DNA of 64,000 bases from Ascochyta rabiei (lineage: Eukaryota; Ascomycota; Dothideomycetes; Pleosporales; Didymellaceae): NCBI RefSeq assembly GCF_004011695.2, contig NC_082419.1:1-64000 (forward strand). Direction: 5' to 3'. Every line of letters begins with the position of its first letter. Position 1 is the stretch's first letter. A program made the position numbers and the translations under genes. The notes beneath the pieces were generated by a model that did no database searches, had not been told where the DNA came from, and worked only from the letters and a program-made list of their open reading frames with translations. Of the stretch, positions 1 to 64,000 are shown one piece after another.

Positions 1-78
1 AACCCTAACCCTAACCCTAACCCTAACCCTAACCCTAACCCTAACCCTAACCCTAACCCTAACCCTAACCCTAACCCT
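1..78. repeat. Telomere, (CCCTAA)n C-strand
   Basis: Thirteen uninterrupted CCCTAA units open the window, so the left edge is a chromosome terminus with the G-rich strand (TTAGGG) on the minus strand. This is the standard repeat of filamentous ascomycetes. The perfect array stops near base 78 and degenerates into the neighbouring tract. Confidence 0.97.
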
Positions 79-3000
79 CTTCCTACACTAAAACCCTAAC
101 ACTTACTCTTACACTTTCTCTTCTTTACTCCTACTTTCTTTCTTCCTTCTTCTAACCCTTACTCTTACACCCTCTCCTACTTCTAAACCCTCCCTCTTCC
201 TTACCTTTACTTACACTTACTACTCCTTTTACACTCATCTCTACTCTTTCTCTTTTACCTCTACTCTTCTCTTCTTTCTCTTCTTTTCTCTTACCCTACC
301 CTCTTTCCATACACTAAAACCCTAAACCTTACTCTTACTTACACTCTCTTCTACTTTCACCTTAACCTCTTTTTTCTTACTCTTTCTTAACTCCTTCTTC
401 TTAACTCTTTTTCTCTATCTTTTTCTTATCTCTTTTCTTTTTACTCTTAACACTTACCTTCTCCTACCTACCTCTTTTTAACTCCTTACTCTCTTCTTCA
501 CCTTACACTTACCTTCTTTTTCCTTCTTTACAACTCTAAAACCTCCTTCCTTCTTTTTTTCTTTTCCTACTCTTTCCACTTACTTCTCTCTACTAACCTC
601 TTTTCTAACACTAAAACCCTAACACTCTTCTTACTCTAAAACCCTAACCCTTTTCTCTACTACTACTACTTCTACCTCTACTCCCTTTTTCCCTTTTCTT
701 TTCTTTTCCTCTACTCTTTTCTATTCTTTCTTCTACTTTTCCTTCTATCCTTACTTCTCTTTCTACTACTACTTTTACTCTTACTTTCTTTTTCTTACTT
801 TCTTCACACTCTACTTTACTTTTCTTCCCTCTCTTCTATTTTCACCTCCTTCTCTTCTACCCTTTTTTCCCCAACCCTTAAACTCCTCTAACTCTTCTTT
901 CTAACTTAACCCTACCCCTTACCCTTACACTCTTCTTCTTTAACTCTCTTACTCTCTTTCTCCCTCACCCCTACATTTTCTCCCTCTTTTTCACCTTCAC
1001 TTCTACTCTCTTCTTCTTAATTCTTCTTCTTAACTCTCCTTCTCTTTCTACTTTTTTACTCCTAACACTTACTTCCTTCTACTTACTTTTTTTCACCTCT
1101 TACTTTCTTCTTTAACCTACACTCACCTTCTCCTTCTTTTTCTAAAACTTTACTACAAAACTCTCTTTCTTCTTTTTCCTTTTCTCACCTTTCTTTTCCT
1201 CAACCTTTACCTACTCTTCCTACACCAAAACCCTAACACTTTTCCTACACTAAAACCCTAACCCTTTTACAATCTAAACTCCTTCTCTACTACTACCTCT
1301 TCTACTACTTCTACTACTTCTTTTCTCTTTTTACTTATTACCTCTACTTTCTTCTCCTTTTTCCTACTTTCTTAACTCTTAAACACTACTTTTTCTTTAA
1401 CTTATTCTACTTCTTCCTTCTCTTTCTTCTACTCTTTTCTACCACTTACTACATCTTTCTCTTTTCTTCTACTTTTACTTAAAACCCCAACCCTCTTCCT
1501 ACACTAAAACCCTTATACTTACTCTTACACTCTTCTTTATTCTTACATTAAAACCTTTACACTTTCTCTTCCTTATCCCTACTTTCTTCCTTCTTCTAAT
1601 CTTTACTCTCTACTTCTCTCCTTAACTCTTCCTCTTACACTCTACCCTCTCTTACTCTTAAATTCTTCTTTCCTCCTACTTTCTCTCCCTCACCCTTACC
1701 TTTACTTCTACTTATTTCTACTTTCACCCTCTTCTCTACTCTCTCTTTCCTACCTCTACTCTTCTCTTACACTTAAACCTTACTCCTTACTTTTACTTAC
1801 ACTCTTACCTCTACCTCTTCTCTTTCCACACTCTCTCCTACTTTAACCCTAACCTCTCTTCTTACACTAAAACCCTAACCCTCTTTTTACTCTAAAACCC
1901 TAACCCTTACACTTATTCTCTCCTTCTTCCTTACTCTACTCTCTTCCTTACTTTACTCTTCTCTTTATTCTACTCTCTCCTACTTCTTCTTCTCTTATCT
2001 TTTTCTTCCCTCTACTCTTCTACTCACAATACCTATTCTCTAATCCTTACTACTTTTCTCTATCCTTTCTACTTTTCTTATCCTTTCTACTTCCCTTATC
2101 CTTTCCTTTCCTTACTCTACTACTCCTAATCTTCTCTACTTTTTAATAATCTTTCTTTAAACTACTACTCTTTCTTTTCCTATTCTCCTTCTTCTCTCTT
2201 TTTAAAACTTTAAATTTTACTCTTCTAACTTTTCTCCAAACCCTATCTCTCTTCTCACACTAAAACCTAACTATTACTATTACTTTCTTCTCTACTTTCT
2301 CTCACTCTATTCCTTACCTTCTTCCTAACACATACACTTACTTTCTCACTTACCCTCTCTCTATCTTACTTATTCTCTTTCTACCTTTCTCTTCTCTCTC
2401 TAATTTTTTACTCCTAATACTTACTCTCTTCTTCTTATCTTTTCTACTCATCTTTTCCACTTACTTTTCTCTACTACTCTCTTTTCTAACACCTTAACTT
2501 TCTTCCTTCTCTCTTTACACCTATATTTACTCTTTACTCTATCTTTTACTCTACTAACTTAATTTTTTTTTACTTTTCTCTCTAAAATTACACTTTCTTC
2601 CTATACTAATATTCCCACCTTTATCCTTACACCTTCTTTCTCTTACTCTTACTTCTTCTCCTACACTTAACCCCTACTCTTCTCTTTTATTCTTACTCTC
2701 TTTCTTACAACTTACTTTCTTTATTTTTTAAAACCTTCTACTTTTATCTCTCTTTTTAACCTTCTTCTCTCTTCTTTTCTTTTATTTACACTACTTTTAC
2801 TTCTTACCCTACTAACTTTTCTTTTCTAAACTTATACTCTCTTTCTATACTAACACCTACCTATTATTCTTACTCTCTTCTTAACCTACTTTACTCTCTT
2901 ATCTTTCTTTCTTAAACATTATTTTCTTCTTAACTAACCTCTTTTAACTTCTTTTCCTTTTCTTCTACTTCTTTCTTCTATCCTTACCTCTTACTTTCTT

Positions 3001-3670
3001 TACTCTATTCTTATTCTTTCTACTTTTCTAAATTTTCTTCTCAATCTCTCTCTTCTTTCTATCTCTTATCTCTTTCCCTAAACTCTTTATAAACTCTTTA
3101 AACATATACTCTCTACTTTTTACTTCTTTTTATACCTTTTCTCTTCTTTTCTCCTTATTTACTTCTTCCTCAACCTTTTTAAATTTCTAACAAACTACAA
3201 CTTTCCTTTTTACTTTACTTTTTCCTTTCCTTCCTCTTTCTACACTTTTTCTCTTCAACCTTCTTTCTTTTCTCAACTTTTACTCTTTCTAATCTTTCTT
3301 TTCTTTTCACCTTCTATTTAACTACTCTTTTATTTCATACATCTTTTAATAAACTAACTTCTTCTTCTACTTTCTTCTCTTCTTTTAATTCTTTCTTTTC
3401 ATCTTTCTCTATTTTCTACTCTTTTTTCTTCATTTACTATCTTTACATCTTAATCACTTTAAATATCTTTTCTAATACTTTTACACTCTCTCTTTATTAA
3501 ATACTACATTTAACTATCTTTTCTATCCTACTAACACTCTTTTAACAATTTTTTACCTTTTTCTACTTCTCTTCTTACTTTATCCTCTCTACTATTCTCT
3601 TCTCTTAACAATTCTTTCATTTCTCTTTTCTTTCCTTTTCTTCTTTTATACATCTCTTAACCCTATCTCT
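79..3670. repeat. Telomere-adjacent G-free tract (TAS-1)
   Basis: I find no G on the + strand from base 1 to 3670; the first G is at 3671. The tract is made of C, T and A in short pyrimidine-rich words. Degenerate telomere-like words recur, chiefly CACTAAAACCCTAAC and variants (near 88, 311, 607, 635, 1231, 1250, 1500, 1866, 1891). No coding potential is seen. Parts, for example 1860-2620, match 14,900-15,700 closely. A transcript running toward the telomere would be C-free, like TERRA RNA. Origin from degenerate telomere arrays is inference. Confidence 0.9.
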
Positions 3671-5380
3671 GCTACTTGCGCGCTGTTATACTGCTGCATG
3701 AACAACGCTACTCTGATTGCTACTACCATTGCGTTGCTGAAAAAATTCGCCTTAAAACCGCTCTCTGTACCGCTTATCTATCTCTACAACTGCCTCTTCA
3801 CTCTTGTGTAACACTTGACGGGCCTACCGCCCACCCACTTTCTCTTCTTCACCCTGCTTACCTGCTACTCTTCTCTATCCCGCTTCACGGTCTTAAACAC
3901 CTCCCCTCCTTCACTCTTAACCGCATCGCTCCGGGGCACATCCACGGGCCCCCCGCCCAACCCTCTACCCCCTCTCCCGTGATACCTTATCACGGGCCCA
4001 CCGCCCACCCTTATTCTACTCTCTTCTCTCCTTCATCCTTTGCTCGTGATGCCTTATCACGGCCCCACCCACCTCCCCTCTTTCTCCTTTACCCTCTACC
4101 GCCCTGCCCAACTGCTTTGTGACACCTGACGGGCCCTCCGCCCGCCCCTCTCTCACGCACTACGGCATCTACAGGTTCAGGAATGCCTTTCTGGGCTGCG
4201 GCACCACAATCGGATTTGCCAAACTTCCCTAACTACTGTTCTATCTTGTGACAATACTATGTAAACGCCCAAAACACCTTGCTCCACGTCATTTTTATCC
4301 CGTTCCATCTTTCTAATCTACCTAATACCCTGTTCAAATGCCCTTTCCCTCTACCATTTATTCTTATACCCGATTTACAAAGCAACCAACCCTGCCTAAT
4401 CCAAATTCGCGCGATCAACGCGATTGACGCCCTCTTGCACGAACAACTTCTTGTACCTCTCCCATCCACCATCCTGCTGGCTCTTCTACCTATTGCGCAT
4501 GTCTTTCTTAACTACTCTACTATCTATCCAAATTTACTTTGTCCTGACTCTCACTTTCTTCAATACGCACGGCTGCTTTCGGATAGGGACTCACTTGGTT
4601 TGGTCTGCTCTCTCCGGATTGTGGGCTCTTCCTGGATCGGGGGCTCTTCTTAAATGATCGGCTCTTACTACTTGGGGGCACTGATGTGGACTCCTTGGCT
4701 TGCAGGGACCACTTTCGGGCCACTTTGGGGGACTACTTTCGGACCACTTGGGGTGGCGCACTACTTGGCGCGCTACTTAGGGAACCACGTGGGGAACTAC
4801 TTGGGAACCACTTGGATTGGGGGACCCACTCGGGTTGGACGTGCCACTTGGGTGGGGCAACCACTTGGGTTGACGCACTACTTGTGGAACTACTCAGGGA
4901 ACCACGCGGGTTTGTGCTGACTACGCGGCTTGATGCTGACCATGTGACTATGTGGATTGATGCTTACTGCGCGGGTTGATGCTTACTACGCGGGTTAATG
5001 CTGACTATGCGGGTTGGTGCTGACTACGTGGATTGGGGGATCCGCATGGGTTGGGGGCTCTACTTGGGTCGGGGGCTCTACTTGGGTTGGGGGCTCTACT
5101 TGGGTCGGGGGCTCTACTTGGGTTGGGGGATCCGCATGGGTTGGGGGCTCTACTTGGGTTGGGGGTTCTACTTGAGTTGGGGGATCCGCATGGGTTGGGG
5201 GCTCTACTTGGGTTGGGGGCTCTACTTGGGTTGGCGGGTATTACTCGGGTTGGCGGGTATCACTCGGGTTGTGGGGACTACTTTGGTCGGTGGCCCTTCT
5301 CTGGGCGTTTCTTTCTACGTCTCTGAAGTGTCTGTGTTGCTATTTGGCTGTTTTGCACTTTCTGACTTGTGATCACCGTG
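3671..5380. repeat. GC-rich subtelomeric block with minisatellites (module A)
   Basis: Composition changes sharply at 3671. The block has recurring words such as 'acgggcc(c/t)accgccca' and, from about 4650, G-rich degenerate minisatellites built on 'CTACTTGGG', then roughly 20-bp units around 'CTACGCGGGTTGATG' (4920-5035), then a regular 18-bp array. It matches 16,011-18,350 in module B in order and content. The short open frames here are made by the repeats and are not called as genes. Confidence 0.75.
5040..5250 (+). repeat. 18-bp G-rich minisatellite, about 11 units
   Basis: The unit is GGTTGGGGGCTCTACTTG, alternating with a GGATCCGCATG form. Each unit carries a GGGGG run on the + strand, the strand that is C-rich at the telomere, so G-strand polarity is reversed here. 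Shorter versions occur at 18,127-18,290 and 26,207-26,345, each telomere-side of a TLH copy. Confidence 0.85.
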
Positions 5381-5465
5381 CAGTCGCAAGTCAGCCTACA
5401 GCACGTTTCTCCTGACTTCTCCTGACCTAAGGTTTCGGGTTACGGTTATATCAAACACATTCTTT

Positions 5466-8400
5466 CTAGTCTGCTAAATACGACTGCACATGCCCCTCCT
5501 CCCAAGCATATAGGAAACGACACATCTGGCTCGCGTCTCTCTGGCCCATCTTGATCTTTAATCCGAGCCACTTGTAAAGCCGGAGCTCATCGCTACCGTG
5601 CACAATCGCGGCGTCTTGCATCTGCTGCTCCAGCCATGGCGTGCACATCAGTGGCTGGCAGGCAAGCAGCGCAGCTACTGCTCTCTGGAGCACTCCATCG
5701 TACTGGCAAGGCACATGCATCCCTTGTGTCTTAAACGCACCCTGTATGCTTGTTTCCTCCCACTTGTTGCAGATGGCTTGGGGCGCCCAGCAGTAAAAAC
5801 ACCGCGCATACTTCTCCCACTTCACTTAGTGCATAGATTTCACCTTAGACTCCATTAATGTCATCTGCGCTCCGCTGGCCTTTGAACAGTCCTTCCAGTC
5901 GTGGCGCGCCGGGTCAGCCTGAGTGGCCATGCAGATGGCGCACGCATTGCTCCAGCGCTGGAAGTGCTGCTCTAGCCGCTCCAGGTCATATACTTTTTGT
6001 TCCGTCCTTCGCCGTTGCTGGATCTTAACCCTCTGCTCTTTAACGACTATAGCTCGCTCTATACATCTGCGCTGCTCCTCTGCTGCCACCGCCGCGGTGT
6101 CGGCCTGCGTCTCCTCTGGCTCTTCCTGCTCTTCTTCGACGGCTTGTCGCTTGGTACCACCGGGGTGTCGCTCGCATAGATCACACTTCGACTCTCCCAT
6201 CTCGCATTGCTGCCTGTTCTGTCTGCCGTCCATGTGCTTGTCTATCGCGATTCGCCGACAGGATTCGACTGTCATAAACTCCTTTGCAGGTCGCTCCAGC
6301 TTGTAGCCGAGCGCCTTCTCTACCCTCCCTCTTTCGTTACATAGCACGCTCTCATAACAATAGACTCGCTGTCGAGCCCCGTTCGTCCCGCCCGGCCGCT
6401 CTCTTGCACATATTGGAGCAGCAGGGGACACATGGCAACGTGGATCACCACCCGGACGCCTGCAGCGTCGAGCCCAAGACCTAGCATGTTCGTGGCTGTA
6501 CAAAGCTTCTCTATGCCCAGGGTGAAGCTTCGCACCATGCGTGCCTTTTCCTCGTCTGAGCCCATCTGACGGTAGTATGCAGAGCACTGCAGAAGCTTCG
6601 CAAGCCGTTTCGTCTCGTCCACAGTTGGACAATAGACGATGATCTGCGCCTTGGGTCCGTACCTACTCCTCTTCGCAGCCACGAGCTTAATAAGTACTTT
6701 TTCTAGCGTGCCACGTGTGTACTCTAGCACCTGGTACGCAATGTTCGTTCGCGTGGTGCGTTCATCGCGGCATATGGTTACGGTCTGGGCATCGAGCCCT
6801 GCGGTGTGCAAGAAGGCGGGCTGCAGCGTGGGCGGCAAGGTTGCAGTCAGGTAGACAACCTGTGTGCCCTTCTCCGTCATCTCCACCATCTTGAGGAGGT
6901 CTGGCCGCCAGTCCTGTGTCGACTCCAGCAGCACGTGGCACTCGTCTATCACGATACGATCTAGCTGATGGAGCATGCGCTTTTCGTTAATGAACCTGCC
7001 GAACGCCTTCGTGACTGCGCTCTCAGGCGTCACCAGCACAATACGAGCCCAGTACGGCGGTCTTCTTCCATCCCACTTCGCGCAGGGGATGCCGAGCTGG
7101 TCGCAGCGATCTTGCAGATCGTCTCGCAAGGCATTCAACGGAGCCACGACCACGGAGACGCCGCCTGGCGAGACGGACGCGGGCAGCATGAACAGCATAC
7201 TCTTGCCGGTGCCGGTAGCCATAACAACTAGCACGCGCAGCCGTCGCTGCATCACAGCCTCGAGGCTTTCTTCTTGCTTGCCACGATACTCGGCGTCCGG
7301 CCGTCCAGCGAGTCGCCTGAACTCTGCCTTGAGGTCCACCATCGCGAGCGACGACCAGCGCTGGAGCGCCTGCTTCTCTTGCTGCGCTACCATCTCCGCG
7401 CGAACACCGGGGTGCATGCGGCCGTCCTCCCAGGCGGATGCAAACTCCAGCACGCGATGCCAGTCCATGCTCACCCGCCGGAACTCCTCCCGCTCGGCCA
7501 TGGTCTGAAAGGGAGACTCCATCATGGAGCGGCCGTAGTTGCCCTCCTCTGTTTTAAGGCTGTGGCCGGACTGCAACGCTTGCGCGTTGCTCTTCGCCGG
7601 CGCTTTGTTCCAGTAGAGCACTTCCAACCAGTCGCGTGCTTGTCCATCTCTTGCCAGCTCTCGGTGGATGGCTGGGTAGGCATGCCGCCAGGCGCGGGTG
7701 CCGAGAGCGGTGTTCATGTACTGAAAGGTCTGCTCGCGCAGGACACGGCGTATGCGATCGGTGCCCCAGTACCCGTCTGGGTTAGCGGATCGTGCCTTCT
7801 CACGGTCGGCTTCGCCGTACTCGTCTCCGTCGTCGCTCTCTTCGCTATCGCTCTCGTCGCCCCACTGCTCCTCCGGCTCTGGCTCCCAGATGAAAGCGGT
7901 AGGGCGGGCAACGCCATTGTGCAGCATCTGGAGATCATCTATGAACGGTCGACCGAGCCCGAGGAAGTACACCACCAGCTCACCCACCTCCCAGGGAACA
8001 TAGCGGTGGATCGTCTTGACACGCTTGCTGAAGCTATACCCCTTGTGGTACGTGGTGGTGAAGGATACCAGGCCACCCTCTACAAACACCCCCGATACCC
8101 CACCCCGTCTGCACTGTTCTCGCACTGTATCGAGGTAATCTCTGTCCCGCGACCAGGCCCGCCGCCAGACATGTGAACAAGCGTGAAGAGGCCTTCTTTA
8201 AACCGACGCACTCCTTTCATGTACCTAGCTACAGCGTCATCGCGCCATAGCGTCCGTTCCGGCCGTTGTGTGCTATCTATCCCACGAATGAATCTCTCCC
8301 TTAGCGGAGCCTCGTCCAACACCCGGTCTAGAAGCCAGTCTTGCCATCTATCTAGCTGGTTGTCGGGGTGCTTCAGAAAGCTCCAGCCCGTAGCCAGCTC

Positions 8401-10074
8401 GGCTGGCTGATCGACGAGTTTGTCCACGGACACCTCTGGAAGCGGGGTGGTCCTGGGTCGCACGCAACCCCTTTCGTCTAGATCCAAGAGTAGGACGTCC
8501 TTGAATAGCTGCAACCGCACCGTCTCGCAGAGTCCCTTCACCATCGACCGGAGATCGGCTAGCGAAAAGCTCTGCTTGTCAATGAGAAGCCGATCTCCAT
8601 CCCACGACACGATACCGGGAGTATTACGTCGCTTTGCCTGTGTTCTAGCTAGCGTACGCAAGCGGAGCATTCGATTCATAGGACTGGGTGTGCCTTTGAA
8701 GTCGGACAGCGTCATAAACCGTTCAGACATGTCTTTAACTAGCTCATACGCAGTAGGTGCTGTACAAGGGTCTTTCTGAAGCGCTTTATCTCGCTGGCAG
8801 CGGGCATGATGCACTACGAGCGCTTTCGAGGTAGTGATCAAAGCAGACAGCGTTGGCGAGAACTCGTGCGCCGGAACCCACCCACCGCCATGGTGATCAG
8901 GCTTGAGGCCGAGGACAGCCACTCCGCTCAGCAGTGCGCTCTCGTGCTCGTCGCCAGTCAGGCTGTGGTTGAGCAAGGCGATCCAAAAGCGCAGGCATCG
9001 CTCTTCCAGTTTCTCTTTCTTCGCAGCGTCGTCTGAGCGGGCTATTTGCTGGAGTGACACCAAGAGGGCGTCTTGCGTGCTGGTAAGTTTGTATGGCGGC
9101 CGCTCGACCTGGTCATATGTGCGCCACAGGTAGCAGAGGATGCTCACCAGCTTCTGGCTGTACTTCTTGATCGTACCGACTCAATGCCTAGCGTAGAAGG
9201 GCCGCTCGTTCGATTCTGCGCCCGCCTCACGTCGCTCGATAATCTCCAGTGCGAGTCTGCCGACAACCTCAGCTCGGCTGCTATCGAACGCTTTTCGTAT
9301 CAGCCGCTCTATAGCTTTGCAAACATCGCGTAAGCCCGTGTCGTCAAACGCCACTTCTTCCTTCCCACGCGCGTCTACCTCCCCACCAGCTAGCTGTTTA
9401 GCGCGCAGAAGTGCCGCCCTTGGGATACCTTGTAGGTGCGGGACCCATTCTGTGAGCTCTAGCCACGGATCAGCCTGCGAACGGATGCCCTCTTTAATCT
9501 TATCCTGCGCTGCTGCTGCCTCACGCTCTTCTCGCTGATGCTGGCGATCTGCCTTCACTCTCTGGGAGATGTCTGCTAGAGTCGCAGCTCCAACGCTCGT
9601 CTCGACTGCAACATACGCCGGCCAGCCAACAGCTCTGAACAAGCGCTGGCAGGATTGGCTGTCTCGCCATACTCGGTTGCGCGAGTGCTTGCTCTTTTGC
9701 CTTATATCTCCCCCTCGCTTTTGTTCGTTCACCCAGCCATGCTCATCCTTGCAATGTTTCTGCATGCCCTGCAGCGAGATGCAGGTATACCAACAACGCT
9801 CCGACAAGCATACCAGCCCGTCTTCTCGGCTTTTCAGACCAAAGACGGGCTCCTTAGCCGGCCTTGGTACACGCACGTCTCCTGGACTCCACGCAAGGTT
9901 TGGTAGCGCGCGTACAGCTGCCGCCAGGCTCTTGCGCGTAGCGACTGTGACCTTGGGATGGCGCTCTTTGAGGTGCGTAACGATCTGCGCTGGTGGAATA
10001 GCAGTGGCACATGGTTTACAAACTACGACTCGAAGTTCAGGCCGGTGTTCAAACAGCTGCGCAAATAGTTCCAT
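5466..10074 (-). pseudogene. Telomere-linked RecQ helicase copy 1 (OrsD-RecQ), frameshifted
   Basis: This is a superfamily-2 3'-5' helicase of the telomere-linked RecQ class, presumed to act on chromosome ends. The N-terminus (ATG at 10074) has two zinc-finger-like units of OrsD type: C19/C22/H34/H39 and C89/C94/H107/H112. A middle part holds an RGTE motif. The RecQ core shows motif I ATGTGKS (about 7200-7219), DECH, LTATLPP and QESGRAGR. A Cys-rich tail follows. It is broken by an in-frame TGA (9181-9183), a TAA (5826-5828), and two net single-base losses at G-rich runs near 8100 and 6330, which move the frame 0 to 1 to 2. Because the breaks sit in homopolymers, assembly error is possible and the gene may be intact in the organism. 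It is GC-rich and shows much less RIP-type decay than copies 2 and 3. Confidence 0.85.
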
Positions 10075-10369
10075 GGTGTAAGGAGCAGAAGGGACACAAG
10101 TGGGCGCTATGCAACACGTCCGTTGGCCTAGTGTTTGCTATCCCCAGCATATTGATCGACAGACTGTGTATCGATCTTGCTTTTGGTTTGATTGCGCTCC
10201 CAGCTCCGCTAACGCTGGTTGGTGAGGGCGTCGTGGTACATCCGTGCGCGGCCTGACTTTCGGTGCCGCGGTGTGACCGCGTCAGAACCTCAACAACACC
10301 CAACCCCTTTCCGCACAACCTTTGTCCGAACTTCCGCTCGCAACCTCATTCGCAGTACACAAGTCGATA
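10075..10369. promoter_or_regulatory. Divergent promoter between TLH1 and companion 1
   Basis: About 295 bp separate the TLH1 ATG (minus strand) from the companion ATG (plus strand). The same head-to-head layout with about 200 bp is kept at modules B and C, so co-regulation is likely. No specific element is recognised. Confidence 0.5.
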
Positions 10370-12093
10370 ATGCACTGGTTGGCAGCATTAGACAGCGCCG
10401 CAGAGCGGTTTGATGGCGGTCGTCGGAGCTTTCCTCTGGCCAGCGAAGCTGACTTCGTTCGCAACTACGCGTACGAGCCGCCGAATGAGGACTACGAGAA
10501 GCTCTTCTTCTGCCAAGCGACCATCTCACGCTCGCAGCGTGATCCAGGTGCTCGTCCGCACAGCGCAGGATGGCTGATCCCCACCCGTGACGATGCCAGC
10601 GTCTGCAAGCCCGTCTTCATTGCCCACTCCGTCTTGTCAGCGATCTGGCTTCTGCGCGAGACGCTCGCCGACGACGTCCTGCCTGACAATATCTGGGATC
10701 GTCTGGTCTGCGCGGCCGAGTCGCTTGCGGAGGACGGGATGGAAGAGCCGCCGTCTGCGCAGAAGCCCTTTGCTTCCCCTTCACAACAGGCCTCCGCTCC
10801 ACCCCCGCAACAAAAGAAGCGGCCACACCTATCTGCGCCGGCCCCTACACCAAAGCGCGCTCGAACAACCACCGATGAGACACATCCAGCCAGCCCTCAG
10901 CTGTCACAGCCTAGCGAACCGGATGAGCAGCTGAAAGACTCCCTCTGCACATCACTACCATCTCCAACAACAACCGCCGTGCGGAGCAAAAACGCAGCAG
11001 GACACTCGCCACTTCGCGTGCGAAGAAGCGGCTTGCCCTTGGTCTGGTAGCACCTGGCGACAAGGCTCCTCTTCCAGAGCAGGCTGCCTACACCTCTATT
11101 GTGCAAAAGGACAAGTCCGTCGTCGCCTGGATCATCAAGCAGCCGGTCTCCGATGACACGGACTTCTACAGCTCCACCCAAACTCCCTACCTCACGGCCT
11201 GCACCCTTCTAGAGAAAGCGCGCGTGCTTGGAAACCAGTCCTCTCGGTACCACGCTGCCCAGTTCCTGCAGGCTTGGCGAGAACGTGGCTCACCCTTCAG
11301 AGGTGGCGGCGAGCTCGCTGGCAGCCAGAGCAGGACCGGTGCGGGAGCTAAGCGCTTGCAGCTGCTGAGTGTGCGCAACGATGCTGACAGGGATTTCTGC
11401 TTTGCCTGGAACATGTGCACACGTTACGAAGCAGAGCTAGCAGCTGTCCATATCGAGTCTTGATGGGCGTCAGCTCTCCTAGGTCAAGCATACTCCAACA
11501 AGATAGCGCAGATCCGGCATAACGACTTTGTATCTAGCAACAACAGGACGCGAAATCGATACAGAAAGGGACAGATCCGCACAGAGGCAGTTGCAGCGCT
11601 AGTAGAGTTAGTTAGTCCCAACGCCACTAAGAAGGACAAGCAGGTGTTTAGACGACGGTTAGGCCAAGCCATGCGCTGGTACTCCATTAGTCAGGAGCTA
11701 GGCTGGGGCATTCTGACCCTGATACCACACGACGAGATTGCGAATCGCTGGATAGAACGCACCCTCCGTGTAGGCCAGCTGCATGTCTGGATTGAGCTAC
11801 TTAAGAAGGAGTGTCCAGACATTTGTGCAGCTAGCAAGGCACTTAAGAACTGGTTAGGGCCAGAGGGAATTGCTGGCGGGCCCATCAACGAGAAGAAAAC
11901 GCTGAGCATTGAGGCGGAGGCGCCAGCAACCATCTACGAGGTGGAAGAGATTCAAGACAGCGAAGACGACGAAACTGACAACAGCGTTGACGACAGCACC
12001 AGAGAGCAAAGTCATGCTTCGCCGAAGAGTCCTACGCCAGCTCCGCGGTTGCGTCAGCTAACTTTGCTTGAATTGTTCCATCCTGTAGAGTAG
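10370..12093 (+). pseudogene. TLH companion protein, copy 1 (unknown family), broken
   Basis: The family is not recognised. The ATG at 10370 gives a start matching the N-terminus of the other copies ('DGGxRSFPLASE' near residue 15-30). A Pro/Ser-rich linker with basic KR patches follows. After a net 1-base loss near 10,940 the frame continues through a conserved central region ('WIIKQ', 'YSST.TPYLTA'). A TGA at 11461-11463 interrupts it, where copy 2 has Arg. The C-terminus has a Trp-rich helical region, 'GGxIxEKxTLSIEA', an acidic stretch (EEIQDSEDDE) and a final RQLTLLELF, which resembles a degenerate PCNA-binding (PIP) box. It is divergent to TLH1. Pseudogene versus assembly error is unresolved. 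Confidence 0.7.
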
Positions 12094-12412
12094 ATGTTAC
12101 CTGCGCTCAACTCTGAACATTGTGCTACATACCTTATCGATACTGCCCTACAACATTGCGAACATTAATATTGAAACATCTACTATATTCCACTCACGTA
12201 CCGTATGCTCGATTCTTCTAGAAATTCAACATACAATTGGGACGCACTTTGTACACGTTCCGCAATCGTTGCAGCAATATTTGACTTCAGGAACAGCGAA
12301 CAAATTCACGCTGAAAAAGCGAACAAATACAGTCGAGTGTCTGTGCTCACGCTAAAATTTACATAGGCAAAGCGAACAAATACACTGTCTTTGTTCGTAT
12401 AATCACTGGGAG
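12094..12412. other. Module A/B spacer
   Basis: This is a gene-free stretch after companion 1. It has direct repeats of AGCGAACAAATAC near 12,320 and 12,370, and a short hairpin with GAACAAA paired to TTTGTTC at about 12,372-12,396. A transcript end or the edge of the duplicated module is possible. Nothing else is seen. Confidence 0.4.
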
Positions 12413-15400
12413 ACTTTACTTTTTTCTACCTTCCTTCACTCTTTCAAACCCTAACTCTTCACTCACACTCTCTTCTAACTCACCCTTACCTCTTTCTCAA
12501 CTCTCTACAACTCTTCTAAACTTTACTTTACTTTCTTCTCTTTTTTTCTTTCACTTCCTCCTCTTCTCTTTTCACTCTCTCTTCTCTTTTTACTTCTCTC
12601 TTCTACCTTTTTTTCCCTTCCTTTAATCCCCTCTAACCTCTCTTTCTAACTCTTCTTAAAACACTCAAACCCTAACCCTCACACTTACTTTTCCACCTTT
12701 TCCTTCTTTTCTTAACCCTTCAACTTCTCTTAACTTCTCTTTTACTTCTTCCACTTTTCTCTCTACTTCTCCTACTCTTTCCTACCTTTTTTTCCATTTT
12801 TACCTCTCTCTTCTAAATCTTTTTACCCCATTTCTCTTACTTTCTTAACACTCTACCTTCTTTTCTCCACTACTACCTTTTTTTCCTTCTTAAAACTTCA
12901 ACCCTTTTCTTCTTTACTCTCCTTCTACCTCTCTACTAACTCTTTACTCATCTCCTTACTTCTTCAACCCTCTTCTTCTCTTTACTTCCTTTTCTTTTTC
13001 CCTTTCCCCTAACACTTTAACTTTCTTTTTTTCAAAACCCTAACACTCTTTCTCTCTAACACTCTTCCTTACTACAACTTCTACCTCCACTACTTCTCTT
13101 TCCTTCTTTCTTCTCTTCTTCTACCCTTTTCTAATCCTTCTCCTACTTTTCCTTTTACTCTCACTTAACTTCCTACTACCACTTCTTCTCCTCTTACCTT
13201 TTTCTTCCCTCTACTCTTCTACTCTCTACTCTCTACTCTCTTCACTACCCTCTCTCACCTTTAATTTACTACACCTACTTCTTCTTACAAAACTTCTAAA
13301 CTACCCTTTACCCTTCTCTTCTTCCTTTACTTTAAACACTAAACCTCTTCCTACACCAAAACCCTAACCCTCTTTCTACACTAAAACCCTAACCCTCTTC
13401 CTACATTAAAACCCTAACCCTTACCTCTACACTCTTTTACTCTCTTTTTCTTTTACATTTATCCTTCCTTACTCCTTCTTACTCCCTTCTTCTTAACTCT
13501 TTTTCTCTACTATTTTCTTCTCTCTCTACTTTTTTACTCTTAACACTTACTTCTTTCTACTACTTCTTCTCTCTAATTCCTCACTTTCTTCTTCATCCTA
13601 CACTTCCTTTCTTTTTCTTTTCTTAAACCTTAAAACTCTTCCTCTTCTCTCTCCCTTTTTCTACCTTTCTTCTACCCCATCTTTACCTACTCTTTCCACT
13701 CACTTTTCTTTTTTTCAAACCCTAACTCTCTTCTTACACTAAAACCCTATCCCTCTTCTTATACTAAAACCCTAACCCTTACTCTTACACTCTTCTTTAC
13801 TCTTCCTCTTACTTTTACCTTCTTCCTTCTCTACTTACATTCTTATCCCTTACAATCTTTACAATTTCCTTCTACTACTTCTTCTTTTTTCCTACTTCTT
13901 CTCTCTTTCTCTCTTTCTCTCTTCTCCTCTTCTTCTAAACTCTCCTCTTTTTCTTTCTTCTTCTTACTACTTTCAAATTTTTACCTCTTTTCTAATCTTT
14001 CTTAAAACCCTAACCCTTTCTTTCTTCTAAAACCTTAACTTAACCTTTTACTCTATACTTCTTCCTTTACTTTTCTTACTCTTCTACCTTCCTCTACACT
14101 TCCTTCTCTACCTTCTACTCTTTCTTCTCTTAACACCTCTTTTCTTACTTTCTACTTTCTACTTTTCTTACTTTTCTTTCTTTCTTTTTATTTTACTTTT
14201 TCTTTAACCCTTAACTTTTCTACACTACTTTCCTTTCTATACACCTTACCTTCCTCCTACACAACTATTTCCTTCTAAATTTACTCCTTCTTCTTCTTCT
14301 TTCTTTCTATTTAAATCTTCACTTACTTTACCTTTTCCTTCTCTCTCTTTTCTTTTTCAAACCTCATCTCTTTTCTTATTAACTTTCTCTCTTACCTTTA
14401 TTTTTAACCTTCTTACTTTTCTTTCATCTTTTTACTCTTTTCTCTCTTTTCTTCTTATTCTTCTCTTTTCTTCTTCTTCTTCTCTTTTCCTTCCATTCCT
14501 CTTACTCTCTTCTACATTATAACTTTTTTTTCTTAAATCCTTTCTTAATTTTTTAAACACTTACTTCCTATCTTTTACCCCTTTTAACAACTCTTACTAC
14601 TTCCTTTTTATTCTTCTCTCTCCTAAACCCTAACCTCTTTTCTCTTCTTCTTTTTCTATCTCCTCTTCTTCTTTACTTTTCTTAACTTTTCTTACTTTTC
14701 TACCTTTATTTTAACCTAACTACTTTACTACCTTCTCTACTTCTCTTTTTCTTCTCCTCTAACTTCTTCTATCTACTAAATTATTTCTATTTTTAATTGT
14801 CTTCTTCCTTCTTTTTATCTCTCTTCTTACACTTCTACCTACTTCTTTCTTTATCTATTTCTACTTCTTTTTCTTAAACCATTTCTACTCTCTCTATATT
14901 AACACCCTAACTCTCTTCTAACTCTAAAACCCTAACCCTCTTCTTATTCTAAAACCCTAACCCTCTTCTTACTCTAAAACCCTAACCCTTACACTTACCC
15001 TCTTTTTCTCTCTTACTCTACTCTTTTCAATACTCTACTTTCTTCCTTACTTTATTCTTCTCTTTACTCTACTCTCTTCTACTTCTTCTTCTCTTATCTT
15101 TTTCTTCCCTCTACTCTTCTACTCTTAACACCTATTCTCTAATCCTTACTACTTTTCTCTATCCTTTCTACACACCTTATCCTTTCTACTTCCCTTATCC
15201 TTTTCTTTCCTTATTCTACTACTCCTAATCTTCTTCACTTTTCAACAATCTTTCTTTAAACTACCACTCTTTCTTTTCCTACTCTCCTTCTTCTCTCTTT
15301 TTTAAAACTTCAACTTTTACTCTTCTAACTTTTCTTCTAACCCTAACCCCTCTTTCTCACACTAAAACCTAACTATTATTATTACTTTCTCTCTACTCTC

Positions 15401-16010
15401 TTCTTACTCTATTCCTTACCTTCTTCCTTACATATAAACTTACTTTCTTACTTACCCTCTCTCTCTCTTACTTATTCTCTTTCTACCTTCTCTTCTCTCT
15501 CTAATTTTTTACTCTTAATACTTACTCTCTCTTCTTACTTTTCTACTCCTCTTTTCTACTTACTTTTCTCTACTACTCTCTTTCTAACACCTTAACTTTC
15601 TCCTTCTCTTCTTACACCTACCTTCAATCTGTACTCTCTCTTTTACTCTACTAACTTTTTCTAATTTTTCTTATCTTTTTACCTTCTCTCTAACTATTCT
15701 TTTATTCAACATCTCCTCTAATCAACTATCTTCTTCTTCTACTTCCCTCTTTCTCTTTATTCTTTTTACTATTTAAAACTTATTTATATCTTATCTTCTA
15801 ACTTCCCTCTTCTATATATCTATTGTTTCTTTCCTTTTTCTTTTTATCTCTATCTACCATCTCTCGATTTTCTTTTGTACTTTTTTTATTATTATTACTA
15901 TCTTCTCCTACTTATAAACAACTCTTAACTCTATTCCTTTATACTTAACTAATACTATACTATTTTCCTTCTTTCTTTTCTTCTTTCTTTTCTTCTTCTT
16001 ACTACTATTA
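12413..16010. repeat. Internal telomere-like G-poor tract (TAS-2)
   Basis: This is a second pyrimidine-rich tract. I see no G on the + strand from 12,413 to 14,798, and only a few (14,799, 15,631, 15,825 and a cluster near 15,866) before 16,010. It contains the same ACACTAAAACCCTAAC-type words (13,350-13,420, 13,735-13,780, 14,900-14,990) as TAS-1, and segments align with TAS-1 in the same orientation. It lies inside the chromosome between TLH modules, so it is a former terminal tract made internal by duplication or end addition (inference). Confidence 0.85.
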
Positions 16011-16510
16011 CTACGCTACTGTCTTTTTCTCTCTCTTCTATTCCGCTCCGCGGTCTCAACCACCTCCCCTCCTTCACTCTCTTCTGTTCCGCTCCGCGGT
16101 CTCAACCACCTTCCCTCCTTCACTCTCAACCGCTTTGCTCCAGGGGCACATCCACGGGCCCCCCGCCCACCCCTCTACTCCCCTCTCCCATGATACCTTA
16201 TCACGGGCCCACCGCCTACCCCTCTTTCTCCCTCACCCTCTTTCTCCTTGACCACCCTCTTCTCCTTAACTCCCATCTCCTTTCTCCTTCTTTTACTTTC
16301 AACTTGACACTTACTTTTTCCTATTATTAACTTTCCCTTCCCTCCTCACTGCTCTCTTGTGACACCTGACGGGCCTACCACCTACCCCTCTCTTGCGCGT
16401 CACGGCCTTTTTGGTTTGCGGGCGCGTCTCTCTAACGCACAATATGCCCTGTGTACTCTCAGGCAGGTTTCCGTTATACCCCCTACCAGTTGCCAGCCTA
16501 CAAATGCAGG

Positions 16511-16527
16511 TAACCCTAACCCTAACC
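16511..16527 (+). repeat. Interstitial telomeric repeat
   Basis: TAACCCTAACCCTAACC sits inside the GC-rich block of module B, in C-strand orientation toward the left end as at the telomere. Confidence 0.8.
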
Positions 16528-18126
16528 TTGACCTGTGTCCGGTCCCAAACCTAACTTCACTTATCTAACGTCTTTGTTACGCTTACTCTCTTGTAACGCC
16601 TTACAGGCCCCCCTTTGGTTCTTCTCCCCTAAACACTGTCTCAATCGTTTCCACGGTTTAATGCTGTGCTCTTCTGCTTTTAACAACGGATCTGCTCGCT
16701 CTGTTAACCTTCTTGCCGGTTACCCGGCCTTTTACGGGCTGTTTGCTGTTGTCTCTTACTGGTCACAGGTCATGCTCCTCGACTGCCCGCCTTCCCTCCC
16801 TCTCCACCCTTTCGCCTTTCTCCAACGGTCTCGACCACGCTTCTGTTAACACTTGCTGCACTCTCAGACAGGTATCTGCTACACCCCTGTTACGCGTCAC
16901 TAACGCACCAGTTACGGGGGCCTCTTCACGGGTTACGGACCTCTCTACGGGCTCGGGGGCACCTCTACAGGTTGTACGCCTTACTGTCAGCCTCTTCTTA
17001 TTCTGTGCTATTGTTAACTACTTCGCTCAGCGTCCTTGTAATACATTATCACGGCTTACCTCTCTACTGCTTTGCTATGTTGACCTCTCAATGATACCTC
17101 ATCACGGCTTCGTCGCCTACCTCTTCTCTTTTCTTAACTACTGCGCTTCTTGTGCCTCCCTACGGGCCTTCCGCCCCCCCCTTCTACTTCACCGCTGCGC
17201 TCGGCTTCTTTGTGACACCTTACGGGCCCACCGCCCACCCTCTTCTCCCTTCTTCTCGGCAACCCTCTCTTAAAACACCCACGGGCCCACCGCCTACCCC
17301 TTCTTCTACCCTCTTCTCTCCCTTATCCCTTGCTCGTGATACCTTATCACGGCCCCACCCACCTCCCCTCTTTCTCCTTCACCCTCTACCGCCCCGCCCG
17401 ACTGCTTTGTGACACCTGACGGGCCCACCGCCCACCCTTCTCTCACGCACTACAACATCTACAGGATTAGGAATGCCTTTCTAGCTGCGGCACCACAATC
17501 GGGTTTGCTAAACTTCCCCTAACTACTGTTCTATCTTGTAACAATACTCTCTAAACGCCCAAAAACCTTTTTAAATGCCTCCTCCTCTCTATATCTTACT
17601 TTTCCCTAATTTTCGTTGTCTTGATCCTGCGCTTTCTTTTTAATACAAACGGCTGCTTTAGGTTAGGGACTTACTTGCTTTTAGGTGCTCTTCCTGGTTT
17701 ATGGGCTCTTTCTAGGCTGTGCGCTGTTCTTAAATAATTAGCTCTTACTACTTAGGGGCACTAATGTGGACTCCCTTGGCTTGCAGGGACCACTTTCGGG
17801 CCACTTAGGGGGACTACTTTTGGGCCACTTGGGGGAACTACTTGGGAACCACTTAGATTAGGGGACCCACTCAGGTTGGACGTGCCACTTAGGTGGGGCA
17901 ACTACTTAGGTTAACACACTACTTGTGGAACTACTTAGGGAACCACTTATAGACCCACTCGGGCTAGGGGACTACTAGGCAACCACTTGGGTTGGCGGAC
18001 CACTTTGGGAACCACTTGGGATACTACGCGGGTTAATGCTTACTACGCAGGTTAATGCTTACTACGCAGGTTGATGCTTACTACGCAGGTTAATGCTGAC
18101 TATGCGGGTTGGTGCTGACTACGTGG

Positions 18127-18290
18127 GTTGGGGGATCCGCATGGGTTGGGGGCTCTACTTAGGTTGGGGGGGGCTCTACATAGGTTGGGGGATCCGCATA
18201 GGTTAGGGGCTCTACTTAGGTTGGGGGGCTTTACTTAGGTTGGGGGCTTTACTTGGGTTGGGGGATCCGCATAGGTTGGGGGGAACTACT
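18127..18290 (+). repeat. 18-bp G-rich minisatellite (module B)
   Basis: Units are of the GGTTGGGGGCTCTACTT(A/G)G type with GGATCCGCAT variants, the same array as at 5040-5250 but with several G-to-A changes and an expanded G8 run. Confidence 0.8.
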
Positions 18291-18360
18291 TAGGTTAGTG
18301 GCTGTCTCTTGCGGGCGTCTGTGTTCTTCTACATGCTGTTGCTTGCTTAACTAAACCACG

Positions 18361-18720
18361 TATAACCCTAACCCTATCCTAACATGCGTCCCGGCCCCCA
18401 CTGCAGCTCTAACACCTCTACTTGTCTCTGCTGCCCTCTTTACTTATGCTCTCTGCGCTTGTGTGCGCTTCTGCTCCTTTATCTGTCTTGTTAATAATCT
18501 GCTTGCTGTAAACGCTGGTAACTCTACCTTAATTTGCGTCCGGACTGGAACTTAACCCTAATGCTAACTTGCGTCCGGGCCCGACCGCAACTCCACTACC
18601 CTGACTTCCGTCCCAGCCTGAACCTAACTCGGCTGCACCGCTTCTATGAATCGTGAGCGGAAATTCTTTCATTTGCTACTACTGCATCTACTGCGTCTAC
18701 TCAGCTAATAACTGCGTAAT
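18361..18720. other. TLH2 downstream flank with interstitial telomeric repeat
   Basis: An AACCCTAACCCTA telomere-like word lies at 18,364-18,376, followed by sequence shared with 26,477-26,650 ('tgcgtccgg/agg', 'ctgacttccgtcccagcctg'). It is shared 3' flank of the TLH gene; no gene is seen. Confidence 0.55.
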
Positions 18721-21700
18721 CTAACAAAATTCCTTAACTAAATTGTTGCTCTCCACGTTGTCCAGCGGCTGCTTCTTCCCCAAATATTCGATTAACATCC
18801 TACCCGGTCCTGCATCGTCCACCCCAAGCTCCGCTAATTGGACCTGCTATTAGGCATTTGCCTCTGTGTAACCGAATACTATGCCTATTAACCCTGCGCT
18901 TAATACCCCAGTGTACTGACAAGTTCCGTCCTCTACTTGTTGATATCGCCCCTCCCTGTTTAGTTCCCAGCTATTGCAAATCTCCTGCAGCACGCCACTG
19001 CACGGGAAACAGCCTAAAAACATGTTAAACCAAACTTGATCATCTATCCTCTGTACCATCTCTTTTGCTTTTTTACTTTCTGCCCTCTAACACTGCCGTA
19101 TGTTGTGTCTGCTCTGCACGTCGCCTGCTCCCTCGCATATCCCGCATTGATTTGCCTACCACGCTAACTGCCTGCGTACCCACTCTATATCAGCAAACTC
19201 TTGCTGTTAATGCTCTGTCAACGTCTGCCACAGCCCCCGACGCGCCTGCTCCTGCTGCCGAAACACCTGCTGCACCTCTTCTTGCTCGGCTTCAACGACG
19301 TCTATCTCGTCCCAATCGTTGTTCTCTGGCTCGCTCTCTTCTTCTGTTTCTTCCTCTACCACCTCCTCCAGCTGCCCGTCTATCCCTCGACACACGTCGC
19401 ACATCTCCTTGTTGTCCTCCTCTCTACACCCTGCTTGATCCTTCCTCCCATCCAAATACCCGTCCAACACTTCCCTCCTGCAGCCAACCGCCCTGCTCTC
19501 GCCACCTTCCACATACTCCCTCACCATCTGCCGCTCAGCTTCTGTCCTGTTGTTGTTAGTGCGTTGTTTCCTATCCTGAACAATCAAAACCGCCTCGCTT
19601 CGCAACCCGTCCTGGCCTGCCCTGCTGCTCTCTTGTGCGTAATCTAACATAGTAAACGGCTAATTAATGTGAATAATGCACCGTACATCCGGTATGTCCA
19701 CGCCTATCCCTAACGCGCTTGTTGCTACAATCACGCGCTGCTTACCTGCCATAAAGTCTGCTAACATGGTTGGCTTGCCTATAGCATCCGCGTGATACGC
19801 GTAACAATCTAATTGCTCTGCTATCGCCTTCACCTTCGGCTTCGAGTTGCTGTACACAATGAGCTTACCTGTCCTGTACTTCTACATCTTCTGCCGCACC
19901 GTCTTAACAACCATTAACTTAACGTCCTTCTTCTTCGCAGACTGGCTGATCTGGATGGTCTGATACGCCACGTTCGTCCTAGTAGTTAGTTGTCTAAACA
20001 TCTTGACCTGCTTCTGCTCGTAATGCATTCGTCGATACAGCTCGTCTTCTTCTGTCAGCAGCAACGTTGCTGTTAACAGCACCATCTGCGTCTCAGCTGC
20101 TGCCAGCCTGCCGAGCTGTTGCATCTGCTTGCGGAACGTGTAGCAACGGTTCAACACAATGTGACACTCGTCGATCACGATGCAGTCCAGCTGCCGCGTC
20201 GCTTGCAGCCGGTTCAAAAACGTCGCGAACGCTTCTCCTACTGCTGACTCAGGCGTTACAAACACGATGGCTGCTGCGTCAGGCAGGCAGCAACTCTGCC
20301 ACTCGGCACACAATATCCCTAGCTCCTTGCATCGCCGCATCATGTTACTACGCAGCGAAACCAACGGCACGACGACGACTGTTGTTCCGCCTTGCTCTGC
20401 CTACGCCGGCAACATAAACAGCATGCTCTTGCCTGCGCCAGTCGGCATCACGGCCACAACAGGGCTCTCGCCAGCAATAATCGCCTTGATCGCCTCCTTC
20501 TGCACGCCTCTGAATTTGGCTTTCTTGCCCTTTATTCGCTTGAGTTGCGCTACCGGGTCCATCTTCCTCAGCCGCTCCAGCCGCTCTATCCTCGCCTCGT
20601 CGGCCTTGCTCTTAAACGGCGCCTTCTTCCGCTTCTTAACGTCTGCCACTGCGTCTACGGCAGACTAGAAACCTAAAAACCGGTGCCAATTAGTGCTTGA
20701 GTTGCAGAACAGCTGCTGCCTGTCTGCTGTAACGCCTGCTATCTCTATGATCCTGCGCGTGTATACCATGCCGGCTACGTACGCGCTGTGGCTGGCCTGC
20801 TTGTCCTGGATGTTGGCGAGCATATTCTCCTCATTCCACTCCTCGTTCTCCTCTCCCTCCTCTGCTCAAAATGCCGACAATGGCCGCAAAAACCTCTGGC
20901 TGATGCTGATGGCAATCTCACGGTATGCTGCAATCGTCAACTCTTGCTTTAAACCTACTCTGCTTTCACGCTTCAGTATTTCACGAAATTGGTCGCTTGT
21001 CCACTTCCGTCCGCTGGGGTCTGCTGGCCACATGTGTGATGATATTGCCTCTTTCTCCTACACCATTGCCTCTAACTGCTGCTAAAACGGCAACACCAAC
21101 CACATGTAATACACCACCAGCTTGCCTACCTCGCGCGGCAAGTACCAGTGAATAATCTTAACATTGCTGCTTACAGCATACCCCTTGTGGTACCACATAA
21201 CAAACGCAACTATACCGTCCTTAATAAAAATGTTTTAGTGGCCCTCCTTGATGGTGTTGCTGTGTTGAACGCTGCCTAACTCTGGCCACCTTGCGGGTTG
21301 CCCTTCTGCCATGTGCACCAACGCGGCCAGCTTCTCTTGAAACGTAATCACTTGATCCATGTACCGCTCTACCTCTTTCCAGTCAATGCCTAAACAGGTT
21401 CCTGGCTTAATAAACCTTTCCCTGACGCTGTTGTCCTGGCCTACCCGCTTAAACAACCACTTTTCCCTATCTACAGGCATGCGCGTGCAGTGGTCCTGCA
21501 AAAAGTTCCACCCTGGCCGCTTATTAGTCGGGTTGTCGCGCAGCTGCTCCCATGGGATTGGGGGCACTTAACCTGCTGTCTGCTCGCCGCAAAACAGCAA
21601 CTCCTCCACCAGCAGCTGCTTGGCCTCAGCCTGCATACCGTGCACTATGCTGCAGAACTAGGCTATAGTAAAGTGCAAGTTCTTGTACAGCAGCTCATCC

Positions 21701-23349
21701 TTCCCTATCCACTTAACATGGCCGCGCAACGTGGTGTTGTAGTGCACCTTCAGCCCGTACGTGCGTAAGTCGAGCATCCACTGCATTAGGCTGTGGCTCC
21801 CTCGCACCATAAACCTGTCCATCATCTGCTGCACAAACTCCAAGCAGCCTTTAGGTTAACGCTGACTAGGGGGGCTACTGCCGCTGTCGCTCCCCCCGTA
21901 CGCGCTATCGTTGTTGAACGCCTGCTCTTTAAACGGCTCGGACAGCTCCAGTGCGTGCTGCACAACCATGAAACAGGTGATTTTGATTACAGACAACAAG
22001 ATTGGCAGGTACAGCTCAGGGCCCTTCCAGCCGTCTTCCTTAACGCCGAGCACGGCCAACGCGCACACCATCGCGCAATCGTACTTCTTGCGGCGGATAG
22101 TCTGTTTAAGCAACGCAATGCAAAAGTCTAAGCACGCTTTTTTAATCGGCCTCAGCTTCGCGTGCTTAGGCTCATTGTTGCGTTCGGATGGGTCCTGCTC
22201 GTCGTCAAGCTCATCGATCATCATCTCGTCCTCCTCTTCCTCCCCGTCCTCGTCCTGGTCCTTGTCCGCTATCTCCATCTCTGCCCCGCCTACGTCTCTC
22301 TCTGCCTGCTCGATCAACGCCTCCCACGCCTCGCGCTGCTGCTGCGTGAAGCGGTACTTAGGGCTCTTCCAGCAGTGCTCCCTCTGCGTCTGTGCAAAAA
22401 ACATCAGTATCTGCTTCTATAGACGTGACTGCTCTTTAATCAACTTCTTGTCTATGTACGCCTGCAGCGGCGTGTACCTAGTCTGATGCTTCTCTGTACA
22501 AATGGCTTCCATGCGCACAAATATGCCTGTCCGCTTAATAACAGACGTCTGGCTCACGCAGGCCAGTCCATCCATCGCGCTCCAAATCGCAGCCTTGACG
22601 GGCTCCTTATCTTTCTCTGGGTCTATGTTAGGCTCCTTAATGCTCGCTAGCAATTCAGTACAATCCAGTTTGTTTAAGTACGGCAGCTACCCAGTCCGCT
22701 CCAGCCATAGGGCTGCCTCGTCCTTCTCCCTGTCTTCGATTGTTGTCTTTGTCCGGTTCTTGACGTTGGCCTACGTCTTGGCCATCTCCTCGCCTACACG
22801 CGCCCACGCTGCCTCGCCCTTAATAGGGACGGGCTGCGGACCGCTGTCTGGGGTGTGACGCACCTCGAAGTACTGTAATCCGTGCCAGCTGCCGAAAAGT
22901 CGCTGGCAGTGTACGCGCTTGCAGCCATCTTCAAGCTGGGCCTGTAACGCCTTTGCCCAGGTTCGGCTAGGGCGTCTGCATTTCTTTCTAGCTGACCACC
23001 CATGTGTTGTACGCTAATGTTCTTTCAGCGTCTTTAGGCTGCGGAACACTAGTTAGCATGTCTCTGGTTCGAGTTAACACAGCAGCCCGTCGTTGAATAC
23101 GGGCAGCTGGGGGATCGCCTGCACGCTGTTGCTGGGTATCTCTAACTCTGTGGGGTACTGTAGCAAGCCTGCCCACTAACGTACAGCTTCCCTAACCGCC
23201 TTAACACTTTTAAGTGACTTCTTGTGCTGTTTGTGTAAGTAGCTCTTAATCTGATCTGGCCATACTGCGTATCGGCACGCTCTGCACACCGCGACCTGGT
23301 ACTCAGCCAAGTGCTCAAAATACGGATTCTTGACTTCTTCTGCCGACAT
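18721..23349 (-). pseudogene. Telomere-linked RecQ helicase copy 2, RIP-decayed
   Basis: An OrsD-RecQ helicase as in copy 1. From the ATG at 23349 to a TAG at 18721 there is one unbroken frame of 1,543 codons with no frameshift, interrupted by many stops. Those I checked are TAA or TAG, as expected for CAA/CAG or TGG hit by RIP. Visible parts are N-terminal VCRACRYAVWPDQIKSYLHK with paired His, a second finger ending in HGW, an acidic middle stretch, motif I PTGAGKS, DECH, LTATL, VATSALGIGVDIPDV, QESSRAG (degenerate motif VI), and a four-Cys zinc cluster (C...C...CDVC). A further Cys-rich tail ends with a CQYTGVL segment. It is about 7.9 kb from its near-duplicate copy 3. Not functional as it stands. 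Confidence 0.88.
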
Positions 23350-23552
23350 GTTGGTGGCTTGGTTCTTGCTTGATCCAACGCTGCAGTCGCTGTTCTTATC
23401 GCTGGGTTATGTTGAGTTTCGTACCCCAGCTTGTGCGCCCGCTTATGTTGTACAGGCTGATCTCCGTTCAGTCTGTTACCCTGGTCAGGGGCTTAACCTA
23501 ACGAATCTCTTTCTTCTTCCGCTGTATCTCCTACATTAATAAACAAACAGTT
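23350..23552. promoter_or_regulatory. Divergent promoter TLH2/companion 2
   Basis: 203 bp lie between the two start codons, alignable with 31,310-31,509. A TTAATAAACAAACA-like A-rich leader precedes the companion ATG in both. Function is inferred from position. Confidence 0.5.
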
Positions 23553-25343
23553 ATGTCACCATCTAATCTACCCTAGATCTCCGCGTTGGAAGATGCCGCC
23601 GAGCAATTCGATGGTGGGCCCCGGAGCTTCCCGCTAGCCAGCGAGTCGAGCTTTGCCTACAGGCTCGCATACGACCCGCCGAACCTAGACTACTAAAAGC
23701 TGTTTTAGAGCAAGGCAACTGTCTTAGACTCGCAGCGTGATGCTCTATTCCGCCCGCACAGCGCAGGCTGGCTGATTCCGGCCGAGACAAGTGTCTGCAA
23801 GCCTGTCTTTGTTGCCTACTCCGTGCTGTCGGCGATATGGCTGTTGAAGGAGACGCTCGCTAAGGACGCGCTGCCTGCTGATGCTTGGGCCCGGCTGGTC
23901 TCTGCAGCGCAGGATCTTGCTAGCAGCCCGAGCGACAGCTTCCAGAAGGAACCCCCTTCAGCGCAGCAGCCCCGCGATTCCCTACCACCGTCAACAAAGC
24001 GCGCTGCTGCATCCAGCTCAGCGCGGCCGTCCAAGCGCCTCTGACGAGCCAGCGAGTCTCCCAGTCCTGCGACGCCGCTGGAAGCAGAGGACGAAGCGGA
24101 GGAACCTGAGCAGCTTGCGCTGCCCAGTGAATCTGAGGCGGCTGAGGACCCTAAACAGCCCGTCCGTGGACAGGTTGGACACGAGGAACCGCCCCAGATC
24201 ACGAGCGTCTCTAACAAAAACCGTCGTGCTGAGCGGGAGCGCGCCAGGAAGCTGGAGCTTATGCAAGCGCAGAAGAAACAGGACCTTAGGTTGGTGCCGC
24301 CGCCCGAGTCGGCATCCCGCAGGGAACACGGTGCCTATGCCTCCATCTCGCGGCAGGATAAGCCGTTCATCTCTTGGATCCTTAAGTAGCTGGTTGACGA
24401 CAACAACCTGTACAGCAGTACCGCAACGCCTTACCTGACAGCTTCTGGCATGCTTAAAAAGGCCGACTCCATCGGCAACACTACCTCCCAGGCCTCTGCG
24501 GCTGCATTTCTGCGGAGCTGGCGCACACAAGGCTTACCCTTTGCGCAGGAGTCTGTGGAGGATCGCCCGCCCGCTTCCTCGCGCACCCGCTGGTCGCTGT
24601 CGCAGAAGAATAGCTCCTCGACTGTGCCGAAGAGCGCGCTCGCCTCCGCCTGGAGCCTGTGCGATTGCTACGAGCAGGAGTTAGATATTATCTATATTAA
24701 GTACCGCTGGGCTATAGCTTTCCTTGGCAAGGCGTACACTGAGAGGATGGACCAGATCAAGGAGCAAGACGTCGCCCGCAGCAGCGATGCTAAGAACCGA
24801 GGCGGCAGGGGCAAAGTCAGCTCTGAGGCCATGGACGCCCTGCTGCTGTCCGCCACCGCCACGTCGGGGCGTCAGCAGCGTCAGCGATTTAAGAAGCGGC
24901 TGCACTAAGCGCTCCGCTGGTACGAAGCAGCCAAGCAGCTGGGCTGGGGCATGCTCTGCCTGATGCTGCACGACATTATCTCCAACTTGTGGGTAGAGAA
25001 CAATCTCCGCGTCCCCTTCTGGCACATCTGGCTTAAGTTGGTTGTAGAGGTGAATCCGGAGGCCTATAAAGCAAGCATGGCCTTAGACGCCTGGCTAGGC
25101 TTGGAAGGCATCTCTGGCGGATCTATCAGCGAGAAGGCAACGCTGTCGATCGAGGCAGACACGCCGACACCGGCGACGCAAGTGGAGGAGATTAAAGACA
25201 GCGAGATGGAAGATGGCGAAGACACCAAGAACAGCGACGACGACGGCGCTGAGGATGCGCCGTCTCAAGGACCCGCTAAGAGCCCTGCGCCCGCCCGTCC
25301 GATGCGCCAGCTTACCTTAATTGAGCTGTGTAAGCCTTTTTAA
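23553..25343 (+). pseudogene. TLH companion protein, copy 2, RIP-decayed
   Basis: From ATG 23553 to TAA 25341-25343 there is one frame of 597 codons, interrupted only by stops (for example TAG and TAA near the N-terminus, TGA 24042-24044, a TAG at SWILK*, TAA before ALRWY). Features in order: 'ALEDAAEQFDGG' N-terminus; 'HSAGWLIP'; Pro/Ser linker with basic patches; a basic helix 'NRRAERERARKLELM' (about residue 220-235); conserved 'LYSSTATPYLTAS'; Trp-rich helical part; 'GGSISEKATLSIEAD'; acidic EEIKDSEMED; final MRQLTLIEL. No enzyme motif is recognised. The basic helix, acidic SUMO-interaction-like stretch and PIP-like tail suggest a chromatin or replication adaptor, which is inference only. 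Confidence 0.72.
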
Positions 25344-25746
25344 GGCAAATAGCATACTATAATTTTTTATTCTGTGCTATGCAGTAAGTGTGTTACTTTC
25401 TTGTGTTGGTGTTTACAGAGTTGTTCTGTTGTAGTGATGCGGCGGGGCCTGGTCCTCCGCGCACTAGCCTAACCCTGACCAACCCCAACTACAAGCACCA
25501 ACCCCAACACTACCAACCAAGTGGACAATAATGCTGGGGGTTGCATGGATAACAGAGTTGAGTGCTGCGAGACTGTTGTCTACGTTTTAGCTTGAACAGA
25601 CTTGAAAATGGAATTCCAATGTACAACTGAATAGTATTCCAGCGTACGTTGTGACTGAAAATACGCTAGTGTCCTGTAGCTGTTGTTACTAACAAAACCA
25701 AAGCTATAACTCTAGTGAAGGTACACTGCAACTACCCATTTGGGAT
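25344..25746. other. Companion 3' flank, shared with module C
   Basis: It matches 33,274-33,680 base for base apart from transitions (for example 'aattttttattctgtgct' in both). The match ends at about 25,746, which marks the inner edge of the duplicated module. No gene is seen. Confidence 0.6.
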
Positions 25747-25952
25747 AGATGCCTATTAAGATTGACAACGCCTGTTCGGTGATCCTTGCATACTAGCACG
25801 CCGTATTCCTCTAAGAAACAGAGAATGGCATCGCAATTTTCAAGCGACACCTGAGCACCGTTTTTGCGACCGTGTTGGCTGCGTTGTTTGTTATTGTTGT
25901 TGTTACTGCGCTGTTGCAGAGCTGTCGTGTGGTTTTGCTGGGCCTGATCCAT
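25747..25952 (-). pseudogene. N-terminal fragment of another OrsD-type gene
   Basis: From an ATG at 25952 the minus strand encodes a Gln/Asn-rich leader, then ENCDAILCFLEEYGVLVCKD and 'NLNRHLS'. This is the start of an OrsD zinc-finger domain (C-x-H pattern with hydrophobic spacing), as at the front of TLH proteins. It runs into the edge of module B at about 25,746 and stops, so only the first 65-70 residues remain. Its leader differs from TLH1-4, so it came from a different family member. It is truncated by the module junction. Confidence 0.55.
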
Positions 25953-26206
25953 GGCGAACCCTAACCTGGTACCCTAACCCTGACACTACCACAATAATGG
26001 TCTGTAGCCTACGGAAGCTGTGCGGAGAGATGTGCAAGTCCGTGCAATAGTTGTGCTGCGGTCTTGATGTTTGTTGTGTTGTTGTTCTACGCGATTCGGG
26101 CCTAACAATTCGGGCCGCGAACCCTAACCCTAAACCCTAACGCTAAGCGAGTTTAGGTTAGCATTGACGCGATTCACACTCCGAATCGCTGTGTCATATT
26201 GGTGAG
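25953..26206. repeat. Interstitial telomere-like repeats
   Basis: CGAACCCTAACC near 25,956, TACCCTAACCCTGACAC near 25,970, and ACCCTAACCCTAAACCCTAACG at about 26,119-26,140. They separate the truncated OrsD fragment from module C and look like scars of a former end or end-joining site. Confidence 0.7.
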
Positions 26207-26345
26207 GGTCGGGGGCTCTACTTGGGTTGGGGGCTCTACTTGGGTTGGGGGATCCGCATGGGTTGAGGGCTCTACTTAGGTTGGGGGATCCGCATGGGTT
26301 GGGGGCTCTACTTGAGTTGGGGGATCCACTCAGGTTGGACATGTT
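26207..26345 (+). repeat. 18-bp G-rich minisatellite (module C)
   Basis: About seven units of the same GGTTGGGGGCTCTACTTGG family as at 5040 and 18,127. It marks the telomere-side start of module C, which lacks the long G-free tract. Confidence 0.8.
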
Positions 26346-26650
26346 ACTTAGGTGGGGCAACTACTTAGGTTGACGCACTACTTAGGGGAACCACTTAGGG
26401 AACTACTTAGGTTGTAGGTCTTCTTATTGGCTTCTGTGTCCTTCTACATGCTGTTATCTGCTTAACCTAAATACAGCAAACCCTAACCCTATCTTAACTT
26501 GCGTCCAGGCCCGACCGCAACTCCACTACCCTGACTTCCGTCCCAGCCTGAACCTAACTCGGCTGCACCGCTTCTATAAATCGTAAGCGGAAATTCTTTC
26601 ATTTGCTACTACTGCATCTACTGCGTCTACTCAGCTAACAACTGCGTAAT
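26346..26650. other. TLH3 downstream flank
   Basis: It has CTACTTAGG repeats, a telomere-like AAACCCTAACCCTA at about 26,477, and sequence nearly identical to 18,380-18,720. No gene is seen. Confidence 0.5.
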
Positions 26651-29600
26651 CTAACAAAATTCCTTAACTAAATTGTTGCTCTCCACGTTGTCCAGCAGCT
26701 GCTTCTTCCCCAAATATTCGATTAACATCCTACCTGGTCCTGCATCGTCCACCCTAAGCTCCGCTAATTAGACCTGCTATTAGGCATTTGCCTCTGTGTA
26801 ACCAAATACTATGCCTATTAACCCTGCGCTTAATACCCCAGTGTACTAACAAGTTCTGTCCTCTACTTGTTAATATCGCCCCTCCCCGTTCAGTTCCTAG
26901 CTATTGCAAATCTCCTGCGGCACACCACTGCACAGGAAACAGCCTAAAAACATGTTAAACCAAACTTGATTATCCATCCTCTGTACTATCTCTTTTGCTT
27001 TTTTACTTTCTGCCCTCTAACACTGCTATATGTTGTGTCCGCTCTGCGTGTTGCCCGCTCCCTTGCATATCCCGCATCAATTCGCCTACCACACTAACTG
27101 CCTGCGCACCCACTCCATATTGGCAAACTCTTGCTGTTGATGCTCCGTCAACGTCTGCCACGGCCCCCGACGCGCCTGCTCCTGCTGCCGAAACACCCGC
27201 TGCACCTCTTCTTGCTCGGCTTTAACAACGTCCATCTCGTCCCAATCGTTGTTCTCTGGCTCGCTCTCTTCTTCTGTTTCTTCCTCTACCACCTCCTCCA
27301 GCTGCCCGTCTATCCCTCGACACACGTCGCACATCTCCTTGTTGTCCTCCTCTCTACACCCTGCTCGATCCTTCCTCCCATCTAAATACCCGTCTAACAC
27401 TTCCCTCCTGCAGCCAACCGCCCCGCTCTCGCCACCTTCCACATACTCCCTCACCATCTGCCGCTTAGCTTCTGTCCTGTTGTTGTTGGTGCGTTGTTTC
27501 CTATCCTAAACAATCAAAACCGCCTCGCTTCGCAACCTGTCCTGGCCTGCCCTGCCACTCTCTTGTGCGTAATCTAACATAGTAAACAGCTAATTAATGT
27601 GAATAATGCACCGTACATCCGGTATGTCCACGCCTATCCCTAACGCGCTCGTTGCTACAATCACGTGCTGCTTGCCTGCCATAAAGTCCGCTAACATAGT
27701 TAGCTTGCCTATGGCATCTGCGTGATACGCGTGACAATCTAATTGCTCTGCTATTACCTTTACCTTTAGCTTCAAGTTACTGTACACAATAAGCTTACCT
27801 GTCCTGTACTTCTACATCTTCTGCCGCACCGTCTTAATAACCATCAACTCAACGTCCTTCTTCTTTGCGGACTGGCTGATCTAGATAGTCTAATACGCCA
27901 CGTTTGTCCTAGTAGTTAGTTGTCTAAATATCTTGACCTGCTTCCGCTTGTAATGCATTCGTCGATACAGCTCGTCTTCTTCTGTCAGCAGCAACGTTGC
28001 TGTTAACAGCACCATCTGCGTCTCAGCTGCTGCCAGCCTGCCAAGCTATTGCATCTGCTTGCGGAATGTGTATTAACGGTTCAACACAATGTAACACTTG
28101 TTAATCACAATACGGTCCAGCTGCCGCGTCGCTCGCAGCCAGTTCAAAAACGTCGCAAACGCTTCTCCTACTGCTGACTTAGGCGTTATAAACACAATGG
28201 CTGCTGCGTTAGGCAGGCAGCGACTCTGCCACTCGGCACACAATATCCCCAGCTCCTTGCATCGCCGCATTATGTCACCACGCAGCAAAACCAACGGCAC
28301 AACAACAACTGTTGTTCTGCCTTGCTCTGCCTACGCTGGCAACATAAACAACATGCTCTTGCCTGCGCCAGTTAGCATCACGGCCACGACAGGGCTCTCG
28401 CCGGCAATAATCGCCTTAATGGCCTCCTTCTGCACGCCTCTGAACTTGGCTTTCTTGCCCTTTATTTGCTTGAGTTGCGCTGCCAGGTCTATCTTCCTCA
28501 GCCGCTCCAGCCTCTCGATCCTTGCCTCGTCGGCCTCGCTCTCGAACGGCGCCCGCTTGCGCTTCTTCACGTCTGCTGATGCGTCTACAGCCGACTAAAA
28601 ACCCAAAAACCAGTGCCAATCAGTGCTTGAGTTGCGGAACAGCTGCCTTCTGTTAGCTGTGACACCTGCCATCTCTATAATGCCGCGTGCGTACACTATA
28701 CCCGCTACGTGCAACGTGTGTCTAGACTGCTTGTCTTAAATAATGGCTGCCATGTTCTCCTCCTTCCACTCCTCGTTTTCCTCGCCTTCCTTGGCGGCGA
28801 ACGCTGTTAAGCCGCGCAAAAATCGCTAGCTGATGCTAATGGCGATCTCACAGTACGCTGCAATCGTCAACTCTTGTTTGAGCCCGATTCAACTCTCGCG
28901 CTTCAACGTCTCCCGCACACGCTCTGAAGTCCATTTGCGTCCGTTCAGGTCGGCGGGCCACAAGTGGGATAAAATCGCCTCCTTCTCCCACACCATTGCC
29001 TCCAACTGCTGCTGGAACGGCAGCACCAACCATACGTACCACACCAGCAGCTCACCTACCTTACGTGGCAAGTACCAATAGATGATCTTAACGTCGCCGC
29101 TGACGGCGTACCCCTTGTGGTATTGTGTAACAAACACAACTATGCCGTCCTTAATAAATATGTTGCGGTGCCTGCCCTTGATCGTGTTGCTGTGTTGGAC
29201 GCTTAATATCTCAGTCGCCTGCGCGGGTTGTCCTGCCGTCATGTGCATGAGCGCGAGCAGCTTCTCCCTGAACGCAACCACACAGTCTATGTACCGCTCC
29301 ACTTCATTCCTGTCAATCCTGGAACGGGTGGCTGGCTTGATGAACCGCTCCCGCATCGTAGCGTCTTGCCCCACTCGTTCGAACAACCACCTCTCTCTAT
29401 CTACGGGCATGCGGGTGCGCTGGTCTTTTAAAAAGTTCCACCCAGGTCAATCGTCGGTCAGGTTGTCGCGCAGCTGCTCCCACGGAATCTGGGGGACTTG
29501 ATCTGCCGTCTGCCCGTTGCAAAACAGCAGCTCCTTAACCAGCATCTGCTTGTTCTCTGCTTGCATCCCGTGCACTATGCTGCAGAACTAGGCTATAGTG

Positions 29601-31309
29601 AAGTGCACGTTCTTGTACAGCAGCTCGTCCCTACCTATCCACTCAACGTTCCCTTGCGCGGTAGTGTTAAAATGCACCTTCAGCCTGTACGTACGCAAGT
29701 CGAGCATCTACTACATTAGGCTGTAGCTGCCTCGTACCATGAACCTGTCCATCATCTGCTACACAAACTCTAAGCAGCCTTTTGGTCAACGCAGCCTAGG
29801 GTTACTGCTGCCGCTGTCGCTCCCCCCGTACGCGCTGTTGTTGTCGAACACCTCCTCTTTAAACAGCTCAGACAGCTCAAGTGCGTGTTATACAACCATG
29901 AAACGGGTAATTTTAATCACTAACGACAATATCGGCAGGTACAGCTCAGCGTCCTTCCAGCCGTCCTCTTTGACGCCGAGCACAGCCAACGCACACACTA
30001 ACGCGCAGTTATACTCCTTGCGGCAGATGCGCTAGTTAAGCAGCGCAATGCAAAACATTAAGCACGCTTTCTTAATCAGCGTCAGCTTTGCGTGCTTGGG
30101 CTCGTTCTCAGGCTCGTTCTCGGGCTTGTTGTCGCACTCGGACGGGTCCTGCTCGTCGTCGAGTTCATCAATCATCATCTCGTCCTCCTCCTCCTCTTCC
30201 TCCTTGTCCTCATCCTGGTCCTCGTCCGCTACCTCCATCTCTGCCCCGCCTACGTCTCTCTCTGCCTGCTCGATCAATGCCTCCCACGCCTCGCGCTGCT
30301 GCTGTGTGAAGCGGTACTTAGGGCTGTTCCAACGGTGCTCCCTCTGCGTCTGTGCAAAAAACATCAGTATCTGCTTCTATAGACGTGACTGCTCTTTAAT
30401 CAACTTCTTGTCTATGTACGCCTGCAGCAGCGTGTACCTAGTCTAATGCTTCTCTGTACAAATAGCCTCTATACGCACAAATATGCCTGTCCGCTTAATA
30501 ACAGATGTCTGGCTCACGCAGGCCAGTCCATCCATCACGCTCCAAATTGCAGCCTTAACAGGCTCTTTATCTTTCTCCAGGTCTATGTTAGGCTCCTTAA
30601 CGCTTGCCAGCAATTCTAGATGATCCAGTTTGTTTAAGTACGGCAGCCACCCAGTCCGCTCCAGCCATAGGGCCGCCTCGTCCTTCTCCCTGTCTTCGAT
30701 TGTTGTCTTCGTCTAGTTCTTGACATTAGCCCACGTCTTGGCCATCTCCTCGCCTACCCGCGCCCACGCCGCCTCGCCCTCAACGGGGACGGGCTGCGGA
30801 CCGCTGTCTGGGTTGTGACAAACCTTAAAGTACTGTAATCCGTGCTAGCTGCTGAAAAGTCGCTGGCAGTGTACGCGCTTGCAGCCATCTTCAAGCTAGG
30901 CCTGTAACGCCTTTGCCTAGGTTCGGCTGGGGCGTCTATATTTCTTTCTAGCTGACCACCTATATGTCGTACGCCAATGTTCTTTTAGCGTCTTTAGGCT
31001 GCAGAACACTAGTTAGCATGTCTCTGGTTTGAGTTGACACAGCAGCCCGTCGTCGAATACGGGCAGCTGGGGGATTGCCTGCACGCTGTTGCTGGGTATC
31101 TCTAACTCTGTGGGGTACTGTAGCAAGTCTGCCCACTGACGTACGGCTTCTCCAACCGCTTTAGCGTTTTTAAGTGACTTCTTGTGCTGTTTATGTAAGT
31201 GGCTCTTGATCTAATCTGGCTATACAGCGTATCGGCACGCTCTGCACACCGCGACCTGGTACTCAGCCAAGTGCTCAAAACACGGATTCTTGACTTCTTC
31301 TGCCGACAT
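26651..31309 (-). pseudogene. Telomere-linked RecQ helicase copy 3, RIP-decayed
   Basis: From ATG 31309 to TAG 26651 there is one frame of 1,553 codons without frameshift, broken by stops only. It is a near-duplicate of copy 2, ten codons longer; part of the extra length is a repeated E-N-E-P acidic segment near 30,100. It shows the same OrsD front, acidic middle, motif I (LTGAGKS; copy 2 has PTGAGKS), VATSALGIGVDIPDV and zinc Cys cluster. The DEAD-box region is damaged (DECH has become NKCY), a further sign that it is not active. Relative to copy 2 the differences are mainly C-to-T and G-to-A. Confidence 0.87.
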
Positions 31310-31509
31310 GTTGGTGGCTTAGTTCTTGCTTGATCCAACGCTGCAGTTGCTGTTCTTATTGCTAGGTTATGTTAAGTTTCACACCCTAGCCTCTGCGTCA
31401 GCTCATGATGTACAGACCAATCTCCGTTCAGGCTGTTACCCTGGTCCAGGGGCTCAGCACAACACGACTGCTTCTTCTTTCCCCTTATCTTTGACGTTAA
31501 CAAACAAAC
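31310..31509. promoter_or_regulatory. Divergent promoter TLH3/companion 3
   Basis: 200 bp between start codons, aligned to 23,350-23,552, with the same AACAAACA leader before the companion start. Confidence 0.5.
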
Positions 31510-33273
31510 ATGTCGCTATCTAATCTGCCGTAGATCTCCGCGCTGGAAGATGCCGCCAAGCAATTCAATGGCGGGCCTTGGAGCTTCCCCTTGGCCAGCG
31601 AGTCTAGCTTTGCCCACAGGCTCGCATACAACCTGCTGAACAAGGACTACTAAAAGCTGTTCTAGAGCAGGGCGACCGTCTTAAACTCGCAGCGTGATGC
31701 TCTACTCCGCCCGCACAGCGCAGGCTGGCTGGTTCTAGACAAGACGAGTGTCTGCAAGCCTGTCTTTGTTGCCTACTCTGTGCTGTCGGCGATATGGCTG
31801 TTAAGGGAGACGCTTGCTAAAAGCGCGTTACCTGCTGATACGTGGGCGCGGCTGGTCTCTGCAGCGCAGGACCTTGCCAACAGCGCGAGCGACAGCTTTC
31901 AAACAGAACCCCCTTCAGCGCAGCGGCCCCGCGACTCCCCACCGCGGTTAACAAAGCGCGCTGCTGCGTCGAGTTCGGCGCTGCTGTTGAAGCGTCTCCG
32001 GCTAGCCACCAAGCCTCCCAGCCTAACGACGCCGCAGCTGTCAAGGTTAAACAAGTCTGACGGGTTAGAGGAGCCTAAGCCTGAGGAGCCTGTCTGTGAA
32101 CAGATCAGCCAGGAGGAACCCGCCCAGATCACAACCATCACCAACAAAAATCGCCGTGCTGAGCGAGAGCGCGCCAAGAAGCTGGAGCTCATGCGAGCGC
32201 AGAAGAAGCAGGACCTTAGATTGGTACCGCCGCCTAAGTCGGCATCTTGTAGGGAACACGGTGCCTATGCCTCTATCTTGCGCCAGGACGAGCCGTTCAT
32301 TTTATAGATCCTTAAGCAGCTAGTAGACAATAATAACAACCTGTACAGCAGCGCCACAGCGCCTTACCTGACAGCTTCTGGCATACTTAACAAGGCCCGC
32401 TCCATTAGCAATGCTGCTTCCTAGGTCTTGGCTGCTGCCTTCCTGCAAAGCTGGCGTATGCAAGGATCGCCTTTTGCGCAGGAGCCTGGGGAAACCCGCC
32501 CGCCTGCTTCCTCCCGCAGCCGCTGGCAGCTGTCGCAGAAGAGCAGCGCCTTGACGGTGCTCCAGAGCGCGCTCGCCTCCGCCTGGAGCCTGTGCGATCG
32601 CTACGAGCAGGAGCTGGACATTATCCACATCAAGTACCACTGGGCTATGGCTTTCCTTGGCAAGGCCTACACCAAGAAGATCGACCAGATCCAGGCGCAG
32701 GACGCCGCAAGGCTGAACAACAAGGGCAATAACTAATACAGCAAGGGCAAGGTCAGCTCTAAGGCCATAGACGCCCTGCTGCTGTCTGTCACCGCTGCTT
32801 CAGGGCCTGAGCAGCGACAGCGGTTCAAGAGGCAGCTACACCAGGCGCTCCGCTGGTACAAAGCAGCCAAGCAGCTAGGCTGGGGCATGCTCTGCCTAAT
32901 GCCGCACAACATTATCTCCAACTTGTAGGTAGAGAACGATCTCTGCGTCCCCTTCTGGCACATCTGGCTTAAGCTAGTTATGAAGGTGAATCCGGAGGCC
33001 CACAAAGCAAGCATGGCCTTGGACGCCTGGCTGGGCTTGGAGGGCATCTCTGGCGGATCTATCAGCGAGAAGGCAACGCTGTCAATTAAGGCAAACATGC
33101 CTATGTCAGCGACACAGGTAGAGGAGATTAAAGACAGCGAGGTAGAGGACAGCAAAGGCGGCAGGGACGAAAATAACGTTAAGCCTGCGCCCGCCTAGAA
33201 GACAGCAAAAAGCCCTGCACCTGTCTGTCTAATGTGCTAACTTACTTTACTTAAGCTGTGTAAGCCTTTTTAA
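31510..33273 (+). pseudogene. TLH companion protein, copy 3, RIP-decayed
   Basis: ATG 31510 to TAA 33271-33273, one frame of 588 codons broken only by stops (TAG, TAA). It has the same order of segments as copy 2: DAAKQFNGG start, HSAGW, Pro/Ser linker, NRRAERERAKKLELM basic helix, 'LYSSA.APYLTAS', 'CDRYEQELDIIHIKY', 'GGSISEKATLSIKA', acidic EEIKDSEVED. The C-terminal QLTLIEL is decayed. It is divergent to TLH3. Confidence 0.7.
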
Positions 33274-33680
33274 GGCAAATAGCGTACTACAATTTTTTAT
33301 TCTGTGCTGTGTAGTAAGTGTGTTTACTTCTTGTGTTAGTGTTTACAGAGTTGTTCTGTTGTAGTGATGCGGCGCGGCCCTGGTCCTCTGCGCGCTAGCC
33401 TAACCCTAACTAACCCCAACTACAAGCACCAACCCCAACACTACCAACTAATAGGACAATAATGCTAGGGGTTGTATAGATAACAGAGTTAAGTGCTACA
33501 AAAGCGTTAGCTGCATCTCAGCTTGAACAGACTTGAAAATGGAATTCCAGTGTACAACTAAATAGTATTCCAGCGTACGTTGTGACTGAAAATACGCAAG
33601 TGTCCTGTAGCTGTTGTTACTAACAAACCTAAAGCTGTAACTCCAGTAAAGGTACACTGCAACTACCTATTTAGGATAGA
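33274..33680. other. Module C inner flank and junction
   Basis: It aligns with 25,344-25,746 up to about 33,680, then switches abruptly to AT-rich sequence. This is the inner breakpoint of the duplicated module. Confidence 0.6.
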
Positions 33681-34417
33681 GTCTAAAAAAAAGAAGGGTT
33701 TTAGGTATAAAGAAGAGTAAGAATTATTTTCTAGTATAGTTACTATAAGAAGCTAGCTATACTTCTATAGAGTCTACTTTCTTATAGCTATATAAAGAAT
33801 AAAACTAGTATTTTTACTTAGTATACTTTTATAAAGAAGTAAAAGCTACTTTATCTTTCCTTACTACTAGATAGAGATAGATAGGAACTACTTTACTTTT
33901 TACTTATAAATAAATAAAAGTAAAGACTTTACTTAAGCTTAAAAGTAGTAAGCTAACTACTATTCTTACTAGTAGAATACTAGAAGTACTACTACTAGTA
34001 GCATAGTATAAAAGATAGAGGGAAGCTTACTTATAGTAATAGATTTTATAAGAAAAAAACAAAAAAAAAAAAAAAAAAACTTCTAGCTTTACTAAAAAGA
34101 AAGGACAAGTAGGTTCTTAGTTAGCTTAAGAATAGAGTAACTAGTATAAAGAATAAGTAAAAGAGCTAGCTAAAAGAAAGAACTAGCTAGAAAGTAGTAA
34201 AGTAAGCTTTAAAAAGAAAATACCATATAGTAAGATTAGCTACGCTAGTTTGTTACTAGATAGATAAGAAAAGAAAAGACTATAGAGATAAAGAGATAAA
34301 GCTTCTTACTATACTAAGTATAGAAAGTCTATATAGATAAGTAGTAGAAGAAAAGCGTTTTATAGTTTATTTACTAGTTAAGTTAGCTTTTACTTACTTT
34401 CTATTCTTTATTTACTA

Positions 34418-34480
34418 ACGTACTCTACAGGTAAGCAGATCAAACGGGTGAGCAGATCACTCTGCCAAGACCACACCAAA
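34418..34480 (+). repeat. Left terminal inverted repeat
   Basis: 63 bp pairing with 36218-36280; five transition mismatches. Confidence 0.9.
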
Positions 34481-34498
34481 CCTCCACCTTACCACGCA

Positions 34499-36151
34499 AT
34501 GCCTCAACAACAACATTAATCTACGCCCTTAAGAGAAGCTGCTATACAGCTTGCGCTCTAGGCAATTAAACAAGACGCAATGCTTACTGTGTGACGCGCT
34601 GTAGCTATATATAACGCGCCTTACAGCACACTACACGCTTAATACACAGGACGACCTGCACAAGCTAATTGTACGCTAGTTCAACAGATTATAGACCAGA
34701 CTAAGGAGGACGTGATTGCTAAGTACATCCTTAAGCTAGATACACGAGGATTTGCCCCTTAGCTGGCTGCTGTAGCTGATATAGCCAATTCTTTGCGTGC
34801 TAAGCGCAATATAGGCCATGTTGGCATAAACTGGCCTAACACGTTTGTTAAGCGCCGCCCTGACCTTAAAGTAAGGTTCAATTGCAAGTACGACTACAAG
34901 AGAGCCCTCTGTGAGGATCTAGAGATTATTAGGGGCTGGTTTAGGCTTGTAGCGAATGTCAAAGCTAAGTATAGTATCTAGGACAATAACACATACAACT
35001 TTAATAAGACAGGCTTTATAATAGGCCAGATATTGACAGGAGCAGTTGTTACAGGCTTAGAGCGTTAAGGACAGCTAAAGGCAGTGCAGCAGGGCAATTG
35101 AGAGTGGACAACGGTCATACAGGGCATCAATGGCACAGGGTGGGCTATTCTACCCTTTATTATCTTTAAAGGCTGCAACCACCTCTCTGCCTGGTACAAA
35201 GAGGACAATCTGCCCTATAACTGGGTTATTGGAGTCTCTGAGAACAGATGGACTACCAACGAGCTTGGTCTAGACTGGTTAAAGCACTTTAATGCCTATA
35301 CAAAGACGCGCACCTAAGAAGTACACCAGCTGCTCCTTATTAACAGCCACAAGAGCCACAACTCCCTTAACTTCTAACAATACTGCAAGGAAGCAAAGAT
35401 TGTTACACTGTGTATGCCTCTACACTTATCTTACCTCTTACAACCACTAGATGTAGGTTGTTTTGCCCCTCTAAAGAAGGCATATAGGCGCTAAGCTAAG
35501 AATCTTATGTGCAACTATATTACTTATATTACTAAAACTAAGTTCCTACTATGCTTTATAGACGCCTATAAGGAGAAATTTACTTCTAGCAATATCTAAG
35601 GAGGCTTCTAAGGCGCTGGAATAGTCCCCCTTGACCCAGAACGGGTCATAATGGGTCTTGATGTCCGCCTACGTACCCCACCGCTACCTACTGTAGAAGA
35701 TGAGCCCTGGCAGTCCTAAACCCCAAGCACTACCCTGCAATTAGGGTCGCAATCAACGCTGGTTCGAGAGAGGATTTAAAGGCATGCAAGCAGCTTACCA
35801 ACTTTAATAGTTAAGGCCTTTAAAAAGCTTGCTAAAGGCGCAGCTATAGTAGCGCACAAGCTAGTGTTAGCTTAAAGGGAGATTACTAGGCTTCGAGCAG
35901 CAAATAAGGCTGCTATACGACGTAAATCGCATAAAAGAAAGCAATTACAGCAGGAGGGAGTCCTAACAGCTAAGGAAGGCCTTTAATTAACTACTCTAAC
36001 TAAGTTTGGGGCGCGTGGTAATAGTAAGAAGGCAAAGAAGCAAGTGCGCGCTAAAGGAGGGGAAGTAACCCAAAGACGCTGTACAAAGTGCTACAATGTT
36101 AGACATAACTTACGTATATGTAAGAAGGCTGTAGAAGATGTTTCTAAATAA
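34499..36151 (+). pseudogene. Fot1-like transposase with stop codons
   Basis: ATG 34499 to TAA 36149-36151 stays in one frame (551 codons) with many TAA/TAG stops. The longest open part, 34,793-34,981, encodes the CENP-B-type helix-turn-helix region ('VGINWPNTFVKRRPDL'). The DDE part follows ('NKTGF', 'LLINSHKSHNS' where active families have D for N, 'LLQPLDVGCFAPLKKAY'). A C-terminal CTKC-x4-H-x4-C knuckle is seen. Stops and the D-to-N change fit RIP; the protein is dead. Confidence 0.85.
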
Positions 36152-36217
36152 TATTATGTACTGCACTACTGTATACAAGGCTAAAGTAGGCTAATGCGAG
36201 CTATAATAGGGTAGAAA

Positions 36218-36280
36218 TTTAGTGTAGTCTTGGCAGAGTGATCCGCTCACCCGTTTGATCCGCTTACCTGTGGAGTACGT
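36218..36280 (-). repeat. Right terminal inverted repeat
   Basis: Reverse complement of the left repeat, ending AGTACGT before the TA target copy. Confidence 0.9.
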
Positions 36281-36782
36281 TATACTTAGTTTATACTTAC
36301 TTTCTATTCTTTATTTACTATACTTAGCTTATACTTACTAGTTTTATCTCTAAAGTAAAGAGACATCTCTTATTATAAGTAGAATAGAAAGCTTTTACTC
36401 TTACTTTTCTAGTACTATATAAGTAACTTCTTTTTTTACTATATAGAAAGAATTATAAGATAGTACTATAAAGTAAGAAAAGGGAGTAGTATTAACTAGT
36501 AGAAAAATACTAAGATAAAGAGAGTAGAGATCTAGTAGTAGTAAGGTAGATATGCTATAGAGTAGCTTTTCTACCTACTTTACTAAAGTTAATAGCTAGT
36601 AGCTACTCTTCTTCTGCTTAAAAAGAAGTAGAGAGTATAGATTATAGAGTAGAGTATAGAGTATATATTAATAAAGCTAACTACTAGAATAGTATTCCCT
36701 TCTAAAGAGAATAGAGAAGATAAAATACATATATATATTTTACTATTTAGAAGCTACTATAGTAGAGGGAAAAGTAGAGCTT

Positions 36783-39700
36783 TTAAGTATAGAAGATAGA
36801 TTTTAAGCTTTCTAAAGTGGTTTCTTCTATACTAGTAGCTAGATTGCTAGATACTACGCTAGTAGAACTAGTAGTAGATTTACTCTCTACTTCTTTTATA
36901 TCTTTTTCTAGGTCTAGTAGTGTAACTTCTAGTAGAATCTTATAAAGGAAAAGAACCTTCTTAGTATCTACTTCTACTACTTTACTTAGTAGCTCTACTA
37001 TTATAAAGTCTTCTTTAGTAGTATAGCTAGTATCTTTTAAATAGTCTTCTTTAAGCTTAGATAGTGTTTCTAAGCTAGAAATAGGGATATCTCTCTTAAT
37101 TAGTTCTTGTAGAAATACTATATAGTTAACTATTATATCTCTATATAAGCAAGTAGCTTTACTCTTAGAGTAGCAGATAAACTTAGGTAAATAGCAATAG
37201 TAGTATACTAAGTTAGGTGGTATAATACCTCTATCATTAATAGGTGTTTTTATAACTTTAAAGATAGATCTTACTCTATTCTCTAAGCTACTTTTATAGT
37301 TAGAGCAATCCTCTAAAGAGTGTGTGCTATAGCTAGTATACTTATATCTAAAGAAGCAGTTAATACAAAATTTAGTAGTAAAATCTTCTATTTTTTCTAT
37401 TATTTTAACTTTTAAGGTCTCTACTAGAATAGAGTTGCTAGTTAGGCTTTCTTTAGCTTTTTCTAGACTTTTACTTCTTTTTAAACAACTAATACACTTA
37501 GCTACTTCTAGAGAGCAAGTTAGCTCTTGCTTATCTTCTAGATATTCTTCTAGTATTCTTCTATTACAAGTTCTATCTAGTAGAAACTCTATTAACTTGT
37601 TATTATCTATTACTTTAAACTCTTCTAACGTAGTTATACTACTAGCGTTAATAGAAGTCTCTACTAATCTATCTTTTATAGTACTAGGATAAATTAGAAA
37701 AGCTTTGCCTTCTTTTAACAATCTAGCTACTCTACCTATACCTTGTATAGTATTCATAAAGCTATTATAGATATAGATAAAGAGAATACTCTTAATAAAA
37801 GGATAATCTATCCCTACTATTAAAGCGCTAGTAGCTACTATGCTAGTATAAGTACTATTATTACTATCTAGAAATAAGCTTAGATTTTTCTCTAGTAGCA
37901 CTTTTTCTTCTAGATCTATAGTGCTATAGTAGTAAGGTATAGCAAACGCCTTAGCTACCCTTCTAGCTTCTTCTTTAGTTCTAGTATAGAGAATTATCTT
38001 CTCTTTACTTTTTAAAGACTTTACTTCTTCTATTAGAATACTTCTAGCTATCTCTATAGGCTTATTACTTTCTATAGGTATGTAGCTTATATTATCTCTA
38101 GTAGTAGACTCTTTTATAGTATAGGGCTTATAGATACTAAACTTTAACTCTAATAGATTAAGTAAGCTACTAGGTAGCGTAGCGCTTATAAATACTAGAT
38201 TAAACTCTAGATTAAGAATCTTATTAATACTTTCTAGCCTAGGCCTAAAGCTTTCTTCTAGTAGCAGTAAGTGTGCTTCTTCTAAGAAGATAGTAGTAGA
38301 TACTCTATCTATCTTAAGACTATACAAGTAGCTTAAAAAGCTAACCTCTAGTAATAAATCTATAGATATAAACAGTAGATTTGCTTTTATCTCTTTAGTA
38401 TCTAGCGTATCTAGATTACTAGCATCTATTAGCATACTATTAAGCTTTAAGCTTCTAGATCTATTATAAAGGTCTTTTAGTAAGCTTATTCTAGGTACTA
38501 CTACTATATACTTTCTATTAGAATATAAGTAGCTAGGTAGAAAGAAGAGATTGGATTTTCCTCCTCCTGTTTTAGATATATAGGTTAAGAAAGGAGTAGA
38601 ATCTATTATCTCTTTAATAGCTTCTTCTTGCCTAGGGCTTTTAAAGTCTTCTATTTCTATATTTATACTTTTATATAGCTCTTTTAAGCTCTCTAGTAAA
38701 GTCTTTCTTCTACTACTTATAGCTAAGTTAGTTAAGCTTCTAAGTTTAATATTCTCTCTAATAATCTTTTCTCTCTCTTCTAGACTTATACTATTACTAC
38801 TACTAGTTTTAGTAATAATACCTTCTAAATAGTTTAGCTTTTTAAGCTTAGCGCTTATAGGGCTAGTTAAGTCTATACTAGACTTTCTTTTACTAGGACT
38901 ACTAGGTAGAATAGGTAAAGTGCTAGTTAGACTAGTCTTTTCTTTTTCTATATCTCTATTTATAATAGCTTCTATTTTCTTACTATAGCTACTAGAAGGT
39001 ATTTCTCTAGTAGAAGAGCTTTTAGAAAAGATATCTTCTTCTTCTTCTTCTTCTTCTTCTTCTTCTTCTTCTTCTTCTTCTTCTTCTTCTTCTTCTTCTT
39101 CTTCTTCTTCTTCTTTATTAAAGTCTAAGCTAGGTAGAATACTACTACTAAGACTTATAGTAGTGTTTCTATTTAATAGCGCTTCTCTTTCTCTATTAGT
39201 AGTAAGATCTTTTATATAGTTAATATTACTACTAAGAATACTAGAGCTAGTTCTAAAAGAAGGCCTAGCTAGATATAGTTTATCTTCTAGTAGTACCTCT
39301 TTACTTTTACTAGAGTTAGCATCTTCTTTTTCTTTACTAGTGCTACTGCTACTATTCTCTTCTATAGTAGAGGTAACTAGATTCTCTTTATCTCTATTAA
39401 GTTCTTCTAGAAGAAGACTATCTTCTATATCTAGACTATAGTTACTACTAGAGTCTTCTTCTAGAATAGCATCTTCTTCTATAGCTAAGTTACTATTACT
39501 ACTAAGATTATCTTCTATAGATCTATTCTCTTTAGTAGTAGAAGCACTAGCTCTAGAGCTACTACTACTTCTAAAAGTACTAGTAGGTATTCTTTCACTT
39601 ATTCTATTATCCTTACTACTTTTACTAGTGCTAGTAGTATAGACTAGAGGCTTTTTTACTTCTTTACTTCTACTAGAAGCTAGGCTTTTACTCTTATAGT

Positions 39701-42700
39701 TTTCTACTAGGTTTAGAATAGTACTATACTTATTCTCTTCTTCTACACTATTTTTCTTACTAGCACTAGTAGTAGCTATAGAAGTACTAGGTATATAATT
39801 AGCACTAGTAAAGCTATTACTAGAGTCTAAGCTATTGCTTCTACTATTCCTTCTACTATTATTCTTACTAGTAGAAGTAGCCTCTAGTCTAGTAGTAAAG
39901 ATAGGATATAGACTAGAAGTACCTTCTTTAGTGCTTTTATTAATCTTATATAGACTTCTTCTATTTCTTATCCTATAAACTCTAGTACTATTATCTTCTT
40001 CTAAGCTAGCGTTATCTGCTAAGCTACTAGTAGTACTATTACTAGAGATATCTATTATATCTTCTTCTTTACTAGGTAGCGTATCTACTCTAGTATAATG
40101 CTTCTTATTAATAGGCTTTTTTAGTATAACTACTTTAGGGCTACTAGTAGTAAGAGCCTCTTCTTTTCTAGAACTAGAGCTAGAGCTAGAGCTAGAACTA
40201 GAGCTATTAATTATAAACTTCTTTCTCTTACTTATAGTAGTAGGAGGTCTGCTCTTCTCTCTACTAGAGCTACTACTAGAGCTACTACTACTACTTTCTC
40301 TTCTTATAGTATCTTTACTAGAAGTATTATTATATACTTTATCTAATATATCCTGTGTACTAGTACTATAGTTAAAGTTATCTTTTAAAGTAGTATGGTT
40401 ATTAAAGTCTATATTACTATAGCTTACCTCCTCTTCTCTATTACTACTAGAAGAAGGTGCTTTACTAGAGCTTATAATGTTTATATCTTCTATTAACTCT
40501 TCTATACTCTTAGCTTCTTCTCTTCTAATAGGCTTTACGCTAGGTAGAATAGAGTCTTCTAGCCTAGTAGCTATAGCGTTAAAGACTACTAGCTTCTTAT
40601 CTATAGTTCTACTACTAAGCTCTAGAAAGTTAAAGATTCTAGTAGTAAAATCTATAGACTTTTGCTCTAGGCTACTAGTTTTACTAGCTAGGATATTACT
40701 ATCTCTAGCATAGTTACCTAGTGCTACTTTAGTAGAGTGATTAAACAGTATATCTTCTATATTATTCTCTTCCTCCTCTTCTTCTAGTATACCTTCTAGA
40801 TCTATATTTAATCTATTAATAATAATATACTTTATAGCTTGTCTATAAGTAGAGATATATAGCTTTATACCTAGAAACTCTAGGCTTTTAATACTAAGTA
40901 GATTAGAGATATCTTTACTAGTAATAAGCTTATTATTAACTTCTAGTAAATAAGGACTAGCTTTCTTTATATTAAACACCTTAAAGTTTAGTTAGTTATA
41001 GAAAGGTATGCCTAAAGTTATATATACTTTTAGTAGGTAGCTAAACTTAGGGCTAAAGAACCTAACTATGTTATTATCTCTATTAGTAATACTATTAGAC
41101 TTGCTATAGCTAGTCTCTACTTTTATTAGCTTAGTAATGCTATCTATATATAGGTTTCTAGAGCCTAGCTCTAGGCTATTAGTATACTTTAGTAACTCTA
41201 CCTCTGTGCCTCTAATAGGGCAAGCTGCTAGTAGATAGAAAGCTAGACCTAGTAGCTTAATAAACTCTTGCCTATCTTTTAGATATTTTCTTATATTATA
41301 GATATTAAAATCTATACTAGTGCTAGTAATGCTATTAATAAAGAACTTAGAGTAGATAGAGCTAGTATCTTCTAGTCTTTTAATTAGGTAGAAGCTATAG
41401 TCTTTTAGGTTATAGTCTCTATTGTTAGTACTATCTTCTAGAAAGCTATAGGTAGGACTAGTATCTACTACACTATCTTCTAGCTTGTTAAAGTCTAGAT
41501 CTAGATTACTAGGATTAAGATAAAGAATTCTAGAGAATAGAAACTCTTCTAAGGTATCTTCTATATAGACAAAGAACTTCTTAAGCTTCTTAATATCTAC
41601 TTCTAGACTATTATCTACTATAAAGAGATTGCTACTAATATCTCTTATTCTAGGCTTAGTTAGCGTGTTAGTAGCTATAGCTCTAGTATAAGCTCTTAAA
41701 GAGGTTAATTCTTCAAAGCTATTACTAGAGTTAAATGTTAGATTTCTACTATAGTAGTCTAGAAAGACCTCTTCTAAGCTAGTAGAATTACTACTAGTAG
41801 TTAACTTATTATATCTACTATTAACTATAGCTATAGAGAATAGCCTAAGAGAATAGATTAGATAAGAGCAATCTTGCTCTATGCTAATAGCTGCCTTAGT
41901 AACTCTTGTATTTAGATCTATACTTTTAATAGCTAGAAAACTAATAATAGCACTATTAAAGCTAGGGTATTCTTCTAGGTTATCTTGTGCTAGAGGCTGC
42001 TCTAGCAGCGTATCTACTATAGCTATTAAATACTCTTTACTTCTAGCAACTAGCGTAGTAAATAGAGTATCTAGTATACCATCTTCTAGGTTTTCTTTAC
42101 TAGCTTCTAGAAAGTCTTTTATATTCTCTACTATAGTAGCTACTAGCTCTTCTACTAGAGAGGGTAAAATAGGTTGCTTACTAGTAGTAGACTTATCTCT
42201 AGCTCTTTCTCTAATAACTCTATATAGATAGACTATAAATAGACTAAAATACTTATAGTACTTTCTTTTCACATCCTTACTAGAGAGTAGGCTAAAGTCT
42301 TTTAGATTCTTCTCTTTATTAGTAGCTAGTACCTCTGTTTGTAGCTGCTGCCTAAGCCTTCTATTTAGCTTCTCTACTAGAGGTTCTATAGAGTATAGAG
42401 TCTCTTCTACTAGCTTAAGTAGATTGTATTCTACTCTCTCTTCTGTAGTAGTGCTCTTCTTTATAGGAATAGTAACTAGCTTAAGTAAGCTATTGAGATT
42501 CTTATTATTAAGAAAGAGATAGAACTTAGTTTTACGTATAGTAGAAGGTATCTCTTTATTCTCTAATAAAGTAAAGCTTAGATTAGTAGCATTAGTAAAC
42601 GCTTCTAGCTCTTCTCTATAGCTATTAATAAGGCTGTTAGAAGTACTAAGAGTAGTAGTAGTAATAGTAGGCTCTATAGCGCTAGTAGTACTACTATTAT

Positions 42701-43196
42701 CTTTTATAATAAAGTAGTTTAATAAATCTTTCTTCTTAAATAGACTTTGTATCTTAATATTACTTTTATAGAAGGTCTTTTTACTACTAGTAAAAGGTAT
42801 TTCTTTCTCTTTTCTATGCTTTTCTAAGTGTAGGTATAAGCTTTTAGTAGTACTAAAGAGACTATTACACTCTTTAACTAGGTATAGATAACCTTCTTCT
42901 ATAAGCTTTAGTTCTTTAAAGAAATACTTATAGTTCTCTATAGAGTGTAGACTATTAATATTAGCTATAGAATAGTCTTTAATATCTTCTAAAAACCTTT
43001 TTACTTCTCTATCTTTAAAAGAAATTCTATGCTGCTTTATAAGATGCTGCTTAGTTATTTCTACTATATTAGTACTTTTATTACTATTAATACTAGTTAG
43101 GCAGCTACTTTTAGAGCAGAATAGAAGCCCTAGATCTTTAAAGTAAGATAAGTTATAGCCTAGCTCTATAGTAGGAGTATAGTTAGAGGTAGACAT
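36783..43196 (-). pseudogene. Divergent telomere-linked RecQ helicase (TLH4), one internal stop
   Basis: ATG 43196 to the final stop at 36783 is one frame of 2,138 codons with a single in-frame TAA at 40992-40994. The front half (734 residues) has OrsD-like fingers C27/C32/H51/H56 and C110/H123/H127 and an IRGTE motif. The second half (about 1,400 residues) opens with a long Ser/Thr/Glu-rich disordered part including a poly-Glu run. The RecQ core follows: TGGGKS (about 808), EEAH (904), ISATLP (935), VATSALIVGIDYP (1052), QGIGRVAR (1083). The zinc cluster is CNRR...C...CISC (1142-1169), then C-x2-C...H...C and a last Cys group. Both parts together contain no Trp and two internal Met. The TAA could be CAA hit by RIP. 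It may be a recent pseudogene, a readthrough gene, or a two-protein gene. Confidence 0.8.
39034..39115. repeat. TTC/GAA microsatellite
   Basis: About 27 TTC triplets, encoding the poly-Glu run of TLH4 on the minus strand. Length is a multiple of three within an open frame. Confidence 0.9.
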
Positions 43197-44020
43197 AGTA
43201 GTATACTTAGCTAGTTAAATAGAGTTCTTTTATAGTATTTCTATAGGTATATTAGTAGGCTTCTAGTAGAAGATGTAGCTAAGGGTAGAAATAGAGAATA
43301 CTTACTTTTATAGTATTTAGTAATAGATATAGAAGGTAGAGGTCTGTAGATAGAATAGTATAGTAAAGAGTAAAGTAGAGAGTAGAGTAGAGAAGGATAG
43401 TAAAGAGAAGAAAGAAGTGTTTATATAGATAGCTAGCTCTAGCTATTAGCAAGTCTAATTAGCGTTTAGTTACTAGAGAATTACCTTTATTCTTAAATCT
43501 ACTACTAGTAATTAAGAATTAAACAAAGAGGAATTAGTTAATTCTTCATTATTCTACTAGTACGTAGAAATAAATAAAAGAAGAATTAGTTAATTCTTAA
43601 TTACTGCTAGAATAATTAAGAATTAATTAAAGAAGAATTAGTTGATTCTTAATTATTCTACTAGTAATTAGGATTCAATAAATAAAGAATTAGTTAATTC
43701 TTAATTACTGCTAGAACAATTAAGAATTTAGTAAAGAAGAATTAGTTAACTCTTAATTATTCTACTACTAATTAAGGATTAAGTAAAGAAGAATTTATTA
43801 ATTGTTAATTTTAGTATAGTAAATAGAAGACTACTAGTTAAGACGTAATAGAAAAGAAGATAATATAAAAGTAGAGAAACTCTCTTTCTATTTTATACTA
43901 CTACACTACTATCTACTCTTCTATAACCCTAACTACTTATACTAAGGTACTAAGCAAAATACTAAAGGTAGGAATTCTATATACTACTATCTTCTAGAAG
44001 CTAACTTCTATCTTTTCTAG
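43197..44020. repeat. Upstream region of TLH4 with ATTAAGAATT repeats
   Basis: Between TLH4 and the next possible gene. From about 43,500 to 43,820 a loose tandem of 50-64 bp carries self-complementary AAGAATTAGTTAATTCTTAA cores, so each unit can fold. A telomere-like AACCCTAAC word is at about 43,925. It is the TLH4 promoter by position. Confidence 0.6.
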
Positions 44021-44747
44021 ATGTCTAGCATTAAGACGAGCTATAAGAATCTTAACTATAGTACTACTATAGCTAGAAGATTTCTTAAAGAAAATCTTAG
44101 CTCTTTAGCTTTAACTTCTACCTATCTACTAGGAAAGAATGTTTATAATATAAGAGACAAAGCTAGTAATAAGGTAGTAGGCTTTCTAGGCTACCTAGTT
44201 AGCTATAGCAAGCTACCTAGCTTAGTAAACTATATTTATAAGAAAGGTATAGTAGTATAATCTTATAGTAGAAGTATCTATGCTAATAGCAGACGCTAGG
44301 CTTAGAACTAGGCTATACTAGGTTATTTATTATTATAGTAAACTCTTTTAAGAAAGAAGAATACTATATTACCTACTATAATACTAGAGTAGAAGATAAA
44401 GTTACTCTAGTTACTAGTAAAGAGTTCTTAGAAGAGTACGTTAGTAATAGACTCTATACTATTCTAGAGCTAGATAATAGGTATGTCTCTATGCTAGTAT
44501 AGTAACTATAGTAGCTAATAAGTCTAGCCCTTCCTTCTTTAGTAGAGAAACACTAGAGTACCTAGAGAATTTAAAAGAGAAAGAAGAAGAAGAAGAAGAG
44601 AAAGAAGAAGAAGAAGAAGAGAAAGAAGAAGAAGAAGAAGAGAAAGAAGAAGAAGAAGAAGAGAAAGAAGAAAGTACTACTAGTGTTACTAGTTCTACTA
44701 GCTCTACTAGTATAGAAGAAGAAGAAGATCTTTTTATAGACTATTAA
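44021..44747 (+). CDS. Possible gene with acidic tail, divergent to TLH4
   Basis: Not recognised. An ATG at 44021 opens 79 codons ending in YKKGIVV. A second open stretch (about 44,290-44,503) reads 'TLGLELGYTRLF' and 'KEFLEEYVSNRL'. A third (about 44,507-44,747) ends with a Glu/Lys-rich repeat encoded by GAAGAAGAGAAA units and finishes EEEEDLFIDY. They are in different frames, so short introns or frameshifts are needed; I see a candidate intron between the first two but no convincing one for the last. Composition is CA/TG-poor like TLH4. The acidic end and divergent position recall the TLH companions, but no sequence match is seen. Confidence 0.3.
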
Positions 44748-45630
44748 ATGCTATAGCCCTATTTTAAGTAGAAGTCCTTTAAGGTTAAAATTAGTTCTAG
44801 AATCTTATCTACTTTTTAAAAAGAATAAACTAAGAAAAAAGAAATGTCTCTAGCTATAGTATAGGTATATAAATAGAAATAAGATAGAATAAAGATTAGT
44901 TAATGCTATTACCTTTATAAAAGGATTGTTAGTTCTTCTCTTTAGTTACTGTATAAATAGAAAGTTACTAGCTATTGCTAGTAAAGAATAGTCTTAGAAG
45001 AATGCTTTTCTCTATATTATACTTTGTCTTTATCTATTAAAAGAGCCTCTAGCTATATACTAGATAGAAAAGATAGAGAATTCTCTTTTCCTATTTCTAT
45101 ATCTTAAGGGTACTTATTACTATTAGCTATATAGAGAAATAGAAAGAATTAACGCTAGTTATTCTTATAGATACTAAGTATAAGAAGTAAGAGTTATTCT
45201 CTCTAGATATTCTCCCCAGGTATTCTCTCTAGTTATTCTATCTACTTATTATCTATAAGGGATAGAAAGCTAGTTCTTCTCTCTAATAATCTCTACTAGA
45301 TATTACTTTCTAGAACTACTATCTCTACTACCCTAGGATAGGCTATAACAGCTAGAAAAGAAGAAAGAAAAGAAGAAGAAAAAGAAGAAAAGAATAAAAA
45401 ACTAACTACTTATTCTAAAGCGCTAGTTGTTCTTTTAGATAGGTTAGTAGAGTATAATACCTAGTAAATAGCTAGTAGATAGCTATTAGCTATAGTGTTT
45501 ATAGCTATAGAGATAGTAGAATAACTAAAAGATAGTTATAGATACTAATAAAATGTTATTAACTATTTTATTATCTTCTAAATAAGCTACTAGAAGAGAC
45601 TAGATCTAGTAGAGATATAGTAAAAGAAGC
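44748..45630. other. AT-rich sequence without clear genes
   Basis: TA-rich sequence with stops in all frames and short CTAGATATT / AGTTATTCT repeats near 45,205-45,310. No gene is supported. Confidence 0.5.
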
Positions 45631-45639
45631 TAAAGCTTA

Positions 45640-45910
45640 AGAAATTTCTAGATATCCTAAATAAGTAGACATCTAGAAATTTCTAGACAACCTAAAGAAG
45701 TAGATATCTAGAAATTTCTAGATAACCTAAAAAAGCAGACATCTAGAAGTTTCTAGATAACCTAAAGGAGAAGATATCTAGAAATTTCTAGATATCCTAA
45801 AAAAAAAAAAGACATCTAGAAATTTTCTAGATACGTTACAATAGGCTAGAAATAGCAAGAAGAAAAGAAAAAAGAAAAAATTTCTAGATATCCTAAATTT
45901 CTAGATATCC
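45640..45910. repeat. Palindrome-bearing tandem repeat
   Basis: Five to six units of about 37-40 bp, each with the perfect or near-perfect palindrome ATCTAGAAATTTCTAGAT followed by a CCTAAA-type spacer; variants differ by single transitions. Confidence 0.85.
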
Positions 45911-45955
45911 TTCTGGATAAGCTGGTAGGGTATCCCCTACCCTTTTGCCAGCGTA

Positions 45956-46250
45956 TAGAGATAGCTAGAATAGTAGGGTTAATTAGAAATATAGAGAGAG
46001 TAATTCTAAGCTACTTAATTATTCTACTAACTACTAGTTAGGTAGTATTTAATATATACAGACTTATACAGTTAGCTATATAGAGATAGCTAGAATAGTA
46101 GGGTTATTTAGAATTATAGAGAGAGTAATTCTACACTACTTAATTATTACACTAACTACTAGTAGGGCAGTATTTAACATGCACAGACTTGTACAGTTGG
46201 CCACACAGAGATAGCTAGAATAGTAGGGTTGATTAGAATTGTAGAAAGAG
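45956..46250 (+). repeat. 125-bp tandem repeat, about 2.4 copies
   Basis: TAGAGATAGCTAGAATAGTA begins at 45956 and 46081, and from its second base at 46207, giving a period of exactly 125 bp. Copies become less AT-rich inward (TTATACAGTTAGCTATA becomes CTTGTACAGTTGGCCACA), a gradient from RIP-altered to less altered. Confidence 0.88.
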
Positions 46251-46429
46251 CGACTTATTTACGCCTTCCTACAGTTTTCCTAATAGGTAAATATAAAAAC
46301 TAGGCGTAGCGTTAAGCACTCTTTCCTTACGTATAGATAGCGCTAGATTAGCCGCCTAAGTCTGCGGATTCTCTTAAGCAGTAGGCATCCTTGTTATACT
46401 ATGTGGTGTGGTATATAATTCAGATACAA

Positions 46430-47062
46430 AATCTAAGTAATACAGAAAAGCTATCTTCGAAATCTTCAAGTGTTAGGAGGCAACACTTGGGTGAAGCCCA
46501 CCGATATACAGTGAGTTCCATGTCGCAGCTAGGAAACGTAATGAATGAGATAGGCCAGCTGGCCGAAGCTGAAAAGCTAGGTGTGCAGGTGGTGGAATTG
46601 ACTAAGAAAGAGCTGGGAGAAGAACATCTAGATACACTAGTTAGCATGGGCAACCTGGCCCAAACATACAATAAACAAGACCGGTGGAAGGAGGCCGAGA
46701 AGCTACATCTACAAGTGATGGATTCGCAGAAGAGGGTGCTTGGAAATGAGCATCTAGATACGCTGACGAGCATACACAACCTGGCAATCACATACCAGGA
46801 CCAAGGCCGGTGGGCAGAGGCGGAAGAGCTAGGAGTATAGGAGATGAAGATGAGTAAGGGTATACTAGGAGACAATCACCCAGACAGGTTGACTGGTATG
46901 TTTAACTTGGCGTGGGCCATGTACAATCAAGATCGTACAGCTGAGGTTACCCAAATCACGAGAACCGTGGCTGAGGGTCGCAAAGAGGTTCTCGGCCCTG
47001 AACACCCTAAGACGTTACGTGTTTTTTCAACGATTAATGAGTGGCGGCGAGATGGTATGTAG
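46430..47062 (+). pseudogene. TPR remnant of an NLR-type or kinesin-light-chain-like gene
   Basis: One frame encodes about four 42-residue tetratricopeptide units of the kinesin-light-chain type, with the consensus 'LGxEHxDTLxSxxNLAxTYxxQGRWxEAExL' repeated. It is interrupted once by TAG (46838-46840) in LGV*EMK where the repeats have Gln, so CAG-to-TAG by RIP. It ends at RRDGM. No start, NB-ARC/NACHT or effector domain is present upstream, where the AT-rich block ends. In fungi such repeats usually form the C-terminal sensor of NLR proteins; this is a leftover of one. Confidence 0.75.
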
Positions 47063-47936
47063 CTTTGGCTTGTCACGGCAATATTTGTAGATAGGTTCAA
47101 ACTACAGCAGACAGCATTTTGAACGTTCCAAACACTGTACCGGATGTGAATCTGTCCGGGTATCGTGTGATCATTTTTGCTCAAGGTCTAGACTTACTAG
47201 GCTGCATGAACCTATCGAGGTGTTTCCTCAGGCGAAAATTGCAGCAAGAGACTTTCTTTCGATCCAAGTCAATGGACTGCTAGCTTCTTTGGCTACTTCG
47301 CTCGTTTAAGGGCTCATGTTTGACTATTCTGCATACTTGGCATACCTCAACTTGTGATTGAACCATGTGTGTCCCAAATGTGTTTCACTCGTGGTCTGGT
47401 TCGTTTCCAGAATGACAAGTGCGCTCTCAACGGTCGCACGCTGCGAACAAGATCAAGCTGGCCACTTGTGTTCCTTCAGTATTCTCGAGTACATGGAGAC
47501 AGGCACTTTGGGATAGCTATTACCAAACCGAGTTCGTAGCGTCAAGAAGGGTTTTACAAATAGTAAACATGTACAGCGTTGTGTGACAAACAAAGTGTAC
47601 AGTGCAAATAACCACGGTCACAAGACATCGAGATTGGGGCAATGCCTTTAGACGAGGTGAAAAATCACACGCATGGTTTCAAGAGAAGGTAATCCTAACA
47701 CAAAAGGCAACCTCACAAATAGCCAAACGCACATCAAAGAACACGCACAGCCCCTACCCTCCCCTGCCTGAAAATCACCCATCCAACGACCCAAAACCCT
47801 AAATGCCCGCATGACACCTAATACTCCCCACTTTCGGCAAACCACCCGACCACTCTCTAACCCCCGGGCATGTAATAATACTGCACCCCGTCAGCACACA
47901 ACCTCAAACTCACGCCGATGAAAAAAAAAAGACAAC
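47063..47936. other. Gene-free stretch
   Basis: Ordinary composition, only short unsupported frames. It contains the possible second exon of the secreted protein gene on the minus strand (just below 47,881). Confidence 0.5.
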
Positions 47937-48233
47937 TTACTTCTTCCCCCCATCGCCCAAATCCCACCTGATAATCTCCCCCTCGCACTCCCTCCCCTCA
48001 AACACAACGCAATGTCCGCCCTGATCAGGCCCGATACTCATCGGCGCGCTCGGCGGCGCGAAACACTCCCCGCTGACGGCGTGGTACATGCAGTCGCCGG
48101 TGAAGTGGGCGTTGGAGCATACGTAGACGGCGCCTGGAATGCCGGAGCGGCAGTTCATCAGCGCTAGCCAGGGCATATAAAATGCGGTTGTGAGGGGGAG
48201 GAAGAGGGCGGTGAAGGTGGTGGGGATGCGCAT
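47937..48233 (-). CDS. Small secreted cysteine-rich protein (effector-like)
   Basis: 98 residues from ATG 48233. Residues 1-17 form a signal peptide (MRIP then a hydrophobic Leu/Phe/Thr core). The mature part has six Cys (28, 39, 48, 57, 75, 83) and the pattern G-x-V-Y-V-C, F-x-G-x-C, SIGPDQGGHC, seen in small beta/gamma-crystallin-like secreted proteins of Dothideomycetes (family recall). The stop TAA lies within a perfect donor (AA/GTAAGT at 47940). A 60-nt intron with a CTGAC branch word and GCAG acceptor (ending 47881) would replace the last residue and add about 28 residues and two Cys. Which form is used cannot be told. It sits at the edge of the repeat-rich end, a usual place for effectors. 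Confidence 0.7.
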   Translation of the reverse strand: MRIPTTFTALFLPLTTAFYMPWLALMNCRSGIPGAVYVCSNAHFTGDCMYHAVSGECFAPPSAPMSIGPDQGGHCVVFEGRECEGEIIRWDLGDGGKK

Positions 48234-48738
48234 CTTGAAGCTGCTTCTTAATTTCGTCTAATCGCGAGGTCCCTTTAAATGTAAGGTTCGATCAGTCTTA
48301 GTAGATGGTCTGGGGGGAGGAGCTGCTGGGGGAAGGGGGGGTTTATATGTACTGGTGTTGGGGTTGGAACAGAGTCGCTTTGAGGGTCTGATACATTGTG
48401 GTGGTGGTGATGATCAAGGGAAACGCAATGACGCTCCACAATGTCTCCGGGAGACAAAGTCAACTCAATAAACAGACAGTTGATATCCTACGAAGACCAG
48501 ATCATCCACACTCGTTGATCCCTGGCTCCGCTTCTCAGGCAACATCAGCACACCGACCAAACCCAGCGTCCTCGTCGCCTGAACCCCCAAAGGTCCATGA
48601 AATCCAGTAAAAAAAACCCCTCCATAATCTCAGACTCCGCATACCACGCGCAAACTCCAGTTCCACAGCCTCAGTCAACCCTAAGCTCTCAGTCAACTCG
48701 AAGCTCTCAGACCACCCTCCAACCAAACGGCGACAAAT
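48234..48738. other. Upstream of secreted protein gene
   Basis: Promoter region by position; no gene supported. Confidence 0.4.
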
Positions 48739-49110
48739 AGGATAGTTGTAGAAAGAAGTAGTAAAACTTAGCAACGAATAAGATCTATATATTAAATAAA
48801 GGCGCTGTGTAGGATAGTTGTAGAGAAAAGAAGTATTAATTGTTTACTAGAAAGAAATAGAGGAGGAGTAGTAAGGATGTAGCGAGGGATAAGATCTATA
48901 TATTGAATAAAGGCGCTGTGTAGGATAGTTGTAGAGAAAAGAAGTATTAATTGTTTACTAGAAAGAAATAGAGGAGGATTAGTAAGGATATAGCAAGGAT
49001 AAGTTTTATATATTAAACAAAGGCGCTGTATAGGATAGTTATAGAGAGGAAAAGATTAAATTTTTTACTAGGAAGAAGAAGAGAGAGGAGTGCTAAGGAT
49101 ATAGCGAGGG
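48739..49110. repeat. About 111-bp tandem repeat, 3+ copies
   Basis: AGGATAGTTGTAGA starts at 48739, 48811, 48922 and (as AGGATAGTTATAGA) 49032. The full unit of 110-111 bp includes 'aataaaggcgctgtgtagg' and a run 'gaaagaaatagaggagga'. A first, shortened unit is 72 bp. Confidence 0.85.
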
Positions 49111-49129
49111 ACAAGTTCAGTGTGAATAA

Positions 49130-49260
49130 CAAGTGGAAGGTGAGATGAGGGGTTTCAATCCATGTTTTCCGAGCCAAGTAGTATAGCTGAATTGCAGTGT
49201 CGATAATGAGTAGAACGTGAGATGGTTGGCTTCAGCGCCTCGTTTTGAAGCCATGTAGTA
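49130..49260. repeat. 75-bp direct repeat pair
   Basis: GTGAGATG...TTCAAT/TTCAGC...AGTATAGCT occurs at about 49,140 and 49,213, just beyond the stop of the transporter gene. Confidence 0.55.
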
Positions 49261-49298
49261 TAGCTAAAACGACTGGAATATCTACAGAGCATACGCGG

Positions 49299-51359
49299 TC
49301 ACGACTTGCCCACGCGCTCCATCTCGAGCCCCTCCTCGCCCCTGAAGCTCCCACGTCTCCGCCTCGCGCCCGCAGCACCCTGCGCTCTATCCGGGAGCAC
49401 GCCTGCGCTTTCTCCGCGCTCCGCGCCCTCGAGCGTCTCATCGCTGGATTCGTTGTGCATCTGTCCGTGGTTCCCACCGACGCTCTCCATGGTAAACGGA
49501 CTCGCGGTCGGGGCGTCGAGGACGCGCAGCTCTGTGTCGGAGAAGATCCGTGGCATCAGGAAGGTGCGCATGGGAATGTACAGGAGGATGAAGACCGGGA
49601 AGCCGATGGCGGCAATGGTTTGCGTGATTGCAAAGGTAGCGCCGAAGCCGATGAGTTCGAGGGCTACAAAGGCCCAGACGACCCATTTGCGCGAGATCTG
49701 CGCTAGTGGTTCGGAGGGCGAGATTAGCTGCCGGTCGGTGAGGAGGAAGATGAGTTTCGCGGTAATGCCGTTTGATTCGAGCGCTTGGATGCCCATGACG
49801 AAGAACAGCCCCGCGAGTACGGCTTGTGGGATGAGATGGAGCACGATGAGGAGGGGGCCGCTCATTGTGCCGAGGGTGAGCAGGCCTTGGGCGAGGTTGG
49901 ACACGCGCTGCTCGACGACGTGGTCGGTGGTGCGCTTTGTGTGCCCTTTTTCGTCGGTTTCGGTGCGTGTTACGCAGAGCGAGGTCGTGTGGAACGGTGC
50001 TTGAGGGATGAGTCCATTGGGGAAGGGAATGCCGAGAAGGCCGGCTACACCGGTGGTCAGACCGAGGAGGAAGATGTCCCAGTGGAAACCGGCCGGTTTG
50101 CGCAGCGGGAACTCAGTGCCCTGTGCGATGAGAGAGGAGACGTTGTGGTCGAACCAGAAGAGGACTGTGAGCAAGACAGCGAAGGGGATGGCAAGAAAGA
50201 CGTCTCCCACGCTGATGTCCCAGAAGTGGATGAACCAGCCACGGTCGGTGGTTGGGAAGAAGGACTTCGAGGTTGGCAGTTTCAAGAGCTCGATGCCCTC
50301 CATTTTCCCAATGTGCACGAAGCCTGTGAAGAAGATCACAGTGAGGGGAGTGCCGTAGTCCTCGACGAATTTGCGTACGTGGCGAGGAAACAGCGACGAC
50401 TGGCCGATGACGCCGCAGAGGTAGGCCACGGCTGTAACGAGTAGTGCAATCATGATGGATAGATAGGCCGACGCATCGCTGACTTCCCACTGGCGGGTGA
50501 GGACCTGGATGCCCTTCTGCAGATAGATGAAGGCGACGTAGAAGCCGAAGATGTCGCAGGAAAAGCGGGTGACGTAGCGGAGGCCGTTGCAGGAATTTGT
50601 TATGGCGAGAATCCAATGGAAAATGAGCGCCCATCTGCTTTCATCAGTGAGGGTTTGAAGAGCAGGAGATGGCAACATACATCCCGATCCAGCACATGAA
50701 AGCAAAGTAGTTCGTTCCGCGTGGTGTGATGATGTCGTATACTGTGTAGTTGAAGACTGTGATGGGACCTAGCATTGAGTGAGCGAGGTGATGCGATAGC
50801 GAATAGAGCGTGCATACCAGTAACGCCAACAATAACCAACGGCTGCGCAGCCGCGAGGCTAAACACCACACTCCCCAGCACACTGGCAAGCAAGACCTCA
50901 TTAACGCCAAAACTCATATCCGTCTTGACGAACATGTCGAGCGAAAAAGCCAAGGCAGGAAGGATACTGCAATACGTCAGCATCGACCTCTCACATGCAC
51001 GTCAATGAGGAACTGATGTGGACCGAGGCAGTACAAGCGTGAACCTACTTGGCGAAATACATATACACGGTAGCTGGGACCACGCGGTAGTCCCACGCAT
51101 CCGCGTAATCGCTCCAGTAAAACGGCACTCTCCTCTTGACATCATTCACCATGCCGGAGAAGAGGCGTGTCTTCCACCACGCATCTTTGCTCTTGCGGTC
51201 GTGAGCAGGTCCATGGGTTTGATCATCGTGGTCCGCCGGCGCGTCTTGCCGCGACGACCGGCTCTTCCAGGATCGTGGGCGCTGGGAGGGAGTTGCGCTG
51301 GAGCGGCTGTGACGCTGATAGGGATTGTTCATGTTGACGGTATTGTCGAGGGGCGCCAT
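49299..51359 (-). CDS. BOR1: SLC4-type anion/borate transporter (BOR1-like)
   Basis: Integral membrane anion exchanger of the bicarbonate transporter family; fungal members export borate at the plasma membrane (family knowledge). Four exons: 51359-51049, 50966-50818, 50768-50681, 50634-49299, giving 627 residues. All introns are GT-AG (49-82 nt) and the joins restore family motifs: VYFANILPALAFSLDMF, GVTGPITVFNYTVYD, CWIG/WALIFHWILAI. About ten hydrophobic segments follow, with GLLGIPFPNGLIPQAPFHTT and a hydrophilic tail. ATG 51359 (ATCATGG) was chosen; upstream in-frame sequence has no ATG for 23 codons. Intact, ordinary gene. Confidence 0.9.
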
Positions 51360-51984
51360 GATGGTCGGGGTTTGGGGCGAGGGTGCGCGCTCGTCGCCTG
51401 ACTGTGTGCGCTGGTTGCGCCGCGGCAAAAAATATCAAGAGGTTGAGACAAGGTCGGGCTTCGCCATATTAGCTTCCTGAAGCTTATTATAGGCCTGGGC
51501 GCTTGATATGCCGACACGGAGACTAGGCGGTAATAAAGTCACTACTCGGCCGTGGCAGAGGGAACATGACGTCGTACAAGGGTCTGGTGGGGAAGGATTT
51601 TTATGGGTGAACGGCTTGGCAGGGTTCGACGGACTAGCTAACATTACTTTGATATTTTGTCTGACTTTATAAGAGTTGCCGTGAAACATGTGCTTCTTGG
51701 TTGTTTGAATTGTCTCACAAGCACGTACAAGCGGCAGAGTTCGAGTTACCAGATCGTCACGTCGCCAGATTTCCATCGCTCATATGTGGACCCACCGAGA
51801 TACGACGTCCGCAATCGATACTGGCCCAGATGCCCGAGCAGAATTCCCTGACTCGAACCACTTCCCATGAGTGTCAGTGCAGCCAGTGCAAAGACGACCC
51901 GTACCGTCTACCAGCGATAATTCACCTGCTTGACCGTGTCAGAGTTCATCCAGCGGCTGCAAGAGCACACCATGTTGGTGGAGC
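51360..51984. other. Intergenic, upstream of the transporter
   Basis: 625 bp between the transporter start and the end of the next minus-strand gene. No coding or repeat signal. Confidence 0.5.
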
Positions 51985-54226
51985 TTAGTCGAGATCTGTA
52001 TAGCGTACCTGAGGGTCTGAGGTGTTGTTGTCAGATGCCGTGGAGGATCCGCGGCCACGTGCACGCCCGCGGTAGGAGTCGTCTCCGCGAGCTTGTCTGT
52101 CGGACCGTCCGTCGTGGCCACCTCGCGTGCGGCTGCGTATGCCACCGTACTGACTCCGATCTGGCAAGCCCCTTGCTCTGCCTGATTTGATGCCGTTGCC
52201 GTCCCAGGAGTTGTAAACGTTTTGCGAGGTTCCTCGAGCTCCACTTCGTCCGCGACCACGGCCTCGATAAGCACCACGACTGTTGCTGTCCGCTGCCTGA
52301 GCTGATGCAAGCAGGGTTGGGCTGATGGAAATGGGCACGGGTGCACCGCCGTCACCATCAAGCTCTTGGTCACTCCAGCCCTCCGCCTCGTCTCTTGCTT
52401 TCTTCTGGGCTTCCTCCAGAGCTTCTGCAAGCCGAACTGACTTCTCGTTATCCCGCATGTTGTCAAATTCAGATGAACCACGGATGGCGGCTTCACGAAC
52501 ACACATACCTAGCATGGCTTGCATGGTAAACACCGCATCGTTGCCAGCATTGTGGAGCTTGTAGCCGGCGATGTCGAAGTCGTACAAGATCCTTCCCAGC
52601 GAGGCAGGGTTTTGCTCGCGGCGCCAGACGCGGTACATGACGGCCGTATCCAAGGCTTCAAGCAGGTTGTCAACCTTCATGGGATCGTAGCCAAGGGTTT
52701 GCAGATATCTGACGTCGCCGAGCGTGTCATGACCAAGGAAGATGATGTTGCGCTTCTCGTTCAAATCCATGCCCTGCATAAGGTCGACGATGCCTTCACT
52801 GCTGTTGCCTTGGTGAGCGCCAAAAGGCGGCGAGAAGCAAGCAGCGACATGGGTGGGTGCGTCCGCCAGGGAGACCATGGTGGACTGGCCGAAATCGAAG
52901 CCGTCCGGGTGGCCGCTGACAAACTGGGAGTTGACCAAGTGCGCGTGCTCCTTGACACGGAAATGGCGAGCGCGGACCAAAGCTCTCCAGTTCTCGCCGT
53001 CGTGACCTGGTGAAACGCGGGCCAGCTCCCTGGTGTCTAGTGTGGCGATTCCAACCTCTGTGATCTTGTCATGTGCACGCTCATAAGACTCTACATCGAC
53101 GCAAACAAAGACGACAGATTGGTCAAAGTCGAAGGGCACAGGCGAAGTCTGGAGACAGTCAGTCAGCATGGTTGTATGATTGAACGAGCAGACTCACAGG
53201 ATCAACTGCAGAGGGTGGTCCGTTCGGAGCTGCATTGTCTTTGGCTGGACTTGGACGCAGACCGAGGTACCGCTGAGCGCGCTTGAACTGATCAGCCATG
53301 GTCTTTTGCTTGATCAGGCGCTCTTGCTGCTTCTTCGCTTTGGAGGCCTTATTTTTGGCCTTTTGCGCTTCGAACGATTCCTCCATGAGCTGCTTGAAGG
53401 CTTCAAGGGTCCTTTCGTCTGGGGGCAGGCTGCCGGGTTCTCCCGCAGCGCGGAAGCTATGATTTGGCGCACTGTCGACCATCATGTCGTACTCCTCGCG
53501 AGACGTGGAGCGCCCGAGGTATCGAGGTGTACAGCGTGGATGATGCGGGAAGCGGCTTACAAGGGCGTCCTCGCGCTGCTGGTCCGTGATGCGGAGGCTG
53601 AGCTTGAGGTGGTCGTTGATCTCGTTGAGGAGGTCTTGGAACTGGGTTTCGCGGATGAGAACAAGAGGCCTGGAAAGATTGTCGATGTCCCAAAGGTAGT
53701 AGCTGTGATGAGGGTGAGCGTGAAACTCGAACCCTCAGGCAGTGTCCGCTCACAGATCCCACTCTCGCGCCCAGAACTTGCCCTGGTCAAAGAAAGCGGA
53801 GGCGATGTCCTGCGAGTAAGCTCTGTTGCAGAAACGGTACGGATACTTGGCCAGAGCCTGGATTGGTGTGAAGTGTAGTTGAGACGAGGCAAGGTCACCA
53901 CGGTTGAGGTCAGTCGCGGGGAGTGCAGCAGATGGCTTTGGCGCAGCGGTGTTGACGGGAGATTTGAGCATCGACACGGGGTTGTACGAAGTGTTGGCGT
54001 CCTTTAGCCAGACATATCTGCGGTCAGTGTTCGGCTGCACGGTGATTGGCGTGGGCAGAGGCTGTATGGGATCAGCTGCTGGCTGTCCGTCGATCAGAGG
54101 CTCCCGCTCCACACGGCGGGAGACGTCACTGTGGTCGAACGTTGGGTCTGGAGCTAGCTCAGGTAGTGCGTCAACGTCTGCCTCGGTAAGCTTGCGTAGG
54201 CGTTGCAGGCGTGCTGCTGAAGCCAT
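51985..54226 (-). CDS. GFD2/YDR514C-like protein, DEDDh nuclease fold with RGG tail
   Basis: Three exons 54226-53754, 53702-53198, 53148-51985 (introns 51 and 49 nt, GT-AG) give 713 residues. The N-terminal half has 'RRYVWLKDANTSYNPVSMLK', 'YPYRFCNRAYSQDIA' and (across intron 1) 'REWDLYYLWDIDN', typical of the fungal GFD2-like family. After a Lys-rich coiled part comes a ribonuclease-H-like DEDDh domain: D-V-E in VCVDVESYE, HD in FLGHDTLGD, and LHNAGNDAVFT. The C-terminus is rich in RGRGRG, an RNA-binding style tail. A role in mRNA export or RNA processing is known for yeast GFD2 only by genetic link. A last optional intron (donor CAG/GTACGC near 52,007) would end the protein QPLDEL instead of QVRYTDLD. 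Confidence 0.85.
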
Positions 54227-54285
54227 GTCGTGGCGTGCGTGAGTGGGAGAGAGGGGAGCGAGGAGAGGCGGACGGTAGGTTTGGC

Positions 54286-54286
<1 letters not shown>

Positions 54287-54317
<31 letters not shown>

Positions 54318-54418
54318 ACAGCAGCAGCAGCAAACAGCAGCAAACAGCAGCAAACAGCAGCAAACAGCAGCAAACAGCAGCAAACAGCAGCAAACAGCAG
54401 CAAACAGCAGCAAACAGC
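54287..54418. repeat. CAG microsatellite passing into a 10-bp array
   Basis: (CAG)9-10 followed by about ten AGCAGCAAAC units, 60-190 bp upstream of the GFD2-like ATG, probably in its 5' leader. Confidence 0.9.
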
Positions 54419-54974
54419 ATGCGTCAGAGTGCATTGTCCGTGCGCCCACCTGGCAAGCACGACGATGTTGGAGAGACAAGGTGAAGGAAGGTGACGGGCG
54501 CAGAAGACGTCGAGTGCACGCGAGACGGCATGTTTGAACAGCTCCTTGGTTGGATTGGAGAAGAAGAGCACATGGCTGCAACTCACTGTGGTTCTGCGAG
54601 CGTTCCCCCCCTCAGGCTGCACTACCAGATGAGCTCGGAGCGCCTGTATTGGGGCTTGTCAGGGCAGAGAGCGTGCTGCTGTTCGAAGCAGGCCTGCTGC
54701 GTTTTCACGAAGCGGCTGATTGTCGCTATAGTGCAAGACAGGGCATTCCCGCAGTACGACACGCACCGGTGGACAGCGCAGCCGAGCCTCCAGGCAGGAT
54801 CTCCAGTGTGGCGCGGGGAAGCAAGTGTGGCGCGGGGAAGCAGGCCAGGTTGAGATGGGAGAGCATGAGACGTGCCTAGCGCCCGTTCACGCTCCTTGGT
54901 AGTGCCAGGGACCTAATTACTTCGAACTTCGTAGAGGGCTAGCGCCGAGGACCCCGGCTTCACCACGACCCGCA

Positions 54975-55115
54975 CGACACGCCGACCGCCGTCACCTCGA
55001 CCGCCGTCACCTCGACTGCCGTCACCTCGACCGCCGTTACCTCGACCGCCGTCACCTCGACCGCCGTCACCTCGACCGCCGTCACCTCGACCGCCGTCAC
55101 CTCCACGACCCCCTC
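54975..55115. repeat. 15-bp minisatellite upstream of ING gene
   Basis: Roughly nine units of GTCACCTCGACCGCC with single changes; followed by GCGCCCATC 9-mers at about 55,143-55,168. Long Gly/Arg frames on the minus strand are produced by this array. Confidence 0.85.
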
Positions 55116-55340
55116 GACCTCGACCGTCACGTCGGCCGTCATCGCGCCCATCGCGCCCATCGCGCCCACCTCCCTCCACGCCCTCCACGCCCACCTCCAC
55201 CGACGGCCTCCCCCACCGCCGCCGCCCTCGCCCTCGCCGCCGCTCCCTGCCGCCCCGATTCCCCCCTCGGACAGCATCGACGCGTGGCTGGAGTGTCTGA
55301 CGCGCGCATCAGCCGCCTCTCAGCCCGGACACTCCGCGCG

Positions 55341-55361
55341 ATGCACCATGGCCGACGCTGA
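55341..55361 (+). promoter_or_regulatory. Short uORF overlapping the ING start codon
   Basis: An ATG 7 nt before the main ATG opens six codons and ends in TGA at 55359-55361, inside the main coding frame. If ribosomes use it, they must re-initiate backwards or leaky-scan, lowering translation. Its effect is inference. Confidence 0.45.
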
Positions 55362-57887
55362 AGACGCGCCCACGATCCCCCCGCCGGCGCCCAACCCCGA
55401 TGCGCAGACGACGGTCAACGACTTCCTCGACTACACCGACTTCTACCCGTCCGACCTGGTGCGCTCGCTGACGCTGATCGGCGACCTGGATGCGGCGTAT
55501 GCGGATGCGGTGCAGCAGGTGCACGAGCTGGCCGCGCTGTACTGCACCCTGCCCGCCCTGCCCGCCGCGCCCGAGAGCGAGCGCCCGGACCCGGCGGCCC
55601 TGCGCAAGCAAATCGCCCGCCACCTGCACACCGCCATCACCCGGCGCGAGTACGCGTACACCGAGGCCGCGCGCCTGTACGAGGTCACCCTGCGCCACTG
55701 CCAGCGCTCCACCGTCATCAAGCGCAAGCTGCAGGCCCAGCCCGAGCCCCCGTCGCGCGACCCCACCCCGCCCCCCGTCTCGCCCCACGCCCTCAAGCGC
55801 ACCCACGACCGCCCGCGCCTGCACCTCACCTTCGACGGCGCCCGCCACAAGCACCGCAACCCGGCCATCCCCCTGCCGCCCCGCCGCTCCCACCCCGACT
55901 CCGCCTCCGCCTCCGACTCCGACTCCGACTCCGCCTCGGAGCACTCGGACGACGCGCGCAGAATCAGCCTCGCCGAGCGCCCCAGGAAGGCCCAGACGTA
56001 CAAGGACCGCGCGCCCAGGCCCCGCCCCCGTGCCCCTGGCGTCGCCGGCACCAACGTCCACAGCTCCATCGCCGGCATCTCCACCAGCAATGCGCTCGCC
56101 AAGCTGTCGCCGCCGCCGCCCGACGCACGCCCGGGCAGCAAGTGGGCGCCCTGGATGAAGCTGACCGAGTACGAGATGGCGGTGCTGCGCAAGCAGATGA
56201 AGAAGAACGCCGTCTGGACCCCCAGCCTGACCATGGTCAACCGCGAGCTGGAGCGCAAGCACCGCACAAAGGGCGACTACGAGCGCGAGAGGGCCCGCTG
56301 CCACGTCGCCGGCGAGACCTTGGTCGACGAAGAGCCCGAGACCCTGCTGCAGATCGCCACGGCCCAGGGCGTCGACGATCCTGCCCTGACCGCGACCGCA
56401 CACGCCGCGGAGGGCTTCACTGCGCCCGGCGAGTCTGCACCTGCGCCTGCGCCTGCGCCTGCCTCTACACCTGCACGAGACGACAGCGTCGAGGCCGCCG
56501 ATGGACGACGCCCTGACCGCAACACGCGGCGACAGCAGGCCATGCGCGCCGTGCGAGCCCTCGAGAACGCCACCAAGACGATCCAAAACGCTGCTGACGG
56601 CCTCAAGGAGCTCACCTTCTCGCCCCACGCCGTCTCCACGCCGCCTGCCTCTGCGCAGAGGAAGAGGTCGACCGCCCGCACAGCATCGAACAAGCGCAAG
56701 CGCGACACGACTCCGTCACTCGCCGCTGACAGTGCTGCAGAATCTACCAAGGGAGCAGAGGCAGCAGAACTGGATGCGCCGCCGCAGCAGCCTGAGCCAA
56801 AGCGCCCACGCTTGCAGCTCATTGCCCCAGCACCACCACCACCTGATCGTGCAATGTCTACACCCGCCCCCGCCTCGGCCGATGTTTCTGTTTTCAGGCA
56901 TCTGTCCACACCTCTCTCGCCCTCTTCTGCCGCACAGACACCCGAAGCGCTGCCAGAGGCAGTCTCAAACACCGTCCAAGTGCCGCTCGCGCCTGCAGGC
57001 CCAAGCACTCCCAGGCCCAACAAGGCTGCTGCGGACGAAGCCAGTCCCCAAGCCACGCCCGTTCATTCACCACCTGCGGAGCTGAAGAGGTCCTCATCAA
57101 CCGCCGCCGTACCAGCACCCGTGCAAGCGCCGGCGCCGTCTGCCACGACTGCAGCTGTCACACGCTCACGGCGTGAGTCGGTCGCAGCAAAGAACTCGAG
57201 TCCGCCGCCATCTGAGCCATCAGCGCCGGCACGCGCCCTCACGCCTGCTCTCGAGCGAGCTGCATCGCCCGAACCTACTGTTGCCTTGCGTCCTCGACCT
57301 GCTCGCAGCCACGTGCTGACTCCAAAGGCACTGAGCGAAGAACCCAAGCCCATCGAAGCAGGGCAGCCCACCCGCGACACGCGCCGCCACAGCATCTTCA
57401 GCCAATCTGCACTCACCGCACCTGCCCCCATCCGCGTGAGTTTGCGCAAGAAGCCACCCCCCAAGGGCGAGGTCAGCTCTGCCGAAAACGGTCAGAAGAC
57501 AGTCACAAACGTTAAACGATCACAAGGCAGCAAGCACGGCAAGAGGAAGAAACTCGACGACCAGCCGGGACACGTAGACGACGTGGATTCGGACGAAGAA
57601 CGATACTGCATCTGCGACGATGTCAGCTACGGACAGATGATCTCGTGCGACAACAACGTAAGCCTCCCCTCCTTCTACACCCAGCGTGCACTGATGATTT
57701 GCAGTGCGACAAAGAGTGGTTCCACTTCGAGTGCGTTGGCATGACCCAGATGCCCGCACGCCGCGCCAAGTGGTATTGTCCTGACTGCCGCGAGGCGCTG
57801 GGCACGGACGCCTTTGGCAATCCCAAAGTCCCACCGGCATTGCCAGGTCGCACGGGCCGTGGCAACCTCAGCCGTGGTAAAAGGTAA
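55348..57887 (+). CDS. ING-family chromatin protein with PHD finger
   Basis: Subunit type of histone acetyltransferase/deacetylase complexes; the PHD finger reads H3K4 methylation (family knowledge). Two exons, 55348-57657 and 57705-57887 (47-nt GT-AG intron inside the PHD), give 830 residues. The N-terminal ING domain starts at 'NDFLDYTDFYPSDLVRSL' (about 24-41). A very long Pro/Ala/Ser-rich, low-complexity middle follows. The C-terminal PHD has C754, C756, C767, C771, H777, C780, C795, C798 with W793, and a Gly/Arg-rich end. It is longer than yeast Yng1/Yng2/Pho23 because of the middle. Which of the three paralogues it represents cannot be decided. Confidence 0.88.
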
Positions 57888-58393
57888 GAATCCTCTTCTT
57901 CTGCGCCGACGGCATACTGAGTTCTAGAGGGGGTGGAGTACTTAGGGGCGCGTAGGATTGGTTGAGCATGGCAAGATGCAGGCGTAACGGCGTTCATCAA
58001 TCGATACCCTTGGAGACGCATATGGGAGCTGGGCATGGATTGTGTGCAGTGCGCTTGCGGCCGCGTGTCAATTGACAAGGATCTAATGCGGTGCACAGGG
58101 TGCTCTACATGCACTTGTTTTTAGTATGTCAACAAGAATTTTGTCATTCCAAAACCAGCCGGATGCTTGTTGACCCTCCTGGGGGTCAGCCCCACGTACC
58201 TGCGGCTTCGGGAAATTTTAGCGAGTGTCGATCGAGGGGCTCAGCCGCCGGGGTCAGCCTTAAGCGTGCACCTGCTGATGGTCATCCTCTTCTTCCCTCT
58301 GCTTTCCTTTTCCTCCTTTCCTTCTTCGTCAACATCTTGTACACTCTCGTGTCTTTTGTGATACCCATTCGGCGCTTCTGGGTTCCCACCACC
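57888..58393. other. Intergenic
   Basis: About 500 bp between the ING stop and the next start. An in-frame extension of the next gene to 58091 exists, but lacks similarity to its repeats, so it is treated as leader. A CT-rich stretch lies before the chosen start. Confidence 0.45.
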
Positions 58394-59458
58394 ATGACGA
58401 TATCGACGACATTTGTACTTGGATCCAAAGAAGCCTACTTCTTCAACAGTCCGACGCATTGGGCATGGCATAACCTCCCACCGGACGTCGAAGCGCTCTT
58501 CACCAAGACACCACCAATACAAGACGTCATCGAACTTACTCTAGGTGCCAATCAGACGTACTTTGTCAGCTATCGCGATCACGACGGCCAACTTCTCTGC
58601 AAGCATTACAACCTCCCAAACCCTCTCGTACAGTATCTGTACGCTTCTCACCCCTCTGTGATACGCGATCTGTCTACTCTCAGCATTTCTCTGGGGCCTT
58701 ACGAGTCATACTATGCCTGGGATCGCACGTCCGCATCGTGGAGCAATGTCCCACCCGGATTAGAAAAGTCGCTGCTCAACCGCCTGGAGAGTCAGGATGC
58801 GTGGAAAACTACTTGGACGGCAGATGGCTACGAGGCGCCTTGTTTCGTCAGCTTGGGGAATGACGGAGCCTACTTCCTGCGCACAGTGTCTGGCGGTGGT
58901 TGTTGGGACTTTAAGCTGCCGAAGGTAGAGGGGAGGAGCGGACTGGGGACGGTGGGCGGAGATGGATGGGATGGCATTAGAGGGACGAACAAGTTTCTAG
59001 AGGAGTCTTCAGACTTTACAAGCATCGCCGTAAGTTGCAAGCTTTTGGTGCTGAATTCGAAAATTGACTTTTGACAGGCTGTGCATCTCATGCCGACGCA
59101 GGCAAACGCCTACGTCCTCGTTCTCACCAACGGAAAGACCTTTTCCAACTTGCCAGAACACACATGGGGTGACTATGCGAAAATGGCGAACAGCCTCCCG
59201 TCCTTTGTTCAACACATGGCTCCGCTACCGCCCATGCCTGCCCCACCACAGATTCCAACTCAACCCCAGCTTCAGCCTCAGCCTCAGCCATTAGCTCAGC
59301 GCCACTCTCCAGGGTACGTGCAGAGTCAACGTCATCGACCAGGCAACTGCTGTCCTGTTGCTGAGACGGGGACGAATCCAGTGCCCACATGCTGTCCACC
59401 TGCACCAATAGCAAGGCCGTGGCCGATGCCACCGATCAATGCCCCGTTACAGCATTGA
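58394..59458 (+). CDS. Five-repeat protein of unknown function
   Basis: Two exons, 58394-59029 and 59078-59458 (48-nt GTAAGT...CAG intron), 338 residues; start chosen at the ATG after ACC that begins right at the first repeat. Five units of about 45-50 residues start near residues 7, 48, 98, 151 and 215. Each has hydrophobic-LG/PT-x3-4-aY(F/Y/V)...(W)xN(L/V)P, for example VLGSKEAYFFNSP...WHNLPP and SLGPYESYYAWD...WSNVPP. The spacing suggests a small beta-propeller or lectin-like fold (inference). A Pro/Gln-rich tail follows. No signal peptide with this start. Family not recognised beyond a likely conserved fungal hypothetical. Confidence 0.7.
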
Positions 59459-59998
59459 TATGATCTGATAATCTGATCACACAGCGTGTCTGTCTCGAGT
59501 ACTGCGCACACCAAAACAATGCCGGAGCATTGGGTCAAATCACGCTGAGACTTGAGTCGAAGAATTTGACGGGTAAAAGCCTCAACAGTCTTGATCGAAT
59601 AGCGCCAGGCCGTCCAGGATGGTCTTCTCAATGCGCCGTTCCCCGGCAAGTTGTTTGTCCATTGGCGACGCAAAGCGCGATGAGAGGACGAGGCGTCAAT
59701 TTATCGGTGTACGTATCTGGCCTGGTTGCCTTGTGTCAATTCATCACTTGGACATCCTGGCGGACTGTGTCGAATTCTGAAGATGTGAACGTACATCGGC
59801 GAGAGTGTACACAAAATGAAGATGCTCTTTAAGATGGAACCCAATGCAGGGTTGTCGCACACATGTGGCGGTTGCACTTGCCATTCGCGGCGCTAGCGTA
59901 TTGCGGGGTCAGACCGAGGCAATCAGGTCGGGGTACCTGGATCAGGCCACTGCTTTATATCGACGTGCACCTCAAGTACACTCGCGGAGAAAAAAGCG
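59459..59998. other. Intergenic
   Basis: 540 bp without supported genes; promoter of the dehydrogenase by position. Confidence 0.45.
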
Positions 59999-62032
59999 AT
60001 GTTGAAAGCTACGTTGGAGGTTCAATCAGAGCTCAAGATGTCACCGGCCGCGTCTTCCTCAACGACCGGGTTCTTCCAAGCCCTACCATCACTGCCACCC
60101 CAGTACACATCACCTGATCCTTCTTTATCAGCATTGTTCCCAAAACATATTGCCTCAACCTCGGACGACAAAGCATTCGCAAGAATACTGGACCTTTACA
60201 CCCCTCCCAACAACGGTACTATCACTTCACACCTGCACAGTATCGCCCGCATAGTTCTAGACCCGCAAGTACTGAGCTACGCCACTGACGCAGAAACAAA
60301 CCACCCTGTTCTCCGCGCCCTGACTACGTTCGGCCAGGAGAATCGGAACGATCCTCTCTGGACGACCACGGGCTGGCAGCGGCTCAAAGAGATTGGGTGC
60401 GCTGAAGGTGTTGTGGCGGTGGCGTACTCGCAATCACCGGAAACGTCTCACATCAACCGACGCATATATGAGTTTAGTCTTAACCACCTCTGGAGCGTGA
60501 CAGGAACTATGACAGGCTGTCCAATGAGCATGACAGACGGTGCTGCTACACTCTTATCTAAGCATCTCAGAGATCCTGATGGCGAGCAAATCGGCCGGTT
60601 GAGGGTTTTCGAAGAAGCCTATCGCCGGCTGACGTCGAGAGACCCAAAGTATGCGTGGACGAGTGGACAGTGGATGACGGAGCGGACTGGCGGATCCGAC
60701 GTCTCTGGCACCGAGACTCTAGCCACACGGCTTACTCCGGAGGAGTTGGCTCGAGACGAAGAAGAAGGAAGAAACGAAGATGCGGTCGGCATGCCTCTCG
60801 GTCCGTGGAAGATGGATGGATTCAAATGGTTCAGCAGCGCGACTGATTCTGAGATGGCCGTCCTACTCGCGCGTACGGGAAAGGGACTAAGTGCCTTCTA
60901 CATGCCTATGCGACGGAAAGGCACGCCTATTACCAACCTTATCAACCTGGAAGCACCAGCAGAGACTGAATTGAACGGCGTACGCATCCAGCGTCTCAAG
61001 TCTAAACTCGGCACCAAATCACTGCCCACTGCCGAACTCGAACTCCGCGGCGCCCGAGCCTGGCTCATCGGCACCGAGGGCAGAGGTGTGGCCGAAATCT
61101 CTGCCGTCTTGAATATCACACGCCTCTCCACTGCCGCAGGAAGTGTAGCAAGCTGGTCTCGCGGCCTAGCAATCTGCCGCGCATACAGCAAAGTCCGCAA
61201 AGTCCGCGGCGGTCTCCTACAAGACAACCCGGTACATCTTCGCTGGATGGCCGACGAGACAGTCAAGTACCACGCTGCAGCGCACTTTGTTTTCTTCGGC
61301 GTAGCCCTGCAGGGCGCGCTTGAGCAGTCTCACGACGCCGTTGCATCCAACACAAAAGCCAGCACTCTCATCCCCACCAATAAAACGGAGACCGCAACAC
61401 TGCTGCGACTCCTACTACCTGTCATGAAAGCTCGAGTCTCAGTTGCCTCTGTCAATGGGTTGAGGCAGTGCATGGAATGCCTCGGCGGCGTGGGCTACTG
61501 CGAGAACAACGAAGACGGCGGGCTCTTCAACATTGCGAAAATATACCGCGACAACCTCGTCAATCCAATTTGGGAAGGCACCGTCAGCGTCATGGTCGAG
61601 GACGTTGTGCGCGTGCTTACTGACACGCGACTGGGCGGCGGGTCTGTCCTGCACAACGTTTTCGCACCGTGGGCACTGCGTGTTTTAAATACCTGTTCAG
61701 ATGTCTTCCAACAAGAAAAGACCATACTGAAAGATACGCTACAATCTTTGAGCAGGCTGGTGCACGGCAAGACAAAAGACGAGATGCTGTACCACGGGCG
61801 CGAGCTCCTAGAGCTCCTCGAATCCGTCGTATCAGGCACCGTACTGCTATACGACGCATCCGTCAATCCAGACTTCGTTGCGCAGGAGATTGCCATGCGG
61901 TGGGTCCGAGTGAGGGTTGCGGTTGCAGGGAGAGTAGAGAGTGCGCAGCCGTGGAGAGACAGGGTTCGGGTTGATAAGTCTATCTTCCTTGGGGAATCAA
62001 GCGTCGAGACACAGAGACTTGAGAAACTGTAA
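59999..62032 (+). CDS. Acyl-CoA dehydrogenase, AidB-like
   Basis: Single exon, 677 residues from ATG 59999 (a second ATG at 60038 is also possible). FAD-dependent acyl-CoA dehydrogenase fold: N-terminal helical part; the signature QWMTERTGGSDVSGTET (about residue 222-238) typical of the AidB-like branch; mid beta-domain with 'GFKWFSSATDSEMAVLLART'; C-terminal helices with 'RQCMECLGGVGYCEN' and NPIWEGTVSVM (flavin/active-site region). Substrate unknown; fungal members are often peroxisomal or cytosolic and a DNA-damage link is known only for bacterial AidB. Intact. Confidence 0.92.
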   Translation: MLKATLEVQSELKMSPAASSSTTGFFQALPSLPPQYTSPDPSLSALFPKHIASTSDDKAFARILDLYTPPNNGTITSHLHSIARIVLDPQVLSYATDAETNHPVLRALTTFGQENRNDPLWTTTGWQRLKEIGCAEGVVAVAYSQSPETSHINRRIYEFSLNHLWSVTGTMTGCPMSMTDGAATLLSKHLRDPDGEQIGRLRVFEEAYRRLTSRDPKYAWTSGQWMTERTGGSDVSGTETLATRLTPEELARDEEEGRNEDAVGMPLGPWKMDGFKWFSSATDSEMAVLLARTGKGLSAFYMPMRRKGTPITNLINLEAPAETELNGVRIQRLKSKLGTKSLPTAELELRGARAWLIGTEGRGVAEISAVLNITRLSTAAGSVASWSRGLAICRAYSKVRKVRGGLLQDNPVHLRWMADETVKYHAAAHFVFFGVALQGALEQSHDAVASNTKASTLIPTNKTETATLLRLLLPVMKARVSVASVNGLRQCMECLGGVGYCENNEDGGLFNIAKIYRDNLVNPIWEGTVSVMVEDVVRVLTDTRLGGGSVLHNVFAPWALRVLNTCSDVFQQEKTILKDTLQSLSRLVHGKTKDEMLYHGRELLELLESVVSGTVLLYDASVNPDFVAQEIAMRWVRVRVAVAGRVESAQPWRDRVRVDKSIFLGESSVETQRLEKL

Positions 62033-62360
62033 ACGAGTCAGTAGAGCGTGATTAAGGTTGTCTTTCTCCATCGTGGACTAGACCAAGGATTTTGTATTGT
62101 GGAGATGTCGATCGTTATCCGCATTACATGACCCACCATCCTATCTCGTCATAATACTAAACCCTGCTAGGCCTTAGGTGGTCGTTAATGGCGTATTCCA
62201 CGAAGAGCAACATGGTGCGCGTAGTGCCCAGCCTAGTATCTTTACAAACAGCCGACCCTGATAGCCAGGTCTAAACCTGAACGGAGCTATATAGAAGATT
62301 CACCGAGACAGGTATACACTGCAACATTGTTGCAACAGTAACACGAATGTAGTCTACACC
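62033..62360. other. Intergenic
   Basis: 328 bp, nothing recognised. Confidence 0.45.
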
Positions 62361-63119
62361 ATGAGATGCAAGGGTTGTAATTCAGAACTGACACTTATTG
62401 AGTACCAAGCTCGTTCTGCTGATGAGGCACATTCATCATCGTACAGGTGTCCATTTTGTCCATTGGATATCACAAAGTTCTCTAATACTATTCCCAAGGC
62501 TCATCTCTACCTGAAAAGATCAAAGCGAGTCAAGAGACAAACACCAGTAGTGGACTCGTCAAATTCTACACATTCTAGACTTCTCTGTGTAACTTCCAAG
62601 AGAACATCGATAGTAGACAAGCACCAGCTTTTAGAGGCTAGATGCTACAACTGCCTCGATGAAACTTCGACTCTCTTCAAGTACTACTTGTCTGGCCCAT
62701 GGAAAGACACAGCTGTGTGCCAAAGGGAGACAAAACAGATTGGACTTAATGCATCTGTCATCTCTACTAGTCTCTTGTACAGTTGTCCTAATGAAGGTCT
62801 AGAATACACAGATTTCAAGTATACGTACATAGATGGACACATGATAACAGTACAGGACAACAAGGTGCAGTTCTTTCAAGATGTAGGAGAAGAGTCAGAA
62901 AATGTAATTCTGGAGTACCTTTGTATTGCGTACACTATGGGGTTCAATCCCACAAGCTTATCTTCTTATGTGAGCAATATCTTGCTTGGTGCAATGTCCA
63001 ATATGAATGCAAGAGCATACGATGCTGCCTTAGGAGACGATCACAAAGATAGATACCTCAAAACTAATTTCACAAAAATAATACAAGCCACATGCTCGAA
63101 CCGAATACAACACATGTAA
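62361..63119 (+). CDS. Orphan protein with N-terminal CxxC pairs
   Basis: 252 residues, ATG 62361 to TAA. Not recognised. Two CxxC knuckles, C3/C6 and C30/C33, could form a zinc ribbon; a further C95/C98...C120 group lies mid-protein. The rest is Ser/Thr-rich, mixed alpha/beta, with no signal peptide or membrane segment. Codon use is AT-leaning compared with the GC-rich neighbours, a possible sign of recent arrival. The intact single-exon frame and clustered Cys support a real gene. Confidence 0.6.
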   Translation: MRCKGCNSELTLIEYQARSADEAHSSSYRCPFCPLDITKFSNTIPKAHLYLKRSKRVKRQTPVVDSSNSTHSRLLCVTSKRTSIVDKHQLLEARCYNCLDETSTLFKYYLSGPWKDTAVCQRETKQIGLNASVISTSLLYSCPNEGLEYTDFKYTYIDGHMITVQDNKVQFFQDVGEESENVILEYLCIAYTMGFNPTSLSSYVSNILLGAMSNMNARAYDAALGDDHKDRYLKTNFTKIIQATCSNRIQHM

Positions 63120-63690
63120 GAAAAGGACGGATACAACGTGAAGTCAGACCTACTTGTGCAAACGGACCAATCAACGGTCACTCTGCCCACCCAGAGCGAG
63201 GGTGACGCACTGCTCTACACACTATTAGCATGCTAAAGCTGCTAAAACTCAACCTAAGGCCTACTTTGCTATTGGAAAGATTGAAATTCAGAAATTAACG
63301 CAACATAGCTGCTTCATTGGCTCACTGGATCCGAGCCTTGGCTACTGTCAGGGAGGGAGAGCTCTTGACTTGTAGCAAGGATGACGACGTCACTATTATC
63401 CTGAGAAGCAACGACGAGACTGCTCAGAACTTCACATCTGGATTGCTACGGAAGGGAGTTTTGTCGAACCATTAGTTGTTCTCGGTCACTGGTGGAGGAA
63501 GTTGGTGCTTGCAAGCAGGTGGATAGTCGTGTTTAGAGCGCCAATAGAGCCTTCAGCGCCTGGACGAGATGCGCAGTCGGACGCAGCCGTCTCGACCATA
63601 ATTGTGCCACACTCAACGATAGCAATATTCGCTTGGACCGAAGAACTCCCCTTAGCGAAGATGTTGTCGTGTTTTGCTTGGCTGCGAAGC
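63120..63690. other. Region before kinase relic
   Basis: Stops in all frames; one stretch (63,330-63,470) reads 'VREGELLTCSKDDDVTIILRS' before a TAG and may belong to the same decayed gene as the relic that follows. Confidence 0.35.
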
Positions 63691-63882
63691 ATCGACTGGT
63701 CACTGGCTCTGCTGGGTCTTACCAGCAACTCGTCGTACCAGCTTCGCTGTATGTTCAATATCATCATGCGGGACTCACTGGCGGCTGTCGTGTTCTATGG
63801 AACGGAGTTCATTTTGATATATAATGAGGCTTTCATTGATTGCCTTGGGAACCTTCATCCTTGTATGGGTCTCAGTGCTTAG
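63691..63882 (+). pseudogene. PAS-domain fragment of a hybrid histidine kinase
   Basis: The frame reads IDWSLALLG, then YQLRCMFNIIM, then 'FYGTEFILIYNEAFIDCLG' and NLHPCMG. This follows the N-terminal PAS/PAS-fold region of fungal histidine kinases (pattern DWSxTPLG...LRxxxNxxM...G-x-E-x-x-x-x-YN-x-A-F...G-x-x-HP-x-x-x-G, from memory of the family). It ends at a stop just after HPCMG and no continuing kinase frame is seen up to the window edge. It is a broken remnant. Confidence 0.5.
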
Positions 63883-64000
63883 ACAGCGTTGGCTACAATA
63901 TAGTCTTGGTTTCTTGAACTGATCATTGTACAAAACCTTAACGGATAAGTTTTGGAGCAAACAGATGCAGCGATTGATATATGCCGCAATGGATCCCTCG
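63883..64000. other. Window edge
   Basis: No supported feature. Confidence 0.4.

What the first reader, a model, noticed from the sequence alone, without database searches (positions are those of the whole stretch)
36783..43196. A RecQ helicase that survived RIP: 2,138-codon frame almost free of CA and TG
TLH4 lies in a block where CA/TG are nearly gone. The protein has no Trp and two internal Met, and very few His, Gln and Cys. Those that remain are concentrated at functional sites: the OrsD finger ligands, the RecQ zinc cluster (four Cys) and the two Cys-rich tails. One finger Cys is replaced by Tyr (consistent with TGC to TAC). Motifs I, III, V and VI are readable. This pattern fits selection keeping essential codons while RIP removed all others.
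Basis: partly seen in the sequence, partly recalled or inferred. Interest (0 to 1): 0.82.

Follow-up and report, generated by a model that had tools for sequence, protein, structure and literature searches.

The report
RIP-saturated subtelomeric helicase gene family
A multicopy helicase gene near the chromosome ends of a fungus has almost no targets left for the fungus's own repeat-mutating defence, so its protein nearly does without several amino acids, and distant relatives show the same restricted protein alphabet.

Summary
The window is the telomeric end of contig C15 of Ascochyta rabiei. The frame is on the minus strand and is not fully open: an in-frame TAA (40992-40994) cuts it into 734 and 1402 codons. 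The composition claim holds: (CA+TG)/(AC+GT) is 0.21 in the frame, against 0.58-0.63 in AT-rich DNA beside three other copies. Copies or pieces lie on eight more contigs; all nine point 3' to a contig end. One of eight long copies (C2) is open over 2125 codons, where about 271 stops are expected by chance. TpG across codon borders falls tenfold, as a mutation process predicts. W, M, H, Q, C and G are scarce, yet 30 of 32 columns where homologues conserve C/H/Q/G/P are kept. Eight of 17 homologues (29-61% identity) share the reduced alphabet, so it is old. C2 against a diverged copy shows codon selection (N/S 0.53 of expectation). Among near-identical copies CpA sites still change more often than CpT (odds ratio 5.6) and conserved Cys codons are hit. 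Best reading: recurrent RIP plus purifying selection made a RIP-hardened telomere-linked helicase; most copies in this strain, the window's included, are decaying. A recombinase-like middle domain is likely.

The parts
36783..43196 (-). TLH4 frame, window copy: ATG at 43196, stop at 36783-36785, in-frame TAA at 40992-40994 (codon 735)
40992..40994 (-). in-frame TAA that interrupts the window copy; absent from the seven other long copies; not a CpA-to-TpA type of change
42816..43118 (-). OrsD-like double zinc finger (C27, C32, H51, H56; residue 105 Tyr in this copy, C110, H123)
   Evidence: columns aligned with homologues, four of six scanned reach Pfam's OrsD cut-off; the window half itself gave no OrsD hit
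40611..41699 (-). tyrosine-recombinase-like domain (codons 500-862): invariant R662, K699, R785, Y829 in C2 numbering; the in-frame stop lies inside it
   Evidence: alignments A2 and A4, AF2 model of the P0015 piece, structural matches
37485..38630 (-). RecQ helicase core with four-Cys zinc cluster (1877, 1894, 1901, 1904 in window numbering)
   Evidence: Pfam DEAD 1.1e-12 and Helicase_C 5.8e-7; RecQ structures
37149..37367 (-). two Cys-rich C-terminal clusters; in this copy the conserved Cys 1986 (C2 numbering) is Tyr
39034..39116 (-). poly-Glu coding tract, variable in length between copies at codon 1361
36281..45833 (.). main body of the CA/TG-poor subtelomeric repeat unit; aligned blocks 98-99.5% identical in C2, C7, C9, C17 and C19
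33677..34417 (.). far (telomere-side) end of the same unit, separated from the body by an inserted transposon
   Evidence: C2 and C7 downstream sequence matches here at about 99%
34418..36280 (.). 1.86-kb element with terminal inverted repeats inserted in the unit; 74% identical to the insertion inside the C9 copy
45773..45796 (.). 24-bp perfect palindrome GATATCTAGAAATTTCTAGATATC at the 5' end of the unit
   Evidence: 12 places in the genome
43457..43820 (.). tandem 52-bp repeats upstream of the start codon

Best explanation
TLH4 is a telomere-linked RecQ-type helicase gene (OrsD-like zinc fingers, tyrosine-recombinase-like middle domain, RecQ core with zinc clusters) carried on a subtelomeric repeat unit of about 10 kb. 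Because the unit is multicopy in a fungus with RIP, its lineage was exposed to C-to-T mutation at CpA and CpG again and again (inferred), while purifying selection among copies discarded stops and harmful changes (shown between C2 and C13 and between C2 and C11). The outcome is a coding sequence with very few RIP targets: Trp, Met, His, Gln, Cys and Gly are scarce, conserved Cys and His ligands are kept, synonymous codons are mostly those without CA/TG/CG, and codons that one RIP hit could turn into a stop are about ten times rarer than in ordinary TLH frames. Homologues share the amino-acid state, so it is an old property of a clade and should make the gene tolerant of further RIP (inferred). 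In this strain the copies are mostly decaying, and remaining CpA sites, several of them conserved Cys codons, are still being hit.
For: Targets: (CA+TG)/(AC+GT) 0.22 in the C2 frame, 0.19 and 0.12 in non-coding parts of the unit, 0.58-0.63 in AT-rich flanks of C2, C11 and C13. Mutation rather than protein choice: across codon borders TG 21 against 202, CA 34 against 120, CG 10 against 51 after codon shuffling. Frame kept: no stop in 2125 codons of C2 against 271 expected. Selection: C2 against C13 N/S 0.53 of expectation, 0 of 300 simulations as low, stops 3 against 12.9; C2 against C11 also 0.53, 0 of 300, stops 3 against 8.4. Key residues: 30 of 32 conserved columns kept; Cys mean conservation 0.85 against 0.30 for unrestricted residues. 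Homologues: C+H+Q+W+M+G is 2.5-5.7% in 8 of 17 (P0001-P0007, P0015), 6.6-7.6% in 3 (P0008-P0010) and 13.5-19.0% in 6 (P0011-P0013, P0016-P0018), against 20.1-22.8% in six ordinary A. rabiei TLH frames. Hardening: 8.5 possible nonsense sites by CpA or CpG hits per 1000 codons, against 85-101 in five ordinary TLH frames and 57-62 in three other frames of the window. Continuing process: minor-T sites at CpA 8 of 161, at CpT 20 of 2175, odds ratio 5.6, p = 0.0004; six TG-to-TA sites polarised by C11 and C13, four of them conserved Cys codons.
Against: No expression data. 1 of 8 long copies is fully open, and it has lost a finger Cys. N/S among recent copies is near neutral (0.65-1.07, none significant), so function in this strain may be fading. 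The C2-C13 and C2-C11 tests compare codons column by column although C13 has stops and a frameshift and C11 two stops. Differences between near-identical copies have Ts/Tv near 1, so RIP-type change is a minority of recent mutation. The A. rabiei genome paper reports many CpT and relatively few CpA changes in transposons (passages of PMC4835772), while TLH4 keeps CpT. The surviving Gly, Pro and Gln are mostly not at conserved columns, and in 3 of 11 alignment rows the restricted residues are on average no better conserved than the rest. DNA of the homologues was not seen; their CpA loss is inferred from amino acids. RIP was not separated from deamination of methylated cytosine. The tree suffers from unequal composition.
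Confidence: 0.74

Rival explanations
1. Dead repeat: the unit is an ordinary RIP-inactivated subtelomeric repeat, and the long frames are leftovers of a recently functional gene.
For: 7 of 8 long copies are broken; recent N/S is near neutral; the window copy has a stop and two lost Cys.
Against: No stop in 2125 codons of C2 against 271 expected; N/S 0.53 between C2 and C13; 30 of 32 conserved columns kept; homologues with the same alphabet and frames of 1406-1731 residues.
Confidence: 0.12
2. The same mutational filter, but by spontaneous deamination of methylated cytosine at CpA/CpG in subtelomeric heterochromatin rather than by premeiotic RIP.
For: CpG is depleted with CpA, and the ordinary TLH duplicate pair in the window also has C/T differences at both (0.236 of CpA and 0.275 of CpG sites against 0.099 of CpT and 0.072 of CpC).
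Against: The composition steps sharply at the borders of the repeat unit and is stronger than in adjacent AT-rich DNA, which suits a process that follows repeats. A. rabiei is reported to have RIP gene orthologues (passages of PMC4835772).
Confidence: 0.2
3. Plain AT mutation bias or origin in an AT-rich genome (organelle, virus, other host).
For: GC is 0.30.
Against: 83% of C stand before T; against expectation from base composition Met is 2 for 45, Trp 0 for 18, His 10 for 57. An ordinary TLH of the same window has the same order of domains (OrsD, then the block with the RGTE motif, then helicase).
Confidence: 0.03

Closest known systems
Fungal telomere-linked helicases (TLH) with OrsD/DUF3505, as described at chromosome ends of Colletotrichum higginsianum (PMC5576322, passages)
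   Same: RecQ-type helicase, OrsD-type fingers in homologues, subtelomeric place, one orientation relative to the telomere, many copies (that DUF3505 is the former name of OrsD is recalled)
   Different: CA/TG/CG-depleted coding sequence with reduced amino-acid alphabet; six ordinary TLH frames of the same genome have 20.1-22.8% of C/H/Q/W/M/G
RIP-affected telomere-associated RecQ repeat X26 of Stagonospora nodorum (PMC3017866, passages)
   Same: Subtelomeric RecQ repeat under RIP in a related fungus (kinship recalled); the authors count 26 putative functional RecQ copies and call it unclear how function is kept in some and not in others
   Different: X26 was classed as a RecQ helicase after in-silico RIP reversal; here a full-length frame persists at near-complete loss of targets, with homologues in the same amino-acid state
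Podospora NWD gene family under RIP (PMC1805685, passages)
   Same: RIP acting on a functional multigene family; CpA nearly gone around its pseudogenes
   Different: There the heavily RIPed members are pseudogenes; here a heavily depleted frame shows codon selection
Tyrosine recombinases (XerH, XerA, Cre)
   Same: Predicted fold and an R-K-R-Y set in the middle domain
   Different: No match by sequence; the HxxR histidine (motif recalled) is absent; activity unknown

Membership tests
Telomere-linked RecQ helicase (TLH) | RecQ-type DEAD and helicase C domains | tested here: met
   Pfam DEAD 1.1e-12 and Helicase_C 5.8e-7, both over cut-off; RecQ 1oyw E 1.5e-10
Telomere-linked RecQ helicase (TLH) | subtelomeric place and fixed orientation | tested here: met
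   9 of 9 copies or pieces of TLH4 lie within about 60 kb of a contig end with the 3' side towards it (places, contig lengths)
Telomere-linked RecQ helicase (TLH) | N-terminal OrsD (DUF3505) zinc-finger domain | tested here: inconclusive
   No OrsD hit in the window half; over Pfam's cut-off in 4 of 6 homologues scanned and below it in the other 2; ligand columns shared
RecQ family | four-Cys RecQ zinc cluster | tested here: met
   C1865, C1882, C1889, C1892 (C2 numbering) are Cys in 9 of 9 homologues with letters there
RIP-affected DNA | loss of CpA/TpG with gain of TpA | tested here: met
   TpA/ApT 2.31 and (CA+TG)/(AC+GT) 0.21 in the window frame
RIP-affected DNA | C-to-T changes between copies concentrated at CpA | tested here: met
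   CpA 8 of 161 against CpT 20 of 2175, p = 0.0004; but Ts/Tv is near 1 overall
RIP-affected DNA | dependence on RID/DIM-2 and on the sexual cycle | not testable with these tools
   needs crosses and mutants
Tyrosine recombinase | catalytic-domain fold | tested here: inconclusive
Tyrosine recombinase | R-K-HxxR-H/W-Y residues (recalled) | tested here: inconclusive
   R173, K210, R296 and Y340 of the P0015 piece are invariant in 8 of 8 rows; the HxxR histidine is missing, the H/W place is H, R or Y, and stretch 316-352 has low confidence

The most novel reading that the evidence does not exclude
A clade of subtelomeric tyrosine-recombinase-helicase elements has lived under RIP for so long that it became RIP-hardened: its coding sequence has nearly exhausted CpA/CpG, works with roughly fourteen common amino acids plus a few irreplaceable ones, and so can stay multicopy at chromosome ends of RIP-competent fungi. 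RIP would then be a long-term sculptor of a conserved protein family rather than only an eraser.
Probability: 0.5. Interest if true: 0.87.

Novelty: new variant of a known kind. Interest (0 to 1): 0.74.

Why it matters
RIP is usually seen as fatal to multicopy genes. Here a 2100-codon gene appears to have passed through near-total loss of RIP targets with its frame, helicase motifs and most metal ligands intact in one copy, and homologues share the amino-acid outcome. It gives a natural experiment on which residues of a RecQ-type helicase cannot be given up, a possible answer to how TLH genes stay multicopy under RIP (a question left open in PMC3017866), and a warning that gene finders may miss such genes: the one named A. 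rabiei database protein found, P0014, is an 'uncharacterized protein' of 792 residues covering 36% of the frame.

Tried and rejected
First reading (Ts/Tv near 1) as 'no RIP on recent copies' was replaced, which show an excess at CpA. An early idea that CpC is a target, so that Pro would be depleted, was dropped: CC across codon borders is 30 against 31.5 expected and Pro is 53 against 45. Pfam and PDB profile searches with the middle domain found no recombinase by sequence. A scan of viral contigs found no relative: 135 stretches matched a pattern, none was confirmed. The last homologue search, with P0014, returned P0014 alone. The three homologue searches scored only the roughly 8000 candidates sharing most words, so the family is probably larger. 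Foldseek alone was weak (best E 0.075).

The first tree had 13 rows because the motif pattern missed seven; one search repeats it with 20. Rows left out: P0011-P0013 from alignment A2 as ordinary RecQ-type proteins; P0003, P0009, P0014 and P0015 from the tree, and P0013 from the tree by hand. In one search only columns with at least six homologues were scored (1422 of 2125 residues of C2). C16 was found late to hold the 5' half of the unit at 99.4% up to the transposon; it was not in the eight-copy alignment.

No paper on a RIP-saturated yet conserved helicase showed in the listings (one search listed none), nor one tying tyrosine recombinases to fungal TLH genes; most subscription journals are not in that library.
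Full report
WHERE IT IS. The window is G000:C15:1-64000 and begins with CCCTAA telomere repeats. A database protein matching the N-terminal part at 99% is named from Ascochyta rabiei and lies on a contig of 1,944,960 bases, the length of contig C9 of this genome, so the genome is taken to be A. rabiei (Dothideomycetes, Pleosporales). The frame of the finding lies on the minus strand, 36,783-43,196. It is not fully open: an in-frame TAA at 40992-40994 (codon 735) divides it into 734 and 1402 codons.

COPIES. A whole-genome search with the 1402-residue part found copies or pieces of the same gene on contigs C2, C7, C9, C11, C13, C16, C17 and C19 besides C15; 9 of 9 lie within about 60 kb of a contig end and point 3' towards it. 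Six long copies (C2, C7, C9, C15, C17, C19) have aligned blocks 98-99.5% identical over about 9.5 kb; C11 is at 96% and C13 at about 94% in their main blocks. C16 holds the 5' half at 99.4% and a further 319 bases. In the window the unit runs from 45833 to 36281 and, beyond an inserted 1.86-kb element with terminal inverted repeats (34418-36280), from 34417 to 33677. A 24-bp palindrome at its 5' end occurs at 12 places in the genome, on C1, C2, C7, C9, C15, C16, C17 and C19. One of eight long copies, C2, is fully open (2125 codons from the shared ATG). The others carry stops, frameshifts or, in C9, a 1.87-kb insertion of the transposon family seen in the window (74% identical).

COMPOSITION. 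In the window frame CA is 0.72%, TG 1.29% and CG 0.31% of dinucleotides; (CA+TG)/(AC+GT) is 0.21 and TpA/ApT 2.31. 83% of C stand before T, against 24% in 46-64 kb (both strands counted). The non-coding parts of the unit are as extreme (0.19 upstream in the window, 0.12 downstream in C2), whereas AT-rich DNA beside the C2, C11 and C13 copies has 0.58-0.63 and the GC-rich flank of C7 1.46. Other fetched 2.5-kb stretches with GC under 0.40 have 0.49-0.66, except two on C16 with 0.19 and 0.40, which overlap that contig's copy of the unit. The change is sharp at the unit's border. So the state belongs to the unit, not to the AT-rich neighbourhood.

MUTATION OR PROTEIN CHOICE? Across codon borders, where the protein matters little, TG is 21 against 202 expected after shuffling codons, CA 34 against 120, CG 10 against 51, GG 23 against 43 and CC 30 against 31.5. 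Codons follow: TCT 81 of 82 TCN serines, CCT 50 of 53 prolines, ACT 133 of 161 threonines, GCT 60 of 71 alanines, no TGG and no CGA. Against base composition, Trp is 0 for 18, Met 2 for 45, His 10 for 57, Gln 18 for 71, Cys 17 for 51 and Gly 21 for 60, while Pro is 53 for 45 (C2 copy).

SELECTION. A dinucleotide-Markov control (20 runs) expects 271 (s.d. 16) in-frame stops in 2125 codons; C2 has none, and its other five frames have 71 to 468. Between C2 and the diverged C13, nonsynonymous to synonymous changes are 0.53 of a context-matched expectation (0 of 300 simulations as low) and stops 3 against 12.9; C2 against C11 gives 0.53 (0 of 300) and stops 3 against 8.4. C13 and C11 carry stops and C13 a frameshift, so these tests speak of the history of the lineage, not of those copies now. 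Between C2 and the five near-identical copies the ratios are 0.65, 0.74, 0.85, 0.95 and 1.07, none significant. Of 32 columns in which at least 70% of six or more homologues carry C, H, Q, W, M, G or P, C2 keeps 30; lost are C105 (Tyr) and P416 (Ala). Seen from C2, 14 of 16 scorable Cys, 4 of 8 His, 3 of 19 Gly, 7 of 33 Pro, 2 of 12 Gln and 0 of 2 Met are at such columns. Mean conservation is 0.85 for Cys and 0.63 for His, 0.30 for unrestricted residues, and 0.25-0.36 for Gly, Pro, Gln and Met. So retention at functional sites is clear for Cys and partly for His; what is left of the others is mostly scatter around a few fixed places. In 11 of 11 alignment rows restricted residues are more often in columns conserved at 80% or more, but in 3 of 11 rows (P0003, P0008, P0010) their mean is not higher.

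HOMOLOGUES. One search found 13 proteins (P0001-P0013), P0015 (61% identity) and three ordinary RecQ-type proteins (P0016-P0018). P0001-P0003 are at 42-48% and P0004-P0007 at 29-32% identity. C+H+Q+W+M+G is 2.5-5.7% in 8 of these 17 (P0001-P0007, P0015), 6.6-7.6% in P0008-P0010 and 13.5-19.0% in the other 6; six ordinary A. rabiei TLH frames have 20.1-22.8%. The eight have one to three Met and at most one Trp each in 1406-1731 residues. All are from unnamed sources, and their DNA could not be read. In a tree of the helicase core, TLH4 with P0001, P0002 and P0004-P0007 form a clade (100/99), apart from the ordinary TLHs, but unequal composition may favour that join.

IS RIP STILL ACTING? Among the six near-identical copies, sites with C in most and T in a minority are 8 of 161 at CpA and 20 of 2175 at CpT (odds ratio 5.6, p = 0.0004). 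Sites with a minority C occur at the same rate at TpA and TpT (0.0104 each) and are explained by ordinary T-to-C change. Six TG-to-TA sites can be polarised because C11 and C13 both keep G; four are family-conserved Cys codons: C105 (C2, C15), C1935 (C19), C1986 (C7, C15, C19) and C2004 (C7, C9). Their distributions conflict, which needs repeated hits or exchange between chromosome ends. C17 alone of the eight long copies keeps all 31 conserved places checked, but it has two one-base deletions. The ordinary TLH duplicates of the window (18.5-25.7 against 26.5-33.7 kb) differ mainly by transitions (725 to 231), with 24% of CpA and 28% of CpG sites hit against 10% of CpT and 7% of CpC. The 2016 genome paper on A. 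rabiei reports RIP and RIP gene orthologues but, unlike here, many CpT and relatively few CpA changes in transposons (passages, PMC4835772).

HARDENING. Positions at which one CpA or CpG hit would make a stop number 8.5 per 1000 codons in C2, 85-101 in five ordinary TLH frames and 57-62 in three other frames of the window. That this matters for survival under RIP is inference.

MECHANISM. Shown: target loss, its match to the repeat unit, frame retention in one copy, codon selection between diverged copies, retained Cys ligands, shared alphabet, and a present excess of CpA hits. Inferred: that premeiotic RIP caused it over many sexual generations, that exchange and selection among chromosome ends kept working copies, and that the outcome is tolerance of RIP. 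Unknown: whether any copy is expressed, and what the protein does at telomeres.

PAPERS. Passages found by term were read in PMC3017866, PMC4835772, PMC5576322, PMC11893274, PMC12543289, PMC1805685, PMC7593156 and PMC12857005; no paper was read whole. PMC3017866 reports a RIP-affected subtelomeric RecQ repeat in S. nodorum and calls the way function is kept in some copies unclear. PMC7593156 reports dN/dS of 0.342 for a truncated U. maydis telomeric RecQ gene. PMC11893274 reports 22.5% AT-rich DNA and variants in telomeric helicase genes in A. rabiei.

Noticed in passing
window 1-3670, 12413-14798, 14800-15630: Three long stretches without a single G on the + strand (3670, 2386 and 831 bases), CT-rich with CCCTAA-like motifs; the first joins the telomere, the others are internal.
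   Followed up: partly
window 18553-25749 and 26484-33680: Tandem duplicate of an ordinary TLH block (83-87% identical), differing mostly by transitions at CpA and CpG.
   Followed up: partly
window 34418-36280; C9 copy at codon 762; C16: Transposon family with terminal inverted repeats beginning AACGTACYC, inserted at different places of the TLH4 unit in C15 and C9; C16 is interrupted at the same place as C9 by related sequence.
   Followed up: partly
window 45773-45796 and C1:16377-16400: 24-bp palindrome at the 5' end of TLH4 units, found at 12 genome places; C1 carries one although no TLH4 coding match was listed there. Its arms would suit a recombinase site (speculation).
   Followed up: partly
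window 28889-29446 and 8080-9180: Ordinary TLH genes share the recombinase-like block; one reads PGRGTE, another PAQATE, losing the first Arg.
   Followed up: partly
window 39034-39116: Poly-Glu coding run changes length between copies; in C19 a 133-base expansion shifts the frame.
   Followed up: no
window 54945-55169: 15-bp tandem repeats in a GC-rich frame near 54943-57744.
   Followed up: no
L010 and L044 (contig C11): The C11 copy looks mosaic: about 99% to the window copy in the 3' half, 83-88% near the start codon, as expected from exchange between chromosome ends.
   Followed up: no
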